This document shows positions 1 to 64,000 of a stretch of DNA of 64,000 nt, in pieces. The stretch's first letter is position 1. Every line of letters begins with the position of its first letter. A model generated the notes under the pieces. It searched no databases, had not been told where the DNA came from, and saw nothing but the letters and a program-made list of their open reading frames with translations. Made by a program: the position numbers and the translations under genes. The DNA is taken from contig CAMPEQ010000011.1 in the NCBI GenBank assembly GCA_946803585.1, forward strand, positions 186,001 through 250,000, given 5' to 3'. Source of the DNA: an uncultured Actinomycetes bacterium. Lineage in GTDB: Bacteria; Actinomycetota; Actinomycetes; S36-B12; UBA10799.

Positions 1-1446
1 ACATTGCACGACGTCACCGATCGATACCTTCTCGAGCAGAAGCTCAGCTACCAAGCCTTCCATGACGAGCTCACCGGGCTAAACAATCGAGTCGTCTTCC
101 GACGGGAGATGGCCCGTGCTGCCGCACGGAGTCGTCGATCGGGCCAGCCGTTTGCCGTACTGATGATGGACTTAGACGACTTCAAACAGGTCAACGACTC
201 GCTCGGTCACCCGACCGGTGACGAACTCCTACGGATCGTTGCAAACCGGCTCGTTAGTTGTATGCGAGAAGGCGATACTCCGGTGCGCCTCGGCGGCGAC
301 GAGTTCGCAGCCATCCTCGAGAGCGCGACTTCCCCACAACATGCTGAGCTCGTCGCTGAACGGATCATGAACGAGCTCCGCATGCCGATTGTCCTGCGCG
401 GAACGGAACTGGTGTCGCGGGCGAGTATTGGAATCGCCATGAACGACGGCTCCACCGACGCCGCCGACACGGAACGTCACGCCGACATCGCGCTCTACGA
501 TGCGAAGTTTGCAGGTAAAGGCCAGATCAAGGTGTTCGAGACCGACCTACGCGATGACGCCACTGATCGCCTCTCACTATCCACTCAGCTGCGCAGTGCG
601 ATCGATCGCGACGAGTTGTTCGTGAAGTACCAGCCCATCGTGGAGCTGAGTACAGGTGCGGTAGTCGGCGCGGAAGCACTCGTACGGTGGGCGCATCCAA
701 CTCGCGGCGAGCTACGACCTAAGACATTCATCGGCATCGCCGAACAAGAAGGCTCAATCGTGCAGATCGGGCGCTTCGTATTGCGCACTGCCCTCGATGA
801 GTTCGCGACCCTCATGCATCGTTTCGAAACGCACGACTCGTGCAAGATCTCCATCAACATCTCTGGGCGTCAATTGCAAAGTGACAATATCGCCGGTGCC
901 CTCGCAGAGGGATTGGCTGTGACAGGCGTTCCCCCTGAGAACGTCATCATCGAGGTCACTGAGAGCGTCTTGATGCCAGATGATGGGTCGGCGGCCGAGC
1001 AACTCCGGTCGATTGCTGCCCTCGGAGTCTCGATCTTCATCGACGACTTTGGCACCGGTTGGGCGTCCCTGCACTATTTGCGAACACTGCCGGTCAGCGG
1101 TCTGAAACTCGCCCAAGAGTTCGTCGCCGGGCTACCGAACGACTTCGACTTTGGGCTAGCCCAAGCCATTCGAGAATTGAGTGCCTCCATGAACCTCTCG
1201 GAGGTTATCGCCGAGGGAATCGAGACCCCCGAACAGCGGGATTCACTGATCGCGATGGGCTACCGGCTGGGGCAAGGGTTCCTCATGTATGAACCAATGA
1301 CGGCCGACGAGTTGGCCGACGTGCTCGACCGCGAGCCCTGCGCGACCTGGCGGATTGGCACTCGAACGGATCTTCAGGCCGAAGCGGTCGCGCCGTTGCT
1401 GGCACCTGGTAAATCCGCCGATGGCGTCCCGACTCCTAGGTCGTAG
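1..1446 (+). CDS. GGDEF-EAL cyclic-di-GMP signalling protein, 5' end cut by window
   Basis: The frame is open from base 1, so the protein starts upstream. The first visible residues (HDVTDR) are the usual end of a PAS/PAC sensor domain. Numbering from the TTG at base 4, a diguanylate cyclase domain follows with an intact GGDEF signature at about 97-101 and a product-inhibition site RxxD (88-91) five residues before it. The phosphodiesterase domain has EAL at 224-226, the INISGRQL stretch, DDFGTG at 347-352 and AEGIE at 403-407. The Asp of the usual LKID motif is Ala (LKLA, 367-370), though the preceding Lys is kept. It should make and/or degrade c-di-GMP in response to an upstream sensor; which activity dominates cannot be read from sequence. 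Confidence 0.93.
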   Translation, partial: TLHDVTDRYLLEQKLSYQAFHDELTGLNNRVVFRREMARAAARSRRSGQPFAVLMMDLDDFKQVNDSLGHPTGDELLRIVANRLVSCMREGDTPVRLGGDEFAAILESATSPQHAELVAERIMNELRMPIVLRGTELVSRASIGIAMNDGSTDAADTERHADIALYDAKFAGKGQIKVFETDLRDDATDRLSLSTQLRSAIDRDELFVKYQPIVELSTGAVVGAEALVRWAHPTRGELRPKTFIGIAEQEGSIVQIGRFVLRTALDEFATLMHRFETHDSCKISINISGRQLQSDNIAGALAEGLAVTGVPPENVIIEVTESVLMPDDGSAAEQLRSIAALGVSIFIDDFGTGWASLHYLRTLPVSGLKLAQEFVAGLPNDFDFGLAQAIRELSASMNLSEVIAEGIETPEQRDSLIAMGYRLGQGFLMYEPMTADELADVLDREPCATWRIGTRTDLQAEAVAPLLAPGKSADGVPTPRS

Positions 1447-1461
1447 GCCCGAGGGCCCGGC

Positions 1462-1749
1462 CTAGCTTTTTCCAGGACCGCTGCTTGCTGACCCAGCGAC
1501 CTTGGAGTCACCGGAGTCCTCGGGATCGTCCGGGAAGTCAACACGTTTGAGTTGCTTACGCAGTGAGAAGTACAGGATGACGGCCGCGATGATCAGCAGG
1601 ACGAAAGAGAAGAAACCCCACGCTCCTGGCGTCACGCGATCGGGATCGACTACCGGTGCGATGCTGTCTAGACCACCCGATGGCGTCGGATTTGGGTCAC
1701 CGGCACCTAGCGAAGAGGTGAGAAGCCAGAAGCCAAAGTCTCGAATCAC
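1462..1749 (-). CDS. Small single-pass membrane protein, Rv1083-like
   Basis: About 95 residues from a GTG start at 1749. The frame stays open to 1845, but that would run into the divergent DUF4307 gene, so the shorter start is preferred; no strong ribosome site is visible. One hydrophobic helix (FFSFVLLIIAAVILYFSLR) is followed by a short basic then acidic Ser/Gly-rich tail. In mycobacteria the homologue lies immediately after mca (mycothiol S-conjugate amidase), with the DUF4307 gene and greA on mca's other side. Here it directly abuts the DUF4307 gene and mca is missing. Function unknown. Confidence 0.7.
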   Translation of the reverse strand: MIRDFGFWLLTSSLGAGDPNPTPSGGLDSIAPVVDPDRVTPGAWGFFSFVLLIIAAVILYFSLRKQLKRVDFPDDPEDSGDSKVAGSASSGPGKS

Positions 1750-1787
1750 GCCACCATGACAACACGCCAGCGGTCCAATGTCGGACA

Positions 1788-2315
1788 ATGGGGTCAATGT
1801 CGCCCACAAATACCACTGGCCCCACCGAATCGACCGGCCCGACAAGGCCGATCAAACTCGGTGAGCTGTCACCTCGCCTGCAGGATCGATATGGCTATCG
1901 CCGCACACCACGCTGGGCGATTGCCGCGCTGGCAATCGTGTGCCTTGCCCTAGCCATCTTCGGGGGATGGACAGCCAACCGGGTAGCGAACCCGGAAGTG
2001 CGGTGGAAACTGCTGGCCTGGAACGCCGTCGACGCTAGCCACAGCACCGTGAGCTTTGAAGTTCGCCGGTCGGGCGAGACCACTGTCGAGTGCGCAGTAC
2101 GAGCGCAAGACAAGTTCCGTCAGGATGTCGGCTACGCAACACTGACAATCCCACCGGGACCGGAGTACGTCCAGGAGACCTATCCGCTGGCCACTAGATC
2201 ATTGGCTTTCACAGTTGAGGTACTTGGTTGCGATACACCCGGTAGCCTCTATGTAGCGCCGGAGCAATTCCCGCCCGGTACGTCAAACCCACCACAACCA
2301 TGGAGGCCGTCATGA
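1788..2315 (+). CDS. DUF4307 membrane protein
   Basis: A 175-residue protein with a Pro/Thr-rich N-terminus, one transmembrane helix (about residues 42-62) and an extracytoplasmic beta-rich domain with two Cys (VECAVRA and LGCDTP). This matches DUF4307, an actinobacterial family usually found next to greA (Rv1081c-like). Its stop overlaps the greA start as ATGA (2312-2315), implying translational coupling. ATG at 1797 is an alternative start. Function is unknown; the conserved neighbour suggests only co-expression. Confidence 0.8.
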   Translation: MGSMSPTNTTGPTESTGPTRPIKLGELSPRLQDRYGYRRTPRWAIAALAIVCLALAIFGGWTANRVANPEVRWKLLAWNAVDASHSTVSFEVRRSGETTVECAVRAQDKFRQDVGYATLTIPPGPEYVQETYPLATRSLAFTVEVLGCDTPGSLYVAPEQFPPGTSNPPQPWRPS

Positions 2316-2800
2316 CCGAATCGACGGAGACCTGGCTAACTCAAGACGCGTTTGATCGGCTGCAGGCCGAGTTGGATGAGCGATCAGGCTCGATTCGCGC
2401 GGAGATCGTCGCAAAGATCGAAGCAGCCCGAGAAGAAGGCGACCTGAAAGAGAACGGTGGCTACCACGCTGCCAAGGACGACCAAGGTAAGAACGAGGCG
2501 CGAATCCGGCAGCTCAAGCAGTTGTTAGAAGCTGCCAACATCGGTTCGCCTGCAGATGCCGGAGAAGGTAAGGCGACGCACGGAACAGTCGTCGAGGTCC
2601 GGTTCCCCGACGGCGACGTTGAGAAGTTCTTCATGGGATCGCGCGAGGAAACCGCACACAGCGATATCGATGTCTACTCCCCGACTTCTCCCCTTGGAGC
2701 CGCGGTCCTAGGCAGCGAAATAGGTCAGACGGTCACCTACGACCTACCGAACGGCAAGCAGATGTCAGTTGAGGTTCTTAGCGTCGCGCTACCTGAATAA
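2312..2800 (+). CDS. greA: Transcription elongation factor GreA
   Basis: About 162 residues. An N-terminal antiparallel coiled coil (residues 8-75) carries the EEGDLKEN tip with the acidic residues that reach into the RNA polymerase secondary channel, followed by a C-terminal FKBP-like domain (TPxSPLGxA-type stretch YSPTSPLGAAVLG). It stimulates cleavage of the 3' end of backtracked transcripts. The frame opens at 2300, but a GGAGG at 2303-2307 lies ideally before the ATG at 2312, which also forms the ATGA overlap with the DUF4307 gene. Its stop lies 2 bp from the stop of the convergent ROK kinase gene. Confidence 0.96.
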   Translation: MTESTETWLTQDAFDRLQAELDERSGSIRAEIVAKIEAAREEGDLKENGGYHAAKDDQGKNEARIRQLKQLLEAANIGSPADAGEGKATHGTVVEVRFPDGDVEKFFMGSREETAHSDIDVYSPTSPLGAAVLGSEIGQTVTYDLPNGKQMSVEVLSVALPE

Positions 2801-2802
2801 TC

Positions 2803-3792
2803 TCAGGCGTTCCAGTACCGGCCACCATCGGCAAAGAGCGCCGCGGCACCGACCACGCCGGCTTCTTGGTCAAGCTGCGCGCGCTCGATCTTCATTCGCT
2901 TCACGAATGTCATTCCGGCATGTTCTGCGAATGCCAATCGAACAGGCCCCATTAGGAGTTCACCCGCCTGCGACAAACCGCCGCCGACAACGGCGATATC
3001 GAGGTCTAGTAGCGCGGCGACGGAGGCGAGTCCAACTCCGACGGCACTGCCGGCCCGGCGGTACGCCTCAATCGCGACCAAGTCACCAGCCCGAGCGTCC
3101 TTTGCCAGTGTCTCAGCATTCGCTGGATCTCCTGGCTCTAGCGGCGACCATCCCTCCTCTACGGCCCACGCGGACGTAGCGGGGCCTCTGGCGATCGCTT
3201 CGAGGCAGCCACGACCTCCACAGCGACATGCTGGCCCATCTGGATCGATCACGATATGGCCGATGTGACCGGCGTTGCCAAACCCACCGTTAATGAGGCG
3301 TCCGTCGCTAATTAGGCCGCCACCTACCCCGGTCGATACCACCATCCCGAGCGCATTCTGGTGGCCTTGAGCCGCGCCCTTCCAGTTCTCAGCGATCGCC
3401 ATACAGATCGCATCATTGTGAAGCCGAACGGGGACCCCAGGAAAGCGCTGCTCAAGTAGCCGACGCAACGGGAAGTCTCGCCAACCCACAATGTTGGTCG
3501 GTGAGACTATTCCTTCCGGCCAGATCATCGGACCGGCGCAGCCCACTCCAACTCCGGCAAGTTCGGGGTTGCCCGCAGTTGCCAAGACCCGGTCTGCCAG
3601 GCGGTTGAGTGCGTCCCACATCGCATCGCCGAGCTGATTCGCCGGGGACGGGGTTCTGTCAGCGGCCAGGACGTTGCCATCGTCATCTACGAGCCCGATG
3701 GCCATCTTCGTTCCACCGATATCGATGGCCAAAATGAGGCCATCAGGCAGTGGGGTTACCGGATCATTAGGTGAGATCGACATAGCGGCCAT
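2803..3792 (-). CDS. ROK family sugar kinase, probably glucokinase
   Basis: A 329-residue ROK protein. The phosphate-binding motif DIGGTK lies at 24-29, GCAGP and the catalytic-region HNDA follow, and the ROK zinc signature is complete (GHIGH then CRCGGRGCLE). It should phosphorylate glucose or a related hexose with ATP in the cytoplasm. The usual ENDAN of glucokinases reads HNDAI here, so specificity is not certain; N-acetylmannosamine or fructose kinases are alternatives. An in-frame ATG three codons in (3783) is another possible start. It lies 31 bp downstream of the MFS gene, so they may be co-transcribed. Confidence 0.87.
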   Translation of the reverse strand: MAAMSISPNDPVTPLPDGLILAIDIGGTKMAIGLVDDDGNVLAADRTPSPANQLGDAMWDALNRLADRVLATAGNPELAGVGVGCAGPMIWPEGIVSPTNIVGWRDFPLRRLLEQRFPGVPVRLHNDAICMAIAENWKGAAQGHQNALGMVVSTGVGGGLISDGRLINGGFGNAGHIGHIVIDPDGPACRCGGRGCLEAIARGPATSAWAVEEGWSPLEPGDPANAETLAKDARAGDLVAIEAYRRAGSAVGVGLASVAALLDLDIAVVGGGLSQAGELLMGPVRLAFAEHAGMTFVKRMKIERAQLDQEAGVVGAAALFADGGRYWNA

Positions 3793-3823
3793 CCTGCCGG
3801 TTCCCGGTGACGCATTGCCAGAG

Positions 3824-5146
3824 TTATGCCTCGACTGCCTGCTCTTGCTTCTTAGTCTCCGGCATCGTTACCGCGACAAAGAGCGCGAACGCGCACACCA
3901 CGACTGCGGTCGCAAACGCCCAGTGATAGCCCAGTTGATCAACGATCAGTCCGGCAATCAGCGGCCCGACGATAGCCCCCACATCCGCGATCATCTGGAA
4001 GGCAGCGACCACGGTCCCGCCACGCTGCTTACCCATGACGTCTCCAACAATGGCCGCTGGCGCTGAACCCAAGAAGGCCGTACCCACCCCGGTGATTCCC
4101 ATCGCCAAGACAAACACGACTGGATCGTTGGCCAGTGTCAGCAGCAGGACGCCGACCAGGGTGGTCGCGACGCCGATCGTCAGGGCAGGTTTACGGCCAC
4201 GATGGTCGGTGATTCGTCCGGCATAGATCAGCGCGAGTCCTTGCGCGGCTGCTGCGACCAGAAAGCCGACGCCAGCAAGGCCCGGGCCGCGCATGAGTGA
4301 TTCAACGACGAACAGCGGGACCAATGAGGTCCGAATCCCGAAGGTAACGAATCCGTTGACGAGGTTTGCCATCAACGCGGCCCGGTAAGCGCCATTACGC
4401 AACGCCGCCAACAGCGACACATGTTCGGCGGCATCACTGTGAGCAGGTACGGCCTTGGACTTCTTCTCGCTGCCTTGCCGCTCGGGTTGCTGATCTAGTT
4501 CGCCTTGTTCAACTTGTTCAGCTTGTTCAGCTTGTTCAGCTTGTTCAGCAAGAATCTGCTCTGGTGATCGAAGGAAGACGATGGCAACGACCGCCGCCAC
4601 TGCCAGCGTGGCCGCGTAGACGAAGAACGGCATCCGGATCGAGATCCCCACGACGATGCCACCCACCGCTGGTCCGGTGATTCCGCCGAAGAGGAAGCCC
4701 GCCTGGAACGCGCTAGACGCCCGACCGCGCTGATTTGGTCCCGCAGTCCGTAGTAGCAACGCCATTGCCGAGACGGTGAACATCGCCGACCCGATTCCAC
4801 CGACACCACGTAGCAGCAAGAGTTGGGTGTAGGTCGCGGAGAACCCAGCCAGTAGGGATGAGACCGCAACGATGATGAGGCCGGCGGAAAGAACGGCACG
4901 CTCTCCGATCCGGTTGACGAGTCCTCCGGCCACGGGTGCGGTAACGAGTCGCATGAAGGCGAACACACTGATCACCGCTGCCGCCAAGAACGCCGTTACG
5001 CCAAAAGTCCTGGCGAATACGGGCAGTGCGGGTGCAACGATGCCAAATCCGAGCGCGACGCAGAAGGCGATCGCCGCAAGAACCCCTACTTCCCGCGGTA
5101 GTCCGCGGAACCAAGGAAGCCGACCAAAAAATGAACCCACACTCAC
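3824..5146 (-). CDS. MFS transporter
   Basis: A 440-residue major facilitator with twelve predicted membrane helices in two six-helix halves, and the loop 2-3 signature appearing as GGLVNRIGER and again in the second half as GRITDHRGRKP. The central cytoplasmic loop carries an AEQ tripeptide run followed by EQ-rich residues, encoded by a 9-bp tandem repeat. It is probably a proton-driven exporter of small molecules or sugars; substrate unknown. The start overlaps the HAD phosphatase stop as ATGA (5143-5146), so the two are translationally coupled. Confidence 0.85.
   Translation of the reverse strand: MSVGSFFGRLPWFRGLPREVGVLAAIAFCVALGFGIVAPALPVFARTFGVTAFLAAAVISVFAFMRLVTAPVAGGLVNRIGERAVLSAGLIIVAVSSLLAGFSATYTQLLLLRGVGGIGSAMFTVSAMALLLRTAGPNQRGRASSAFQAGFLFGGITGPAVGGIVVGISIRMPFFVYAATLAVAAVVAIVFLRSPEQILAEQAEQAEQAEQVEQGELDQQPERQGSEKKSKAVPAHSDAAEHVSLLAALRNGAYRAALMANLVNGFVTFGIRTSLVPLFVVESLMRGPGLAGVGFLVAAAAQGLALIYAGRITDHRGRKPALTIGVATTLVGVLLLTLANDPVVFVLAMGITGVGTAFLGSAPAAIVGDVMGKQRGGTVVAAFQMIADVGAIVGPLIAGLIVDQLGYHWAFATAVVVCAFALFVAVTMPETKKQEQAVEA
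4504..4548. repeat. 9-bp coding microsatellite (five copies)
   Basis: The + strand unit CTTGTTCAG (first copy CTTGTTCAA) is repeated five times without gaps. It encodes the AEQ run in the central loop of the MFS transporter. A unit of nine bases lets copy number change without a frameshift. Confidence 0.9.
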
Positions 5147-5817
5147 CGCTTGCTCAGCTGGAGCAGGTGGCCGGACGTCGCTGCGGGCACCCTTGTACAG
5201 ACCAGAGATCGCAGGTCCGGTACTTGATACAGACCAGTCGTCACCGGTGACTCAAGACCGCCAACCACAACGACCTGGCACCCCGCCGCGAGAGCGGCTT
5301 TGATCCCTGCTTCGGCACCTTCCAACACGACCACATCACGAGGGTCGACCTGTAATGCAGCCGCGGCCATGAGATATCCCTGCGGGTCCGGCTTACCTTT
5401 GGAGACGTCTTCGGCACACACATTGGTCGAGGGCATTGCCATCCCCACCGCCGCCATCCGCTGCGCAGCCAGATCACGAGGTGCGGACGTGACGAGCGCC
5501 CACCGCTGCTTGTCCACCGCTTCTAGTGACTCGATAAACGCCCTGGCCCCGGGAATCTCCACGATCCCTTCCATCCGGGTGAGCTCCATCGCCTCGAGCT
5601 CCCGAACGACCGCAGCCACATCCATATCCGGTGTTGCGTACTCCTGGACCGTCTCGACGGTCTTGCGGCCATGGGATGTAGCAAGTAGTTCGCCGAGCTC
5701 GACTCCGTAGCGATCAGCGAACTCCGCCCAGACCCCCTCGACAACCGCAGTCGAATCGACCAGGGTTCCGTCCATGTCACACAGCACTGCGGAGGCGCTC
5801 AACACTGGATCACTCAA
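5143..5817 (-). CDS. HAD-superfamily phosphatase
   Basis: 224 residues with a sugar-phosphatase/phosphoglucomutase-type HAD fold. Motif I is DMDGTLVDS (14-22), motif II is VTSAP, motif III is the Lys in KGKPDP, and motif IV reads VLEGAEAG where the family usually has an ED pair; the Asp is replaced by Gly. It likely dephosphorylates a small sugar phosphate. It overlaps both neighbours (8 bp with the SDR gene upstream, ATGA with the MFS gene downstream), so SDR-HAD-MFS looks like one transcription unit. Confidence 0.85.
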   Translation of the reverse strand: MSDPVLSASAVLCDMDGTLVDSTAVVEGVWAEFADRYGVELGELLATSHGRKTVETVQEYATPDMDVAAVVRELEAMELTRMEGIVEIPGARAFIESLEAVDKQRWALVTSAPRDLAAQRMAAVGMAMPSTNVCAEDVSKGKPDPQGYLMAAAALQVDPRDVVVLEGAEAGIKAALAAGCQVVVVGGLESPVTTGLYQVPDLRSLVCTRVPAATSGHLLQLSKR

Positions 5818-6628
5818 CTACTGAAGATTCGAGGTACTCGCGCCAAGTCATCGTTCCCTTAATCTCCGGATCATCTGGAACCGTCACCCCGGCTTTGAAC
5901 GAGCCAGCGATTCGCCCGATTGTCGGCAGCGAGAAGTATCGCCCACCCCTGACCCGAGCCCACTGTTGCGAAAGACTCCTAGAACTCATCGACTCTGGGC
6001 CACCGATCTGGTGGATCGAACGAGTCGAGCCCTGCTCCACAAGGTCAACGAGGTAGCTAGCCACCTCAACCGCAGCGACCGGGCCCACCTGCCAATCGCC
6101 AGGAAACACCAGCGGCGCATTCGAGGGAGTCCGGGTAGGAAGCTTCGCACCAGCATCCCGCGAAGTTGCCAACAACTGATCGAAGAACTCGTGGAACTGG
6201 GTTGCTCGCACGATGGTCCATGGCGCGCTACTTGAGATCAGCGCCTGCTCTCCAGCTAGCTTGGTCCGGTAGTAACTAAAGGGGCTGCGGTCGACGCCCA
6301 CGATCGACATGTAGACAACTGGAATCCCGAATGCCGCAAGTCGGGTAGTGCCCTCGATATCGGTGGCCCGGGCCCGGGTTCGACTCCGCGGATCGCTTGC
6401 CAAATGCACCACCACATCAACGTCGGCGACTGCTTGTTGGACACCTTCACCAGTTGAGATGTCACCGACCCGCCACGTAACCGTTCCCGCTTGGTCATCG
6501 TCCGGATCAGCGCTGTGATCCCGCCGCGGCGAACGCGATATCCCGATGACCTCATGTCCACGCTCGATGAGCCGACTAGTGAGCTTCGTTCCGAGGGTGC
6601 CACTGGCCCCAGTCACCAATACGCGCAT
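5810..6628 (-). CDS. NmrA/SDR-like NAD(P)-binding protein
   Basis: About 272 residues from the ATG at 6628, where the Rossmann strand MRVLVTGASGTLG begins; the frame stays open to 6652. The TGASGTLG dinucleotide-binding motif is at the very N-terminus, and YYRTKLAGE gives the YxxxK pair of extended short-chain dehydrogenases. Such atypical SDRs act as reductases or redox sensors; the substrate is unknown. First gene of the overlapping SDR-HAD-MFS set. Confidence 0.82.
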   Translation of the reverse strand: MRVLVTGASGTLGTKLTSRLIERGHEVIGISRSPRRDHSADPDDDQAGTVTWRVGDISTGEGVQQAVADVDVVVHLASDPRSRTRARATDIEGTTRLAAFGIPVVYMSIVGVDRSPFSYYRTKLAGEQALISSSAPWTIVRATQFHEFFDQLLATSRDAGAKLPTRTPSNAPLVFPGDWQVGPVAAVEVASYLVDLVEQGSTRSIHQIGGPESMSSRSLSQQWARVRGGRYFSLPTIGRIAGSFKAGVTVPDDPEIKGTMTWREYLESSVVE

Positions 6629-6696
6629 AGGGCTATTCGACCACAGCATCAATAACCGTCGTTGCGCAATTGCTGGCCCTAGCGCAGAATCAACGT

Positions 6697-7359
6697 ATGA
6701 GTTGGCTATTCGGTTCCGGCAAGCGCAGCATGGTCAGTCCCGAGAACGCGATACCCGCCCGCCCTCATCGCGGGTATCGGGTGCCCGACCAGCATGCTCG
6801 CCTCGGCACCAGCCTTGAAGGACCGTGGTCGCCTACTACCTCGGTCATCTACTTTGGAATGGGTTGCTTCTGGGGCGCGGAACGGAAGTTCTGGCAACTG
6901 CCCGGAGTCGTCTCAACGGCAGTTGGCTACCAGGGCGGGTACTCCCTCAATCCGACCTACGAGGAAGTCTGCACGGCCCAGACCGGCCATACCGAGGCTG
7001 TCATGGTCGCCTACGAGCCGGACCAGGTCTCCACCTTTGACGTGTTGAAGGTCTTCTGGGAGAACCATGACCCAACGCAGGTCTTCCGGCAGGGAAATGA
7101 CATCGGCACGCAGTACCGAAGCGCGATCTATTGGACAACTTCCGAACAAGACAAGTTGGCGCACGCGACACGCGATGCCTACAACGTCGTCCTACTCGGC
7201 AAGGGCTTCGACCCCATCAGCACCGAGATCCGTCCGGCTGCTGGAGCGGAGTTCTTCTACGCCGAGGAGCATCACCAGCAGTACCTCTACAAGGTCCCGA
7301 ATGGTTACGACTGTCACGCCCACACCGGTATCGCCTTACCCTCGGCAGATACGGTCTAA
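6697..7359 (+). CDS. msrA: Peptide methionine sulfoxide reductase MsrA
   Basis: About 220 residues. The catalytic GCFWG motif is at about 55-59, followed by WENHDPTQ and GTQYRSAIY, all characteristic of MsrA. It reduces methionine-S-sulfoxide in proteins and free methionine using thioredoxin. The roughly 45-residue N-terminal extension resembles that of E. coli MsrA. The C-terminal tail holds one Cys (GYDCHAHTG) that is the likely resolving residue. The ATG at 6697 gives the family-typical MSWLFG start; the frame opens further upstream. Confidence 0.95.
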   Translation: MSWLFGSGKRSMVSPENAIPARPHRGYRVPDQHARLGTSLEGPWSPTTSVIYFGMGCFWGAERKFWQLPGVVSTAVGYQGGYSLNPTYEEVCTAQTGHTEAVMVAYEPDQVSTFDVLKVFWENHDPTQVFRQGNDIGTQYRSAIYWTTSEQDKLAHATRDAYNVVLLGKGFDPISTEIRPAAGAEFFYAEEHHQQYLYKVPNGYDCHAHTGIALPSADTV

Positions 7360-7482
7360 CTCCTTACGTTCTAAGGCTCTCTGCTAGCGGCTAGGACTTC
7401 GTTAGTAAGCCCTCCTTGTCGTCTTCTGAAGCTGCCGCTGAGCAGAGTCCGTAGACGGGTCTGCTGCACGGATAGATGCCAT

Positions 7483-7662
7483 CTAGGTGTGGTGCCAGAC
7501 GGTCCAACTGAGGCGTTCACCCAACTCGGCCACTCGTTCGCGCAGATCTTTCAAGTTCGCTGCGTCGATCACCACGCTCCCAACGGCGTAACACTTGGAG
7601 CCCTTGCCAGTGTGGAAATCTAGATTTCCACTTTCATCTGCGAAGAGATACTTGCGCGGCAT
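7483..7662 (-). pseudogene. Truncated DUF3800 protein
   Basis: From an internal ATG the reading frame begins KYLFADESGNLDF, the characteristic N-terminal motif of DUF3800 (a predicted RNase H-fold family), and then continues for only 59 residues before a stop. Full DUF3800 proteins are usually 200 residues or more. I could not recover a convincing continuation in the other frames towards 7400, so this looks like a decayed remnant or a deletion product. DUF3800 genes are often accessory or mobile. Confidence 0.5.
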
Positions 7663-7845
7663 CCGACCAATCTCTCGAAATGACCCGACACAGAACAGCT
7701 CTTTCCACACGTCCAAATAGATCGTTCCCTCCGAACCTGCGTGACTCCGCGGCCAAGAAACACGGAGCGGCTTGTCACGCGCCGCCTTAGACCATCCAGA
7801 GTCCTTGCGGTTGATTGGCAAACAAATGACGATCATGATTGATCC

Positions 7846-8310
7846 ATGGAATCACTCTTGAAGCAGGTGCGCGATCGCACGAGCAACTCAGGAAACCTCG
7901 ACGATCGTGAATACGGCTTCACGCTCATTGAGCTGCTGATCACGATCGTGATTCTCGGCATCCTCTCCACTGTTGTCATTCTCGGTGTCGCGAACTTCCG
8001 CACAGAAGCCGAGACGGCGACGGTTACTACAAACTGCACAACGTTCCAGCGCGGCAGCGCTGCCTACATGGTGGAACATCCAATGCCGACGGATCCAAAC
8101 GACATCCCAGCATGGGTACAGGGAATGCTTGATAGCGGCATCTACCAGTTCTCCGACGGGATGCAGGTGGAGTTCGTCAACGCCTTCAACGCGTGGGTTA
8201 CCGCAGGAGTTGGTGTGCCGCCAGGTACTCAAACTGTCTCAGACTGGGCCGAGCTCACCGCTACCCCAATAAACCTGATGTACGCAGGACAGGCCTACTG
8301 CGGCGGGTGA
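7846..8310 (+). CDS. Type IV prepilin-like protein
   Basis: 154 residues with a class III signal. After a 24-residue charged leader comes G followed by FTLIELLITIVILGILSTVV, with Phe+1 and Glu+5 after the predicted PilD cleavage site. The globular domain is short and has a Cys near the middle (NCTTF) and one at the C-terminus (AYCGG) that could pair. It should be inserted in the membrane, processed by prepilin peptidase and assembled into a pilus or pseudopilus. No assembly ATPase, platform or peptidase gene is nearby. Confidence 0.85.
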   Translation: MESLLKQVRDRTSNSGNLDDREYGFTLIELLITIVILGILSTVVILGVANFRTEAETATVTTNCTTFQRGSAAYMVEHPMPTDPNDIPAWVQGMLDSGIYQFSDGMQVEFVNAFNAWVTAGVGVPPGTQTVSDWAELTATPINLMYAGQAYCGG

Positions 8311-8332
8311 GGCGATGATGGTCCGCCGAGGG

Positions 8333-8914
8333 CTACCTCCCGACCTTCTTGACCATTCTCGTGTACGACCGTATTTGGTAGAGCCAGCGAAAGGGCCACA
8401 CCGAGCGGGTCGATTCGACGTCGAAACCGAGACGGCAGTAGAGAGCTTGCGCACGCGGATTCGAATCGACAACGTCCAGAGCGACGGCGGAGAGCCCCCG
8501 ATCCTGGGCAACTTCATCAGCGAAAGCCAACAGCTTGGACCCCACCCCTCTACCTCGCGCTTGAGGCGCGACCGCGACCCAATCGACATACAGACAACCG
8601 GCGGGTGGCGTGGTTTCGAGTGGGGCCAGAAGTGCAAGCCTGCGCGCGGCCCCCACGGTGCCGTAGATCTCGCGCGCAACCTCCCAGTCGTCCGAACTGG
8701 ACCGATGCTCGGCGTCAGTGAGCACCACAGCGCCGAGCAACTCCTCGTCACCCCAGGTGAGCGCAGTCGTCTCCGGGTCAAGAGTTGCGGCCAGAAACTC
8801 CTGGGCCCGTTCCACCTCACCGAGTGGGCGTTGCAGCTTGCCACTGAAGGCTTCCCATAGCAGTTTCGCAGCGAGCAGGCGGGACTCAGCCGTTAGCCCG
8901 AAACCGATCTCCAC
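8333..8914 (-). CDS. GNAT family N-acetyltransferase
   Basis: 193 residues. The C-terminal half holds the acetyl-CoA binding motif A, APQARGRGVGSKLL, followed by motif B (NPRAQALYCRLGF), the standard GNAT layout. The acceptor substrate cannot be predicted. It lies between the convergent pilin gene and a lipoprotein gene, with 12 bp to the latter. Confidence 0.85.
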   Translation of the reverse strand: MEIGFGLTAESRLLAAKLLWEAFSGKLQRPLGEVERAQEFLAATLDPETTALTWGDEELLGAVVLTDAEHRSSSDDWEVAREIYGTVGAARRLALLAPLETTPPAGCLYVDWVAVAPQARGRGVGSKLLAFADEVAQDRGLSAVALDVVDSNPRAQALYCRLGFDVESTRSVWPFRWLYQIRSYTRMVKKVGR

Positions 8915-8926
8915 TACTCCGCGCGA

Positions 8927-9880
8927 TTAGGAGGCAGGGGTCGGGTAGGGAGTGCCTTGGTTTGGATCCAAGAAGGCGAAGCACAGGGGCTCAAACGCGT
9001 CGTAGGTCCAACGGTTCCCGTTGTCGCTGGTGTAGCCGGTCACGATCTGATTGGAGACGCCGATGTACTGCTTGTTGTCTTTCTGAACGACCTTGCACTC
9101 CATCGCGTTGAAGAGACCACTCTGAACATTCTGAGTGGGATCCGTTCCACCGGTGTTGGAATAGCCGAGCTCAAGATTCTTGAATCCATCTGTGTCACTG
9201 AGGTGCAGAAAGAGGTCGTACCAAGCAGCGCCGCCAGCTCCAATGCCGATGTTGTGAGTGCCACCGGTCGCGTTCTTGGCCCCATGCCCTGCCAGTATTC
9301 CGGAGACGAACGTCTCGCCCGGTTGAACCACAACATCGGTAGTTCCGGCACCGTTGTAGTTGAGTTCGCAGTTTTCCGGGGAAAGGTCGACCCTGCCCAG
9401 TTTTTGCGAGAATGCAGCCTCATTACCCAGAGTGCTATTTATCGTAACGGAGTAAGTTTGCGTGCTCTTTGTGGTGTTAGTAACGATGACTGGGTTACTT
9501 GAGATGTTTCCTGCACACATGTTGATGGCATCGACGGGATAGACGGAAAGCCCGTCCATGTCTCCGATCGAGTCGCCAATAATGTCATCGAACTCGTCCG
9601 CTACGTCGTCGAAGCTATCGTCTAGGACCTTGCCAGTGGTGTCATCATCGTCGTCGTCATCGTCGGAGGGCGCGGTTCCCTTCACTGTGGGTCGCGACGA
9701 CGATGGGCTCGCACTAGGTGAGGTAGACACCAGCGGATTCGGGTCCACCCCGATAATCACGACTCCCGAGTTTGAGCTCGCTGCGTCATCGCTGGCGCCT
9801 TGCGTTTCGCTCGAACTGCAACCGGATAACAGCATGGTGCCAACGGCGACAGGAGCCAATGCGGCCCAGAAGATCTTCAA
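8927..9880 (-). CDS. Secreted lipoprotein with poly-Asp linker
   Basis: A 317-residue lipoprotein if the TTG at 9880 is used. That start is chosen because GAGGAG lies seven bases before it and it yields a normal signal peptide ending in the lipobox LLSGC (about residues 17-21); the frame stays open to 9943. After the lipid-anchored Cys comes a Ser/Pro/Thr-rich stretch and a run of eight Asp encoded by GAT/GAC triplets (9642-9665). The rest is a beta-rich extracellular domain with a few Cys and no family I recognise. Confidence 0.75.
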   Translation of the reverse strand: MKIFWAALAPVAVGTMLLSGCSSSETQGASDDAASSNSGVVIIGVDPNPLVSTSPSASPSSSRPTVKGTAPSDDDDDDDDTTGKVLDDSFDDVADEFDDIIGDSIGDMDGLSVYPVDAINMCAGNISSNPVIVTNTTKSTQTYSVTINSTLGNEAAFSQKLGRVDLSPENCELNYNGAGTTDVVVQPGETFVSGILAGHGAKNATGGTHNIGIGAGGAAWYDLFLHLSDTDGFKNLELGYSNTGGTDPTQNVQSGLFNAMECKVVQKDNKQYIGVSNQIVTGYTSDNGNRWTYDAFEPLCFAFLDPNQGTPYPTPAS

Positions 9881-10043
9881 GCGGATGCTCCTCGTCTTAG
9901 GAATTTGCCGAGCCTGGTGGCCCAGAAAAACACCATCCCACAAAGTCGCCTACGACGCAGGTCCTCGCTGCCGAGCGCAGGGCACAGCGACCACCGAGCC
10001 CTACAGCACCATTTCCCCGCCAATACTGCGGCAGAATGACCGC

Positions 10044-10349
10044 GTGACCCATTCCTTCACCGCCGAGCTGTGGATCTGGACCGCCAAAAAGTCCGAGTCG
10101 TGGACGTTCGTCACTCTCCCACCAGATCTCAGTGACGAGGTCCGTGCGCGTGCAACGCCGAGTAGAGGTTTTGGCTCGGTCCGGGTCGAGGTGACGATTG
10201 GGTCGACAACCTGGCGAACGTCGGTGTTTCCCGACAAGGAATCTGGGTGTTACGTGCTCCCGATCAAGGCCGCTGTTCGCTCGACCGAGGTGATTACTGC
10301 GGGAGACTCGGTCCACATCACGCTGCAACTAGTCGACGTGCCGGACTAG
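10044..10349 (+). CDS. DUF1905 domain protein
   Basis: About 101 residues from a GTG at 10044; the frame stays open much further upstream but that part is antisense to the lipoprotein gene. It begins [11 protein letters not shown] and contains [16 protein letters not shown], the DUF1905 pattern of a small beta-barrel often found in proteins of unknown role. Its stop overlaps that of the convergent DUF2200 gene by four bases. Confidence 0.75.
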
Positions 10350-10684
10350 CGCAAGACCTTGTCCATACTTCTTCCACGCGCGAGCTCATCCACCAACTTG
10401 TCTAGGTAGCGGATCTGTTGCATCAACGGATCCTCGACATCCTCTACGCGTACTCCGCAGACGACGCCCGTGATGAGGGTCGCGTTCGGATTCATCGTCG
10501 CCGCCGCAAAGAAGTCCTGGAACGTTGTCTCGGCTATCAACTGGGCCTGTAGCCCAGCCTCGTCGAATCCAGTGAGCCACAGGATGACCTCGTCTAGCTC
10601 GTCCTGTGTTCGCCCCTTCTTCTCTATCTTGGCCAGATAGTGCGGATATACCGAAGAAAAGGGCGTAGTAAAGATCCGGCTCAT
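10346..10684 (-). CDS. DUF2200 family protein
   Basis: 112 residues beginning [19 protein letters not shown] and containing [15 protein letters not shown], the hallmark of DUF2200, a small cytoplasmic family of unknown function. Start and upstream stop overlap as ATGA with the DUF3817 gene (10681-10684), so they are co-translated. Confidence 0.85.
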
Positions 10685-11118
10685 GCAGAGTCCTTGCCGG
10701 AGCTAGATCCGCCTTGCTCAGTCCCAGGTGTCACTGGAGGTGCGACTGGGGACGCGAGCCTGCCTGTGCGCGATGCCCAGATCTCAAAGAGCAATGTGAA
10801 GAACGGTGGAACGGAAGCGATCAGCGCGAGGACTGTCGTCCAGAACCCCCACCGAAGCGGTCGAATACAAATCAGCACAGCGAGCAGATACAAGACGAAG
10901 ATCCCGCCATGAATCGGCCCAAAGATCTCGACCCCAATGGGATTACCAGTCGGTCCGTACTTGAAGAACATGCCCACTAACAAAGCTAGCCACGACAGGG
11001 CCTCTGCAAAGGCCACCACTCGGAAGAACCTCGCAACGGCAGGCAGTTTCTTTGGCTCGGTCACGTTAGTTGCCCTGGAAAGCTCTGATGCTTCTGTACC
11101 GGCTGCACTCACGCTCAC
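10681..11118 (-). CDS. DUF3817 integral membrane protein
   Basis: 145 residues with three transmembrane segments and the DUF3817 pattern ([19 protein letters not shown], then [13 protein letters not shown]). The N-terminus is cytoplasmic and Ser/Thr-rich, and the tail is Pro/Gly-rich. The family is widespread in actinobacteria and uncharacterised. GTG start. Coupled to the DUF2200 gene by a 4-bp overlap. Confidence 0.85.
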
Positions 11119-11227
11119 ATCGTAACTTCCATTGCTTTCTTCGCGGGTCGTCGGACCAATCTAGATGCGATACTCCTACCCGTGCGGCTAGCGCGAATCC
11201 CCCCGGGGAAATCGCTAATCTGCCAGC

Positions 11228-12313
11228 ATGTCCGACGCTGCGAATCCGACGGGTCGCAGTCAACGGACGCTGATGACGGTCTTCCAACGAGTCGGGCTCT
11301 TTACAGCGCTGGTACTTCTAGCCCTGACGTGGAGTGGCGCTATCTCCGCGACTGCGGCAACACCTACGCCGACTCCGGCACCGACCACTGCCACGCCGAC
11401 CACCATTCCGACGCCGACTCCAACGTCGACTCTGAAGGCTCCCCGACCACCCGACATCAATGCCAAAGGGAACGTCGATGTTGCCATCTTCGTTGAGCGA
11501 ATCGAACAGCTGGATATGGCGACGGGTTGGTTCGATGCCTTCTTCACGGTCGGGATGCGTTGTCCGTGGGATTGCACTTGGGATGAGTTCTCCGTCGTCA
11601 ACGGGAAGGTCAGCAGCGTCACGCAGATCCCCACCGGCGACACCCGCAAGCTTTGGTCAGTCGAAGCACGGATGTTCTTCACACCTGAACTGCATGACTA
11701 CCCCTTCGACGCCCAGCAACTACCGATCAAGATTGAGCATGCAGACGTCGACGCCAGGCTCGTGACCTTCGAGCCGCTCCTGGCACTTAGCGGGCTCGAA
11801 CAAGGGATGAATGTTTCCGGATGGAGCATCACCGGCTGGGATATGTCTTCGGGAGTCCACGACTACCTCGATCGTGATGAATTCTCGCAAATCGTTTTCA
11901 ACACCCTCGTTGACCGCAACACAATGTCCTCATCATTTAGCGTCCTCCTCCCTGCCCTGACAATGACGCTGATTGCCCTCGCATCGCTACTACTTCGAGA
12001 TCCCCGCGATCAGTTCCGAGCTGGTGGCACTGCGCTACTCGGAATGCTGCTCTTCTGGGTTGGGATCTCAAACACAATCGATCAAACCGCCTACATCACA
12101 CTTCTCGACAAGTTCATGGCTGTCATTTACGCGACTATCGCGCTTGTACTTCTGACAGCCGTCATCGGCGAGCTGGCGATTCAGCGCTTCGAGAAAGGCA
12201 AACTCCCTGCGGGCGAGACCTCATCACAACGCCAGCTCCTGCACAAGTGGTCAATCATTGGAGTGCCCACGTTCTTTGCGATCGCAATGTTGGGCGTTTG
12301 GCTAGCTCACTAG
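11228..12313 (+). CDS. Prokaryotic pentameric ligand-gated ion channel homologue
   Basis: 361 residues. A signal peptide (about 18-43) is followed by a Thr/Pro-rich stalk (45-75), a beta-sandwich ligand-binding-like domain (80-230) and four membrane helices: M1 235-256 with the conserved Pro at 242, M2 264-283, M3 293-314 and M4 341-360. The YPFDAQ motif at 158-163 and the M2-M3 linker TAYITLLDKF are diagnostic of Cys-loop-type receptors. A CPWDC pair sits at 112-116, not in the eukaryotic Cys-loop position. It should form a homopentameric ligand- or proton-gated channel with its receptor domain outside the cell; ligand and ion selectivity are unknown. Confidence 0.85.
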   Translation: MSDAANPTGRSQRTLMTVFQRVGLFTALVLLALTWSGAISATAATPTPTPAPTTATPTTIPTPTPTSTLKAPRPPDINAKGNVDVAIFVERIEQLDMATGWFDAFFTVGMRCPWDCTWDEFSVVNGKVSSVTQIPTGDTRKLWSVEARMFFTPELHDYPFDAQQLPIKIEHADVDARLVTFEPLLALSGLEQGMNVSGWSITGWDMSSGVHDYLDRDEFSQIVFNTLVDRNTMSSSFSVLLPALTMTLIALASLLLRDPRDQFRAGGTALLGMLLFWVGISNTIDQTAYITLLDKFMAVIYATIALVLLTAVIGELAIQRFEKGKLPAGETSSQRQLLHKWSIIGVPTFFAIAMLGVWLAH

Positions 12314-12942
12314 CTCCTGGCCAACTCCGGCAGAAGCTTGGCCGCTAGCCGTCCGACTCTGTCCGCCGTGGCGTAATTGTCCCCTTGCGGGTCGAGCAGG
12401 AAGCTCACCACGACCCGCACGACGACATCGACACTCTCTGCGACTTCATCCAGGGGGGTCGCAGCGCACTGCTGCGAGAACCACACCAGCAGGCCACTAT
12501 TCACCGCTTCCATTACGGGTGCTGCCCTAGTTGTGATGAAGGGAAGCAGCGAGTCGGACGTGCGTCCATCTGCAGCGGAGGAGGTCAGGATGGCCCGAGT
12601 TACCGGACTGAGTTCGGCCTCATCCAAAGTGAAGATCACGGCCTCGCGAACGGCATGTTGCGGCGTCGGGTGGCTAGCTTCGAGAACAGCCGAAATACCC
12701 GACATGAAGCGCTGCGCCTCATACTGAACGAGCGCCTCGCCTAGCTCATCTTTGTTACCGAACTCGGCGTAGAGGGTTGGTCGGCTGACCCCGACTTGGC
12801 TCGCAACTTTCCCGAAACGCACCTGATCCCATCCGACCTCAGTGAGCTCACGGGTAGCAACCTGCAATGCAAGTTCGCGCACTTCTTGCCGGAACGCGGA
12901 ACGTACGCTGACCCCAGACTGGGGACTATGGACGCCGGTCAT
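12310..12942 (-). CDS. TetR family transcriptional regulator
   Basis: About 210 residues from the ATG at 12942. The N-terminal helix-turn-helix reads FGKVASQVGVSRPTLYAEFGNKDEL, the TetR signature. The C-terminal ligand/dimerisation domain is helical and of unknown specificity. Its stop overlaps that of the convergent channel gene. A repressor of neighbouring genes is plausible, but no operator could be assigned. Confidence 0.9.
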   Translation of the reverse strand: MTGVHSPQSGVSVRSAFRQEVRELALQVATRELTEVGWDQVRFGKVASQVGVSRPTLYAEFGNKDELGEALVQYEAQRFMSGISAVLEASHPTPQHAVREAVIFTLDEAELSPVTRAILTSSAADGRTSDSLLPFITTRAAPVMEAVNSGLLVWFSQQCAATPLDEVAESVDVVVRVVVSFLLDPQGDNYATADRVGRLAAKLLPELARS

Positions 12943-13003
12943 GCCCTCACTTTGCCGCAAATCGATTCAGGTTGCTGAGGTTTACTCATCTCGCTGTGGA
13001 CTC

Positions 13004-13453
13004 TCAACTACTTCGCAGAGCTATCAAGTCCCCCGAAACAGCGCTGAGCAAAGCGGATAGCTCCGGTTCTGGCACCGGTGCTTCATCGGAGGGCTCATGG
13101 TCTGCTGCTTCGCGCTGGTACGACTCTTCGATTCGGCTAGTAGCTGCTAGTAGCTCGTTGCCCACTACTGCAAGCTGGCTCCCGGCAGCATGTGATTTTA
13201 CGCGAGGTACGAGCAGTTCGTCAGCTGCGTGCAATGGATAGGAAGCTGGCTCGAGCACAAGCTGGATACGCACTAGTCGATTCGCCATCTCATTGGCTCG
13301 GGCAGCGATCGATGGGCCCGGGTCGCCTCTATCCAACCGATTCAACGGCATCGAGGTCAGCCACGAGACCGTACGTTCAAGCTGGCGGCTTAGCTCCTCG
13401 CAGACCTCGGCCAGGCGCAGCTGATTTCTGGAATCCTCGGTGTCTGCCGGCAT
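13004..13453 (-). CDS. Hypothetical helical protein
   Basis: 149 residues, no recognised domain. The sequence is predicted to be mostly helical (EVCEELSRQLERTVSWL and similar amphipathic stretches) with an acidic Pro/Glu-rich linker before the C-terminal helix. No signal peptide or membrane helix is visible. It lies 2 bp downstream of the SGNH hydrolase gene on the same strand and is probably co-transcribed with it. Confidence 0.6.
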   Translation of the reverse strand: MPADTEDSRNQLRLAEVCEELSRQLERTVSWLTSMPLNRLDRGDPGPSIAARANEMANRLVRIQLVLEPASYPLHAADELLVPRVKSHAAGSQLAVVGNELLAATSRIEESYQREAADHEPSDEAPVPEPELSALLSAVSGDLIALRSS

Positions 13454-13455
13454 CT

Positions 13456-14514
13456 CTAGTTATCCGAATCCGCCGAGGTACTCGAATCGTCGTCTGCTGA
13501 ATCGATTGCTTCTTCCGAGAGTGGAGCCGGTGGTTCGGCACGCCGAATCGGTCGCAGGATCCGATGCCGTATCTGGGCCCATCTTCCGCTCGGGCCCCTC
13601 GCATCACCGGCGACTTGGCTGGCGACGACTTCAGTTCCGACGCGATCAACTGCGGTGATTGCTGCCCGAGAGACTGGGACCGCACCCTGTCCGCGACGTG
13701 AGTCCGCCATCCTCTCCTCCGGCTCGAGTAACGCCAATGAGTCAAGGATCGAGGGCAACAGCACCTGAGCAGTTGCCTCGTAGCCAACCGAGGAGGGATG
13801 GAATCGATCGTGGGCGAACATGTCGTCGGGATGTTCTTCAAAGTGCGGACCGAGCAGGTCCCCGAGAGAAACCGATCTGCCCCCTGCCTCCACGACCGCA
13901 ATCGTCTGGGCGGCAGCGAGTTGTCGCGATAGGCGCCGGGCAACCGACCTAAGCGGTTGCCGGATCGGCCGAATCGTACCGATATCGGGGCACGTCCCGA
14001 CGACGACTTCGGCACCCGCCTCGACTAGTCGAACAACCCCCTGTTCCAGATCTCGGATTGCCGACTGTGGGCGTGTCAGGTGGGTGACATCGTTCCCACC
14101 GATGATCACGACCGCGACGTGCGGTTGCAGGTGAAGGGCTCGAGTTACTTGAGCATCGAGGTCGGCACTTCGAGCTCCGACGGTGGCAACGATAACGAGG
14201 CGCACAGGCCGGTCGGCGGCCTCCGCGAGGCCTTGGGCAAGCAGCGCTCCGATCGTGTCTAGGGACGAGTCAGCACCTAGCCCGGCGGCAACCGAGTCAC
14301 CGAGTACGACGAGGCGCAACGACGTTCCACGTTGGCGTCTACCGTAGATCCCGTCCGCGTATGGCGCCGATTCACGCCGAAGCCCGATCGTGCGCCGAGC
14401 CATGAACCCCTCAGCAACGAGCACTCCGAGAGCGGCAGCTCCTACCCCAACAACACCCCCGCCGCCGTACAGCGCAGTCGTGGAGATCCGTCGCGCATTG
14501 GATGCCCTACTCAT
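13456..14514 (-). CDS. SGNH/GDSL-type hydrolase
   Basis: 352 residues. One N-terminal hydrophobic segment (about 14-36, Gly/Ala/Val-rich) anchors or exports the protein. Block I is VVLGDSVAAGLG with the catalytic Ser, block III is IIGGNDVTH with the Asn, and block V is DRFHPSSVGY with the Asp-His pair, so the active site is complete. The C-terminus is acidic and Ser-rich. Probably a cell-surface esterase or lipase; substrate unknown. Confidence 0.87.
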   Translation of the reverse strand: MSRASNARRISTTALYGGGGVVGVGAAALGVLVAEGFMARRTIGLRRESAPYADGIYGRRQRGTSLRLVVLGDSVAAGLGADSSLDTIGALLAQGLAEAADRPVRLVIVATVGARSADLDAQVTRALHLQPHVAVVIIGGNDVTHLTRPQSAIRDLEQGVVRLVEAGAEVVVGTCPDIGTIRPIRQPLRSVARRLSRQLAAAQTIAVVEAGGRSVSLGDLLGPHFEEHPDDMFAHDRFHPSSVGYEATAQVLLPSILDSLALLEPEERMADSRRGQGAVPVSRAAITAVDRVGTEVVASQVAGDARGPSGRWAQIRHRILRPIRRAEPPAPLSEEAIDSADDDSSTSADSDN

Positions 14515-14526
14515 CGCATTTCCTCA

Positions 14527-15240
14527 TCACCAAGCATCCTTGCGCCGCAAGAACCCGCGGACTACCTCGCGTGCATTCACATCGATGTGAGGTCCATGCG
14601 TGAAGGCCACAGTGTCGTACTGCATCTCACCAAGGACGTGGGCTGACTGCTGATTGAGCTTGTGTGACGAGCAGAACATCGGCACCGGCCACGACATCCG
14701 ATGGGCCATATTCCAGATCGCATCGCCGGTGATCATCACTGCCGTCGGCTCATGTACGAGCGAGATGTGACCCGGTGAATGCCCCGGCGTGTGATGAATC
14801 CGAATACCGCCAGCGAGGTCGAGTAGTTGACCATCCTTCAGCTCGGTCGCGACCGGAACAGGGTCGAAGCCGCCAAAGCCTGTTCGGGTAAACAGGCGTC
14901 CGAGCGCCATCGAGGAATCCATCGGCGAGGGCTCCCCCGCTTCGACGTAGTGCGCATCGTCGGCGTGGACAGCAACGCCTGCTACTCCGGTTCGCCGAAC
15001 CATCTCAGCGGCGCCACCGGCATGGTCGCTATGAGCGTGGGTCAGCAGGATCTGTTGAACGTCACCCGGGTGCTTCCCGATCGCAGCAAGCCCAGCCACG
15101 ATTCGTTTGGGCGCGGACTTGATCCCACAGTCAACGAGTGCAACTGACCCATCCTGGGCGACAAAGACCATCGTGTTGATGAAGTCACCGGCAGTTGGTA
15201 TCCGGAACACCCCCGGCGCGATGTTCACTATGGCTGGCAC
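14527..15240 (-). CDS. Metallo-beta-lactamase-fold hydrolase
   Basis: About 237 residues from a GTG at 15240, which has GGAGG six bases upstream. The zinc-binding motif is HAHSDHAGG, with HTPGHSPGH and GDAIW further on, the classical order of the superfamily. This is the glyoxalase II-like/lactonase-like branch of generic hydrolases; the substrate cannot be predicted. It precedes the SGNH hydrolase gene by 12 bp on the same strand. Confidence 0.88.
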   Translation of the reverse strand: MPAIVNIAPGVFRIPTAGDFINTMVFVAQDGSVALVDCGIKSAPKRIVAGLAAIGKHPGDVQQILLTHAHSDHAGGAAEMVRRTGVAGVAVHADDAHYVEAGEPSPMDSSMALGRLFTRTGFGGFDPVPVATELKDGQLLDLAGGIRIHHTPGHSPGHISLVHEPTAVMITGDAIWNMAHRMSWPVPMFCSSHKLNQQSAHVLGEMQYDTVAFTHGPHIDVNAREVVRGFLRRKDAW

Positions 15241-15360
15241 GGCGCACCTCCGATCGCGGGCAAGACTCCAGCCCACTCTAGTGGGCTTCGGCCTAGCGGT
15301 GTGCAGTCAGTCGAGCTCGAGAACGCTGCGCCCAGGACTGCATGCGAGACATCACAGTGT

Positions 15361-15443
15361 GCCCAGGACGGGACTTGAACCCGTACGACCGTTAAGTCAC
15401 TCGGGTTTAAGCCGAGCGTGTCTGCCGATTCCACCACCTGGGC
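15361..15443 (-). tRNA. tRNA-Leu(TAA)
   Basis: The minus-strand sequence folds as a class II tRNA. The acceptor GCCCAGG pairs with CCTGGGC, the anticodon stem CTCGG/CCGAG closes the loop CTTAAAC with anticodon TAA, there is a long variable arm, and the T arm carries GGTTCAAGT. The 3' CCA is not encoded. It reads UUA and UUG codons. Confidence 0.96.
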
Positions 15444-15516
15444 CCGCGGTCAGGCCGACGCGACCACATATGCGACCGGACTAGCCAACTACCGCGTTGA
15501 GTTGGAGGGTACCGGG

Positions 15517-16065
15517 TTACAGGTAAGTCTGGCGGACGTGGATCGCATGAGCCCCCGCAACGCGATCGAGAAATAGCAGCCCGTTGAGGTGGTCGATCTC
15601 ATGTTGGATTGCTCGGGCCTCAAATGCATCAGTGGTGATGACTACCTCGCGGCCGGACCCGGGCACCCAGCCTCGGACGGTGACACGGGTTGCGCGCTTC
15701 ACATCACCGGTAAAGTCAGGGACGGATAGGCAACCCTCCCGCGCCTTCTCATTGCGCGACGCTTGCTCCAACACCGGGTTGCACAGAACAAACAACCCAT
15801 GGCTGGTCCGGGTCTTCGGATGGTCACTTACATCCAGGCTGAAGACTCGGCTGGCAACGCCGATCTGGTTCGCAGCGAGTCCGACACACCCAGCCGATGC
15901 CTGCATCGTTGCGACCAGATCCGCCGCAAGTTCGATGACTTCTGGCGATGACGGATCGACGTCATCGCACGGACTACTGAGGACCGCATTCGGTGCTGCG
16001 ACATGGGAGCGAACCTGCCCGGCCTCGAAGTCGCCATGCAACAGCTCACGTGGGTCGTCGCTCAC
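15517..16065 (-). CDS. def: Peptide deformylase
   Basis: 182 residues with all three deformylase motifs: GLAANQIGV (motif I), EGCLSVP (motif II with the metal-binding Cys) and QHEIDHLNG (motif III, HExxH). It removes the formyl group from nascent N-terminal methionine. It starts 11 bp after the ACT-domain gene, so the two are likely co-transcribed. The C-terminus is short. Confidence 0.95.
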   Translation of the reverse strand: MSDDPRELLHGDFEAGQVRSHVAAPNAVLSSPCDDVDPSSPEVIELAADLVATMQASAGCVGLAANQIGVASRVFSLDVSDHPKTRTSHGLFVLCNPVLEQASRNEKAREGCLSVPDFTGDVKRATRVTVRGWVPGSGREVVITTDAFEARAIQHEIDHLNGLLFLDRVAGAHAIHVRQTYL

Positions 16066-16076
16066 AGCAAAGACTC

Positions 16077-16592
16077 CTAGAAAACGTCGACAGAATCGAC
16101 TGGCCGTAGCGAGATCTCAACACCTAGTTCAGTCGCGGCGGCTGAGAGTCGACGGACCAACTCCTGGTTGTCGGTTGTAGCTGGCAGCGTGACATCGGCA
16201 CTCACGACATACAGCGACCCAACCAGTCGCGTCGATAGATCGGTGATGTTGCCGCCATTGGCAGCAATCTCGCGGGTAACCGCTGAGACGATTCCAGGCC
16301 GGTCAGAACCGTGCACGTTCAACCAATGAGTTGGTGCATCTGGTTCGATCGCCTCGACTGGGAGCTCGACGACTGATACCAGGAGTTCGGCTGCCCGAAG
16401 GGGATCGACTGCCTCGTCGACCTCAGCAAGTGAGGCGTCCAAGTCAACAATGAGGGTCCACGCGAAGTGCCCACGCAATAACGTCATCGACGAATCTTCG
16501 AGATTGCCGCCGTGCGCCCCAAGGGCACCGGTTATATCGGCAACAATTCCGGGACGGTCATGGCCAACGACAGTGACTCCGAAGCTACTCAC
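16077..16592 (-). CDS. Two-ACT-domain protein, GcvR-like
   Basis: 171 residues made of two ACT domains. The first begins FGVTVVGHDRPGIVADITG and the second HWLNVHGSDRPGIVSAVTRE, each with the DRPGIV ligand-binding turn and a following GGN loop. No catalytic domain is attached. GcvR-type proteins bind amino acids such as glycine and act through a partner, so regulation by an amino acid is a fair inference. It is followed by def. Confidence 0.83.
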   Translation of the reverse strand: MSSFGVTVVGHDRPGIVADITGALGAHGGNLEDSSMTLLRGHFAWTLIVDLDASLAEVDEAVDPLRAAELLVSVVELPVEAIEPDAPTHWLNVHGSDRPGIVSAVTREIAANGGNITDLSTRLVGSLYVVSADVTLPATTDNQELVRRLSAAATELGVEISLRPVDSVDVF

Positions 16593-16622
16593 CTAGGTAG
16601 CCTACCTCGCTAGCTAGGAGAT

Positions 16623-16790
16623 CTAGCGAGTCTCTTTGTGAGCGGTGTGCTTACCGCAACGCGAACAGAACTTCTGCAGTTCAATGCGATCTGGGTCGTT
16701 GCGGCGGTTCTTCTTGCTGATGTAGTTGCGCTCTTTGCACTCGCCACAAGCAAGAGTGATTTTGGGTCGTACGTCGGAAGCCTTGCCCAC
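16623..16790 (-). CDS. rpmG: 50S ribosomal protein L33
   Basis: 55 residues from a GTG at 16790. The open frame extends to 16922, but that runs into the tRNA-Met gene and is not ribosomal. The protein has [22 protein letters not shown] and a second Cys pair CSRC, so it is the zinc-binding form of L33. It follows tRNA-Thr and tRNA-Met on the same strand, a usual actinobacterial arrangement. Confidence 0.95.
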
Positions 16791-16889
16791 GGCAGTGCCT
16801 TTCGTTGAAACTGAAACTGAATCGTGCTGGTTTACTGCAGTGCGGTTGCACTTTGGTGGATCAAACGCGCTCTCGCGCGCGGTGGTAAG

Positions 16890-16963
16890 TAGCGAGGGCC
16901 GGACTCGAACCGGCGACACCACGATTATGAGCCGTGTGCTCTAACCACCTGAGCTACCCCGCC
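16890..16963 (-). tRNA. tRNA-Met(CAT)
   Basis: A 74-base cloverleaf on the minus strand, from GGCGGGG to CCTCGCT (two G-U pairs in the acceptor stem). The anticodon loop CTCATAA carries CAT. The T arm GCCGG-TTCGAGT-CCGGC is perfect. The fully paired first base pair suggests the elongator type. No CCA is encoded. Confidence 0.95.
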
Positions 16964-16967
16964 ATAA

Positions 16968-16987
16968 CGCAGGGTCTTCACCCTGCG
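16968..16987. other. Perfect 8-bp hairpin between two tRNA genes
   Basis: CGCAGGGT-CTTC-ACCCTGCG forms a perfect stem with a four-base loop in the spacer between tRNA-Thr and tRNA-Met. There is no T tract on either strand, so it is more likely a processing or stability element of the tRNA precursor than an intrinsic terminator. Confidence 0.55.
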
Positions 16988-17036
16988 CGTTTACGGAGCT
17001 CTCACCCCGCGGCATTGCGAGGCTTGCGCCTCATCG

Positions 17037-17109
17037 AGCCCCTTTACGGAATCGAACCGTAGACCTTTTCCTTACCATGGAAACGCTCTACCGACTGAGC
17101 TAAAGGGGC
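17037..17109 (-). tRNA. tRNA-Thr(GGT)
   Basis: A 73-base cloverleaf on the minus strand. The acceptor GCCCCTT pairs with AAGGGGC, the D arm is TAGCTCAGTCGGTAGAGC, and the anticodon stem TTTCC/GGAAA closes the loop ATGGTAA with anticodon GGT. No CCA is encoded. First of the tRNA-Thr, tRNA-Met, rpmG series. Confidence 0.96.
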
Positions 17110-17138
17110 AGGTTGTGCGTCAACAACTCACGCGACTG

Positions 17139-17846
17139 TCAAGGGTACATCGCCGAGGATCCCGGGTGCACTCCGGTTCGTGGTTCTGACACATTCGGTT
17201 GTTGCACTCGGTCTAGCCAGAACCAGGCGATCAGGCCTTGGCCCACCACATAGGTCGCCATGATGAGAAAGCCTGAACCCGCGAACTCACCGAAGGCCAC
17301 GGTCGCGCCGATCATGAGGTCCGAGATCATGAACAGGGTTCCACCGATACCGAGTCCGGTTCCAAGCGACGTTGCGACCATCGCCATTGCGACGAGGAAT
17401 GCGCTGTAGACCAGGATCGGGATAGCCATTGCGCCAAGATTCGGCATGAGCACCGCGTTGGCAGCTATCCAGAACGCTGGGAAGGCAAAGAGAACCCACC
17501 GCCGACTCCGCAGTGCATCGCGCGCTCCCATCTTGAAGAACCCGACGAGGTAGCAAATGTGCGTAACAAGGAACATTCCGATCCCGATGCCGAACCACAG
17601 ATCGCCCTCAGCCATCAGCGCAGCATCGCCGAGGAATGCAAAGAACTGGCCCACGACGAGCCAACGGACGCTCGGGAAGGACCTCCATCCGACCTGGGCG
17701 AGCACGAACACCATCAGCAGCGGTAAGAGCAGTGGCTTGGTTAGATCACCAAGTAGATCTAGGCCCGCACCCCGACCGATCAGCTGCAGCGCTGAAACCA
17801 CGACGTAGGCCCATAGGGCCGTACGCGCGAGAGGGTTCATCGTCAT
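17139..17846 (-). CDS. YhhN family integral membrane protein
   Basis: 235 residues with about eight membrane helices and the YhhN/TMEM86 signature stretches LTKPLLLPLL, FAFLGDAALM, THICYLVGF and FMISDLMIG. The vertebrate relative TMEM86B is a lysoplasmalogenase; an equivalent lipid hydrolase role is possible here but not shown. It starts 6 bp after the stop of the giant surface protein gene on the same strand, so it may be read from the same transcript. Confidence 0.87.
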   Translation of the reverse strand: MTMNPLARTALWAYVVVSALQLIGRGAGLDLLGDLTKPLLLPLLMVFVLAQVGWRSFPSVRWLVVGQFFAFLGDAALMAEGDLWFGIGIGMFLVTHICYLVGFFKMGARDALRSRRWVLFAFPAFWIAANAVLMPNLGAMAIPILVYSAFLVAMAMVATSLGTGLGIGGTLFMISDLMIGATVAFGEFAGSGFLIMATYVVGQGLIAWFWLDRVQQPNVSEPRTGVHPGSSAMYP

Positions 17847-17852
17847 CGGCTT

Positions 17853-20800
17853 CTACGAGGCCGCAGGACGGAACGCGCCTGAGTCAGCGCTGTCGGCCTG
17901 GGCTCCGGTTGAATCCTGCTCATCATTTTGCTTCGGCGGCCCAGCCGACGGCGCCACCTCGGGCACATTCGGCGCAACGGGCGTATTCGGCACTCCCGGG
18001 GTGGTTTGCGCTGGTGGGACCGACACCTGGGGCTCCTGCTCGGGCTGCGGTTGTGGAACCGATGACAGCACCCTGGCTGCCAGCCCGGCAGTCGGCGAGT
18101 TGATGAACCGCGTGTTCTTCCGCTTCGCGCGAGCGAATGAAGCTCCATTCAGCTTGACGCTGTTGAACGTCGCCTTTGTCAGGTTTGCTTCGGTGAAGGT
18201 AGCGCCCCTTGCGTTTGCATTCTTGAACAGCGACTTCTTGAGGTTTGCCCGATAGAAGACCGCCCGCTGGAGAGTGATGTTCTTAAACACCGTCTTCTGA
18301 AGCTTCGCTCCGGTGAACGATGCCCGGGAGATGTTGCCCTTCTTGAACACCGCCTTCTTCAAAACGGCACTGTTGAAGTCCGCCTTCTTCCCGCCGTCAG
18401 TGTTGACGAACTTAACTCCTCGCATGTTCGCACCAATGAAAGAGGCCGACCTGATTGTGGCCTTCTTCACGGTCACGTTTCGTAGGTTCGCCGATTTGAG
18501 GTTAGCGCCAGTGAGATCAGCCTTGTTGAGCTTGGCTCCCCGCAGATTTGCTCCCACAAGATTCGATCGTGAGAGGTTCGCGCCCGTGAAGTTAATGCCG
18601 GCTAGATCCTCTCCCGCAAGATTTACTCCCGCGAGGTTCTCCCAGGCACACGACCCACTCGGGCATAGCTCAACAAGCGGCTCCGGCATCGCGAACAGCG
18701 AGATCGAGCGAGCGACATCGGGTGCAGCCCGGAAGTTCACGTCTCCGGGCTGGCTAGCCACGATCGTGCACGTGCCCACTGCGTTGAGATTGGCTGTCGT
18801 GCCGGTAATGGTGCAGACACTTGGGGTTGTGGAGGTATAGGCCACAGGCAGTCCGGAGCTAGCCGTCGCCGTTAGCGCCAGCGTGCCCTCATATTGCGAG
18901 TACTCGGCGGGAGCGACGAAGGTGATCGTTTGATCCGTCTTACCAATGGCGACAGTGTCGAGGACTTGCGGCGCTGCCCGCCAATCCTCGTTGCCGATCT
19001 GATCGGCCTGCACCGAGCAACTTCCGGCCGCCAGGCCGGTCAACGTCGTTCCGGTAACTGAACAGATACTCGGGGTGGATGTAGCGAAGGTGACGCTCAG
19101 ACCACTTGTCGCAGTCGCCACTAGCGACTGGGTCGCACCAACTGCCATCGCTGACGGTGCCGTGAAGTCGATGGTCTGCGTTCCCTGCCCAACGGCAAGT
19201 GCCTGCGTCACTTCAGGTGCAGCCTGCCAATCAGCATCACCAGCCTGGTTGGCTTTGATCAGGCAGGCACCAGCCGAGACCCCTGTGACCGTAGTACCGG
19301 AAATCGTGCAGATATCTGTGTCATCCGTAGAGAAAGTCACCGCAAGACCACTGGTTGCCGTCGCAACCAGATCGTCGCTTGTGGCAACCGCGATCGAGGT
19401 TGGGGCCGGGAAGCTGATCGTCTGCGAGCCCTGACCAACTGCGACCGAGCGATCGACCTGATCAGCGGCTAACCAGTCGCGATCACCTGGTTGGTCCGCG
19501 TGCACCACACACTGCCCGGCGGCTACACCGGTCAACGTCGTACCGCTAACAGTGCAGACATCGGTGGTGTCGGTGGTGAAGACAACGTCCAATCCACTGC
19601 TTGCCGAGGCGACGAGATCTTCTTCGGCATCCACAGCAAGCGCACCCGGCTGATCAAACGTGATGGTCTGGGCGCCTTGGCCGACACCGACAGTCCGATC
19701 TACTTGCGGCGCAGCGTTGTAGTCATCGTTGCCCGCTTGATCGGCGTAGACCACACAGTCTCCGGAAGCGACACCGGTCATCGTGGTGCCCTCGACGGAG
19801 CAAACGCCAGGAGTATCAGTGGAGAACGTCACCGTTGCCCCGCTGGTCGCTGTGGCGCTCAGTTCTTGGGTCGCTGAGACCGCCAGCGCGTCGGGCTGGG
19901 TGAAGTCAATCGTCTGATCGGCTTTCGCAATCTCGAATGACCTTGTTACCGGCGTCGCAGCAACGTAGTTCGCATTGCCTGCCTGGTCGGCTTGAATCGA
20001 ACACGTTCCGGCCCCGACCAAAGACACGGTCGCGTCAGCAACAGTGCACACCGCAGTGTCGTTCGAGGTGAACGTGACGACTCCGCCGGGAGCAGTTGCC
20101 GTGAGCGTCACAGCAGCCGCACCGAATGTCGTATCAGCGGGCTGGGTGAAGTCAATCGGGTTGGCACCGGCGCCCACCGCAAAGGACTGCTGTACCTGCG
20201 GTGCCGCGTTGTAGTTTGCGTCACCGGTTTGGTTGGCATTGAGAACGCAGTCTCCAACAGCGCTAAAGCTGACCGCCCCATCTGCGATGGCGCAAACCGC
20301 TGCTGAATCCCCGTCGACAGAGATGACGACGTCAGAGGTAGACGCCCCACCATCGGCCGTCGGTCCGTACTCGGGCCCGGCGACAACTGCTGCTGTTGGT
20401 GCAGAGCTGGTGAACGCGATGACCTGGTCAGCCTTTGCGATCTCGAAGGACTTGGTCACGGGATCTGCGGCAGGGAAGGAGTCAGTTCCGGCCTGATTCG
20501 CGGTGATCGAGCAAGTTCCTGCGCCCACCAACGTCACAGTGCTCTCATCAACCGTGCAGACATCGGTCTCGTTGGACGTGAACGTCACCGTGCCACCAGG
20601 TGCGGTCGCGCTGAGGGTGACGTCTCCGGCACCGAAGGTGGAATCGGAAGGTTGTTCGAAGGTAATCGGGTTCAGCCCTTGTTCGACGGTGAACGACTGC
20701 TGGACCTGAGGCGCCGGGTTGTAGTTCGCGTCCCCAGCCTGGTTGGCATTGAGGATGCAGTCACCGGTTGCCACGAACGAGACCACTCCGTCAGTCACGG

Positions 20801-23800
20801 TGCAGACTGCCGTGGCCGCGTCATCCACGCTGACCACAACCGGTGATGTTGATGCCCCACCCGAAGCTGTTGGTGTGTAAGTATCGCCGCCCACGATGGG
20901 AGCCACCGGTGCATCAGATGTAAACGTCACGGCCTGTTCCGCCTTGGCGATTCCGAACGACTGTTCCGCCTGCGCCGCGGCCGTGTAGTTGGCATCGGCG
21001 ACAGCGTTCGCCCGGATCACACAATCACCGGCGGCGACTGCACTGACCGTCGCGCCCGAGATCGTGCACACATCTGTCGTGATCGACGTGAAGGTCACCG
21101 GAGACGAGGAATCAGTCGTGGCCGACACATCGCCGGAGCCATTAACCGCAATCGCTGGGGCCTCACCGAAGGTGATGGTTTGTGTTCCCTTACCCACCGC
21201 GAACGACTGCGTGGTGGGACCCGCAGCGAGGTAGTCCGCTCCCTCCGGCGCCGAACCGGAGATCACGCATGTCCCTGCCGTGGCACCGGTAACTGTCCCA
21301 CCAGCCACCGTGCACACCGCCTCTGTGTTTGAGGTGAATACGACGGTCTCACCAGAGGTCGCAGTTGCCGACACGTCACCAGTGGCGCCAACCGCAACGA
21401 ATGGGGCCGAATCAAACGTGATCGACGCCGCTGCCTTGGCGATCGCGAACGTCTTCGTGACTGGTGTTGCCTCAACGTAGTCAGCGTCACCAGCCTGAGT
21501 GGCTGTGATCGAACACGTGCCTGCGCCAGCCAGCGTGACAACGTCACTAGAAACCGTGCAGGCATCAAGCGTTGTTGACGTAAACCCGACTGTGCCGCCG
21601 GGAGCTGACGCAACGAGGGTCACATCACCGGCACCAAACGTGGTGTCAGCCGGATCGGTGAAATCAATCGGGTTTGCTGCCTGAGCGACAGCAAACGTCT
21701 TGGTCACCGGAGTTGCTGGCGGGTAGCCCGGCGATCCAGCCTGAGCCGCCGTGATCGAGCATGTTCCGGCACCGACCAATGTGACCGCGTCGCCAGAGAC
21801 CGTGCACACAGCATCGTCATCAGAAGAGAACGTCACCGGGCCACCAGGAGCCGTGGCAACGAGGGTTACATCACCGGCACCATAAGTCGTGTCAGCTGGC
21901 TGCGTGAAGTCAATCGGATTCACCCCGTCAGCAACATCAAACGACTGCTCCACCTCAGGGGCAGCGTCATAGTTATCGTCACCGGCCTGGTTCGCGTGCA
22001 GCGTGCACGTGCCAGCCGCAAGGAAACTCACCACACCGCCGGTGATGGAACACTGATCAATCGTGCCGAACGCGACCGTGAAGACCACTGGATTACCCGA
22101 AGCCCCACCTGTTCCCGTTGGCGAATATGTCGGTCCACCCACCAGTGCACCGGTGGGAGCCGCCGACGTGATCGTGATCGCCTGAGCACCCTTACCAACA
22201 GTCACACTTTGCTGAACCTGTGGCGCCGCCTCATAGTTAGCATCCCCAGCCTGATTCGCATTCAGCACACAGTCACCTGCGGTCGCAAAGCTCACCACAC
22301 CATCAGTCATCGAACACACCGCAGCCGAGGCATCATCAACCGTGATCACCACGGGCGCCGTCGAGGCCCCACCAGAAGCCGCCGGCGAATACTCCGCACC
22401 GTCAACAACCGCATCGACAGGGGCACCGGAAGTGAATGCCACAGTCTGAGCACCCTTACCCAACGTGATCGACTGCTCGGCGGGGGCCGCGGCGTTGTAG
22501 TTCGCATCAGCAACAGCATTGCCACGGATCACGCACGTCCCAGCAGTCACACCAGTCACAGTCGCGCCCGAAATCGTGCACACGTCGGTGGTCTGTGACG
22601 TGAACGTCACCTCAGAAGTCGACACCGTCGTCGCCGACACATCACCAGTACCCGCAACCACAACCGCCGGGGCCTCACCAAAGACAATCGTCTGAACACC
22701 CTTACCGACAGCGAACGACTGAGTCGTGGGCCCGGCCGCCAAATAGTTCGCACCCTCGGGCGCAGAACCGGAAATCACACACGTCCCAGCCGTGACACCA
22801 GTGACCGTCTCACCATCCACCGTGCACACCGCTTCGGTAGTCGAGGAGAACACCACCGTCTCACCCGAAGACGCAGACGCGGCCACGTCACCGGTGGCAC
22901 CAACGGCCACAAACGGAGCTGACTCAAAACTAATCGTCGCAGCAGCTTTCGCGATGTCGAACGACTGATCAACCGGGGTCGCCTCAACATAATCATCGCC
23001 ACCGGCCTGGGTCGCATTGATCGAACACAGCCCTGCACCCAGCAGCGCCACCGTCGAACCAGCAACCGTGCAATTGCCCACCGTCGTGGAAGCAAACACC
23101 ACCTCACCACCAGGAGCCGTCGCCACCAACGTCACATCACCAGCACCGAACGTCGTGTCCGCAGGATCGGTAAACGAGATTGGGTTCGCTGCCTTGGCAA
23201 CAGTGAACGTCTTCGTCACCGGATCAGCTGCCGGGAACCCACTTGACCCGGCCTGATTCGCCGTAATCGAACACGTCCCCGCGCCCGTGAGACTCACGGT
23301 GTCACCAGACACGGTGCACACAGCCTCGTCATTGGAAGTGAACGTCACCGGGCCGCCAGGAGCCGTGGCCACCAACGTCACATCCCCGGCACCAAAGGTC
23401 GTGTCATCAGGCTGAGTGAAGCTAATCGGGTTCGCACCATCAGCAACCGTCACCGTTTGCTGAACCTGCGGCGCCGCCTCATAGTTGGCGTCTGCGGCCT
23501 GGTTCGCGTTCAGAACACAATCGCCACTGGTCACAAAGCTGACAACCCCGTCGGTGATGGAACACACCGAGGTCGCGGCATCGTCCACCGTCACCACAAC
23601 CGGTGACGTGGAAGCACCACCAGACGTCGTCGGGGTATAGGTAGCGCCACCTGCAACCGCATCACCAGGAGCCACCGACGTAAACGCCACAACCTGCGCG
23701 CCCTTACCAACTGTCAACGACTGCTCCACCTGCGCCGCGGCCGTGTAATTCGCATCCGCCACAGCATTCCCGCGGATCACACACTCACCCGCCGTGACAC

Positions 23801-26800
23801 CGGTGACCGTCGAACCCGACACCGTGCACACACCCGTCGTTGCCGACGTGAACGTCACCGGCGAGGAGGACACTGTTGTCGCGGTCACATCACCAGTACC
23901 GGCCACCACAACCGCCGGGGCCTCACCAAAGACGATCGTCTGAACACCCTTACCCACCGAGAACGACTGGCTCGTTTGGGGTGCAGCGTTGTAGTCGTCG
24001 TTGGCAACCGAGTTGCCGTGCACGACACACGTGCCCGCAGCCACACCTGTCACGGTAGAACCCGCCACTGTGCAGACTTCCTCATCACCGGAGGTAAAGG
24101 TGACGGCCACGCCCGAGGTAGCGGTCGCGCTGATATCTCCTGTCGTGCCAACAGCCACAAACGGTGCCGTACCAAACGTGATCGATGGGGTTGCCTTAGC
24201 AATCGTGAACTCCTGAACCACCGGAGTCGCCGCCGCGTACGTCTCATCACCAGACTGGGTCGCCGTGATCGAACATGTCCCCGCGCCAACGAGCGTCACC
24301 GTTGTATCCACCACAGTGCAGTAGTCCGTCGTCGTGGAATCGAACCCAACTGTTCCGCCGGGGGCAGTAGCAACGAGAGTGATGTCCCCCGCGCCGAAGG
24401 TCGTGTCGGCAGGATCAGTAAACGAGATCGGATTGACCGCCTTGGCCAGCACAGCAGCCGAGGCATCCGAGGCCGGACCGACTCCAGAGTCGCTCGTGGC
24501 CGTGACTGTAAAGGTGTACTCAACGCCAGCCGTGAGCCCCTCAACCAAGCAGGTAGTCGTTAGCCCGTCATCAGTCGTGCACGTGGGGAGCGGATCGGGC
24601 AGGTCACCAGTCGTTGGGGTTCCCGTCACGGTGTAACTCGTGACCGGGTCACCGCCTGACGGAACGGGTGCGGCAGTCCAGGACACCGATACCGAATCGG
24701 CACCAGAAGTGCCCACCACCGCAGTCGGGGCGCCGGGAGTAGCAGCCTCGCCACCATCGGAAATATCCCAGCTGTCGTCGTCGACCAAGCTCGCCCGGTT
24801 CTGAGCCGGTGCGCCAACGCTGTAGGTCGAGGTCCCCGCATCAAACACGATGTCGCTACGAACAGCCTGACTGGACCAGCTTCGAAGTAGCGCGTCGTAG
24901 TTGGACGTCGATAGACCCGCACCATCGGCGAACATCCTCTCGGCGCCGTAGTCCGGACCATCATCGTCGTAGTCCAACGAAGTGACGACCCAACTGCTGA
25001 TGTCCTGATCAAAGGAGGTGGCACCGCTGAACATCGATTTCATTGTCGCAACGTTCGCAGTACTCCAGCCATTCTCTTGAGAGACAAGCGCCTGGTTGAA
25101 ATCCGAGGCATCGCGGAACATCTCGTCCATATTGGTGACATCGCCTGTGTCCCACGCCGAAATACTATGGTCGAAGTCCGTGGCACCCCTGAACATTCCT
25201 TCAGTACTGGAGACACCCTCAGTCGACCAGGACGAGATGTCTTGATCGAACGCGGCAGCGTCGTAGAACATGCTCTCCAGCGACTCCACGCTGCTAACGT
25301 CCCAACCACCCACGGTCGTAGGGAGCGGCTGATTGAATAATTCAGCACCCCGGAACATCGACGCCATCTGCGTCACCTGGTCGGTATCCCACGACGAAAT
25401 ATCCTGGTTGAATACGGCAGCGTCGTAGAACATGCCGCGCATATCGGTGACCGTGCTGGTATCCCAACCGTTCTCGGTCACCACGAGCGGCGAGTCAAAG
25501 GCCGCAGCGCCGGCGAACATATTCGACATGTCGGTGACACCAGTGGTATCCCAGCCAGAAATATCGCTATTGAAAGCGGTCGCGTCGTAGAACGCCCCCG
25601 ACAGGTTCGTGGTGCCACTGAGATCCGGGGCATCGATCGCGGTGAACTGCAGGTTCTCAGCTCCGTAGAAGTAGTAGCCGTCATCGACACCGAACATCAA
25701 CGGACCCCAGCTACTGATGTCCAAGAGCTTTGCCGCATCCCCAGATGGATCCATCTTCCAGCCGGTGATCGTCCCGGTGATCGTGATCTCGTAGACGCCC
25801 TGAGTGTTGTAGGTGTGCTCGCCCCCAGCTGCGTTGTTGACCGCCTGCAGGCCTGAGTCGTCACCCCAGTCGACAAGGAAGTCGTAGGTGTTCGCGGCAT
25901 CGTCGGCCAGCGGCAACCGGACGGTATCCGCGCCAGTGATTCCCGGGTTGTTGGTCTTCCATGTGGAAACGAACTCAGGGGCTGGTTCTGGCGTAGCGGT
26001 AACCGGTTCAGATGCCGGGCCGGTGCCTTCATCGTTGGTCGCCGTGACGCTGAAGGAGTATTCCGTGTTGTTGGTCAATCCCGTGACGGTACAGCTGAAG
26101 GCATCGCCGGCCGTGCCACACGTCTGAGCACCTGGGGACGCCGAGACCAGGTAAGCAGACACCGGGTCATCTTCGGGGGCATCTGCGGCATTCCATGTCA
26201 CGGTGACTTGTTCGTCACCAGCGACAACGGCGACATTCATTGCGGCGCCGGGTTCACCCGCGGACCCCGCATCGGTGATTGTCCAACTGTTCGGTGCATC
26301 GGTGAGGACCGCGCGCGCGGCAGCCGGAGCACCCAGGAAGTAGTGAGCATCGGAGGCCCCGAGCGTGATATTTGCCGGGATCGTTCCCTGTGCTGACCAC
26401 CCTTCAAGGAGCGCGCTGTAGTTCTCAGTCGACAGCGCTGAGCCATCGAACATTGAAACCGCGCCACCGTAGAGGAGGCCCTGATTTCCTTCTGCTGCGG
26501 GAACGAAGGATTGAATTGTCCACGACGACACGTCTTGGTCGAAGACCGTCGCCCCGGAGAACATTCGAGCCATATCGGTGACATCTGAGGTGTCCCACGC
26601 ACCCGGTGACGCAGGCCAGGTGGCACCACCGTTGTTGAACGTGGTGGCGTCCTGGAACATGCTGTTCATCTTCGTGGCAGAACCCGTGTCCAAACCGGAG
26701 ACGGTTCTATTGAACGCCGGAGCATCTCGGAACATCTCCGACATATCTTGGACCGCTGAGGTGTCCCAATTACTAACCGGCCGGTTGAACACAGTCGCGC

Positions 26801-29800
26801 CATAGAACATGCCCGCCATGCGCGTGACATTCGAAGTATTCCAGTTGCTGATCGGCTGATTGAACGCCTCAGCCCCGTAGAACATGAAGCCCATATTCGT
26901 TGCACTTGTTGTGTTCCAGCCAGCGATGTTGCCGTTGAAACTACTCGCGTCATAGAACATCGACCCCATGTCCTCAACGTTCGAGGTGTTCCACTCGCTC
27001 AGGTCCTGATTGAACTCGGTCGCACCGGCGAACATCTCAGACATCGTGGTCACGGCGGAGGTATTCCACCCGGAGAGGTCGCTATTGAATACCCCTTCCC
27101 CGTCGGAATAGAACATCGATTCCATATCGGTCACCGCGGACGTATCCCAGCCCGAGATATCACTATTGAAGACGTTGTCGTCTTCCATGTAGAACATCTC
27201 ACTCATCGACGTGACGCTGGAGGTATTCCAGGTGGAGATGTCTCCGGTGAAGGCATGGGCCTCAGCGAACGTGTTCGCCATATCCGTGACCGCCGACGTG
27301 TTCCAACTACTGAAATCCTGATTGATCAGACTGGCGTCCTCAAACATCGAGTCCATTGTGGTCACCGCGGAGGTGTTCCAGCCGCCTTCAGTCGTCGTCA
27401 GGGGCTGATTGAAGCTCTGGGCCCCCTTGAACATGTTTGACATGTCTGTGACCGCTGAGGTGTCCCACTCGGACAGACTGCTGTTGAAAGAACTGGCGTT
27501 TCTAAATGCGTTCTCCATGTTGGTGGTTCCGGAAAGATCGGGTGCATCAGTCGCGGGGACCGTCAAGTTGCTGGCGCCAGAGAAATAGCCACCGAGGTTG
27601 CCCAACTTCAGTGGACCCCAGCTATCGACAGTGAGAACCTTCTGAGCATCCCCGCCCCCGTTGAACCGCCAACCAGTAATCGTGCCCATGATCGTGACCG
27701 AATACGTACCCGCGGAAGCGTAGGTATGAGTGGCGATGCTGGGATCCAACGTGTAGCCAACAGTCGTGATGTTGGTGCTGGTTCCGTCGCCCCAGTGAGC
27801 AGTGAACGCGTACTCCGCCAGTGGGTCGTCTAGCTCAGCGACCAAGGGCAGCGTGATCTGGTCATCGTTGGATGCTCCGCTGTTGTTCGTCTTCCACGAA
27901 GACGTGAACGCGGCCTCTGCCGATACTGCGACAGACGGATCAGAGGTGGGCCCGACTCCTCGGGGATTCACGCCAGCAACAGTGAAGGTGTAGGACTGGC
28001 CGATCGTGAGACCCGTTGCCGTACACGACGTCGCGAGCTCCGCGAGAGTCGCACACGTTCCCTCTGCGACAGGTGAGTACTCCCCACCATCGGCCGAAAT
28101 CTGAACGTCATAGCCACTGACGGCAGCACCTGACTCGGGATTATTCTCCCAGTTGACCGTCAACTCACCGGATGCGGTGGGAACTGTGACCCCGATGGTT
28201 GGGGCAGCCAGATCGCTCAACGATCTCATCGTGTGGCCCTGGAACGCGGCCCCATCTGTCCAACCCGTCGCCCCCTCGGCGAAGTACCAATCAGCCGAAC
28301 CCGTGTTCGCGAAACAGGTGTTGATCTGACACTCGGGTTGGGCACCGTTGAAGATCACGTTCGTCATCGGCGCTGCGTTGATGAATCCGTTGAACTCGAT
28401 GGTCTGCAGACCTGTTCCGAACGTCACCGATGCCAAACTCGTCGTATCCTCGAAAGCGCGCGGATACATCCAGGTGATTCCGTCAGGAATATCAAGACTC
28501 GTGAGGCCAGTGCCCGCGAACACGTAGTTGTTGATCGCTGTCAGGCCAGAACCAATCGTCACCGATTCCAAACTCGCGGATCCGTGGAACCCGCTCGCCC
28601 CAATCGATGTGACCGTGTCCGGGATAGTGACACTGGTCAGACCTGAAGAACGGAACACTGACTCCCCGATGGTCGTGATCCCGGATCCGAACGTCACTGA
28701 CTCCAAACTCGAGGTCGACCCGAACGCCCAGCTTTCCAGCGTCGTGACACCGTCGGGAATCGTCACCGCCGTCAAACCCGAAGACCGAAACGCCGAGCTA
28801 CTAATCGAGGTAAGGCCAGCACCGAGAGTGACCGAGACCATATTCGAGGTTCCCTCAAACGCGCTAGACCCTAGAGAGGTCACCGAATCAGGAATCGTCA
28901 CACTCGTCACATCAGTAGCGCCGTTAAAGGCACCACTGCCGATCGTGGTCAGCGGGAACCCACCCGCTGTCGGGTAGATCGTGACCGCGCCCACGCAACC
29001 ACTGCCGTCAGTCACCGTTGCCACATCATCGGTGACAGTGAAGTCGTAGCACGCTGCCGGACCAACACTTAAAGTCTGCTCAACCTGCGCGGCCGGACCA
29101 AACCCAGCCACCGCCGCAGCATCAGCCCGAATCACACAATTATCCGTACCCGCAGCGACCCCAGTCACCACGCCAGTACTGGGATCAACCGTGCACGCAT
29201 CAGTGTCCGCAGACGAATACACCACCGCCGCACCTGGCGCATTCGACGTCGCCGACACCGTTCCGGAGACACCGACAAACACCGTGGGCGCCGAACCGAA
29301 CGTCAGTGTTTGCTCCCCAAGCGGGGACATTGCATGACCCTGGAACGTCGCATCCCAGGTAGCACCCGGAGCGTAGAACCACGCCTCAGATCCCGTATCG
29401 GAGAAGCAAGTGGACGCCTCACACGTACTCGGCTGGTTCCCAGCGAAGACGACATCCGTCATCGGGGCGCCGGAGAACGCCGCGTCCCCGACCGTGTCCA
29501 AACCGGTTCCAAACGCGACAGAAGCCAGACTCGCGTTGAAGGAGAAGGCCCCAGCACCGATCTCCGTTACGCCGTCTGGAATCGAGGCAGCCGCCAATCC
29601 AGCCCCGGCGAACGCCGAGGATCCGATCGTCGTCAGACCAGAACCAAACGTCACCGACGTCAAAGTCGGGATTGCCGAAAATGCGCTTGCACCTAAGGTC
29701 GTGACCGTATCTGGAATCGTGACACTCGTGAGCTTCGTTTGAGTGAACATACCGTCACTGATCTCGCTCAAACCAGAGCCGATCGTCACCGACTCCAAGT

Positions 29801-32800
29801 CACTACTTTCAAATGCGTACACACCCAACGTTGTGACGCTGTCCGGGATCGCGACACTGGTCAACCCCGAGTTATAGAAAGCGAAGCTCCCGATCGTTGT
29901 GACGCTGTCCGGGATGGTCACCCCGGTGAGCGTCGAGTTCTGGAAAGCGTTGTTCCCGATCGTGGTCAGTGGGTACCCGTCGGCTGTCGGGTAGATCGTG
30001 ACCACACCCGTGCACGTACCTTTACCTGACAGCGTCGCCACGTCATCGGCGACCGTAAAGGTGTAACAGAGTGCTGAAATACTGAACGTTTGCTCGACCT
30101 GCGTCGCCGGACCGTAGCCTTCGACCGCTGCCGAGTTCGCGCGAATGGTGCAGTTGTCCTCGCCCGCTTCCAAGCCCGTAACCACACCTGTACTGGAATC
30201 AACCGTGCACTGATCGGTATCCGCAGACGAATACACAACCGTCGCACCCGGGGCATTGGAGGTTGCCTCCACCGTCCCAGAGACACCCACTAGAACGATC
30301 GGCGCTGCCCCGAATGTCAACGTCTGCGACCCCAACTCCGACATCGCGTGACCCTGGAAAGTGGCCCCATCTGTCCAACCTGTCGCACCCTCAGCGAAGT
30401 ACCAACCAGTTGACCCCGTGTTCTCGAAACAGTTGTCCTGCTCACACGCGGGTTGGGCGCCGTTGAAGACGACGTCCGACATCGGCGACGCATCCTTGAA
30501 CGCGCGCGCCTCGATAGTTGTCAGGCCAGTGCCGAACCGCACAGTTGTTAATCCTTGACCTTTGAATGCGTCATTCTCGATCAGGGTGACGCTGTCAGGA
30601 ATCGTTAGGCTCGTGAGCGCGGTCGAGCCCGAAAACGCTGAAGATCCAATCGTTAAGAGGCCGCTGCCGAGGTTCACGGATGCCAAGCTGGTCGTATTTT
30701 GGAAAGCGTTAGCCTGGATATTTGTTACGCCATCAGGAATCGTGATGCTGGTCAGGGCACTGGCTCCACTGAATGCCGCGTTGCTAATCGACGTCAGTCC
30801 CGTACCAAGATCCACCGATGCCAGACTGCTCGTGTCTTTGAACGCCGAGGAACCCAGCGAGGTCACATTATTCGGAATGGTGATGCTGGTCAGGCCGCTG
30901 GTTCCGCTGAATACCGAGGAGTTAATCGAGGTCAGTCCCGTGCCAAGATCAACAGATTGCAAGTTGGTGGCGCCTAGGAACACCGCCGTTCCGGTCGAAG
31001 TGACGGAATCAGGAATAGTGATACTCGACAACGAACTCGAACGAAATGCGCTGGTCCCGATAGTGGTGAGACTCTCTGGAAGCTCCACTGTCGTGAGGCC
31101 AGTCGTATTTCTAAACGAAGCGCTGCCAATCGTAAGAACGCCCTCGGGGAGGCTTATTGACGTCACGTCAACCGCGCCATCGAACGCAGTGCTACCAATC
31201 GAGGTTACGGGGTCTCCACCAGCGGTTGGGTAGGTCGTGACCGCACCAGAACAACTTGTTCCGTCTTCAATAGTCGCGGTCCCGCCAGAGTTAGAATATG
31301 TGTAGCACCAGGCCGCAATACTGAAAGTTAGCGTGGCCTGCTCCGCTGCGGAGTACCCATCGACAGCGTCGGAGTTCGCCAGGATCGTGCAGTTGTCCGT
31401 CCCTGCGAGTCCACCGGTCACCACGCCGGTGCTGGCGTCAACAGTGCACTCATCAGTGTCCTGCGCGGAGTACACGACGTCGGCACCTTCAGCGTTCGAA
31501 GTCGCGGTGACTGTTCCGCTCTGCCCCACAACAAGACTGGGCGCAGCCCCAAACGTGAGCGTCTGTTGGGTGAGAGTTGTCGCATCGGTTGCCGGGGACG
31601 ATGCGGGGCTGTCTCCCTCATCGTTGGTTGCAGTCACGGTAAACGAGTAGGCGGTGGCACTCGTCAAACCCTCCACCGTGCAAGTGAACGTCACTTCGTC
31701 TGTCGCACAGAAGGCATCACCCGGCGAAGCGCTCGCGGTGTAGCCCGTCGTTGGGCTAAAACCTGCACCGGCCTCGTCCCAGGAAATAACAGCCGATTCC
31801 AGACCCGGCACCACCGTCACATTCGTCGGTGCATCTGGTGGGGAGATCTCAACCATCGTGTGACCCTGGTAGGTGGCTCCATCGACCCAGCCGCTGGCCC
31901 CGTTCGCAAAGAACCAATCAGCAGAGCCGGTACCGGAAAAGCAGCTCGTGGAGCACGTCGTCGGCTGGCTCCCGCTGAAGACAACATCCGTCATCGGCGT
32001 CGCATTCTGGAACGCTCTGACGCCAATCGAAGTCACACCACTTCCGAACGACACGCTCGCCAGACTGCCCGCTTCCTTGAATGCCTCCTGCTCGAGCGTC
32101 GTGACGCCATCGGGAAAGACAACACTGGTCAATCCAGTGCCGCGAAAAGCCCTAGTTCCGATCGATGTCAGCCCGCTACCGAACGTCACACTCGTCAGAC
32201 TGGCGACATACTCGAACGCTTCCTGCTCGATCGTTGTGACGCTATCTGGAAATACGACGCTCGTTATGCCGGCCGCGGAATCGAATGCGCGCAAGCCAAT
32301 GGAGGTGATTGGGGCCCCGCCAACCGTGGGAAAGATCGTGACTGCGCCGGTACACGAACCCTTGCCCGTTACCGTGGCGGCTCCGTCAGAGATGGAGTAG
32401 GCGTAACAAGCCGCCGCCACGCTGAAGGTCTGAGTGATCTGCGGCGCCGCGGCATACGCGCCAAAGGCGTCAGAGTTTGCGCGGATCGTGCAGTTATTCG
32501 TTCCCGAGGCTGCACCCGTCACGACGCCGGTTTCAGCGTCGACGGTGCACTGATCGGTATCGGCAGAGGAATAAACGATCGTTGCGTCTGGGGCATCCGA
32601 GGTTGCAGTTACCGTTCCGGTGCCTCCGTCGATGACGGTGGGGGCCGCACCGAACGTGAGCGTCTGCTCGGCGGGGGGATCGGGTTCAGCAGCTGTGATT
32701 GCACTTGCGGTGGCCATGCCGTCATCGGTCAGAGCAACCACCGTGAAGTCATACGATTGACTCGGAGTGAGCCCGGTGACGGCGGCCGGTGAGGAAGTTG

Positions 32801-33911
32801 CACCATCAACCGCGACGCCGTCTCGATAGACCTGATAGGTCACATCTCCGACACCTTCGGGCTGGGAGTCAGCGTCATCCCAGGCAACAGTGACCTGCTG
32901 GCTGCCTGGTGTTGTCGACGTAATCGTTGCTGCTTCGAGCGCGGTAATCGTCACCTGCCCCGTGCTACCTGTCGAACCGGTAGCGCCGTTTGCTCCGCCC
33001 GTTCCGGCACCGCTTGTTGCTGGGGCAAAGGTTCCATCTCCGATAGCGTTAGAGCTGACCTTGCTACCGCCTGCGCCCCCTCCACCACCACCTGCGTTGC
33101 CTGCATAGCCGCCCGCGCTGCCACCGCCGTAACCGGCGCCGCCGCCTCCACCGTTGCCGTTGTTAATCGCAGCGCCACCGCCGCTTCCGCCGCCTCCGCC
33201 AGCACCGTCTGCGTATGCGGACCCGGCCGCTCCGCCGAAGTTCACAGCTGCCCCACCAGCACCGGTAGCACCGCCCTTACCGCCCTTGGCGTTGGCTGAC
33301 CCCTGGGTTCCATTCCCCCCTGCGGCGCTATCTGACTGTCCAGATCCACCCGCGCCACCGACCGTACCGGCGGAGGTGGCACCGCCACCCCCACCGCCAC
33401 CGCCTCCCGCGATTATCTCGACGTCAGTTCCCATGACCCAAGTGGAGCCGCCGCCGCCTCCGGCCTTCTTCCCGCTCCCGTTGCCGCCGGAGCCACCGCT
33501 AGCACCACCGAGGCCACCCGAGCCCGAAGACCCTGCGCCGCCGACTCCCCCGAGGCCGATAGTGACCGTCAGGGTGTCGCCGACAACCACCGGCTGATAA
33601 GTCGTAACGACCGCAGCGTTCCCGCCCACACCACCGGCTTTGTTGTCGTTCTTCCCGCCACCGCCACCGCCACCGATCGCTTCGATCTTCACGACGGTGG
33701 GGCCGGCTGGAACGGTGTATGTGTCGTCGGAGTTGAGAACCACGGGGTTGACAACGGGTTCGGCCGCAGCTGGCGATGCCACCGGGACCGATGCGATCGA
33801 ACTCGCGACAACAGCGGTAACAACTGCGGCTACAAGTCCCCGACGACGGCGTGCATGGACTCGCCGCCCGGCGGCGGAACCAGTGGGCGCTAGCTGTCCA
33901 AAGAGTCTCAC
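17853..33911 (-). CDS. Giant secreted mosaic protein (~5350 aa): Gly-rich, FN3, BspA LRR, DUF285, Ig-like and pentapeptide repeats
   Basis: The GTG at 33911 is chosen because GGAG lies five bases before it; the frame opens at a TTG at 33989. Approximate layout: signal peptide 20-50 (basic run, hydrophobic core, ASPAAAE cleavage region); Gly-rich domain 75-318; FN3 323-408; four BspA-like LRR_5 blocks (498-684, 864-1191, 1279-1528, 1618-1899), each preceded by one Ig-like unit, with FN3 at 689-781; FN3 1901-1998; PKD-like plus twelve DUF285 repeats 1999-2541; FN3 2550-2643; PKD-like plus seven DUF285 repeats 2643-3048; FN3 3054-3153; 23 tandem Ig-like units of about 84 residues with paired Cys 3154-5078; pentapeptide repeats 5085-5276, rich in Lys; Pro/Gln-rich tail. 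No LPxTG, sorting helix or other C-terminal anchor is seen. Probably an adhesin or surface fibre. Confidence 0.9.
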   Translation of the reverse strand: MRLFGQLAPTGSAAGRRVHARRRRGLVAAVVTAVVASSIASVPVASPAAAEPVVNPVVLNSDDTYTVPAGPTVVKIEAIGGGGGGGKNDNKAGGVGGNAAVVTTYQPVVVGDTLTVTIGLGGVGGAGSSGSGGLGGASGGSGGNGSGKKAGGGGGSTWVMGTDVEIIAGGGGGGGGGATSAGTVGGAGGSGQSDSAAGGNGTQGSANAKGGKGGATGAGGAAVNFGGAAGSAYADGAGGGGGSGGGAAINNGNGGGGGAGYGGGSAGGYAGNAGGGGGGAGGSKVSSNAIGDGTFAPATSGAGTGGANGATGSTGSTGQVTITALEAATITSTTPGSQQVTVAWDDADSQPEGVGDVTYQVYRDGVAVDGATSSPAAVTGLTPSQSYDFTVVALTDDGMATASAITAAEPDPPAEQTLTFGAAPTVIDGGTGTVTATSDAPDATIVYSSADTDQCTVDAETGVVTGAASGTNNCTIRANSDAFGAYAAAPQITQTFSVAAACYAYSISDGAATVTGKGSCTGAVTIFPTVGGAPITSIGLRAFDSAAGITSVVFPDSVTTIEQEAFEYVASLTSVTFGSGLTSIGTRAFRGTGLTSVVFPDGVTTLEQEAFKEAGSLASVSFGSGVTSIGVRAFQNATPMTDVVFSGSQPTTCSTSCFSGTGSADWFFANGASGWVDGATYQGHTMVEISPPDAPTNVTVVPGLESAVISWDEAGAGFSPTTGYTASASPGDAFCATDEVTFTCTVEGLTSATAYSFTVTATNDEGDSPASSPATDATTLTQQTLTFGAAPSLVVGQSGTVTATSNAEGADVVYSAQDTDECTVDASTGVVTGGLAGTDNCTILANSDAVDGYSAAEQATLTFSIAAWCYTYSNSGGTATIEDGTSCSGAVTTYPTAGGDPVTSIGSTAFDGAVDVTSISLPEGVLTIGSASFRNTTGLTTVELPESLTTIGTSAFRSSSLSSITIPDSVTSTGTAVFLGATNLQSVDLGTGLTSINSSVFSGTSGLTSITIPNNVTSLGSSAFKDTSSLASVDLGTGLTSISNAAFSGASALTSITIPDGVTNIQANAFQNTTSLASVNLGSGLLTIGSSAFSGSTALTSLTIPDSVTLIENDAFKGQGLTTVRFGTGLTTIEARAFKDASPMSDVVFNGAQPACEQDNCFENTGSTGWYFAEGATGWTDGATFQGHAMSELGSQTLTFGAAPIVLVGVSGTVEATSNAPGATVVYSSADTDQCTVDSSTGVVTGLEAGEDNCTIRANSAAVEGYGPATQVEQTFSISALCYTFTVADDVATLSGKGTCTGVVTIYPTADGYPLTTIGNNAFQNSTLTGVTIPDSVTTIGSFAFYNSGLTSVAIPDSVTTLGVYAFESSDLESVTIGSGLSEISDGMFTQTKLTSVTIPDTVTTLGASAFSAIPTLTSVTFGSGLTTIGSSAFAGAGLAAASIPDGVTEIGAGAFSFNASLASVAFGTGLDTVGDAAFSGAPMTDVVFAGNQPSTCEASTCFSDTGSEAWFYAPGATWDATFQGHAMSPLGEQTLTFGSAPTVFVGVSGTVSATSNAPGAAVVYSSADTDACTVDPSTGVVTGVAAGTDNCVIRADAAAVAGFGPAAQVEQTLSVGPAACYDFTVTDDVATVTDGSGCVGAVTIYPTAGGFPLTTIGSGAFNGATDVTSVTIPDSVTSLGSSAFEGTSNMVSVTLGAGLTSISSSAFRSSGLTAVTIPDGVTTLESWAFGSTSSLESVTFGSGITTIGESVFRSSGLTSVTIPDTVTSIGASGFHGSASLESVTIGSGLTAINNYVFAGTGLTSLDIPDGITWMYPRAFEDTTSLASVTFGTGLQTIEFNGFINAAPMTNVIFNGAQPECQINTCFANTGSADWYFAEGATGWTDGAAFQGHTMRSLSDLAAPTIGVTVPTASGELTVNWENNPESGAAVSGYDVQISADGGEYSPVAEGTCATLAELATSCTATGLTIGQSYTFTVAGVNPRGVGPTSDPSVAVSAEAAFTSSWKTNNSGASNDDQITLPLVAELDDPLAEYAFTAHWGDGTSTNITTVGYTLDPSIATHTYASAGTYSVTIMGTITGWRFNGGGDAQKVLTVDSWGPLKLGNLGGYFSGASNLTVPATDAPDLSGTTNMENAFRNASSFNSSLSEWDTSAVTDMSNMFKGAQSFNQPLTTTEGGWNTSAVTTMDSMFEDASLINQDFSSWNTSAVTDMANTFAEAHAFTGDISTWNTSSVTSMSEMFYMEDDNVFNSDISGWDTSAVTDMESMFYSDGEGVFNSDLSGWNTSAVTTMSEMFAGATEFNQDLSEWNTSNVEDMGSMFYDASSFNGNIAGWNTTSATNMGFMFYGAEAFNQPISNWNTSNVTRMAGMFYGATVFNRPVSNWDTSAVQDMSEMFRDAPAFNRTVSGLDTGSATKMNSMFQDATTFNNGGATWPASPGAWDTSDVTDMARMFSGATVFDQDVSSWTIQSFVPAAEGNQGLLYGGAVSMFDGSALSTENYSALLEGWSAQGTIPANITLGASDAHYFLGAPAAARAVLTDAPNSWTITDAGSAGEPGAAMNVAVVAGDEQVTVTWNAADAPEDDPVSAYLVSASPGAQTCGTAGDAFSCTVTGLTNNTEYSFSVTATNDEGTGPASEPVTATPEPAPEFVSTWKTNNPGITGADTVRLPLADDAANTYDFLVDWGDDSGLQAVNNAAGGEHTYNTQGVYEITITGTITGWKMDPSGDAAKLLDISSWGPLMFGVDDGYYFYGAENLQFTAIDAPDLSGTTNLSGAFYDATAFNSDISGWDTTGVTDMSNMFAGAAAFDSPLVVTENGWDTSTVTDMRGMFYDAAVFNQDISSWDTDQVTQMASMFRGAELFNQPLPTTVGGWDVSSVESLESMFYDAAAFDQDISSWSTEGVSSTEGMFRGATDFDHSISAWDTGDVTNMDEMFRDASDFNQALVSQENGWSTANVATMKSMFSGATSFDQDISSWVVTSLDYDDDGPDYGAERMFADGAGLSTSNYDALLRSWSSQAVRSDIVFDAGTSTYSVGAPAQNRASLVDDDSWDISDGGEAATPGAPTAVVGTSGADSVSVSWTAAPVPSGGDPVTSYTVTGTPTTGDLPDPLPTCTTDDGLTTTCLVEGLTAGVEYTFTVTATSDSGVGPASDASAAVLAKAVNPISFTDPADTTFGAGDITLVATAPGGTVGFDSTTTDYCTVVDTTVTLVGAGTCSITATQSGDETYAAATPVVQEFTIAKATPSITFGTAPFVAVGTTGDISATATSGVAVTFTSGDEEVCTVAGSTVTGVAAGTCVVHGNSVANDDYNAAPQTSQSFSVGKGVQTIVFGEAPAVVVAGTGDVTATTVSSSPVTFTSATTGVCTVSGSTVTGVTAGECVIRGNAVADANYTAAAQVEQSLTVGKGAQVVAFTSVAPGDAVAGGATYTPTTSGGASTSPVVVTVDDAATSVCSITDGVVSFVTSGDCVLNANQAADANYEAAPQVQQTVTVADGANPISFTQPDDTTFGAGDVTLVATAPGGPVTFTSNDEAVCTVSGDTVSLTGAGTCSITANQAGSSGFPAADPVTKTFTVAKAANPISFTDPADTTFGAGDVTLVATAPGGEVVFASTTVGNCTVAGSTVALLGAGLCSINATQAGGDDYVEATPVDQSFDIAKAAATISFESAPFVAVGATGDVAASASSGETVVFSSTTEAVCTVDGETVTGVTAGTCVISGSAPEGANYLAAGPTTQSFAVGKGVQTIVFGEAPAVVVAGTGDVSATTVSTSEVTFTSQTTDVCTISGATVTGVTAGTCVIRGNAVADANYNAAAPAEQSITLGKGAQTVAFTSGAPVDAVVDGAEYSPAASGGASTAPVVITVDDASAAVCSMTDGVVSFATAGDCVLNANQAGDANYEAAPQVQQSVTVGKGAQAITITSAAPTGALVGGPTYSPTGTGGASGNPVVFTVAFGTIDQCSITGGVVSFLAAGTCTLHANQAGDDNYDAAPEVEQSFDVADGVNPIDFTQPADTTYGAGDVTLVATAPGGPVTFSSDDDAVCTVSGDAVTLVGAGTCSITAAQAGSPGYPPATPVTKTFAVAQAANPIDFTDPADTTFGAGDVTLVASAPGGTVGFTSTTLDACTVSSDVVTLAGAGTCSITATQAGDADYVEATPVTKTFAIAKAAASITFDSAPFVAVGATGDVSATATSGETVVFTSNTEAVCTVAGGTVTGATAGTCVISGSAPEGADYLAAGPTTQSFAVGKGTQTITFGEAPAIAVNGSGDVSATTDSSSPVTFTSITTDVCTISGATVSAVAAGDCVIRANAVADANYTAAAQAEQSFGIAKAEQAVTFTSDAPVAPIVGGDTYTPTASGGASTSPVVVSVDDAATAVCTVTDGVVSFVATGDCILNANQAGDANYNPAPQVQQSFTVEQGLNPITFEQPSDSTFGAGDVTLSATAPGGTVTFTSNETDVCTVDESTVTLVGAGTCSITANQAGTDSFPAADPVTKSFEIAKADQVIAFTSSAPTAAVVAGPEYGPTADGGASTSDVVISVDGDSAAVCAIADGAVSFSAVGDCVLNANQTGDANYNAAPQVQQSFAVGAGANPIDFTQPADTTFGAAAVTLTATAPGGVVTFTSNDTAVCTVADATVSLVGAGTCSIQADQAGNANYVAATPVTRSFEIAKADQTIDFTQPDALAVSATQELSATATSGATVTFSTDTPGVCSVEGTTMTGVASGDCVVYADQAGNDDYNAAPQVDRTVGVGQGAQTITFDQPGALAVDAEEDLVASASSGLDVVFTTDTTDVCTVSGTTLTGVAAGQCVVHADQPGDRDWLAADQVDRSVAVGQGSQTISFPAPTSIAVATSDDLVATATSGLAVTFSTDDTDICTISGTTVTGVSAGACLIKANQAGDADWQAAPEVTQALAVGQGTQTIDFTAPSAMAVGATQSLVATATSGLSVTFATSTPSICSVTGTTLTGLAAGSCSVQADQIGNEDWRAAPQVLDTVAIGKTDQTITFVAPAEYSQYEGTLALTATASSGLPVAYTSTTPSVCTITGTTANLNAVGTCTIVASQPGDVNFRAAPDVARSISLFAMPEPLVELCPSGSCAWENLAGVNLAGEDLAGINFTGANLSRSNLVGANLRGAKLNKADLTGANLKSANLRNVTVKKATIRSASFIGANMRGVKFVNTDGGKKADFNSAVLKKAVFKKGNISRASFTGAKLQKTVFKNITLQRAVFYRANLKKSLFKNANARGATFTEANLTKATFNSVKLNGASFARAKRKNTRFINSPTAGLAARVLSSVPQPQPEQEPQVSVPPAQTTPGVPNTPVAPNVPEVAPSAGPPKQNDEQDSTGAQADSADSGAFRPAAS
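18680..24450 (-). repeat. Array of 23 Ig-like coding repeats
   Basis: Twenty-three adjacent units of about 250 bp encode domains of the form QTIxF...VxFTS...CTVxGxTVTGVxAGxCxI...NYxAAxxVxQSF. Units fall into subtypes that recur in order (see findings). DNA near 22630-22740 and 23880-23985 is nearly identical, showing recent duplication or conversion. Confidence 0.88.
24770..27560 (-). repeat. Two blocks of DUF285 (BspA 25-residue) repeats
   Basis: Units of about 75 bp encode W(D/N)TSxVTDMSxMFxxAxxFNQ(D/P)(I/L)S. I count twelve in the block at about 27500-26520 and seven at about 25580-24970, each preceded by a PKD-like domain with the HTYxxxGxYxxTI pattern, and separated by an FN3 domain. 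Confidence 0.88.
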
Positions 33912-34062
33912 TAGGTCTCCAACTTCGAGGGGTCCTGGTTCGGGCAACACCGCGGCGTCAAGCGCGCCAAAGTGCGATAGGTAACCCAATCCTCTAGCGC
34001 CCTGGACACCTAGTCTTGCCGAGCGAGAACCGTCACCCGTTTGCTCGCGCTTCGACCAAAGT

Positions 34063-34218
34063 GGCGATCATCCACGATCGTGTGTTAGCCAGCGGTGAAG
34101 GCGCCGTCCCGAAACCCTGCCTTCGCTGCGGGTCAGTTGGTTCGGCGAACCGGCGATCCGTTAGTCACCCGAGTTCCCCAGGCACCTCAGGATCACGGTC
34201 AGCCTTCCGATGACGGCC
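34063..34218 (-). promoter_or_regulatory. Structured leader before the giant gene, candidate c-di-AMP (ydaO-type) riboswitch
   Basis: The 325-bp gap between the giant gene and the module upstream holds no gene but has RNA-like structure on the minus strand. A 10-base closing stem (34209-34218 with 34063-34072) pairs at nine positions, counting one G-U. Inside, in order, come GCTGA, GGGGAAC, GGGTGAC, the hairpin GGTTCGCCGAACC, a GAAGGC/GCCTTC stem and CCGCTGGCTAAC. The ydaO consensus has GCUGA, GGGGAACC, GGGGUGAAUC and CCGUCAGCUAAC in the same order, so the match is partial. The element ends about 150 bases before the GTG start, a suitable distance. Confidence 0.38.
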
Positions 34219-34236
34219 GCCTAGTGCGTTGCGCCT

Positions 34237-36738
34237 CTAGATCGCGTTGGGTCGACGTGACAGCCAGACAGTAAGACCGATCAAGACGATGAGCAGCAGG
34301 CCAGCAAAGCCAGCAACTACGCCAACCGAGACTGGTGTGTTACCCGGCGAAGCCACCGTGAATGCGTATGTCGCTGAGGTCGTTGCATCTGCTCCGGTCG
34401 CGGTCCCGTAGGGGAAGGCCACACCCGAGTGAAATTTCTTATCGATCGCGTTATTGACTGCAACCGTCTTACTCGCCGACGTGGTCATCGTGGATGCAAG
34501 ACCTGCGAGATCCTTCACCTCGTCGGTGATCGCTCCGAACGGACCGTTCGCCAGCTCGTTAATCACTCCGGGGAGATCATCGATCGCTTTCTCCAGGGGC
34601 AGCGCACCCCGACCTACGTCGTTGGCGATTGCATAGATGCGATGCAATGGCTCCTGCAGTTCGCGCACGATCGTGTCTACTCCGGCGCGAACAGCCTTGG
34701 CGGAAGCCTCGTCAGCGGCCGCCGCAATCGTCATCGCCTGTAGCAATCCGCAGTTCGAGATGTTTGAGATAACCGCCGGCGAGCAATCGTGATCGAGCGC
34801 ATAGTTGAGTTCTGGCATCTTTGCGAGCAACTTAGTCAGTGACTTCTCCGCAAACTTGATACCGTCTTCGACATCTTCGAGCAGTGGTAATAGGCCAGCT
34901 ATATCCGCTGAGATCTCAGATAGGTCGCCGATCAGCGTCGGAGTCACAGCCACGATGCCGTTTGCAGCCGCTGTACAGGCATTCACGTCCCACGAGTTGT
35001 CGTCCTTCTGCGCGATCAAAAGATCCTTGAGTTTCTGCAAATCCGCCGGGTCACTTACCTTGCCAAGCGCATCGTCAAGAGCTGGCTCGATCTTCGCCGC
35101 CCAGTTTGCGTCTAGGTACGTTCGCGTTGCATCACCGGCGGTACACGTCCCCGGCAGCATTCCAACGATCTGTTCCTCAATCAAGGACGCTCCGGTACAT
35201 GGCTTCGTCTCACAAACCAGCTTGTCGGGGGACTTCAACTCATTCTCTAGGCCCGGAATCACTGTCTTGTTGAGCTCATCAACTAGTTGAGTAGCGGTGG
35301 CAATACCCTGATCGAGGGCTGTCTCCGCGTCTCCAAGCTGGGAGATCATTTTGGCCAGCGCCTTCTGGCTCGCTGGAGACGTGGCATCCGCGACATAGCC
35401 AGCCGCCGTCGCGGTCGCAGACTCGGTGAGGCCATTTAGCATGAACAGGTAGTCGCTAGCCTGTTCCAACTGATCAACCGCCGCAGCGACCTTCTGATCA
35501 GCCTCATCCGGGTTAATCGAGATCTTTGCGGCCATCTCGAGTGCCGGATTCACTTTGTCAGCTAGGAACGCAGACAGCTGCGCGGAAGCAGTCCCCAAAC
35601 CATCCTGCAGCTTTACAAGAAGCGGGACTCCCTTGCCGCTCAGGAGGTCATCAACTGTGGCGCCAATCTCAGCACCCTTGGAATAGAGCGCACTCGTAGC
35701 GTTCGTCGAGTCCTTCGGCGTTGCTTTGATCTTCATTTCTGGCAGTTGCGCGTTGTCTGCTGTGCCAGTCAGCTTGGCAACGACTGTGGAACCTGTGAGC
35801 TGCACTGAACCAGACACGACTTGGCCGACCGCGAAGCCGGTATTCGCCCACGGCGCCTCCACGTTCGCCCAGCCACTTCCGAACGTCCCGGTCAGTCCAA
35901 CCCCGAACGGGATAGAGATGTCTGCGGATTCAGTGACTGTGGCGCCGCCTGGGCCACGGTATGAGATTTGCTGAGCTGAAGTCGTGTGGTTCGTAAAGGT
36001 CCACTCGACCTCGATATTGCCGGTAAGGGTCTTCGCGTCATTCGGGTCAATAACGACCCCATCCTGAGTGATGCTTGTAGAGACGGTAATCGGCATATCG
36101 CCGCCATACTGTCCCATCGACGCAAGCAGGTTTTGAACCTCAGGCATCTGGTTGTCGACGTCGTAAATGATCTCATCGTTGTCAACCTGTAGTGGCGCAA
36201 AAGAGGTGACGTCTCGGGGCTTATTGGGACCGACCGGAACATTGACCGTGCCATTCCCATCACCGGAGACGTTAGTACTGACGTAGAACGCGTTCTGTTG
36301 GATCTCTCCGGAGGCATCCGTGTTGATCGTCAGACTCTTCCCGACGTTTACGTTGAGATCCGTCCCGGTGTATGGCGTGTCATCGGCCGGTTTGGGCGCG
36401 ATGTCTGGGGTGCTGATAGGCGGAATCGCCACCGAAGGAAGCCCCGTTGGCAGGTCCGTCGGGAGGCCGCCCGTCGGCAGGCTTGGGACAGTTGGCAATG
36501 AGTTGGTCGGCGTGGGAAGCGGCAACTCAGAAATCGTCACGCCAGGGGCGGGGGTGATCTCGTCCGCTGCCGCTGGGGCAACTGGAGATACGACGCCAAG
36601 GCTCGCTCCGGCCACGACTGTCAAGACGGACAAAGCACAGATCCCGCTGGCGACCTTAACCGTCCGCGTTGACGTCGAATCTAGCTCGCGTCGACGTAGT
36701 CCGAATCTACGCGTCATTTTTGATGTCCACTTCTTCAT
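34237..36738 (-). CDS. Large secreted membrane-anchored protein, module copy 2
   Basis: 833 residues, family not recognised. A long basic n-region precedes a signal peptide helix (about 27-55), then a Pro/Thr-rich spacer (62-112), a beta-rich domain (about 125-320, with GDMPITVS and SIPFGVGLTGTFGSGW), a long amphipathic helical region (about 340-790, six or more Cys including NCGLLQ) and one C-terminal helix (about 802-826) followed by SRRPNAI, giving a type I topology. It is a paralogue of the 787-residue protein at 37381-39744: same order of domains, and shared GDMPIxVS and NCGxxQ motifs. The start overlaps the stop of the small membrane protein upstream as ATGA. Confidence 0.82.
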   Translation of the reverse strand: MKKWTSKMTRRFGLRRRELDSTSTRTVKVASGICALSVLTVVAGASLGVVSPVAPAAADEITPAPGVTISELPLPTPTNSLPTVPSLPTGGLPTDLPTGLPSVAIPPISTPDIAPKPADDTPYTGTDLNVNVGKSLTINTDASGEIQQNAFYVSTNVSGDGNGTVNVPVGPNKPRDVTSFAPLQVDNDEIIYDVDNQMPEVQNLLASMGQYGGDMPITVSTSITQDGVVIDPNDAKTLTGNIEVEWTFTNHTTSAQQISYRGPGGATVTESADISIPFGVGLTGTFGSGWANVEAPWANTGFAVGQVVSGSVQLTGSTVVAKLTGTADNAQLPEMKIKATPKDSTNATSALYSKGAEIGATVDDLLSGKGVPLLVKLQDGLGTASAQLSAFLADKVNPALEMAAKISINPDEADQKVAAAVDQLEQASDYLFMLNGLTESATATAAGYVADATSPASQKALAKMISQLGDAETALDQGIATATQLVDELNKTVIPGLENELKSPDKLVCETKPCTGASLIEEQIVGMLPGTCTAGDATRTYLDANWAAKIEPALDDALGKVSDPADLQKLKDLLIAQKDDNSWDVNACTAAANGIVAVTPTLIGDLSEISADIAGLLPLLEDVEDGIKFAEKSLTKLLAKMPELNYALDHDCSPAVISNISNCGLLQAMTIAAAADEASAKAVRAGVDTIVRELQEPLHRIYAIANDVGRGALPLEKAIDDLPGVINELANGPFGAITDEVKDLAGLASTMTTSASKTVAVNNAIDKKFHSGVAFPYGTATGADATTSATYAFTVASPGNTPVSVGVVAGFAGLLLIVLIGLTVWLSRRPNAI

Positions 36739-37349
36739 CGGGATCCTCCGATGATCTCGTCAAGCGAAGTAACTGGTGTCTGATCAACGGGTGACTCGTC
36801 GTCTTTAGGTGTGGATGCCGTGGTGACAGGCACCGGCGTCCCCCCAGCTAGACCGGTCTCATCCGGGAAGCGCTGTGCCGGCAGGACAGCCAGGAATCCG
36901 ATCATGCCCATCGCCAGCTGGGTGAGCGCGGCAGTCGGAAAGAGTTCGACCGCTGAAAACGGATTAGCCGCAAGCGCGGGGTAGACCCCGGCCGACATCG
37001 CTAGGACGCCGAGCAACATTGACCAGGCTTGAATACGACGAGCGGTCAGGCCATGGATTAGTCCCACGACAACGAGCACGACGATGAGCGAGATTCCCAC
37101 CCCGACCGTGTTCGTGCCGCCTGGTAGCACGCCAAGTTGCATTGCTACCAGGACTGTCCCAAGCACCATACCGATGAGGAAACCCGCGAGGCGCTGTATC
37201 GGTGTACCAATCCGCACGATCGCGGCAATAACTCCGGTGCCCACCCCGAAAATCGTATTCTGCGCACTCATCCCGAGTTGCTCAGAAATCAGGAGCCCAA
37301 CAGCGCCGATCACCATTGCGAACAGTCCAATGATCATGGTTCGCTTCAT
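36735..37349 (-). CDS. Polytopic membrane protein, module copy 2
   Basis: 204 residues with about six membrane helices and a hydrophilic C-terminal tail of about 40 residues. Related to the 219-residue protein at 39741-40400 (shared stretch around R-x-AGFLIGMVLG versus R-x-GAFLIGLAFG, same helix spacing, same tail type). Its stop overlaps the start of the large anchored protein by 4 bp, and it begins 31 bp after the end of the first large protein. Function unknown; tight coupling implies the two products work together in the membrane. Confidence 0.8.
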   Translation of the reverse strand: MKRTMIIGLFAMVIGAVGLLISEQLGMSAQNTIFGVGTGVIAAIVRIGTPIQRLAGFLIGMVLGTVLVAMQLGVLPGGTNTVGVGISLIVVLVVVGLIHGLTARRIQAWSMLLGVLAMSAGVYPALAANPFSAVELFPTAALTQLAMGMIGFLAVLPAQRFPDETGLAGGTPVPVTTASTPKDDESPVDQTPVTSLDEIIGGSR

Positions 37350-37380
37350 CGTTGTCTCCCTACTATCACGCAGTTCTCGT

Positions 37381-39744
37381 TCACGGGCTGATCCTCCTGC
37401 GGAATAGGTACGTCCCGAGTCCGAGCGCTAGCAACAGGAAGACAACAGCGATCCCAATGCTTGTCCCCCAACTGCGCGCATAGGGCTTGGCTTCTTCTTG
37501 AGTGATCTGGTAGGTCGCGAAGTTGCTTATCTTTCCGTCAGTTCCCGCTGCCAGCGTGGAGTTGCCATACGGTGCTCCGTCCCCGGCAAGGCCCCTGTTG
37601 TTCATCGCAATCAAGGAGGCTTGGATTGATCCCACGAGGTCACTGATCTGGATCAGGGCGTCCTTACCCTTTGCGTCCAGGCCAAGCGTTATGCCGTCAA
37701 CCTTAGTCTCGATGAGGTCGCCCAACCCCGGGATCGCGTCAGCGGCATTTCCGACTGTGTCAGTGAGCTGCATTGCCTTCTTGAACGACGTATTGATCGT
37801 CGGAAGGTACGCCGAGAGCCCCTTGAGGCTCTTAGCCGCCTTGGTCGAGAGCTTCCCCAGCGTATAGTCGACGTCACCAAAGAACTCGAGGACTTGAACC
37901 ACTCCACAATTGGCCAGGATTGATCGCAGGAGTGCCTCAATATGCGGCTCGAGATTGGCGATACCGTACTGCTTAATAGCTGCTTGAATCGGGTCAATGA
38001 TCTGCGCGTTCGTGCACTTGTTGTTCAGGAGCGTCGTTAGTTGATCAACCGCTACGAGTGCCTCCTGGACAACTTGCGCGGCCTGGGTATCGGCGAATGT
38101 CGCGAACTCGGCTAACGCGGTCGCGGCCGGTCCGATGTAATCCTGGATCGGCTCGAGTTGTTGCACCAGAGGATCCATAATGCCACCTGTGACCGTGCAA
38201 GCCGCTGAAGCGCCAAGGAACTTCAGGTCTGCAGGCATCTGATTGCGGAACGTCCAGAGCTTGTTCTGGTAGGCCTTGAGACTCTGAGCTTGCAGCTCCT
38301 TCTGGAGCGCCTGGAGATTCGTTTTGCTCGCTCCGCTGACCTTCGCGATGGCGCCCTTCAGTGCTGCCGCGCCATCACTCAGGGGCGGATTTGGCGGCAG
38401 GATACTGAGATTCTGGCCGCCGAAGTAGGTCGCGGTGGCACCGACGGTGTTACACATCGACGCGATCTCATTTACATCTGCCTCAACTTGGGTGATGTTG
38501 ATCGACTGGAGGATCTTGTCCAAGCTTGAAAGTGAGTCAGATGCTTCTTGGGCATCTGGCCCAACGCTCTCGATAACTTGGCCAAGCCACTCGATCGTCT
38601 CGGGAACGTTCTTGCCGATGTAGTCCGAGATCTGCAAGATGACTCCAGCGATCTCCCCTTGAGCCACGGCATCGCCCTCAAGTTGGCGGCCGAGTTGCTT
38701 AAGCCCCTTCACGATCTCGTTGACGCCACTCCGTACAAACTTGGGGTTGTACTCCAGCTTCTTGATATCAGCTACTAGCGGATCAATGTAATCAGAATCG
38801 AGCTTGCGGAAGCCCGAGGTGTAGCCGCTAATGATGTGCGTTGCAAGAAGCACCTCGTCGACGGTCTCTCCGAGTAGGCCGGCTGCTGGCTCGACGATTT
38901 TTTCCTCGGCTTCCGGCGCGAGGGTGAGAAGCGATCCGTCCTGGTACTGCTCAAGGTTGATCGGGACGACGGTATGTGTTCCGCTCGGTAGGTTCGCTCC
39001 TTGAGCCCTCGCCTTGATCGTAACTGACTGCGTCGTTCCCCCCATAACTCCCTGAAGAACCGGAAAGAGAATCAGAGTTCCCGCAACGACAGTTCCGTCA
39101 CCGGTGGTCTTCGATGTTGCCGTTCCAGTGTCGACCACGTCCCAGCCATCCCCGAAAGTGGCGACGAACGAGTCACCGAACGGGACGGGGATGTCCATCT
39201 CTTTACTCTTGGTGTTGCCGTAGACATCCTTAAATGTCACGCTCTGCATCCGCGAGGTGTTGTTCGTCGCGGTGTAGGTGATCTCGACGTCGCCGTTTAG
39301 GTCATAGCCATCATTAGCATCGATAGCCTCGCCATTCACCTTGACCTCGGTGGAGACGCTGATTGGCATGTCCCCTTGGTAGGTTCCTCCGAACTTAAAG
39401 AAGCTGCTGACCTCACCTGACGCGCTACTCACGCTCTGCGTTTGGGTGGCGTTATCCGGGCCTGTCGCAACGGTGACATCTCCGGAACCGGATCCGGAAA
39501 CCTGACCGTTTACTAGGTACAGATTCAACGGGGTCGTATTTCCCGCCTGATCAGTCGTAACCGCGACGGTCTCTCCGACCGTGACATTTAGACCGGAACT
39601 CGACGAGCTAGCGCCGGTCAAGGCAGGCGGCGCAGCAGAGACGGATGCGTCGACTGCAGTTGATGTTGCAACCACTCCCACCACCACTGCGGTGGCTGTG
39701 AGAGCTCGAAGCGTCTTTCGTCGGGGAGTCATTCGTTTTCTCAT
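37381..39744 (-). CDS. Large secreted membrane-anchored protein, module copy 1
   Basis: 787 residues, family not recognised. Signal peptide (about 10-38), beta-rich domain (about 48-260: LNVTVGETVAVTTDQAG, GDMPISVS, PVPFGDSFVATFGDGW), long helical region (about 270-740, with Cys in MCNTVG, AACTVTGG, NNKCTNAQ and NCGVVQ) and one C-terminal helix (about 760-780) ending FRRRISP. Paralogous to the copy 2 protein, but without its Pro/Thr-rich spacer. The helical region somewhat recalls YhgE/Pip-type or other extracellular coiled assemblies, but those have several membrane helices, so I make no assignment. The start overlaps the upstream small protein stop as ATGA. Confidence 0.82.
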   Translation of the reverse strand: MRKRMTPRRKTLRALTATAVVVGVVATSTAVDASVSAAPPALTGASSSSSGLNVTVGETVAVTTDQAGNTTPLNLYLVNGQVSGSGSGDVTVATGPDNATQTQSVSSASGEVSSFFKFGGTYQGDMPISVSTEVKVNGEAIDANDGYDLNGDVEITYTATNNTSRMQSVTFKDVYGNTKSKEMDIPVPFGDSFVATFGDGWDVVDTGTATSKTTGDGTVVAGTLILFPVLQGVMGGTTQSVTIKARAQGANLPSGTHTVVPINLEQYQDGSLLTLAPEAEEKIVEPAAGLLGETVDEVLLATHIISGYTSGFRKLDSDYIDPLVADIKKLEYNPKFVRSGVNEIVKGLKQLGRQLEGDAVAQGEIAGVILQISDYIGKNVPETIEWLGQVIESVGPDAQEASDSLSSLDKILQSINITQVEADVNEIASMCNTVGATATYFGGQNLSILPPNPPLSDGAAALKGAIAKVSGASKTNLQALQKELQAQSLKAYQNKLWTFRNQMPADLKFLGASAACTVTGGIMDPLVQQLEPIQDYIGPAATALAEFATFADTQAAQVVQEALVAVDQLTTLLNNKCTNAQIIDPIQAAIKQYGIANLEPHIEALLRSILANCGVVQVLEFFGDVDYTLGKLSTKAAKSLKGLSAYLPTINTSFKKAMQLTDTVGNAADAIPGLGDLIETKVDGITLGLDAKGKDALIQISDLVGSIQASLIAMNNRGLAGDGAPYGNSTLAAGTDGKISNFATYQITQEEAKPYARSWGTSIGIAVVFLLLALGLGTYLFRRRISP

Positions 39745-40400
39745 TCCGATTTTCCTACCGTTGACGCTTCGTTGGATGAAGCGGTGGAAGAGGCAAGCGG
39801 TTGTGCGGCTGGATCGTCTCCTACTGTTCCTGAGCTAGCGCCAGCTGGCGAGGTCTTGTTCTCCCCTGCATCCTCCAGCAGTTCCACCAGAATCGTCACG
39901 AGGAATCCTCCGCTCGAGGCCGCGATCGTCACGAGCAACACCGTCGGATACTGGGTAAAAACGAACCACGGGCTAGAAATAAGCAACGGCTGATAGATGG
40001 CAGCTAGCGTGCCGCCGCCAAGGATCATTGCCCAGAGCGGCAGTCGTCCCTTTGTCAGCGCGGAGATAACCGTCAGGACCAAGATTCCACCCACCCAGCC
40101 AGCCCAACCGACCATCCCGAGTACAAGGGCAAAGAGACCGAAGGCTAGTCCGATGAGGAATGCCCCGTAGCGGGCAAGCGGCGAGCGGTCCCTGGCCAAT
40201 CCGAGCACCACTCCAGCCATGACGCCAATCAGCGCGTTGGCAGTCCCCAGCTCGAACACGGTCGTCAGATACCAAACACCCAGCGCAAGGATCAAGAGCA
40301 GCAGCCCGAACAGCAGGTCCTTCGATCGCACTTTATTCCCCAGACTTCCAAGAAACTCGATTGGCTCAGTTTGCCGAGCCTGGCGTGCATCTTGGTTCAA
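39741..40400 (-). CDS. Polytopic membrane protein, module copy 1
   Basis: 219 residues. A cytoplasmic N-terminus (about 28 residues) is followed by about six membrane helices and a Ser/Ala/Glu-rich C-terminal tail of about 45 residues. First gene of the four-gene set; related to the 204-residue protein of copy 2. A perfect 18-bp palindrome lies about 55 bp upstream of its ATG and may be its operator. Function unknown. Confidence 0.8.
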   Translation of the reverse strand: MNQDARQARQTEPIEFLGSLGNKVRSKDLLFGLLLLILALGVWYLTTVFELGTANALIGVMAGVVLGLARDRSPLARYGAFLIGLAFGLFALVLGMVGWAGWVGGILVLTVISALTKGRLPLWAMILGGGTLAAIYQPLLISSPWFVFTQYPTVLLVTIAASSGGFLVTILVELLEDAGENKTSPAGASSGTVGDDPAAQPLASSTASSNEASTVGKSE

Positions 40401-40453
40401 TTCTGCCGTGGTGTCTCGCCGAGTGCGATCTACGTCACTCTGCGCTACTCAGC

Positions 40454-40471
40454 GATCGGATCGATCCGATC
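40454..40471. promoter_or_regulatory. Perfect 18-bp palindrome, candidate operator
   Basis: GATCGGATCGATCCGATC is identical to its reverse complement. It lies inside a wider inverted repeat, AGCGATC (40451-40457) and GATCGCT (40476-40482). It is upstream of the first gene of the duplicated membrane module and downstream of the tRNA-Tyr terminator, the position expected of a dimeric repressor site. Confidence 0.45.
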
Positions 40472-40536
40472 AATAGATCGCTGTGTGAGGCGGCAACCAC
40501 CATTTAGCGGGGGTCCAGAGGATCGCCCGCGCGCCT

Positions 40537-40583
40537 GGCAAAACGGCCTGGGGCGCTGCTGCAATCACAGACGCTCCCAGGCC
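40537..40583 (-). terminator. Intrinsic terminator of tRNA-Tyr
   Basis: On the minus strand a GGCCTGGG/CCCAGGCC stem, extended by GCG/CGC with a one-base bulge, is followed by GTTTTG. It lies 29 bases after the tRNA-Tyr 3' end and separates that gene from the membrane module. Confidence 0.7.
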
Positions 40584-40611
40584 GGGTGGCAGAGCAAGAA
40601 CATCTGCCTTG

Positions 40612-40692
40612 TGGCGGGTGAAGGATTCGAACCTTCGAAGCTTTCGCGACGGATTTACAGTCCGCTCCCATTGGCCGCTCGGGCAACCCGCC
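40612..40692 (-). tRNA. tRNA-Tyr(GTA)
   Basis: A class II tRNA of 81 bases on the minus strand. The acceptor GGCGGGT pairs with ACCCGCC, the anticodon loop CTGTAAA carries GTA, there is a long variable arm, and the T loop reads GGTTCGAATCC. No CCA is encoded. Divergent from the YajQ gene. Confidence 0.96.
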
Positions 40693-40806
40693 TCTTGCAC
40701 CGCAGTAAACAACTACGGCGACAGTCAGGATACAGATAGCCGACACGGACCGCACGCCGCCATGGTTGGCTATACCCAGACAAACCCCAGAGTAGAAGGA
40801 ATCCCC

Positions 40807-41298
40807 ATGGCAGACAGCAGCTTCGATATCGTCAGCAAAGTCGACCGGCAGGAAGTCGACAACGCCTTGAACCAGGCCGGCAAGGAACTCTCACAGCGGT
40901 TTGATTTCCGAAACACGGGTGCGAAGATCGAATGGAATGGCGAGCTTGCCGTCGAGCTCACCGCCTCGACTGAAGAGCGGGTCAGCGCCGCACTCGAGGT
41001 ATTCCGAGACAAGTTGGTGAAGCGACAGATCTCGTTGAAGTCATTGGACGTCCAGGATCCGCGCCAGTCGGGGAAGGAATCGAAGATCTCCGCCACCTTC
41101 CAGGCCGGAATCACCCAGGAGCAGGCCAAGAAGCTCGGCAAGCTGATTCGCGATGAGGGGCCAAAGGGTGTGAAGGTGCAGATCCAGGGTGACGAGCTCC
41201 GCATCACCTCCAAGAAGCGCGACGACCTTCAAGCGGTCCAGAAGCTCTGCACTGGAGCCGATCTCGACTTCCCAATCCAGTTCGTGAACTACCGCTAG
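40807..41298 (+). CDS. YajQ family nucleotide-binding protein
   Basis: 163 residues from the ATG at 40807, preceded by AGAAGGA; the frame opens upstream across the tRNA. The sequence [20 protein letters not shown] and the [22 protein letters not shown] and KKRDDLQ regions match YajQ along its full length. In Xanthomonas a YajQ protein binds c-di-GMP and acts on transcription; in E. coli it binds nucleotides and tRNA. A second messenger role is possible given the GGDEF-EAL gene elsewhere in the window, but only by analogy. Confidence 0.93.
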
Positions 41299-41346
41299 AT
41301 CGCCGGACCCGAGTTCTCGCGAGATCCTTTGACAGTGGCGCCGACG

Positions 41347-41820
41347 ATGCGACATGTGGTGGCCGCGGCCATCGTCGACGACCTGACGTTCCCGCGCCGT
41401 GTTCTCGCTGCGAGGCGGACCAGTCCGGAGGCGCTCGCCGGGCAATGGGAGTTCCCGGGCGGAAAGGTCGAGCCCGGCGAGAGTCTGCGTGATGCGCTTG
41501 GGCGGGAGATTCGGGAGGAGCTTGGCGTCTCGCTAGCTCTCGGGACCGAGATCGGCAACCCTGCCGGGCCCGAGGCCATCACCGGGTCCCGGTCTGACTC
41601 CATCCGTGCCTGGCCGATTTCCTCTCGCTTGGACCTGCGACTGTTCACCGCCGAACTGCGTGAGGGTGAGCCCACAACGGCAGGCGTACACGACGAGTTG
41701 CGGTGGGTCTCCCCCGACGACTGGCACGAGATTCCGTGGCTCGGCCCCGACCTACCGATGTTGGTTGAGCTCGCCGAGTGGATGAGAGTTGTCCGATCCC
41801 GTCAACCTGAGATCAGCTAG
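41347..41820 (+). CDS. MutT-like Nudix hydrolase
   Basis: About 157 residues. The Nudix box GGKVEPGESLRDALGREIREELGV is complete (GX5EX7REUXEEXGU), and WEFPGGK just before it and the short length fit the 8-oxo-dGTP diphosphatase (MutT) branch, which cleans the nucleotide pool. The start is uncertain: ATG at 41347 is used, while GTG at 41335 and TTG at 41329 are in frame upstream. Its 3' end overlaps the convergent NuoI-like gene by about 70 bp. Confidence 0.87.
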   Translation: MRHVVAAAIVDDLTFPRRVLAARRTSPEALAGQWEFPGGKVEPGESLRDALGREIREELGVSLALGTEIGNPAGPEAITGSRSDSIRAWPISSRLDLRLFTAELREGEPTTAGVHDELRWVSPDDWHEIPWLGPDLPMLVELAEWMRVVRSRQPEIS

Positions 41821-42168
41821 TCGACCTGTGTCCAGCGTCAGGTCGGCCTCAGTTGATGCTGAAGGTAACGGTGCCGCTACCCACTCAAGTGCGTCGGTTG
41901 GACACGCATCAATACAGATCCCGCAATCCATACACAGCCCGTAGTCGATCGAGAAGTCGGTCAAGACCAACGTCGAGCGACCGCGAGGACCGGCATCGGG
42001 ATCATGGCGCTTCTCAGCAGTCAGGCTGATACACCAGACGGGGCACTCCCGCACACAGATCATGCAGCTTGTGCACTGGTTGGGAATCAGCGCAATTGCT
42101 CCCCGCTGGCGGGGTTGCTCGACATGAGTCGAATCAGGGTTCCGCAACGGATCAGCTGAGTGTGTCAT
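41752..42168 (-). CDS. NuoI-like two-cluster ferredoxin protein
   Basis: 138 residues with two 4Fe-4S motifs, CTSCMICVRECP and CMDCGICIDACP, spaced about 40 residues apart as in the NuoI subunit of complex I. Shorter than the canonical NuoI elsewhere in this window (215 residues), and with no N-terminal amphipathic extension. Third gene of a B-C-I trio on the minus strand; overlaps the NuoC-like gene by 17 bp. It could relay electrons between ferredoxin and the NuoB-like cluster. Confidence 0.85.
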   Translation of the reverse strand: MTHSADPLRNPDSTHVEQPRQRGAIALIPNQCTSCMICVRECPVWCISLTAEKRHDPDAGPRGRSTLVLTDFSIDYGLCMDCGICIDACPTDALEWVAAPLPSASTEADLTLDTGRLADLRLTGSDNSHPLGELNQHR

Positions 42169-42658
42169 CTGCGCCTCCCGTCAGCTTCCATTCCGGGTTG
42201 ACCCCGGGCACTGGCTTAGGACGCTTACGCCGGGTGGTTCCCGGTTGTGCACCGGGCTCGTAGCTGCCCGGCCACGGGCTATGGATTCGTGGAGCAAGTG
42301 GCGCCGTCCGGACTAACGGATCATTCGGGCCGTCAAATACCAGGGCGCGCAGATCTGGGTTCCCAATGAAGTCGATTCCCACGAGGTCGTGCGCCTCGCG
42401 TTCGTACCAGGCTGAGGCAGGGTAGAGCTGTGCAATCGAAGCGATCGCGACGTCACCAACTGAATCGGTCAGAGTCGTTCGCGTGAGCACTCGTTGGCTC
42501 GCATCTGCAGCCATAACGTGCGTGACAACCTCGAACGACCCATCACCGAGATCAGTTGCCAGGAGGAGATCAAAGAACAGTCTGCCGTTAGCCAGGTGCG
42601 CCTCGTGCGCGGACCACCAATCCTGCGGGTCCACCTCGAACCGCTCAGCACCCGTCAT
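42152..42658 (-). CDS. NuoC-like (30 kDa subunit) protein
   Basis: 168 residues with the signature WYEREAHDLVGIDFIGNPDLRALV of the 30-kDa subunit of complex I and related hydrogenases, followed by a basic Arg/Lys/Pro tail. It starts as ATGA over the NuoB-like stop (42655-42658). No separate NuoD partner is encoded in the trio, which is unusual, because NuoC normally docks on NuoD. Confidence 0.85.
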   Translation of the reverse strand: MTGAERFEVDPQDWWSAHEAHLANGRLFFDLLLATDLGDGSFEVVTHVMAADASQRVLTRTTLTDSVGDVAIASIAQLYPASAWYEREAHDLVGIDFIGNPDLRALVFDGPNDPLVRTAPLAPRIHSPWPGSYEPGAQPGTTRRKRPKPVPGVNPEWKLTGGADDTLS

Positions 42659-43083
42659 GATCGGGCCAGCTCAGCGAGGGCAGCGACGAGATCGTCAGCG
42701 CGAGGCGGGCAGCCTGACACATAGCTCGCCACGGGCACTAGGTCGCCGATACCTGGCATGACTGCGTAGGAGTCCCAATACGGGCCGCCCGAGATAGTGC
42801 ACGCACCGAACGCGACAACTGCCCTCGGCTCAGCCAGTGCCTCGTAGGCCTCCTGCACCAAGGTGGCATTCGCCTTGGTGACGGTTCCGGCTACGACGAG
42901 GACGTGAAGTGCTGAATCCGTGGGCTGCTCGAGTTGGTCAGACTGGCTTGGCTGATTGGCTGCTGCGCCTGCCTGCGCCGACTCCCACAGCTCAACCCCA
43001 GTCGCAGACTCGACCGCACAACACGCCAAGTTGAGGGTTGTAACCTCAAGCCGACGTATCGGGGTGGAAGTGAGCGCCGCCAT
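42655..43083 (-). CDS. NuoB-like (20 kDa, N2-cluster type) protein
   Basis: About 142 residues from the ATG at 43083; the frame runs to a GTG at 43116. All ligands of a NuoB-type cluster are present: the Cys pair in NLACCAVE, GACTISGGPYWDS, and GCPPRA. A Gln/Ser-rich insert of about 25 residues follows the first motif. First gene of a B-C-I trio, divergent from korA with a 63-bp gap. The absence of NuoA/D/H partners sets it apart from the main complex I operon. Confidence 0.85.
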   Translation of the reverse strand: MAALTSTPIRRLEVTTLNLACCAVESATGVELWESAQAGAAANQPSQSDQLEQPTDSALHVLVVAGTVTKANATLVQEAYEALAEPRAVVAFGACTISGGPYWDSYAVMPGIGDLVPVASYVSGCPPRADDLVAALAELARS

Positions 43084-43146
43084 GTCTTGTAGCGTACGCC
43101 GACCCCGAACGAACACGCGCAGGCAAGTTATCGGACACTAATAGAT

Positions 43147-45009
43147 GTGCCAAAAGAGACTGTTCAGCTCGATCGGGTCATAATCCGCTTCGCCGGTGAT
43201 AGCGGCGACGGTATGCAATTGACCGGCGACCAGTTCACGTCATCGACTGCGAGCTTCGGAAATGACCTCTCGACGCTGCCTAACTTCCCCGCTGAGATCC
43301 GCGCACCTGCCGGAACCCTGCCGGGCGTCTCGGCGTTTCAACTGCACTTTGCCGATCATGACATCCTGACACCCGGTGACTCCCCCAATGTGCTCGTGGC
43401 GATGAACCCGGCTGCGCTCAAGGCGAACCTCGAGGACCTACCTCGCGGCGGGGACCTAATCGTCAATACCGATGAGTTCAGCAAGCGGAACTTGGCGAAG
43501 GTCGGGTACGCGCAGAGCCCGGTCGATGACGGGTCGCTCGAGGCCTACAACGTTCACCCGCTCGCTCTGACCTCGTTGACCGTTGAGGCGCTCAAGGACT
43601 TCGACCTCAGTCGTAAGGAGGCCGAGCGGGCTAAGAACATGTTCGCGCTCGGGCTACTTTCTTGGCTCTACGGGCGTCCGACCGAGGGCACTGAGCGGTT
43701 CCTCAAAGAGAAGTTCGGGCGCAAACCGGAGATTCTCGGCGCCAACCTGGCGGCACTGACGGCTGGCTGGAACTACGGCGAGACCACTGAGGACTTCTCC
43801 GTCCGATATGAGGTCAAGCCGGCGAAGCTGGACTCAGGCATCTACCGCAACATCAGCGGTAACTTGGCACTGTCCTACGGATTGGTCGCGGCCGGTCAGC
43901 TCACCAAGCTCGACGTCTATTTGGGGTCCTACCCAATTACCCCAGCAAGTGACATCCTGCACGAGCTGTCCAAGCACAAGAATTTCGGCGTGCGCACGTT
44001 CCAAGCAGAGGACGAGATCGCCGGAATCGGCGCTGCGCTCGGCGCTTCCTATGGCGGGTCGCTTGGTGTGACCACGACGTCGGGTCCAGGTGTCGCACTC
44101 AAGTCCGAGACCATCGGGCTGGCTGTCGCGACCGAGATCCCGTTGATCATCATCGATGTTCAGCGTGGCGGGCCTTCAACGGGCCTGCCCACTAAGACCG
44201 AGCAAAGCGATCTGCTGCAGGTCATGTTCGGCCGCAACGGTGAAGCACCCGTTCCGATCATTGCTCCGCAGACTCCCTCCGATTGCTTCCATGCGGCAAT
44301 CGAGGCTGCTCGTATCGCGACGGTCTATCGCACGCCCGTATTCATCCTGTCCGACGGCTACTTGGCGAATGGTCAGGAACCATGGCAGATCCCGCTTGTC
44401 GATGAGCTTCCCGACCTGACCGTGAAGTTCGCCGACGGGCCGAACTGGACCAACGAGGCCGGCGAGGAAGAGTTCATGCCGTTCGTGCGCGATCCGGAGA
44501 CCCTGGCTCGCCCGTGGGCGATTCCTGGGACACCCGGGCTCGAGCACCGCGTCGGGGGTATCGAGAAGGCTGATATCACCGGCCACATCTCATACGAGCC
44601 AGCGAACCACGAGAAGATGGTGCGACTACGCCAAGCGAAGATCGACGGGATTGCCAGCACCATTCCTGATCTCGAAGTTGACGATCCAAGCGGTGACGCG
44701 GACGTGCTCGTCCTCGGCTGGGGCTCGACTTACGGTCCGATCGGAGCTGCAGCCCGCCAGATTCGCGAGAACGGTGGGAAGGTTGCCCAAGCGCATCTGC
44801 GACATCTCAATCCGTTCCCGCAGAACACCGAGCAGGTACTGAAGAGCTACCGCAAGGTCATCGTTCCGGAGATGAACCTCGGACAGTTGGCGCTGCTACT
44901 TCGCGGTCGCTACCTCGTTGATGTTCTGAGCTACAACCAGGTTCGCGGAATGCCGTTCAAATCCGATGAACTCGTCAACGTGATCGAGGACGTGATTGCC
45001 AATGTCTGA
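43147..45009 (+). CDS. korA: 2-oxoglutarate:ferredoxin oxidoreductase, fused gamma-alpha subunit
   Basis: 620 residues from a GTG. The N-terminal gamma domain (about 1-200: VIIRFAGDSGDGMQLTG) is fused to the alpha domain (about 215-620: SYPITPASDILHELSKH, then TTTSGPGVALKSE), as in mycobacterial KorA. With korB it converts 2-oxoglutarate and CoA to succinyl-CoA, CO2 and reduced ferredoxin, giving a CO2-releasing route through the TCA cycle that can bypass the usual dehydrogenase. korB overlaps its stop by 8 bp. The NuoB-like trio is transcribed away from it. Confidence 0.94.
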   Translation: MPKETVQLDRVIIRFAGDSGDGMQLTGDQFTSSTASFGNDLSTLPNFPAEIRAPAGTLPGVSAFQLHFADHDILTPGDSPNVLVAMNPAALKANLEDLPRGGDLIVNTDEFSKRNLAKVGYAQSPVDDGSLEAYNVHPLALTSLTVEALKDFDLSRKEAERAKNMFALGLLSWLYGRPTEGTERFLKEKFGRKPEILGANLAALTAGWNYGETTEDFSVRYEVKPAKLDSGIYRNISGNLALSYGLVAAGQLTKLDVYLGSYPITPASDILHELSKHKNFGVRTFQAEDEIAGIGAALGASYGGSLGVTTTSGPGVALKSETIGLAVATEIPLIIIDVQRGGPSTGLPTKTEQSDLLQVMFGRNGEAPVPIIAPQTPSDCFHAAIEAARIATVYRTPVFILSDGYLANGQEPWQIPLVDELPDLTVKFADGPNWTNEAGEEEFMPFVRDPETLARPWAIPGTPGLEHRVGGIEKADITGHISYEPANHEKMVRLRQAKIDGIASTIPDLEVDDPSGDADVLVLGWGSTYGPIGAAARQIRENGGKVAQAHLRHLNPFPQNTEQVLKSYRKVIVPEMNLGQLALLLRGRYLVDVLSYNQVRGMPFKSDELVNVIEDVIANV

Positions 45010-46027
45010 CACAGCCGTGCCGGTCGAGCTCAAGGCCAAGGATTTCAAGAGCGACCAGGAGATCCGCTGGTGTCCTGGCTGTGGTGACTACGCGGTCCTT
45101 GCGGCTGTTCAGGCCTTCCTCCCCGAGTTGGGTATTCCGCGGGAGAACATCTGCTTCATCTCCGGCATCGGTTGCTCATCGCGCTTTCCCTACTACTTGA
45201 CGACCTACGGGATGCACTCGATCCACGGGCGCGCCCCGGCTATTGCAACCGGACTGGCGACCTCTCGCGAGGATCTGTCGGTATGGGTCGTGACCGGCGA
45301 TGGCGATGCGCTGTCGATTGGCGGAAACCACTTGATTCACGCGTTGCGGCGCAATGTGAATCTCAAGATCTTGCTATTCAATAACCGGATTTACGGTTTG
45401 ACCAAAGGGCAGTATTCGCCTACGTCAGAGGTTGGCAAGATCACGAAATCGACGCCGATGGGGTCACTGGACTATCCGTTCAATCCCCTGTCTGTCGCGC
45501 TCGGCGCGGAGGCCACTTTTGTTGCGCGCACGATTGATTCCGACCGCAAGCACCTGACCAGTGTGCTGCGGGCAGCTGCGGCCCACGAGGGTAGTGCGCT
45601 GGTGGAGATCTACCAGAACTGCAATATCTTCAATGACAACGCCTTCGCTCTACTCAAGGAGCCCGAGTCGCGTGAGGACGAGCTGATCCGACTCGTCGAC
45701 GGCGAACCGATTGTCTTTGGCGCGCAAGGTGAGCACTGTGTGGTTCGCAATGCCCACGGTGGACTGCGTATCGCTGAGACCGCTGATGTCGCCGCAGACC
45801 AGATCGTTGTCCACGATGTGGGCTCGCCAGATACCGCGACGGCGTTTGCACTGACTCGGCTTTCTGACCCGGAGACCTTGCATCACACCCCGATCGGTGT
45901 CCTACGCAGCGTCGAGCGGCCAAGCTATGACCGGCTGATGAGCGAGCAGATGACACAGGCAGCGGCGAACGGTCCTGGCGATCTACAGTCACTCATTTCG
46001 GGTGCCGATACTTGGACTATTGAGTAA
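45002..46027 (+). CDS. korB: 2-oxoglutarate:ferredoxin oxidoreductase, beta subunit
   Basis: 341 residues from the ATG at 45002. CPGCGDYAVL provides Cys ligands for the 4Fe-4S cluster with CSSR further on, and GDGDALSIGGNH...LLFNN is the thiamine diphosphate/Mg binding motif. It carries the active site of the enzyme and passes electrons to ferredoxin. Its C-terminal extension of about 100 residues is as in other actinobacterial KorB. Translationally coupled to korA. Confidence 0.94.
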   Translation: MSDTAVPVELKAKDFKSDQEIRWCPGCGDYAVLAAVQAFLPELGIPRENICFISGIGCSSRFPYYLTTYGMHSIHGRAPAIATGLATSREDLSVWVVTGDGDALSIGGNHLIHALRRNVNLKILLFNNRIYGLTKGQYSPTSEVGKITKSTPMGSLDYPFNPLSVALGAEATFVARTIDSDRKHLTSVLRAAAAHEGSALVEIYQNCNIFNDNAFALLKEPESREDELIRLVDGEPIVFGAQGEHCVVRNAHGGLRIAETADVAADQIVVHDVGSPDTATAFALTRLSDPETLHHTPIGVLRSVERPSYDRLMSEQMTQAAANGPGDLQSLISGADTWTIE

Positions 46028-46053
46028 CAGCTCTCTTCGCTGAGGCCGCTCCA

Positions 46054-46069
46054 TCGCTTCGTTAAGCGA
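46054..46069 (+). terminator. Weak hairpin after korB
   Basis: TCGCTT-CGTT-AAGCGA forms a 6-bp stem 26 bases after the korB stop. No T tract follows, so an intrinsic terminator is possible but weakly supported. Confidence 0.3.
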
Positions 46070-46089
46070 CTCCACCACTGTCCACACCT

Positions 46090-46105
46090 TCGAATATATG
46101 TTCGA
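46090..46105. promoter_or_regulatory. LexA SOS box
   Basis: TCGAATATATGTTCGA matches the mycobacterial/Gram-positive SOS consensus TCGAAC-N4-GTTCGA at 11 of 12 fixed positions. It overlaps a possible -35 (TTCGAC, 46101-46106), with a -10-like TAGGGT 19 bases further on. In M. tuberculosis several 13E12-family genes are LexA-controlled, and the gene behind this site belongs to that family. Confidence 0.68.
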
Positions 46106-46139
46106 CTCTTTTCGCTATTTCAGGGTAGGGTTTACCTAT

Positions 46140-46271
46140 GAGAAACGGAGATCGAACCGGCGGTCCGAACAGCGAATTTCCCTTATGTTGCAGGGGTTTT
46201 TGCAGTTCTACTGATCGCGGTAAGAGCCTGGGAGTCGACCTGATCGGTTGAGGTCTCGGGCTCCGTTTCTC
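46140..46271 (+). other. Structured 5' leader of the HNH gene closed by an 11-bp inverted repeat
   Basis: GAGAAACGGAG (46140-46150) is exactly complementary to CTCCGTTTCTC (46261-46271). Inside, AACCG pairs with CGGTT next to the closing stem, and TGCAGGGGTTTTTGCA forms a small hairpin. The element lies between the SOS promoter and the GTG start, so it should be transcribed as a 132-base folded leader. No known RNA family is assigned. Confidence 0.45.
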
Positions 46272-46310
46272 TCTCGTAATCCGTGCTTGATATCGGGAGG
46301 GGTGGTGGCA

Positions 46311-47642
46311 GTGGTGTCGGCAACGATCGAGACTCGAACGCGTGCGGCTACCGTTCCCGCCGCCCTTGCTGAACTCGACCGCCAGCTTGCATCTATCTCC
46401 TCCGCCGACGTCCACCCAACTGAGGCCCGAGCAGTCGTCGCCCGACTCGCCAGCTTGCGCAACCAGATCGACGCTCTCGACGTTGAGGTGATCGGTTCGG
46501 TCGATCGATCCGGTCAGTGGCAGATCGACGGCTCTCGTAGTGTCAACGCCTGGGTCAGGACGGTCTCGGAATCCACTCGCGCCTCGGCAAGCAATCGACT
46601 TCACGCTGCACGTATCAGTGAGTCAGCACCTGAGCTCGCGACGACGTTTCGGGCGGGGAAGACCAGCCTGGACCACGTCACCGTCGTGGCGCGGGCCGCT
46701 TCAGCGTCGCAGGCTCGAGAGGAGTCACTACCCGAGGCGGATGGGATCTTCGCTCGGCTGGCATCGCGGACCACTCCCGATCACCTCAAACGAGCTGTCG
46801 ATCGGTGGGCCGATTTGATCGATGCCCAGGCGGCTACCGAGGAGTTCTCCAAGCGGGCCGAGAAGGCAAACCTGCACGTGTCCACGACGATGGATCGGAT
46901 GGTCCGGGTTCAAGGTCTCCTCGATGCCGAGACCGGGGCCGCGTTCTTGGCAGCCCTCGACGCTACCCGTGACAAGCTGTACCGGACCCGCAATGAGGCC
47001 GGTGAATCGGCACCCAACGCCCGCGCGGCAGGGCGCTTGGTTTCTCAACAGAACGTTGATGCATTGCGACAGCTCCTCAACCTCGCGACCGCACACCCAG
47101 ATATGGCCACCGGCACGGGCGGAGTTCCCGTCCATATCGCCGTGACCACAACTCTAGAAGCGCTGAAGATCGATTTAGCGGCAGCGACCGATTCGCATGG
47201 GACCGCGGCTACAGCTAGCGAGGCCGATGGCAAGCTTACGGATCCGTATGGCGGCAAACCCCCGGTACTTTCAGGGGCCGGCGATTGCGTCGGAATAGGA
47301 GTCCAGATCCCAGCAGCCACCGCCCGTCGACTCGCCTGCGACGCGGAGATCCTGCCGATCGTCATGAACTCTAGATCACAGATTCTCGACGTCGGTCGAC
47401 GCACGCGGGTGATCAGTTCGGCGCTGCGACTCGCTATCGAACTACGGGATGAACACTGCCGATTTCCTCGTTGTGACGCACCAATACAAGAGATTCACCA
47501 CCTCATATTCTGGGCAAATGGCGGACCGACGAATCAATCAAACTTGGCGGGACTCTGTCGTCACCATCACCACACCGTCCATGAACGCGGGTTCACTCTG
47601 ACCGGTGACGCGAACCATGACCTTATCCTCACTCCTCCGTAA
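46311..47642 (+). CDS. DUF222-HNH endonuclease-domain protein (13E12 repeat family)
   Basis: About 443 residues. The GTG at 46311 is chosen because GGGAGGGG ends about ten bases before it; further GTGs flank it. An N-terminal DUF222 helical domain (about 10-300) is followed by a Ser/Ala linker and an HNH nuclease domain: CRFPRCDAPIQEIHHLIFWANGGP then NLAGLCRHHHHTVHERGF, with the Cys and His ligands intact. These proteins form large actinobacterial families, often SOS-induced, whose targets are unknown. A LexA box lies 205 bp upstream. Confidence 0.87.
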   Translation: MVSATIETRTRAATVPAALAELDRQLASISSADVHPTEARAVVARLASLRNQIDALDVEVIGSVDRSGQWQIDGSRSVNAWVRTVSESTRASASNRLHAARISESAPELATTFRAGKTSLDHVTVVARAASASQAREESLPEADGIFARLASRTTPDHLKRAVDRWADLIDAQAATEEFSKRAEKANLHVSTTMDRMVRVQGLLDAETGAAFLAALDATRDKLYRTRNEAGESAPNARAAGRLVSQQNVDALRQLLNLATAHPDMATGTGGVPVHIAVTTTLEALKIDLAAATDSHGTAATASEADGKLTDPYGGKPPVLSGAGDCVGIGVQIPAATARRLACDAEILPIVMNSRSQILDVGRRTRVISSALRLAIELRDEHCRFPRCDAPIQEIHHLIFWANGGPTNQSNLAGLCRHHHHTVHERGFTLTGDANHDLILTPP

Positions 47643-47731
47643 GCCCGCGCTAGGGACTTACCAGAGAGGGCCGCCAACCATGAGCTTCTCAAAGGGATGC
47701 ACGGCTCGATAGCTATCCGCTGGTTGCGGCC

Positions 47732-48427
47732 TTAGAAGTTCCACACCTCGACCTTGAGCGCAGCCGCGAGCCCTAGTTCCTCGCCCGACTGCGCGAACAT
47801 CATCCGCATGAACTCCGGGTCGGCCATCGGGTGGTCTCCGAGACCTTCGAGGTAGGCCTTGTGCTCGGACAGGGATTCGATCGCCTTGTCAACACCGGCG
47901 CTGACGTCGAGCAGATGAGTCGCGTCCGGCGATCCGGCGACGAGCACGGTTTTGACACTATGTGGCTCAGTTCCTGGGAATACCCAGCGGTTCCCAGCGT
48001 CGGCGACGGCATCGAGTGCTGCCGAACCGACGTTACGGTGATCGGCGCTGTTGCGAGTGCCCGGACCCCAGGTCTCGCGGTGGTTGAACAGCAGCACAGT
48101 CTGTGGCTTGTGTTTGCGGATTGCCTCAACGAAGTCACGCCGGATGGACAGATCGTTCGGAATGGTGCCGTCGGGGTAGGCCAGGAACTCCACAACGTCG
48201 ACACCGACAACGGCAGCGCTGGCACGTTGCTCGGCTTCTCGCAGCGCACCAGATTCGCTAGGGTCGATGCCATCGATACCGGCTTCACCACGACTTGCCA
48301 GCAGGTAGCGGCAGTCGATGTCGGCTGCGGTCCAGAGCGCAACTGCTGCCGCAGCGCCATATTCGATGTCGTCGGGATGAGCGACAATTGCTAGAACAGA
48401 ATCCGGGGTGTGCTCAAGGATCTCCAT
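47732..48427 (-). CDS. PIG-L family deacetylase
   Basis: About 231 residues from the ATG at 48427 (frame open to 48475). The AHPDD metal-binding motif at about 14-18 and the later SADHRNV are typical of the GlcNAc-PI de-N-acetylase fold. It resembles the general PIG-L group more than MshB or Mca of mycothiol metabolism, which have different flanking motifs, but a role with sugar or thiol conjugates cannot be excluded. Convergent with the HNH gene. Confidence 0.85.
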   Translation of the reverse strand: MEILEHTPDSVLAIVAHPDDIEYGAAAAVALWTAADIDCRYLLASRGEAGIDGIDPSESGALREAEQRASAAVVGVDVVEFLAYPDGTIPNDLSIRRDFVEAIRKHKPQTVLLFNHRETWGPGTRNSADHRNVGSAALDAVADAGNRWVFPGTEPHSVKTVLVAGSPDATHLLDVSAGVDKAIESLSEHKAYLEGLGDHPMADPEFMRMMFAQSGEELGLAAALKVEVWNF

Positions 48428-48578
48428 TTGTGACACTCTGCCGTGCGCCTTGGTTGCCTCCTGAAGCGGGGCCACCCGTTGTGGATCGGACGCCGGTCCC
48501 GATCCCCGGACCTGACATCAACTACCGCCTCTCTCAAGTCAGCTTGGGTGACGACCAAAACGGGATAGCGTCCGCGAT

Positions 48579-49937
48579 ATGGGTGACAACGACGACATAT
48601 CGCCAGCGCCACTACCCGAACCTGCCCAGGATTCGCCGCCGACGCCTCAGCTTGGGTCGTTCGACAGTCCAGAGCGCACCGCCCTAGCTGATCTCACGGC
48701 AGACTTCACCCGTCGCGAGATCGTCCCCGAACTGCAGGGCTGGGAAGATCGCGGCGAGATTCCTCGTTCACTGCATCGGTTGGCTGCCCAGCTCGGGTTG
48801 CTGGGCATCAACTATCCCGAGGAGGTCGGCGGCGTCGGCGGTAGCTCGATCGATGTCACGGTCGTGACGGAGGCGATTCTGACCTCAGGGGGCTCCGGAG
48901 GTCTATTTGCGGGGCTGTTCAGCCACGGGATTGCAATCCCGCACATTGTGGATGCGGCCACCCGAGCCCGGTCCACCGGAGACCTCGCCACTGCAGAGCT
49001 ACTCCTGGACACCTGGGTTCGTCCGGTACTTGCCGGAGAGAAGGTTGCTGCGCTTGGTGTTACGGAGCCCGACGGCGGATCAGATGTTGCATCATTGCGG
49101 ACTCGAGCCGTCCAGGTTGGCAAGTCATCGGATACCCCGGATCACTCAGACCGAACTCGCGAAAGCGCGCGACGAGGCGACAGCGATAGCGGCAGCAGCA
49201 GCGGCACCAGCAGCGGCGATAGCGCCATCGGCAGTGGCTGGGTGATCAACGGCGCAAAGACCTACATCACCTCAGGCGCCCGTGCCGATGTGGTCGTGAT
49301 TGCCGCTCGGACTGGGGGACCTGGCGCCTCCGGGGTCGCACTATTCGCAGTCGACACGTCGTTGCCTGGCTTTGAGGTAACTCGACGGCTGAACAAGATG
49401 GGCTGGCACTGCAGCGACACGGCGGAGCTATCGCTGGTTGATGTACGCGTCCCACACAGTGCGCTGCTAACGCCAGATGCAGGTGGCGGGTTCGCATCGC
49501 TGGCTCGACACTTCGCCATCGAGCGCCTCTCATTGGCGACGATGGCCTACAGCACAGCGCAACGGTGTCTGGATCTCACAGTCGATTGGACGCGGTCACG
49601 AGAGACGTTTGGACGGCCACTTCTTCAGCGTCAGGTAGTTCGACACAACCTCGTCGAGATGCACCGCCAGATCGAGGTGGCGCGCACCTACGCGCGTTCG
49701 GTTGCAGCCCGCAATGCCCACGGTGAGGGCGTCCTACTCGAAGCGATTCTCGCCAAGAACACGGCCGTTGCTGCCTGTGACTACGTGGTCGATCAAGCGG
49801 TGCAACTACACGGCGGGATGGGGTACATTCACGGCACTGAAGTCGAGCGACACTACCGCGACTCCAAGGTGCTAGCCATCGGCGGCGGAGCAACCGAAGT
49901 GATGAACGACCTAGCCGCCAAACTACTCGGCTGGTGA
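48579..49937 (+). CDS. Acyl-CoA dehydrogenase with unusual Ser/Gly insertion
   Basis: 452 residues with the three-domain acyl-CoA dehydrogenase fold. GVTEPDGGSDVASLRTRA starts the FAD-binding middle domain, INGAKTYITSGARAD follows, and the C-terminus has QLHGGMGYIHGTEVERHYRD. Between RTRAVQVG and GWVINGAKTYIT, where the family normally has a short turn, there are about 40 extra residues rich in Ser, Gly and Asp (positions 179-219). The flavoenzyme catalyses alpha-beta dehydrogenation of an acyl-CoA; chain length is unknown. The stop overlaps the start of the protease gene (GTGA). Confidence 0.92.
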   Translation: MGDNDDISPAPLPEPAQDSPPTPQLGSFDSPERTALADLTADFTRREIVPELQGWEDRGEIPRSLHRLAAQLGLLGINYPEEVGGVGGSSIDVTVVTEAILTSGGSGGLFAGLFSHGIAIPHIVDAATRARSTGDLATAELLLDTWVRPVLAGEKVAALGVTEPDGGSDVASLRTRAVQVGKSSDTPDHSDRTRESARRGDSDSGSSSGTSSGDSAIGSGWVINGAKTYITSGARADVVVIAARTGGPGASGVALFAVDTSLPGFEVTRRLNKMGWHCSDTAELSLVDVRVPHSALLTPDAGGGFASLARHFAIERLSLATMAYSTAQRCLDLTVDWTRSRETFGRPLLQRQVVRHNLVEMHRQIEVARTYARSVAARNAHGEGVLLEAILAKNTAVAACDYVVDQAVQLHGGMGYIHGTEVERHYRDSKVLAIGGGATEVMNDLAAKLLGW

Positions 49938-50767
49938 CGGCAGATAGGCAACTGATGGATCGGCGCCGTGGTACCCGGGTGGCGACGCTCGTCCTACTCA
50001 GCCTCCTTGCACTGACGGTAACCCTCACCGGCTGTACCCGCAGCTACTTTGAATCTGGCACCGTGATCGGGGAACCGGTTGAGGCAGGCCTGTTCCCTTG
50101 GATGGCCTCAACCCAATATCGGGGGGTCGCGACCTGTGGCGGAGCCCTCGTGGCACCCATGTGGGTTCTGAGCGCGAACCACTGTCACGAAGGACTGTTC
50201 GATGGCAACGCCAGCGACTGGAAGGTCCGCGTCGGATCGGTTGACCGCAAAGATGGTGGAGAACTGATCGAGGTTGCGGAGTTCGTTGACTACCCTGACG
50301 ATGAGGTCGACCTCGCGCTACTACGCCTCAAGACGGCATCAACAGTGGAACCAGTCGGCCTGATTCCCACCGATGAGGTTGCGCCCTACGAGCTTGGCTC
50401 CCGGGCAATCACCATGGGGTGGGGGGCGGCAAACATGATCGGCACTCCAGCGCAGTTCCTTGACTGGACGCCCCAAGAAACCACCGCGAATGACTCCTGC
50501 GACGGCGGAGAGGACGGGGTCTTCTGCGGCGGCCGACCGGGTGGAGGAGGATCGGGAACCTGCTCCTTCGATTCCGGCGGGCCCTACGTGTGGGCAGTCG
50601 ATCAGTTTGATGCCCTGGGGGTACCGCGTTCAACCCCCTACGTGGCGGGGACGCTACGCGGTCTCAACAACGACACCTGCGGGGTCCCAGGCCAGGATGA
50701 TGACTGGCAAAGTACGGGTGGGGAGTACGGCGAATGGATTCGCGAACAGATCGGGTCTAGCCCGTAA
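49934..50767 (+). CDS. Trypsin-like serine protease lipoprotein
   Basis: 277 residues from the GTG overlapping the upstream stop; ATG at 49955 is an alternative. The signal peptide ends in the lipobox LTGC, so the protein should be lipid-anchored outside. The catalytic triad is complete: His in SANHC, Asp in EVDLALLRL, Ser in CSFDSGGP (the usual GDSGGP reads FDSGGP). Six further Cys suggest disulfides. Probably a surface protease of the S1 family; target unknown. Confidence 0.87.
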   Translation: MTADRQLMDRRRGTRVATLVLLSLLALTVTLTGCTRSYFESGTVIGEPVEAGLFPWMASTQYRGVATCGGALVAPMWVLSANHCHEGLFDGNASDWKVRVGSVDRKDGGELIEVAEFVDYPDDEVDLALLRLKTASTVEPVGLIPTDEVAPYELGSRAITMGWGAANMIGTPAQFLDWTPQETTANDSCDGGEDGVFCGGRPGGGGSGTCSFDSGGPYVWAVDQFDALGVPRSTPYVAGTLRGLNNDTCGVPGQDDDWQSTGGEYGEWIREQIGSSP

Positions 50768-50769
50768 GG

Positions 50770-50872
50770 CTCAATCTTGCTCAGCCCTACTCGGACTCGG
50801 CCCTACATAACCTCGCTCAGCCTTACTCAGCCTCGCTCAGCCCTATTCAACCTCACTCAACCTCGCGAGCTA
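50770..50872. repeat. Imperfect short tandem repeats
   Basis: Between the convergent stops of the protease and polyprenyl synthase genes the DNA is a degenerate array of CTCAGCCT/CTAC-like units (CTCGCTCAGCC recurs twice). No coding capacity or clear terminator fold. Confidence 0.6.
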
Positions 50873-51862
50873 GTAAGTGCGGGTCACCACGTAGTCACAC
50901 AGTGCTTCAAGGGCGCCGCGGACGGGGCCCTCGGGAAGATTCGTAGCAGCGGCTCGCGCCTCGTCCGCCCAATACCTCGCAACAGCGCGTGCTTCATCGA
51001 GCTCTCGATGCTGAAGGATCAACCTGAGTGCTTCAGCATGTTCGACATCGTCGGGAAGCGGCCTGGAGAGCAGCTCCTGAAGTCGAGCATCGGCGGGATC
51101 AGTCGAGCGCAGGATCAACAACGCGGGAAGAGTGGCAATTCCCTCCCGCAGATCCGTGCCTTGGACCTTGCCCGACTCCTTGCCATCACTAGTCAGGTCA
51201 ACCAAGTCGTCGACTAGTTGGAATGCAACGCCGATTCGCTCGCCATAGCGAGTCATTGTCTCGACCGTCGCCTCGTCGCAGCCTGCGAACATCGCTCCGA
51301 ATCGGCCTGAGGTCGCGATCAGGGAGCCCGTCTTGTCGGCCAGGACGTCGAGGTGATGATCAACCCGGTCTGCGCCTTGCGCCGCTCCAACTGTCTCGTG
51401 AATCTGCCCTGTAACCAACCGTTCGAACGTCTTTGCCTGAATCCGAACCGCTTCTGGGCCCAAGTCAGCCAAGATGTCGGAGGCCCGCGCAAACAGGAAG
51501 TCACCAGTCAGAATCGCAACCGTGTTTCCCCAGCGAGCATTTGCCGACTCAGTACCGCGGCGCCGTAGAGATTCATCCATCACATCGTCGTGATACAGAG
51601 TTGCTAAGTGCGTAAGTTCGGCCACGACAGCGGCGTCGACTACCCCGGGATTCTGGGGGTCACCAAGGTTCGCGGCCAGCAAGGTGAGGAGCGGCCGAAA
51701 GCGCTTGCCGCCAGCTTCAACTAGGTGACTTGACGCCGAGTCAATGAAATCGTCGTCACTCTTGACGGCTTTGGCTAGGCGGGCCTCGACGTCGACTAAC
51801 CCGGCAGCAACGCTCGTGCTCAAGGCATCATCGCCTAAGTCGAAGCTGAGCAAGTCACTCAT
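50870..51862 (-). CDS. Long-chain polyprenyl diphosphate synthase (menaquinone side chain)
   Basis: 330 residues with both Asp-rich motifs, LYHDDVMDES and LVDDLVDLTSD, and the GKRFRP start of the family. It condenses isopentenyl diphosphate onto an allylic primer; product length cannot be read reliably. In actinobacteria a gene of this kind usually follows nuoN and makes the menaquinone tail, which fits its place 139 bp downstream of nuoN, so complex I and its quinone would be co-located. Confidence 0.92.
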   Translation of the reverse strand: MSDLLSFDLGDDALSTSVAAGLVDVEARLAKAVKSDDDFIDSASSHLVEAGGKRFRPLLTLLAANLGDPQNPGVVDAAVVAELTHLATLYHDDVMDESLRRRGTESANARWGNTVAILTGDFLFARASDILADLGPEAVRIQAKTFERLVTGQIHETVGAAQGADRVDHHLDVLADKTGSLIATSGRFGAMFAGCDEATVETMTRYGERIGVAFQLVDDLVDLTSDGKESGKVQGTDLREGIATLPALLILRSTDPADARLQELLSRPLPDDVEHAEALRLILQHRELDEARAVARYWADEARAAATNLPEGPVRGALEALCDYVVTRTY

Positions 51863-52001
51863 TTACCGTCTCGTCCTGTTCGCCATCGAAGATGTAACCC
51901 GCGATTCCAGACGTATCAACACGCCTGGGTAGGTCACGCTGCTAGCACCCATCTTCGCAGATCTCCGCAGCCGCACAATACGCGCGTTGTCATCACTGCG
52001 G

Positions 52002-53570
52002 CTATCGGACAAAGATTGACGCCTTCTCCGCCAAGTCCAGGAAGGGTTGCGGGAACACACCGAGCACAACGGTCATTGCTAGGCCGCTAGCAATCGCAAT
52101 CGCTGTGAATGCGCTTGGTACGACCACGGTCGGACCGTCCTCCTGCGGATCGGTGAAGAACATGATGACGATGACGCGCCCATAGAAGAACGCTGCCGTT
52201 GCACTTAGTATCACCGCGACCACGATGAGCCATCCAGCACCGCTGGCATATCCGGCTTCGAAGACGGCGAACTTCCCGATGAATCCACCCGTGAGTGGGA
52301 TCCCGGCGAAGCTGAGCAAGAAGACGGCAAAGGTTCCAGCGACCCACGGAGAGCGCTTTCCTAGGCCAGCCCACGACGACAGGTGGGTTGCCTCTCCAGT
52401 GGAATCGCGAACGAGAGTGACGACTCCGAACGCACCGATCGTCGAGACGCCGTATGCGAGCAGGTAGAACATTGCCGCCGCTAGGCCTGCTTCACTTGTC
52501 GCGATTACCGCGATCAACAGGAAGCCAGCATGGGCGATCGATGAGTAGGCGAGCATTCGCTTGATATCGGTCTGCGTAAGCGCCAGAACAGTACCGACCA
52601 GCATCGTGAGGATCGCGATAATCCAGAAAGCGGGTACCCAATCCCAGCGCAAGCCACCCAAGGCGACGTACATGATGCGCAGCAAGGCGCCAAATGCTGC
52701 GACCTTGACACACGACGCCATGAAACTGGTGATCGGCGTCGGTGATCCTTGGTAGACGTCAGGTGCCCATTGATGGAATGGCACCGCCGCCACCTTGAAC
52801 AACAGACCAACGCTGAGCAGGACAACGCCTGCGAGCAGTAGCCCGTTGGGTCCGGCTTGGTTCGTGATCGCGTCAGATATCCCGCCTAGATCCACTGTGC
52901 CCGCAAATCCGTAGAGCATGGCAGCGCCGTAGATGAAGAAACCGGAACTAAATGCGCCCAGCAGGAAGTACTTCATTGCTGCTTCTTGGCTGAGCAAACG
53001 TCGACGACGAGCGATCCCAGCCATCAGGTACAGCGGCAGCGACATGACCTCGAGGCCAACAAATAGGATCAACAGATCTGTGCCGGAGACAAAGATCAGC
53101 ATGCCGGTGACGCTGAACAGGAATAGCGGCCAGACCTCGGTGGTCAGCCATCCGCGACGGGTGAACTCGCGCTCGTCCTCGCTACCGGGTAGTGCATTGG
53201 CACGGGCAGCGAATGCGTCGCCAGCTGGATCAGCGTCGCGTTCGGCAATCAATAGAGCCGCCATGATCGCCAGCACGAGAATAGTGCCTTGTAGGAACAG
53301 CGCGGGTCCGTCGACTGCGATGGATCCACCGCCTGCAAGCGATCGAATCCCGGATAGCCCTGCCACCAAGATGAAGGCCGCGATGAGGGTTCCAAAGACC
53401 AAGAACAGTTGGACCGTCCGTCGTGCTGCCCGTGGCACGAACGCCTCCACGAGCACCGAGACAACCGCCATGCCGAACAACACAAACAGCGGCAGTAGGT
53501 AGCGATACTGCAGATCTGGAAGCTCCCAGCGAGTGACCTCGCCTAGACCTTGGGTTAGGAGTTCTGTCAT
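52002..53570 (-). CDS. nuoN: NADH-quinone oxidoreductase subunit N
   Basis: 522 residues, about fourteen membrane helices, antiporter-like subunit of complex I. It carries the proton-channel pattern with a conserved Lys in the KYFLLGAFSSGFFIYG region and PFHQWAPDVYQGSPTPITSFMA. It translocates protons in the membrane arm. The ATG overlaps the nuoM stop as ATGA. Last nuo gene of the operon. Confidence 0.96.
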   Translation of the reverse strand: MTELLTQGLGEVTRWELPDLQYRYLLPLFVLFGMAVVSVLVEAFVPRAARRTVQLFLVFGTLIAAFILVAGLSGIRSLAGGGSIAVDGPALFLQGTILVLAIMAALLIAERDADPAGDAFAARANALPGSEDEREFTRRGWLTTEVWPLFLFSVTGMLIFVSGTDLLILFVGLEVMSLPLYLMAGIARRRRLLSQEAAMKYFLLGAFSSGFFIYGAAMLYGFAGTVDLGGISDAITNQAGPNGLLLAGVVLLSVGLLFKVAAVPFHQWAPDVYQGSPTPITSFMASCVKVAAFGALLRIMYVALGGLRWDWVPAFWIIAILTMLVGTVLALTQTDIKRMLAYSSIAHAGFLLIAVIATSEAGLAAAMFYLLAYGVSTIGAFGVVTLVRDSTGEATHLSSWAGLGKRSPWVAGTFAVFLLSFAGIPLTGGFIGKFAVFEAGYASGAGWLIVVAVILSATAAFFYGRVIVIMFFTDPQEDGPTVVVPSAFTAIAIASGLAMTVVLGVFPQPFLDLAEKASIFVR

Positions 53571-55153
53571 TGCCCCGCACCCCCTTCGCCAGTCGCTTCA
53601 GAGCCCTCGGCGTTGGATTCACTAGCCGGTTGCACAGTTGGTGGTGGATCAGTAGCACCGACTTGGACCATTACTCGGTCAACCGCTGGATTGATGACAT
53701 CCAGCACGGGCTTGGGGTAGAAGCCAATGGCCACAAGCAGTACGAGCATCGGGATAACTGCAACAGCTTCCCGGCCACGAATATCGGGCAGCTTCTTACA
53801 ACTGTCGATCACTGGACCGGTCATTGTGCGCTGGTACATCAAGAGAATGTAGAGGGCCGCAAAGACGATTCCAGTGGTGGCTATCACCGCCGCAACCGTG
53901 TACTTCTCGAATGACCCAACCAGGACCAAGAACTCGCTGATGAAGCTCGCCATACCTGGTAGCGCCAGTGAGCTGAGTCCGGCGATCAGGAACAGACCAG
54001 CCAGAACTGGAGCGACCCGGTAGACGCCGCCGTAGTCCTTGACCAAACTCGAACCGCGACGCGTCATGAGGAAGCCGACGATCAGGAACAACGCACCAGT
54101 GGAGAATCCATGGGTCAGCATGTAGAGCGTCGAGCCGGATTGCGCTTGGGTCGTCATCGCGAAGATACCGAGACCAATGAAACCGAAGTGGGAGATCGAC
54201 GTGTAAGCGATAAGACGTTTGAGGTCTGTCTGACCGACCGCCAGTAGCGCTCCGTAGACAATGCCGATCACGGAGAGCGCGATAATCACCGGTGCGTAGA
54301 AGGCGGACGCCGCCGGGAATATCGGCAGGCAGAGCTTCAGCATTCCGAAGGTTCCGACCTTATCCAGGACACCAACGAGCAACACCGCGGTGCCCGGAGT
54401 CGAGGCCGAAGCCGCATCTGGCAGCCACGTGTGGAACGGGAACAACGGAGCCTTGATCGCGAACGCGATGAAGAAGCCCAAGAACAGCAACTTCTGCGTC
54501 CCCGGATCCATATTCAAGTTCGTCAGGGTGGTGAAGTCGAAGGTACCTTCACCTAGTTCGTTAGCGCTCGCAACGTAGAGGCCGATCAAGGCAACCAGCA
54601 TCAGTAGTCCACCGACGAGGCTGTAGATCAGGAACTTGACGGCGGCGTACTGCCTTCCCGGTCCGCCGTAGCGCCCGATTAGGAAGTAGACCGGAATGAG
54701 CATGGCCTCGAAGAAGACGTAGAACAGGAAGACGTCAGTGGCGGCGAACACACCGATCATGAATGTCTCGAGTACCAGGAAGAGCGCGAAGTAGCCCTTT
54801 ACGCTCCCGATCGCATCGTCAGCGTCGTTCCAGGCCGCCAGGATCACCAGCGGAACCAGAATCACCGACAAAGCGATCAGGATGAGAGAGATCCCGTCCA
54901 CTCCGACTTGGTAGGAGATCCCAAATGTCGGTATCCAGGAATAGGACTCGACAAACTGGAACTCAGCAGTTGAGTCAGCATCGAACTGCAATGCCATCGC
55001 GATGACCATGAGCAATGGGACGGCGCTGAAGAACAGCGCCAACCGCTTTGCCAACTCGGTCTTCGCCGCGGGCAGCAGCATCAGGACAACGGCACCTACG
55101 AGGGGCACCAAGATGATTGAGGTGAGCCAAGAGAACGACTGCATGTCGGTCAC
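53567..55153 (-). CDS. nuoM: NADH-quinone oxidoreductase subunit M
   Basis: 528 residues of antiporter-type helices with the canonical [20 protein letters not shown] and [15 protein letters not shown] stretches and the conserved Glu/Lys pattern of NuoM. Coupled to nuoL upstream and nuoN downstream by 4-bp overlaps. The C-terminal tail (about 40 residues, Glu/Gly/Ser-rich) is hydrophilic. Confidence 0.96.
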
Positions 55154-57111
55154 ATCCTCACCAGAATCAGGGCGACGATCAGTAAGACCGCGCCAGCCAA
55201 CATGGATAGGGCATAAGAACGAGCGAAGCCAGTTTGTATCCGGCGTAGTCGACCCGAGAGACCACCGACCGCAGCCGAGGTGCCGTTGACGATGCCGTCG
55301 ATAGCCTTACTGTCGACGAACACCAGCGAGCGGGTGAGCCACTGGCCAGGACGCATGAATACTGCCTCGTTGAAAGCGTCGCCGTAGAGCTCATCGCGGG
55401 CTGCCACGGTGAGGGCAGAGACATGTTGCGGCGGGGTAATCGGAACTCCTCGTCGGTACTGCAGGTAGGCGATCGCTCCACCGACCAGCACAAAGGTAAG
55501 GCTGATGGATTCCATAGCGAGGCTACTTATTGGTAGATGGCCCTCTTCGAATCCAGTAACCGGAGCCAACCAGGTCTCGATAGCTCCAGCGAGCAGGAAG
55601 CCTGCTGCCAAGGAGGCCAGACCCAAGACTGCCATTGGGAAGAGCATGACTTTCGGGGACTCGTGCGGATGCTGGTTGTCTTCGGTCCACCGCGCTTTTC
55701 CAGTGAACGTCATCGTCCACAGGCGCGTCATGTAGAACGACGTGATTCCGGCTCCGACTAGGGCAGCGAGGCCACCCCAGAAGTTGACGCTGAAGGATGC
55801 CTCAATGATCTTGTCCTTCGAGTAGAAGGCCGAGAACGGCGGAACCCCCATGATTGCTAGCCAGCCAGAGCTAAAGGTCAAAAACGTAAAGAACATGACC
55901 TTTCGAAGGGCGCCGAATCTTCGCATATTCAACTGGTCGTGCATGCTGTGCATGATCGAGCCAGCGCCAAGGAACAGGTTAGCCTTGAACATTCCGTGAG
56001 TGAGTAGATGGAAGATCGCGAAGACATAGCCGACTGGCCCAAGACCAGCAGCCAAGATCATGTAACCGACCTGGCTCATCGTCGAACCAGCCAGAACGTC
56101 CTTGATTCCGTCCTTCGCAGCTCCGATTATGGCGCCGAATATCAGCGTCGCTGCACCCACGACCATCACCGCATCTCGGGCGGCGGGGGCAGCATCAAAG
56201 ATCGGTCCACTACGGACGATCAGGTAAACACCGGCGGTAACCATCGTCGCAGCGTGGATGAGCGCGGAGACCGGTGTTGGACCCTCCATCGCGTCGAGCA
56301 ACCATGCCTGCAGTGGCAGCTGGGCGGATTTTCCACACGCGGCCAGCAGTAGTGCAAAACCAATCCAGGTCATCGTGGATTCGCTCGCGCCTGGAGCTGC
56401 ATCAAATACGCCGGTGAACGTGACAGAGCCGAAGGTGACGAACATCAACATGATCGCGATGGAGAGTCCGACATCGCCGACGCGGTTCATCACGAAGGCC
56501 TTCTTGGCCGCTACCGCCGCCGCAGGTTTGTATTGCCAGAACCCAACGAGTAAGTACGACGCTAGGCCGACACCTTCCCAGCCGACGTACAACAGCAGGT
56601 AGCTGTCTGCTGTGACGAGCAGCAGCATCGCGGCAATAAAGAGGTTGAGGTAGCCGAAGAACTTCCGCTTATCGGGGTCGTCCTTCATGTACCCCAGCGA
56701 GTAGATGTGGATGAGCCCACCGACACCGGTGATCAGTAGGACGAAGACCATCGACAGCTGATCCAGCTGCATTCCGATAGGCGCCTCGAAATTACCGACG
56801 AGTATCCAGTCCCACATATGGAGATTGACGGGTCTGTCGTTCGCGGACTCGGCCAGCATCGCGAAGTAAAGGAAGAGCCCGACAACGAATGCGCCGCAGA
56901 CCATGAGGACAGCGAAGATCGGTCCCCACTTGTCAGCACGCTTACCCAAGAGCAGCAGCAGTGCTGAGCCCAGGACTGGCAGGGCCAGTAAGAGCCACAT
57001 GAAGGAGAAGACTCCGGATGCAGCCACTGGCAAGTTAACAGTCGGATCGACATTGCTGGCTTCGATTGTTGCGCTGCCCAGGAATGAGGTCAGCGAGTTC
57101 GTTAGATTCAC
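55150..57111 (-). CDS. nuoL: NADH-quinone oxidoreductase subunit L
   Basis: 653 residues from a GTG preceded by GGAGG. It has the long antiporter unit with [27 protein letters not shown] and the C-terminal lateral helix region that joins the distal membrane arm. The largest proton-pumping subunit of complex I. It begins 10 bp after the nuoK stop, the only nuo junction here without overlap. Confidence 0.96.
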
Positions 57112-57121
57112 GTCGCCTCCC

Positions 57122-57421
57122 CTAGTACTTCAGCAAGTTCGGTTCGTCGACCGAAGCCGACCGGCGGGTGCGGTAGATCGTCACCAGGATTGCCAATCCG
57201 ACAACCACTTCTGCGGCGGCAACCACCATGACGAAGAACGCAATTGTTTGTCCTGTCAGATTTCCGTGTTGACGGGCGAATGCAACGAAGGCGAGGTTAG
57301 CGGCATTTAGCATCAACTCCACGGACATGAACACAACAATTGCGTTGCGTCGGATGAGAACTCCGAAGACCCCGATGGAAAACAGGATTGCCGATAGGAC
57401 GACATAGTGCTCGGTGGTCAC
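57122..57421 (-). CDS. nuoK: NADH-quinone oxidoreductase subunit K
   Basis: 99 residues, three membrane helices, with the membrane-buried acidic residue in [16 protein letters not shown] that is essential in this subunit. Start overlaps the nuoJ stop as GTGA/ATGA-type. A small central subunit of the proton path. Confidence 0.95.
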
Positions 57422-58263
57422 TTTTCATCCCCCAAATCTTCAACGACATCGCCATCGATGACTACTGATTCGCCTTCAGAGATCTCGGCGACCTCAGTAA
57501 CGTCCTCGACACTTGGTGCTCGGGTATCCCCACGCTCCTGCAGTGGATCAGGGACAGATTCGATGGCGATCGAACCGTCCGGTAGCAGCGCTGGGGTATC
57601 GATCGCGTTATGCCGGGCGTAGGTTCCCGCAGGCGGAAGGTTCCCGGGAAGTTGGCCCGTGGCAGCAAAGCGCTGGAAGCGAGCTTTGGACATCTGCTCC
57701 TGGGTCGGCTTGGGCCGGTATCGCTCACGGTGGGTCAGCATCATCGCACCCATCGCGGCCACGATCAGCAGCGCTGAGATGACCTCGAAGGCAATGATGT
57801 ACTCAGTGAAGATCAGGCGGGCAATACCTTGCACGTTGCCGCCGTCGACGGCATTCGCGGCGTCGAGGGAAGGGGCCGGCGCTCCTTGGAGGCCGTTAAC
57901 GATTGCGCCGATAAGCAGCGCCGCAAACGCGAGCACCAAAATAGCCGCCATCAAGCGCTGGCCCTTGATGGTCTCAACGAGGGAGTCCGACGCATCGACT
58001 CCGACAATCATCATCACGAAGACGAACAGCATCATGACTGCGCCCGTGTAGACGATGATCTGGATCATTCCCAAGAATGGCGCCTGTAGGGATACGTAGA
58101 TGATCGCAAGGTTGATCATTGTGAAGGCGACGAACAGCGCACTGTGAACTGGCTTCTTACTGACCAACATCCCGAGTCCACCAAGTACGGCGAAGGTTGC
58201 GCAGATCCAGAAGACGATTTGCTCGCCAGAGGTACCGGCGGCCATCAGCAAGGTTGGATTCAC
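57418..58263 (-). CDS. nuoJ: NADH-quinone oxidoreductase subunit J
   Basis: 281 residues, with five membrane helices in the N-terminal 170 and a soluble extension of about 110 residues ([18 protein letters not shown] and a Glu-rich end), typical for actinobacterial NuoJ. The [30 protein letters not shown] stretch is canonical. The start overlaps the nuoI stop as ATGA. Confidence 0.95.
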
Positions 58264-58907
58264 GCCGAGCCCCAGGGTGAGGGGCCAGCCTCGTTGCCAT
58301 TGGCGTCGTTGTCATCGGCCTGTGCAGCTTTGAGCGCGTCAGCCAGCACGAACTCGTTGCGCTGCGCCACCTCGGCGACCTGCTCTGGAGTCGCCTGAGT
58401 GACCTTGCCGTTGTAGTAGTCCTGTTCGGTCATACCCTCGACCATCGAGTGCGGACCTTCGACCATCCCCGGCATGAGCGGCGCCAGCAGGTCTTCCTTC
58501 TCGTAGATGAGGCTCTCGCGGCTCGTGTCCGCTAGCTCGTACTCGTTAGTCATCGTCAACGCGCGGGTGGGACAAGCCTCGATACATAGGCCGCAAAGGA
58601 TGCAGCGTAGGTAGTTGATTTGGTAGACGCGCCCGTAGCGCTCTCCGGGCGAGTGGCGGTCGTCTTCCTCGTTATCAGCACCCTCAACATAGATGGCATC
58701 CGCCGGGCAAGCCCAAGCGCAGAGTTCACAACCTACGCACTTCTCGAGGCCATCGGGATGGCGATTGAGCTGGTGACGGCCGTGGAATGCCGGCTTGGGC
58801 GGGAACATCTCTTTCTGTTCCGGGTACTGCTCAGTATTGACCTTGCGGAACATAGTGAAGAAGGTCGTGGAGAAACCCTTAACGGGCCCTGGTAGTTCAG
58901 CCACCAC
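58260..58907 (-). CDS. nuoI: NADH-quinone oxidoreductase subunit I
   Basis: 215 residues, with two 4Fe-4S motifs, [12 protein letters not shown] and [12 protein letters not shown], carrying clusters N6a and N6b between the peripheral arm and N2. GTG start with GGAGG upstream, 11 bp inside the end of nuoH. The C-terminal extension of about 60 residues is acidic. A second, shorter NuoI-like gene lies at 41752-42168. Confidence 0.95.
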
Positions 58908-60288
58908 GCACCTCCTCGTCGGTAGTTCCTATTCCGGCATCGGATTCGGGTGCGCCGTCCGATCCCACTGGCACTGTCGAGGCGACTCCGGCCTCGCCGG
59001 ACAAAGTCCGCCGCACCGGACGGTACTCCTGTCCGGGTAGTGGAGGCACCGGGAAACCGCCTGCAAGAGGTTCGAATTTGGTGGGAATCGTCTTTGTGGC
59101 CAAGTGAGCCGCTCGACGACGCTTGACGTTCCAGCCCAGCACGTACAGACCGCCGACCACCAGGATCACGCCGGCGGTGATCGAAAGCGGGATTGGCGTG
59201 AGGCCATACTCGTCGCTGACACCTCGAATGATGCCGATGATGAGCACCCAAGCGACCGAGGCCGGGATGAGTACCTTCCAGCCAAAGCGCATGAACTGGT
59301 CGTAGCGGAATCGTGGCAAAGTACCGCGTAGCCAGATGAAGACGAAGATGAAGATTGAGATCTTGAGTAGGAACCAGATCATCGGGTACCAGCCTTCGTT
59401 GGCACCGTCCCAGATCGAGATAGGCCACGGGGCACGCCAACCACCCAGGAATAGGGTCACCGCGACCGCCGAGACCGTCACCATGTTGATGTACTCAGCC
59501 AGGAAGAACAGTGCGAACTTCATCGTGGAGTACTCAGTGTGGAATCCACCGACGAGTTCGGACTCAGCTTCGGGAAGGTCAAAGGGTGCGCGGTTGGTCT
59601 CGCCCACCATGGCGGTGGCGTAGATCAAGAAGCTAGGCAGCAGTAGCAAGCCGTACCAGAGCTCAACCTGACCGTTGACGATGCTCGAGGTCGACATGGT
59701 TCCGGCAAAGAGGAAGACGCCGACGAAGCTCAGGCCCATCGCGATCTCGTAGGAGATCATCTGTGCTGTTGACCGGATACCGCCAAGCAGCGGATAGCTC
59801 GAGCCGGAGGCCCAACCTGCGAGCACGATTCCGTAGATGCCGATTGATGCAATCGCAAGGATGTAGAGCACCGCGACTGGGAAGTCCGTGAGCTGAAGTG
59901 GGGTCGTGTGTCCGAAGATCGAGACCTCCGGCCCGAATGGGATAACCGCCCAGGCCATGTAGGCAGGAACCACGGAGAGGATCGGCGCGACGATATAGAC
60001 CATCTTGTCGGCTGCCGTCGGGAAGATCTCTTCCTTGAACGCGAGCTTGAAGCCGTCCATCAGTGCCTGAAGCAGTCCGAAGGGTCCGGCGCGGTTTGGT
60101 CCGATTCGCTGCTGCATTCGACCGACAACTCGGCGCTCTGCCCAAATCGTGACCAGCACGATGAGCACCAGAATGATGAAGACGCCGATGACCTTCAGGA
60201 TCACTAGCCACACCGGATCAAGCCCAAAGAGGGCAAGGCTCTGCTCATTCGCGGGCAAGAAATCTGCACCGGTCAGTTGGTCGGTCAT
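58897..60288 (-). CDS. nuoH: NADH-quinone oxidoreductase subunit H
   Basis: 463 residues. Eight or so membrane helices with [25 protein letters not shown] and [25 protein letters not shown], the quinone-site loops of NuoH. The C-terminus carries an extra soluble tail of about 75 residues with Pro/Gly/Asp-rich sequence. Joins the peripheral and membrane arms. Start overlaps nuoG stop as ATGA. Confidence 0.96.
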
Positions 60289-62876
60289 ACCTGACCCCCT
60301 TGGCTAATATCCACGACTGCCCCAGGTACGACACCTAGTGAGGCGTTCACTGTCGATCCTGGCGAATTGCCGGGTACCCACACAACTCCATCGGGCATAT
60401 CCGTCAAAACAAGCGGCAAAACGATCTCGCCGATGTCATTGCTGACCGTCACAAGGGCCCCATCGCTGGCACCGATACCAGCAGCAGTCGCGGCTGACAT
60501 TCGTGCAACGGGTGCCCGGGCGGTACCTGCCAGGTAGTCCTCACCTGTGGCCAAGATGCTGTTGTCCAAGAGGTGCCGCCAGCTAGCTAGCACGGCCTTG
60601 CCGGAACTTGGCGTTGCCTTGACTGGAGCGGTAGCCGAAGGGCCATCTGGTCGGGGACCGACGTAGGAGCCGAGCTGGTCGAGTTCGCGGCGCATCGGGA
60701 GTGGTTCCCCGCTGCCGATTGAGTGATCCATCGCATCGGCAATCATCGCCAGGACGCGACCATCGGGGATGGTAGTGGCTTCAGCGACCACTTGACCAAA
60801 GGTCCGTACGCGACCTTCCCAATCGGTATAGGAACCAGCGCGTTCGGTATCGACCGCCACCGGGAACACGACATCGGCGTAGGCCTCGATACCGGAGAGC
60901 CGGGTCTCGAGGCTGATCACGACGGAGGCCTCTAATAGGGCGGTACGGAACAGGTCCGGATTCGGGAAGTCGTCAATCTCCACACCGGCTAGTACGAGCG
61001 CGGTGATACGAGGCTCGAACTCCTCATCGATCGGATCGCCGTGCGCCTGCTCTGAATCGGCTGGCTCGACATCGACTGAGTCGGTGTCACCAGCGCCCTC
61101 GACATCGACAACAACCTCCGTTGCGGTGCCTTCGGCAACCCCGTCGACCTCGGCACCGGGAACTGTCGTCAGCGCCTCAATGATTCCCTCGACCGTGAGT
61201 CCTGGTTCGGTCGGCAACTCCTCTGGGCTCACTCCCCAAGTAACCGCAACCTCGCTACGGGCGGAGGCCTCGGTAATCGGGCGCCCACCGGGTAGTAGTC
61301 CCGCAAGGGCTCCGGCATCGAGGGCGCCGCGTTCGCCCGCACGGCGAGGGACCCACGCAAGTGAAGCTCCGGTTGCGGCAGCCAACGCGGTAGCGGCAGA
61401 GATCCCGCCTGGCTGACTCGCGAGACGCTCGCCAACCAGGATGATCGCGCCGTCCTCGTTCAGGGCTGAAGCAACGTTCTTCGCAGCATCCGATAGTGAG
61501 GAATCTGCCGAACCAAGGGCGGCCAAGACCTGCGCCTCAGCACCCGGCGCGGCAGCCAATACGACTCCACCGGTCTTGGTGAAACCTGGGCTAGACCACG
61601 ATGAGATCGCCGCTGTCGTTGCAGTTCCAGCCTGCACACCCTTGCGCAAGCGTAGGAAGATCATCGGTGACTCTTCCTCCGGCTCGAGACCCACCATGAG
61701 AACCATCGGCGACTGCTCGATCTGGCCGTATGTCACTCCTAGTTCAGACCCAGCGACGACTGCTCGCAGCAGCTTCGTCTCCTCATCTGAGGTGGCACGT
61801 GACCGGAAGTCAATATCGTCGGATCCCAGCGCAACTCGAGCAAACTTGCCGTACGCGTAGGCGTCTTCGCGGGTAACCCGACCGCCAGTGATTACACCGG
61901 TTGTCCCGCGTGCTGCGGTCAACTTCTCGGCGGCGATCGCGATCGCTTCTGGCCAACTAGCGACGACCAGGTCGCCGTTCTCGTCGCGAACGAGTGGGTG
62001 GGTCAGGCGGTCTTCATCGAGGTAACGGAAGGCGAACCGGCCCTTATCGCAGTTCCAATCCTCGTTGACCTCGGGATCGTCCCAGGCCAACCGGCGCATG
62101 ACCTTGCTACGACGCTCGTCGGTGCGCAGCGCACATCCCGAGGCGCAGTGTTCACAGGCCGTGGGCGTCGACACGAGGTCGAACGGACGAGCCCGGAAGC
62201 GGTAGTCCTTGCTCGTCAACGCTCCGACTGGGCAGATCTGCACAGTGTTACCGGAGAAGTAGGAGTCAAACGGCTTGTCTTCGGCAATCGCGACCTGCTG
62301 CTGGGCGCCACGATCGATCAGCTCGATCAACGGATCGCCAGCGATCTCTTCGGAGAAACGAGTGCAACGCGCGCACGACACACAACGCTCGCGGTCAAGC
62401 AGAATCTGGGAGGAGATCGCGATCGGCTTGGGGAAGGTTCGCTTAACCCCGTGGAAGTGGCTCTCGCCGTTTCCGTGTGACATCGCCTGGTTCTGCAGTG
62501 GGCACTCGCCGCCCTTATCGCAGACCGGGCAGTCGAGCGGATGATTGATGAGGAGGAACTCCATGACACCGCGCTGAGCGAGATCAGCGACTGTCGAGGT
62601 GTTGGCGGTCTTGATCTCCATGTCGGCGCCGACGATGATGGCGCACGATGGCTGTGGCTTCGGCTGCCCGACGATCTCAACTAGGCACATGCGGCAGTTA
62701 GCAGCCGGAGTGAGTAGTGGATGGTCGCAAAAGCGCGGGATCTCGATACCGATCTGCTCGGCAGCGCGGATGATCAGCGTGCCCTTAGGAACCTGGATAT
62801 CGATTCCATCAATAGTGCACGACACCAGGTCTGCCGGTGGCGTGATCTCACCAGCGTTCGACGCGGTCACGGTCAT
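60285..62876 (-). CDS. nuoG: NADH-quinone oxidoreductase subunit G
   Basis: 863 residues. N-terminal 2Fe-2S ferredoxin domain (CRMCLVEI), His-Cys motif [13 protein letters not shown], two 4Fe-4S cluster sites ([17 protein letters not shown]) and an N7-type motif CEHCASGC, followed by a molybdopterin-type domain. A stretch of about 60 residues around 562-622 is strongly acidic and looks like an inserted linker. It carries electrons from NuoF towards NuoB. Coupled to nuoF and nuoH by 4-bp overlaps. Confidence 0.95.
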
Positions 62877-64000
62877 GACGTGGTCACCCCCGGAAACACA
62901 ATCGATGCGGCTGGGTTGAACTGAGCATTAGCACTGGTGTGCGTGCCGGCCTCGAACTCGCCAGCGAAGAACTTCATCGCCGCTGGGTATGGCGTTGCGG
63001 CTGCATCTCCGAGCGCACAGAACGAGCGGCCGAGGATCTGCGCACACAGGTCCTCGAGCTGTTTGAGGTCTTCCATCTTGCCGGTGCCGTCTTGTAGCGA
63101 GTGCAGGAGTTGGTCGATCCACCAGGTGCCCTCGCGACACGGCGTGCACTTTCCGCAGGATTCGTGTTTGTAGAAGTCCAGCCAGCCGGTGATCGCTCGA
63201 ACGACCGAGACAGTCTCGTCGAACACCATTGGGGTAGCGGTTCCCAGCATGGTTCCGACAGCTTCCATCCCCTCGTACGACAGCTCCGCATCGAGGTGCT
63301 CCTCGGTAAGCAGCGGCACGGATGATCCACCGGGGACGAAGAACTTCAGATCGTGACCGTCGCGGATACCACCGGCGTAACCGAGTAGCTCGCGCATGGT
63401 GATTCCCAGTGGAGCCTCAAAGATACCGGGGTTGTTGACGTGGCCGGCAACGGAGAAGACCTTGATTCCTTTGGACTTCTCAGTACCAAAGGAGGAGTAC
63501 CAGTCGGCACCGTTACGCAGGATTGCGGGAACACTCGAGATCGTCTCGACGTTGTTGACCACCGTTGGGCACGCATAGAGCCCGGCAACTGCTGGGAACG
63601 GCGGTTTGAGCCTCGGCTGGCCGCGCATACCTTCCAGCGAGCTGAGCAGCGCTGTCTCTTCGCCACAGATGTAGGCCCCAGCGCCAGCGTGCACCGTGAT
63701 CTCGAGGTCGTAGCCGGATCCGAGGATGTTCTTGCCCAAATAACCGGCTTTGTAGGCGTCACGAACGGCCTCATGCATGCGACGAATAACGTGGGGCACC
63801 TCGCCGCGGATGTAGAGAAACGCATGGTTCGCACGAATCGCGTACGAGGTGATGATCATGCCCTCGATGAGGTGTTGTGAACTGGCCAGCATCAGGGGCA
63901 GGTCTTTGCACGCTCCAGGCTCGGATTCGTCACCGTTGACCACGAGGTAGTGCGGCTTGCCATCACCTTGCGGGACGAAGCTCCACTTCAGGCCGGTCGG
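62873..64000 (-). CDS. nuoF: NADH-quinone oxidoreductase subunit F, 5' end cut by window
   Basis: The frame runs off the window, so the N-terminus (about 60-100 residues) is missing. Visible are PTGLKWSFVPQ, VVNGDESEPGACKDL (usually NADESEPG), the FMN site GAGAYICGEETALLSSLEG and the N3-cluster Cys motif CGKCTPCREGT with a fourth Cys downstream. It binds NADH and FMN at the tip of the peripheral arm. nuoE and nuoD-A would be expected upstream, outside the window. Confidence 0.96.
   Translation of the reverse strand, partial: PTGLKWSFVPQGDGKPHYLVVNGDESEPGACKDLPLMLASSQHLIEGMIITSYAIRANHAFLYIRGEVPHVIRRMHEAVRDAYKAGYLGKNILGSGYDLEITVHAGAGAYICGEETALLSSLEGMRGQPRLKPPFPAVAGLYACPTVVNNVETISSVPAILRNGADWYSSFGTEKSKGIKVFSVAGHVNNPGIFEAPLGITMRELLGYAGGIRDGHDLKFFVPGGSSVPLLTEEHLDAELSYEGMEAVGTMLGTATPMVFDETVSVVRAITGWLDFYKHESCGKCTPCREGTWWIDQLLHSLQDGTGKMEDLKQLEDLCAQILGRSFCALGDAAATPYPAAMKFFAGEFEAGTHTSANAQFNPAASIVFPGVTTS

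Follow-up and report, generated by a model that had tools for sequence, protein, structure and literature searches.

A tandemly duplicated gene pair for a six-helix membrane protein and a large anchored secreted protein in actinobacteria, and its sequence link to MMPL-type exporters

This work describes two tandem gene pairs, each coding for a small polytopic membrane protein and a large secreted protein with a C-terminal anchor, on a 64,000-nt stretch of DNA (hereafter the window) from an uncultured actinobacterium. Because relatives of both proteins are fused to, or directly beside, MMPL pumps, we propose that each pair is rather likely to be an undescribed accessory unit of MMPL-type exporters (RND superfamily), with the free pairs serving a pump whose gene lies elsewhere in the genome. 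To our knowledge, the passage of MMPL cargo beyond the membrane and the accessory needs of these pumps in Gram-positive actinobacteria are being worked out mainly for mycobacteria.

Results

Gene layout of the double pair

The two small-polytopic/large-anchored gene pairs lie in tandem on the minus strand, from 40,400 to 34,237, and the features of the region, in window positions, are as follows.

40611-40692, minus strand: tRNA-Tyr, upstream of pair 1
40544..40584, minus strand: stem-loop CGGCCTGGG/CCCAGGCCG, then TTTT on the minus strand, downstream of tRNA-Tyr
40454..40471, no strand: perfect 18-bp palindrome (9+9 bp) GATCGGATC/GATCCGATC, upstream of pair 1
40400-39741, minus strand: small 1 ORF in its longest form, TTG start at 40400
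39741..40331, minus strand: small polytopic protein 1, about 196 aa, 5-6 TM; family profile E 3.2e-52 at 39795-40322
37381..39744, minus strand: large secreted protein 1, 787 aa; signal peptide, C-terminal TM, RRR tail
36735..37349, minus strand: small polytopic protein 2, 204 aa, 6 TM; family profile E 1.1e-52
34237..36738, minus strand: large secreted protein 2, 833 aa; domain order as in large 1
17853-33989, minus strand: giant ORF, 5378 aa, repetitive surface protein gene, 247 bp downstream of the pairs

The first-pass annotation had described two pairs in one orientation with ATGA overlaps and a 31-bp spacing, and all four open reading frames were recovered in that arrangement, with a 4-bp ATGA overlap at both small-large junctions and a gap of 31 bp from pair 1 to pair 2. 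The small 1 gene probably starts at GTG 40331 (196 aa) rather than at TTG 40400, because the family N-terminus M(A/K)RTFLxGL aligns to VRSKDLLFGL and because the family profile match begins at 40322. Both large proteins begin with a segment resembling a signal peptide and end in a single TM segment and basic residues, as had been claimed when they were called secreted proteins with a single C-terminal anchor. In large 1 a beta-rich N domain (about residues 50-262) is followed by a long helical region (about 290-720) and the TM segment (763-781), and in large 2 a Pro-rich linker precedes the beta domain. The homology suspected from common motifs was borne out for both kinds of protein, the large ones being 25% identical over their length (E 4e-31) and the small ones 29% (E 1e-12), with GDMPIxVS, NCGxxQ and FLIG present in both copies.

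Upstream of the pairs, the palindrome that had been remarked on before proved to be perfect and is a possible operator, and the stem-loop at 40544-40584 is likely a terminator dividing the tRNA gene from the pair operon. No sigma-70 consensus promoter was found, and the terminator-like matches of the terminator scan were no better than those in shuffled sequence. By eye, the giant ORF has a start rich in glycine and, at its C-terminus, pentapeptide-like repeats; it further shows leucine-rich repeats of the BspA kind, 'WDTSAVTDMSxMF' repeats, segments resembling Fn3 and numerous short repeats of beta type. Elsewhere in the window, a type IV prepilin-like protein (GFTLIELLITIVILGIL) is encoded at 7846-8310 on the plus strand.

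The small protein is linked to the six-helix tail of MMPL pumps

In four loci (L039, L049, L051 and L053, the first belonging to the window genome itself) an MMPL gene overlaps or abuts a large-protein gene, and a fifth such MMPL precedes a large-protein gene in L101. These five proteins extend beyond the MMPL core by a tail of about 220 aa with six hydrophobic segments, and the PF03176 scan, which covered all but that of L101, matched at E ≤ 3.4e-69. Aligned by hhalign, the small family and the MMPL tails matched with Prob 93.9 and E 1.5e-7, and with more small sequences with Prob 95.9, E 5.2e-9 and a score of 63. In the controls, unrelated multi-TM segments scored no more than 20, shuffled columns 18.8 and the reversed profile 27.6; the rows of the control list with higher scores belonged to the family or were the tails. 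When the 297 genomes were searched with a profile built from the tails only, it hit stand-alone small genes in eight of them (E 2e-5 to 7e-4), at coordinates found independently by a separate small-protein search. On these profile comparisons, the small protein is a homologue of the C-terminal 6-TM tail of some MMPL/RND pumps. The distant-class small proteins gave no direct match to the MMPL tails.

In the class sample the tailed pumps occur only in the order of the window, and therefore the fusion may be a local event. In the midpoint-rooted tree, the large proteins that go with tailed MMPLs fall into a single clade (support 100/100) nested within the pair-type large proteins. None of the four window proteins matched MMPL (PF03176) at E ≤ 10, no MMPL gene adjoins the window pairs, and, as judged from sequence, the pair itself is not a pump; the pumps are found among its linked relatives only.

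Plain MMPL genes beside large-protein genes

Five loci of other classes (L158, L159, L161, L163 and L167) have a plain MMPL gene immediately upstream of a large-protein gene; none of these large genes was part of the profile by which they were found. The C-terminal TM segment and its basic residues occur where the partner of the large protein is a small protein or a tailed MMPL (in L090 and L149 the segment falls below the hydropathy threshold and is visible by eye) and are absent from all five large proteins with a plain MMPL. This pattern would fit a docking of the large-protein helix on the 6-TM domain; since the large proteins compared are kin by descent, the correlation is suggestive only. 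MMPLs are encoded in all 28 genomes tested, a weak and non-discriminating support because MMPLs are near universal. It speaks against the accessory reading that no MMPL gene adjoins the window pairs and that in the window genome the pairs (five) outnumber the untailed MMPLs (three).

Two further loci were observed. In L153 (671-7307), an MMPL-like gene (1213 aa), an ATGA-overlapping gene for a 224-aa 5-TM protein and a large-family gene follow each other; the match of the 5-TM protein to the small family vanished once this protein was removed from the profile, the earlier match having been circular, and it therefore counts as positional only. In L166 (4256-10590, genome G376), large-family and MMPL matches are adjacent and divergent, at a second locus in addition to the small-large pair of that genome.

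Family searches and predicted fold

The four proteins had been assigned to an unknown family, and this holds in so far as direct searches of Pfam, NCBIfam and PDB sequences with the window proteins gave nothing significant; it does not hold for the small protein, which is related to DUF1097 as well as to the MMPL tail. Distant small proteins (L157 twice, L160 and L162) pass DUF1097 (PF06496) with 46.2, 43.4, 35.4 and 25.8 bits (best E 7.1e-12; gathering cut-off 24.6 bits), and profile comparison joins the distant-class small proteins to the window small family at E 5.9e-10, with the reversed control at background. The window small proteins gave no direct match to DUF1097; by profile relationship they are its remote relatives and not members by the cut-off. 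In the small family the near-invariant columns hold Gly, Pro, Arg and Trp, with no invariant acidic residue such as a proton relay needs. The small-family profile had no significant match in the PDB, and the large-family profile met generic coiled coils only.

AlphaFold models were poor (pLDDT 48 and 40 with three input sequences). A fold search with the low-confidence large model returned beta-sandwich matches for residues 119-265 with Z of about 8, which is the noise level, and therefore the predicted N domain of the large protein is called only beta-sandwich-like.

The earlier statement that no described system has this composition stood in one respect, as a literature search by title and abstract found no paper describing the pair and no description of a large secreted partner for DUF1097; it was not borne out in another, as large-protein genes were repeatedly met immediately after MMPL genes.

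Conservation and duplication of the pair

Among 297 genomes of the class, the large match adjoins the small one by coordinates in 23 of the 23 genomes with a strong small-protein match (E below 1e-20), which answers the co-occurrence check proposed in the first-pass annotation. Three genomes gave a strong match for the large but not for the small protein: in G027 and G039 MMPL-tail matches take the place of the small protein, and G164 has neither. Each of the five small genes of the window genome (G000, 2.71 Mb) adjoins a large gene; the remaining large gene of this genome, the sixth, adjoins an MMPL gene. The small-large order recurs in other classes of the phylum, the ATGA overlap is mostly kept in pair-bearing relatives, and in genomes that by their size look Micromonospora-like and Nocardioides-like the pair is flanked by polA and rpsA, as identified from sequence, and no pump lies there. 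Among named genome contigs, only the MAG contig CAUJEJ010000168.1 gave a match; no relatives of the small protein were found in viral contigs.

That the pair was duplicated as a unit, as had been suggested, agrees with the congruent trees of the two families and with the correlation of their distance matrices (mirror-tree r 0.84, reached in none of 20000 permutations). In both trees, window pair 1 clusters with the G001 pair and the upstream pair of G024 (support 96/98 in the small tree and 100/100 in the large tree); window pair 2 falls together with G028 and the downstream pair of G024 (100/100 in each tree). The double tandem pair is present in G024 and G028 too, and in the congener G001 the pairs lie near nuo genes, as in the window. 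From these groupings, the tandem duplication is older than the split of two taxonomic families. The two tandem pairs are thus ancient paralogues, and they probably serve different pumps or cargo.

A very divergent pair with long branches in both trees was seen in the window genome (contig C10, L040:5970-8767), and it is possibly under a different constraint. Large-family-like proteins without a small or MMPL neighbour were noticed in L099 and L100, apparently, by eye, beside ABC-transporter-like genes.

Discussion

Based on the findings in this work, a model of the accessory unit can be drawn. The large protein would be exported, so that its beta-sandwich-like domain and coiled-coil stalk lie on the outer side of the membrane; its one C-terminal helix may dock on the small 6-TM protein, which would be the stand-alone version of the 6-TM tail following the 12-TM MMPL core and would thus serve as a membrane dock, not a motor. 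The complex could then take cargo from, or stabilise, an MMPL pump encoded elsewhere, and the cargo, most likely a lipid or another hydrophobic envelope molecule, would be passed through the cell wall. More broadly, and tentatively, these proteins might constitute a widespread two-component envelope machine of actinobacteria, in which a 6-TM dock and a beta/coiled-coil stalk work alone or are plugged into different MMPL pumps.

The main rival of the accessory reading holds that the free pairs are pump-independent and form a membrane-anchored envelope stalk or tether with a structural, sensing or passive lipid-bridging role, the MMPLs of one order having recruited dock and stalk by fusion. Most pairs do have no pump gene nearby, the polA-rpsA synteny is conserved while pump-free, and the tailed pump is a nested clade limited to one order, but the plain MMPL genes neighbouring large genes in several other classes make the MMPL link wide and recurrent, and we regard a pump-free stalk as somewhat improbable.

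Two other explanations fare worse. The large protein could be of the YhgE/Pip type (a phage receptor, or EsaA-like in type VII secretion), with the polytopic part split off as the small protein. The TIGR03057 xxxLxxG heptad repeat is associated with YhgE, and it scores above 18.6 bits in L038, L039, L049, L051, L053 and L153, so that several large-protein relatives bear it, and a few weak matches of the helical region fall on YhgE-like proteins. These weak matches are confined to that region, however, the window proteins stay below the 18.6-bit cut-off and match neither the N- nor the C-terminal Pip/YhgE model even at E ≤ 10, and the kinship of the small protein lies with DUF1097, which leaves this origin very unlikely. 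Hardly to be credited at all is the initial proposal that the module could serve to export or display the giant surface protein of 5378 aa. The giant gene and the pairs share a strand and are 247 bp apart, with no terminator-like match on the minus strand between them, but the small protein has no motor features, no giant gene was seen beside single pairs in the gene tables inspected, and the gene following the double pairs of G024 and G028 is not a giant; the giant gene is therefore excluded from the module.

In the tentative, broader picture of a two-component machine, dock and stalk might form an adaptor-like conduit for monoderm actinobacteria, analogous to the Gram-negative tripartite RND systems. 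A dock-plus-stalk pair that some lineages have fused or adjacent to MMPLs, and others free and duplicated, provides named genes, and the accessory reading points to a role for proteins without a known function, the DUF1097 relatives among them.

Comparison with known systems

Several known families approach parts of the pair. DUF1097 does so through the distant small proteins of the same gene pair, which pass its gathering cut-off, whereas the window small proteins do not match it directly. The YhgE/Pip and TIGR03057 proteins share with the large protein a long extracytoplasmic helical region, and with some of its relatives the repeats, but the large protein has a single C-terminal helix in the place of a polytopic C-terminal domain.

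The nearest working analogy is the mycobacterial MmpS5-MmpL5 system (PMC12501195), an MMPL/RND pump assisted by an accessory protein that is anchored and Ig-like and by a coiled-coil tube that forms an extracytoplasmic conduit. The role of the pair could be comparable to that of MmpS together with the MmpL5 coiled coil. In contrast to that system, the large protein unites beta domain, coiled coil and C-terminal anchor in one separate chain, an extra 6-TM dock is present, and the window pairs have no linked pump; the window proteins have no MmpS match in Pfam, and the stable anchor is C-terminal and not an N-terminal TM segment. From the periplasmic adaptor (membrane fusion) proteins of the tripartite RND systems, the large protein differs in its C-terminal anchoring and in having no sequence match to the adaptor families, while by analogy it may resemble them in combining a beta domain with a coiled coil beside an RND pump.
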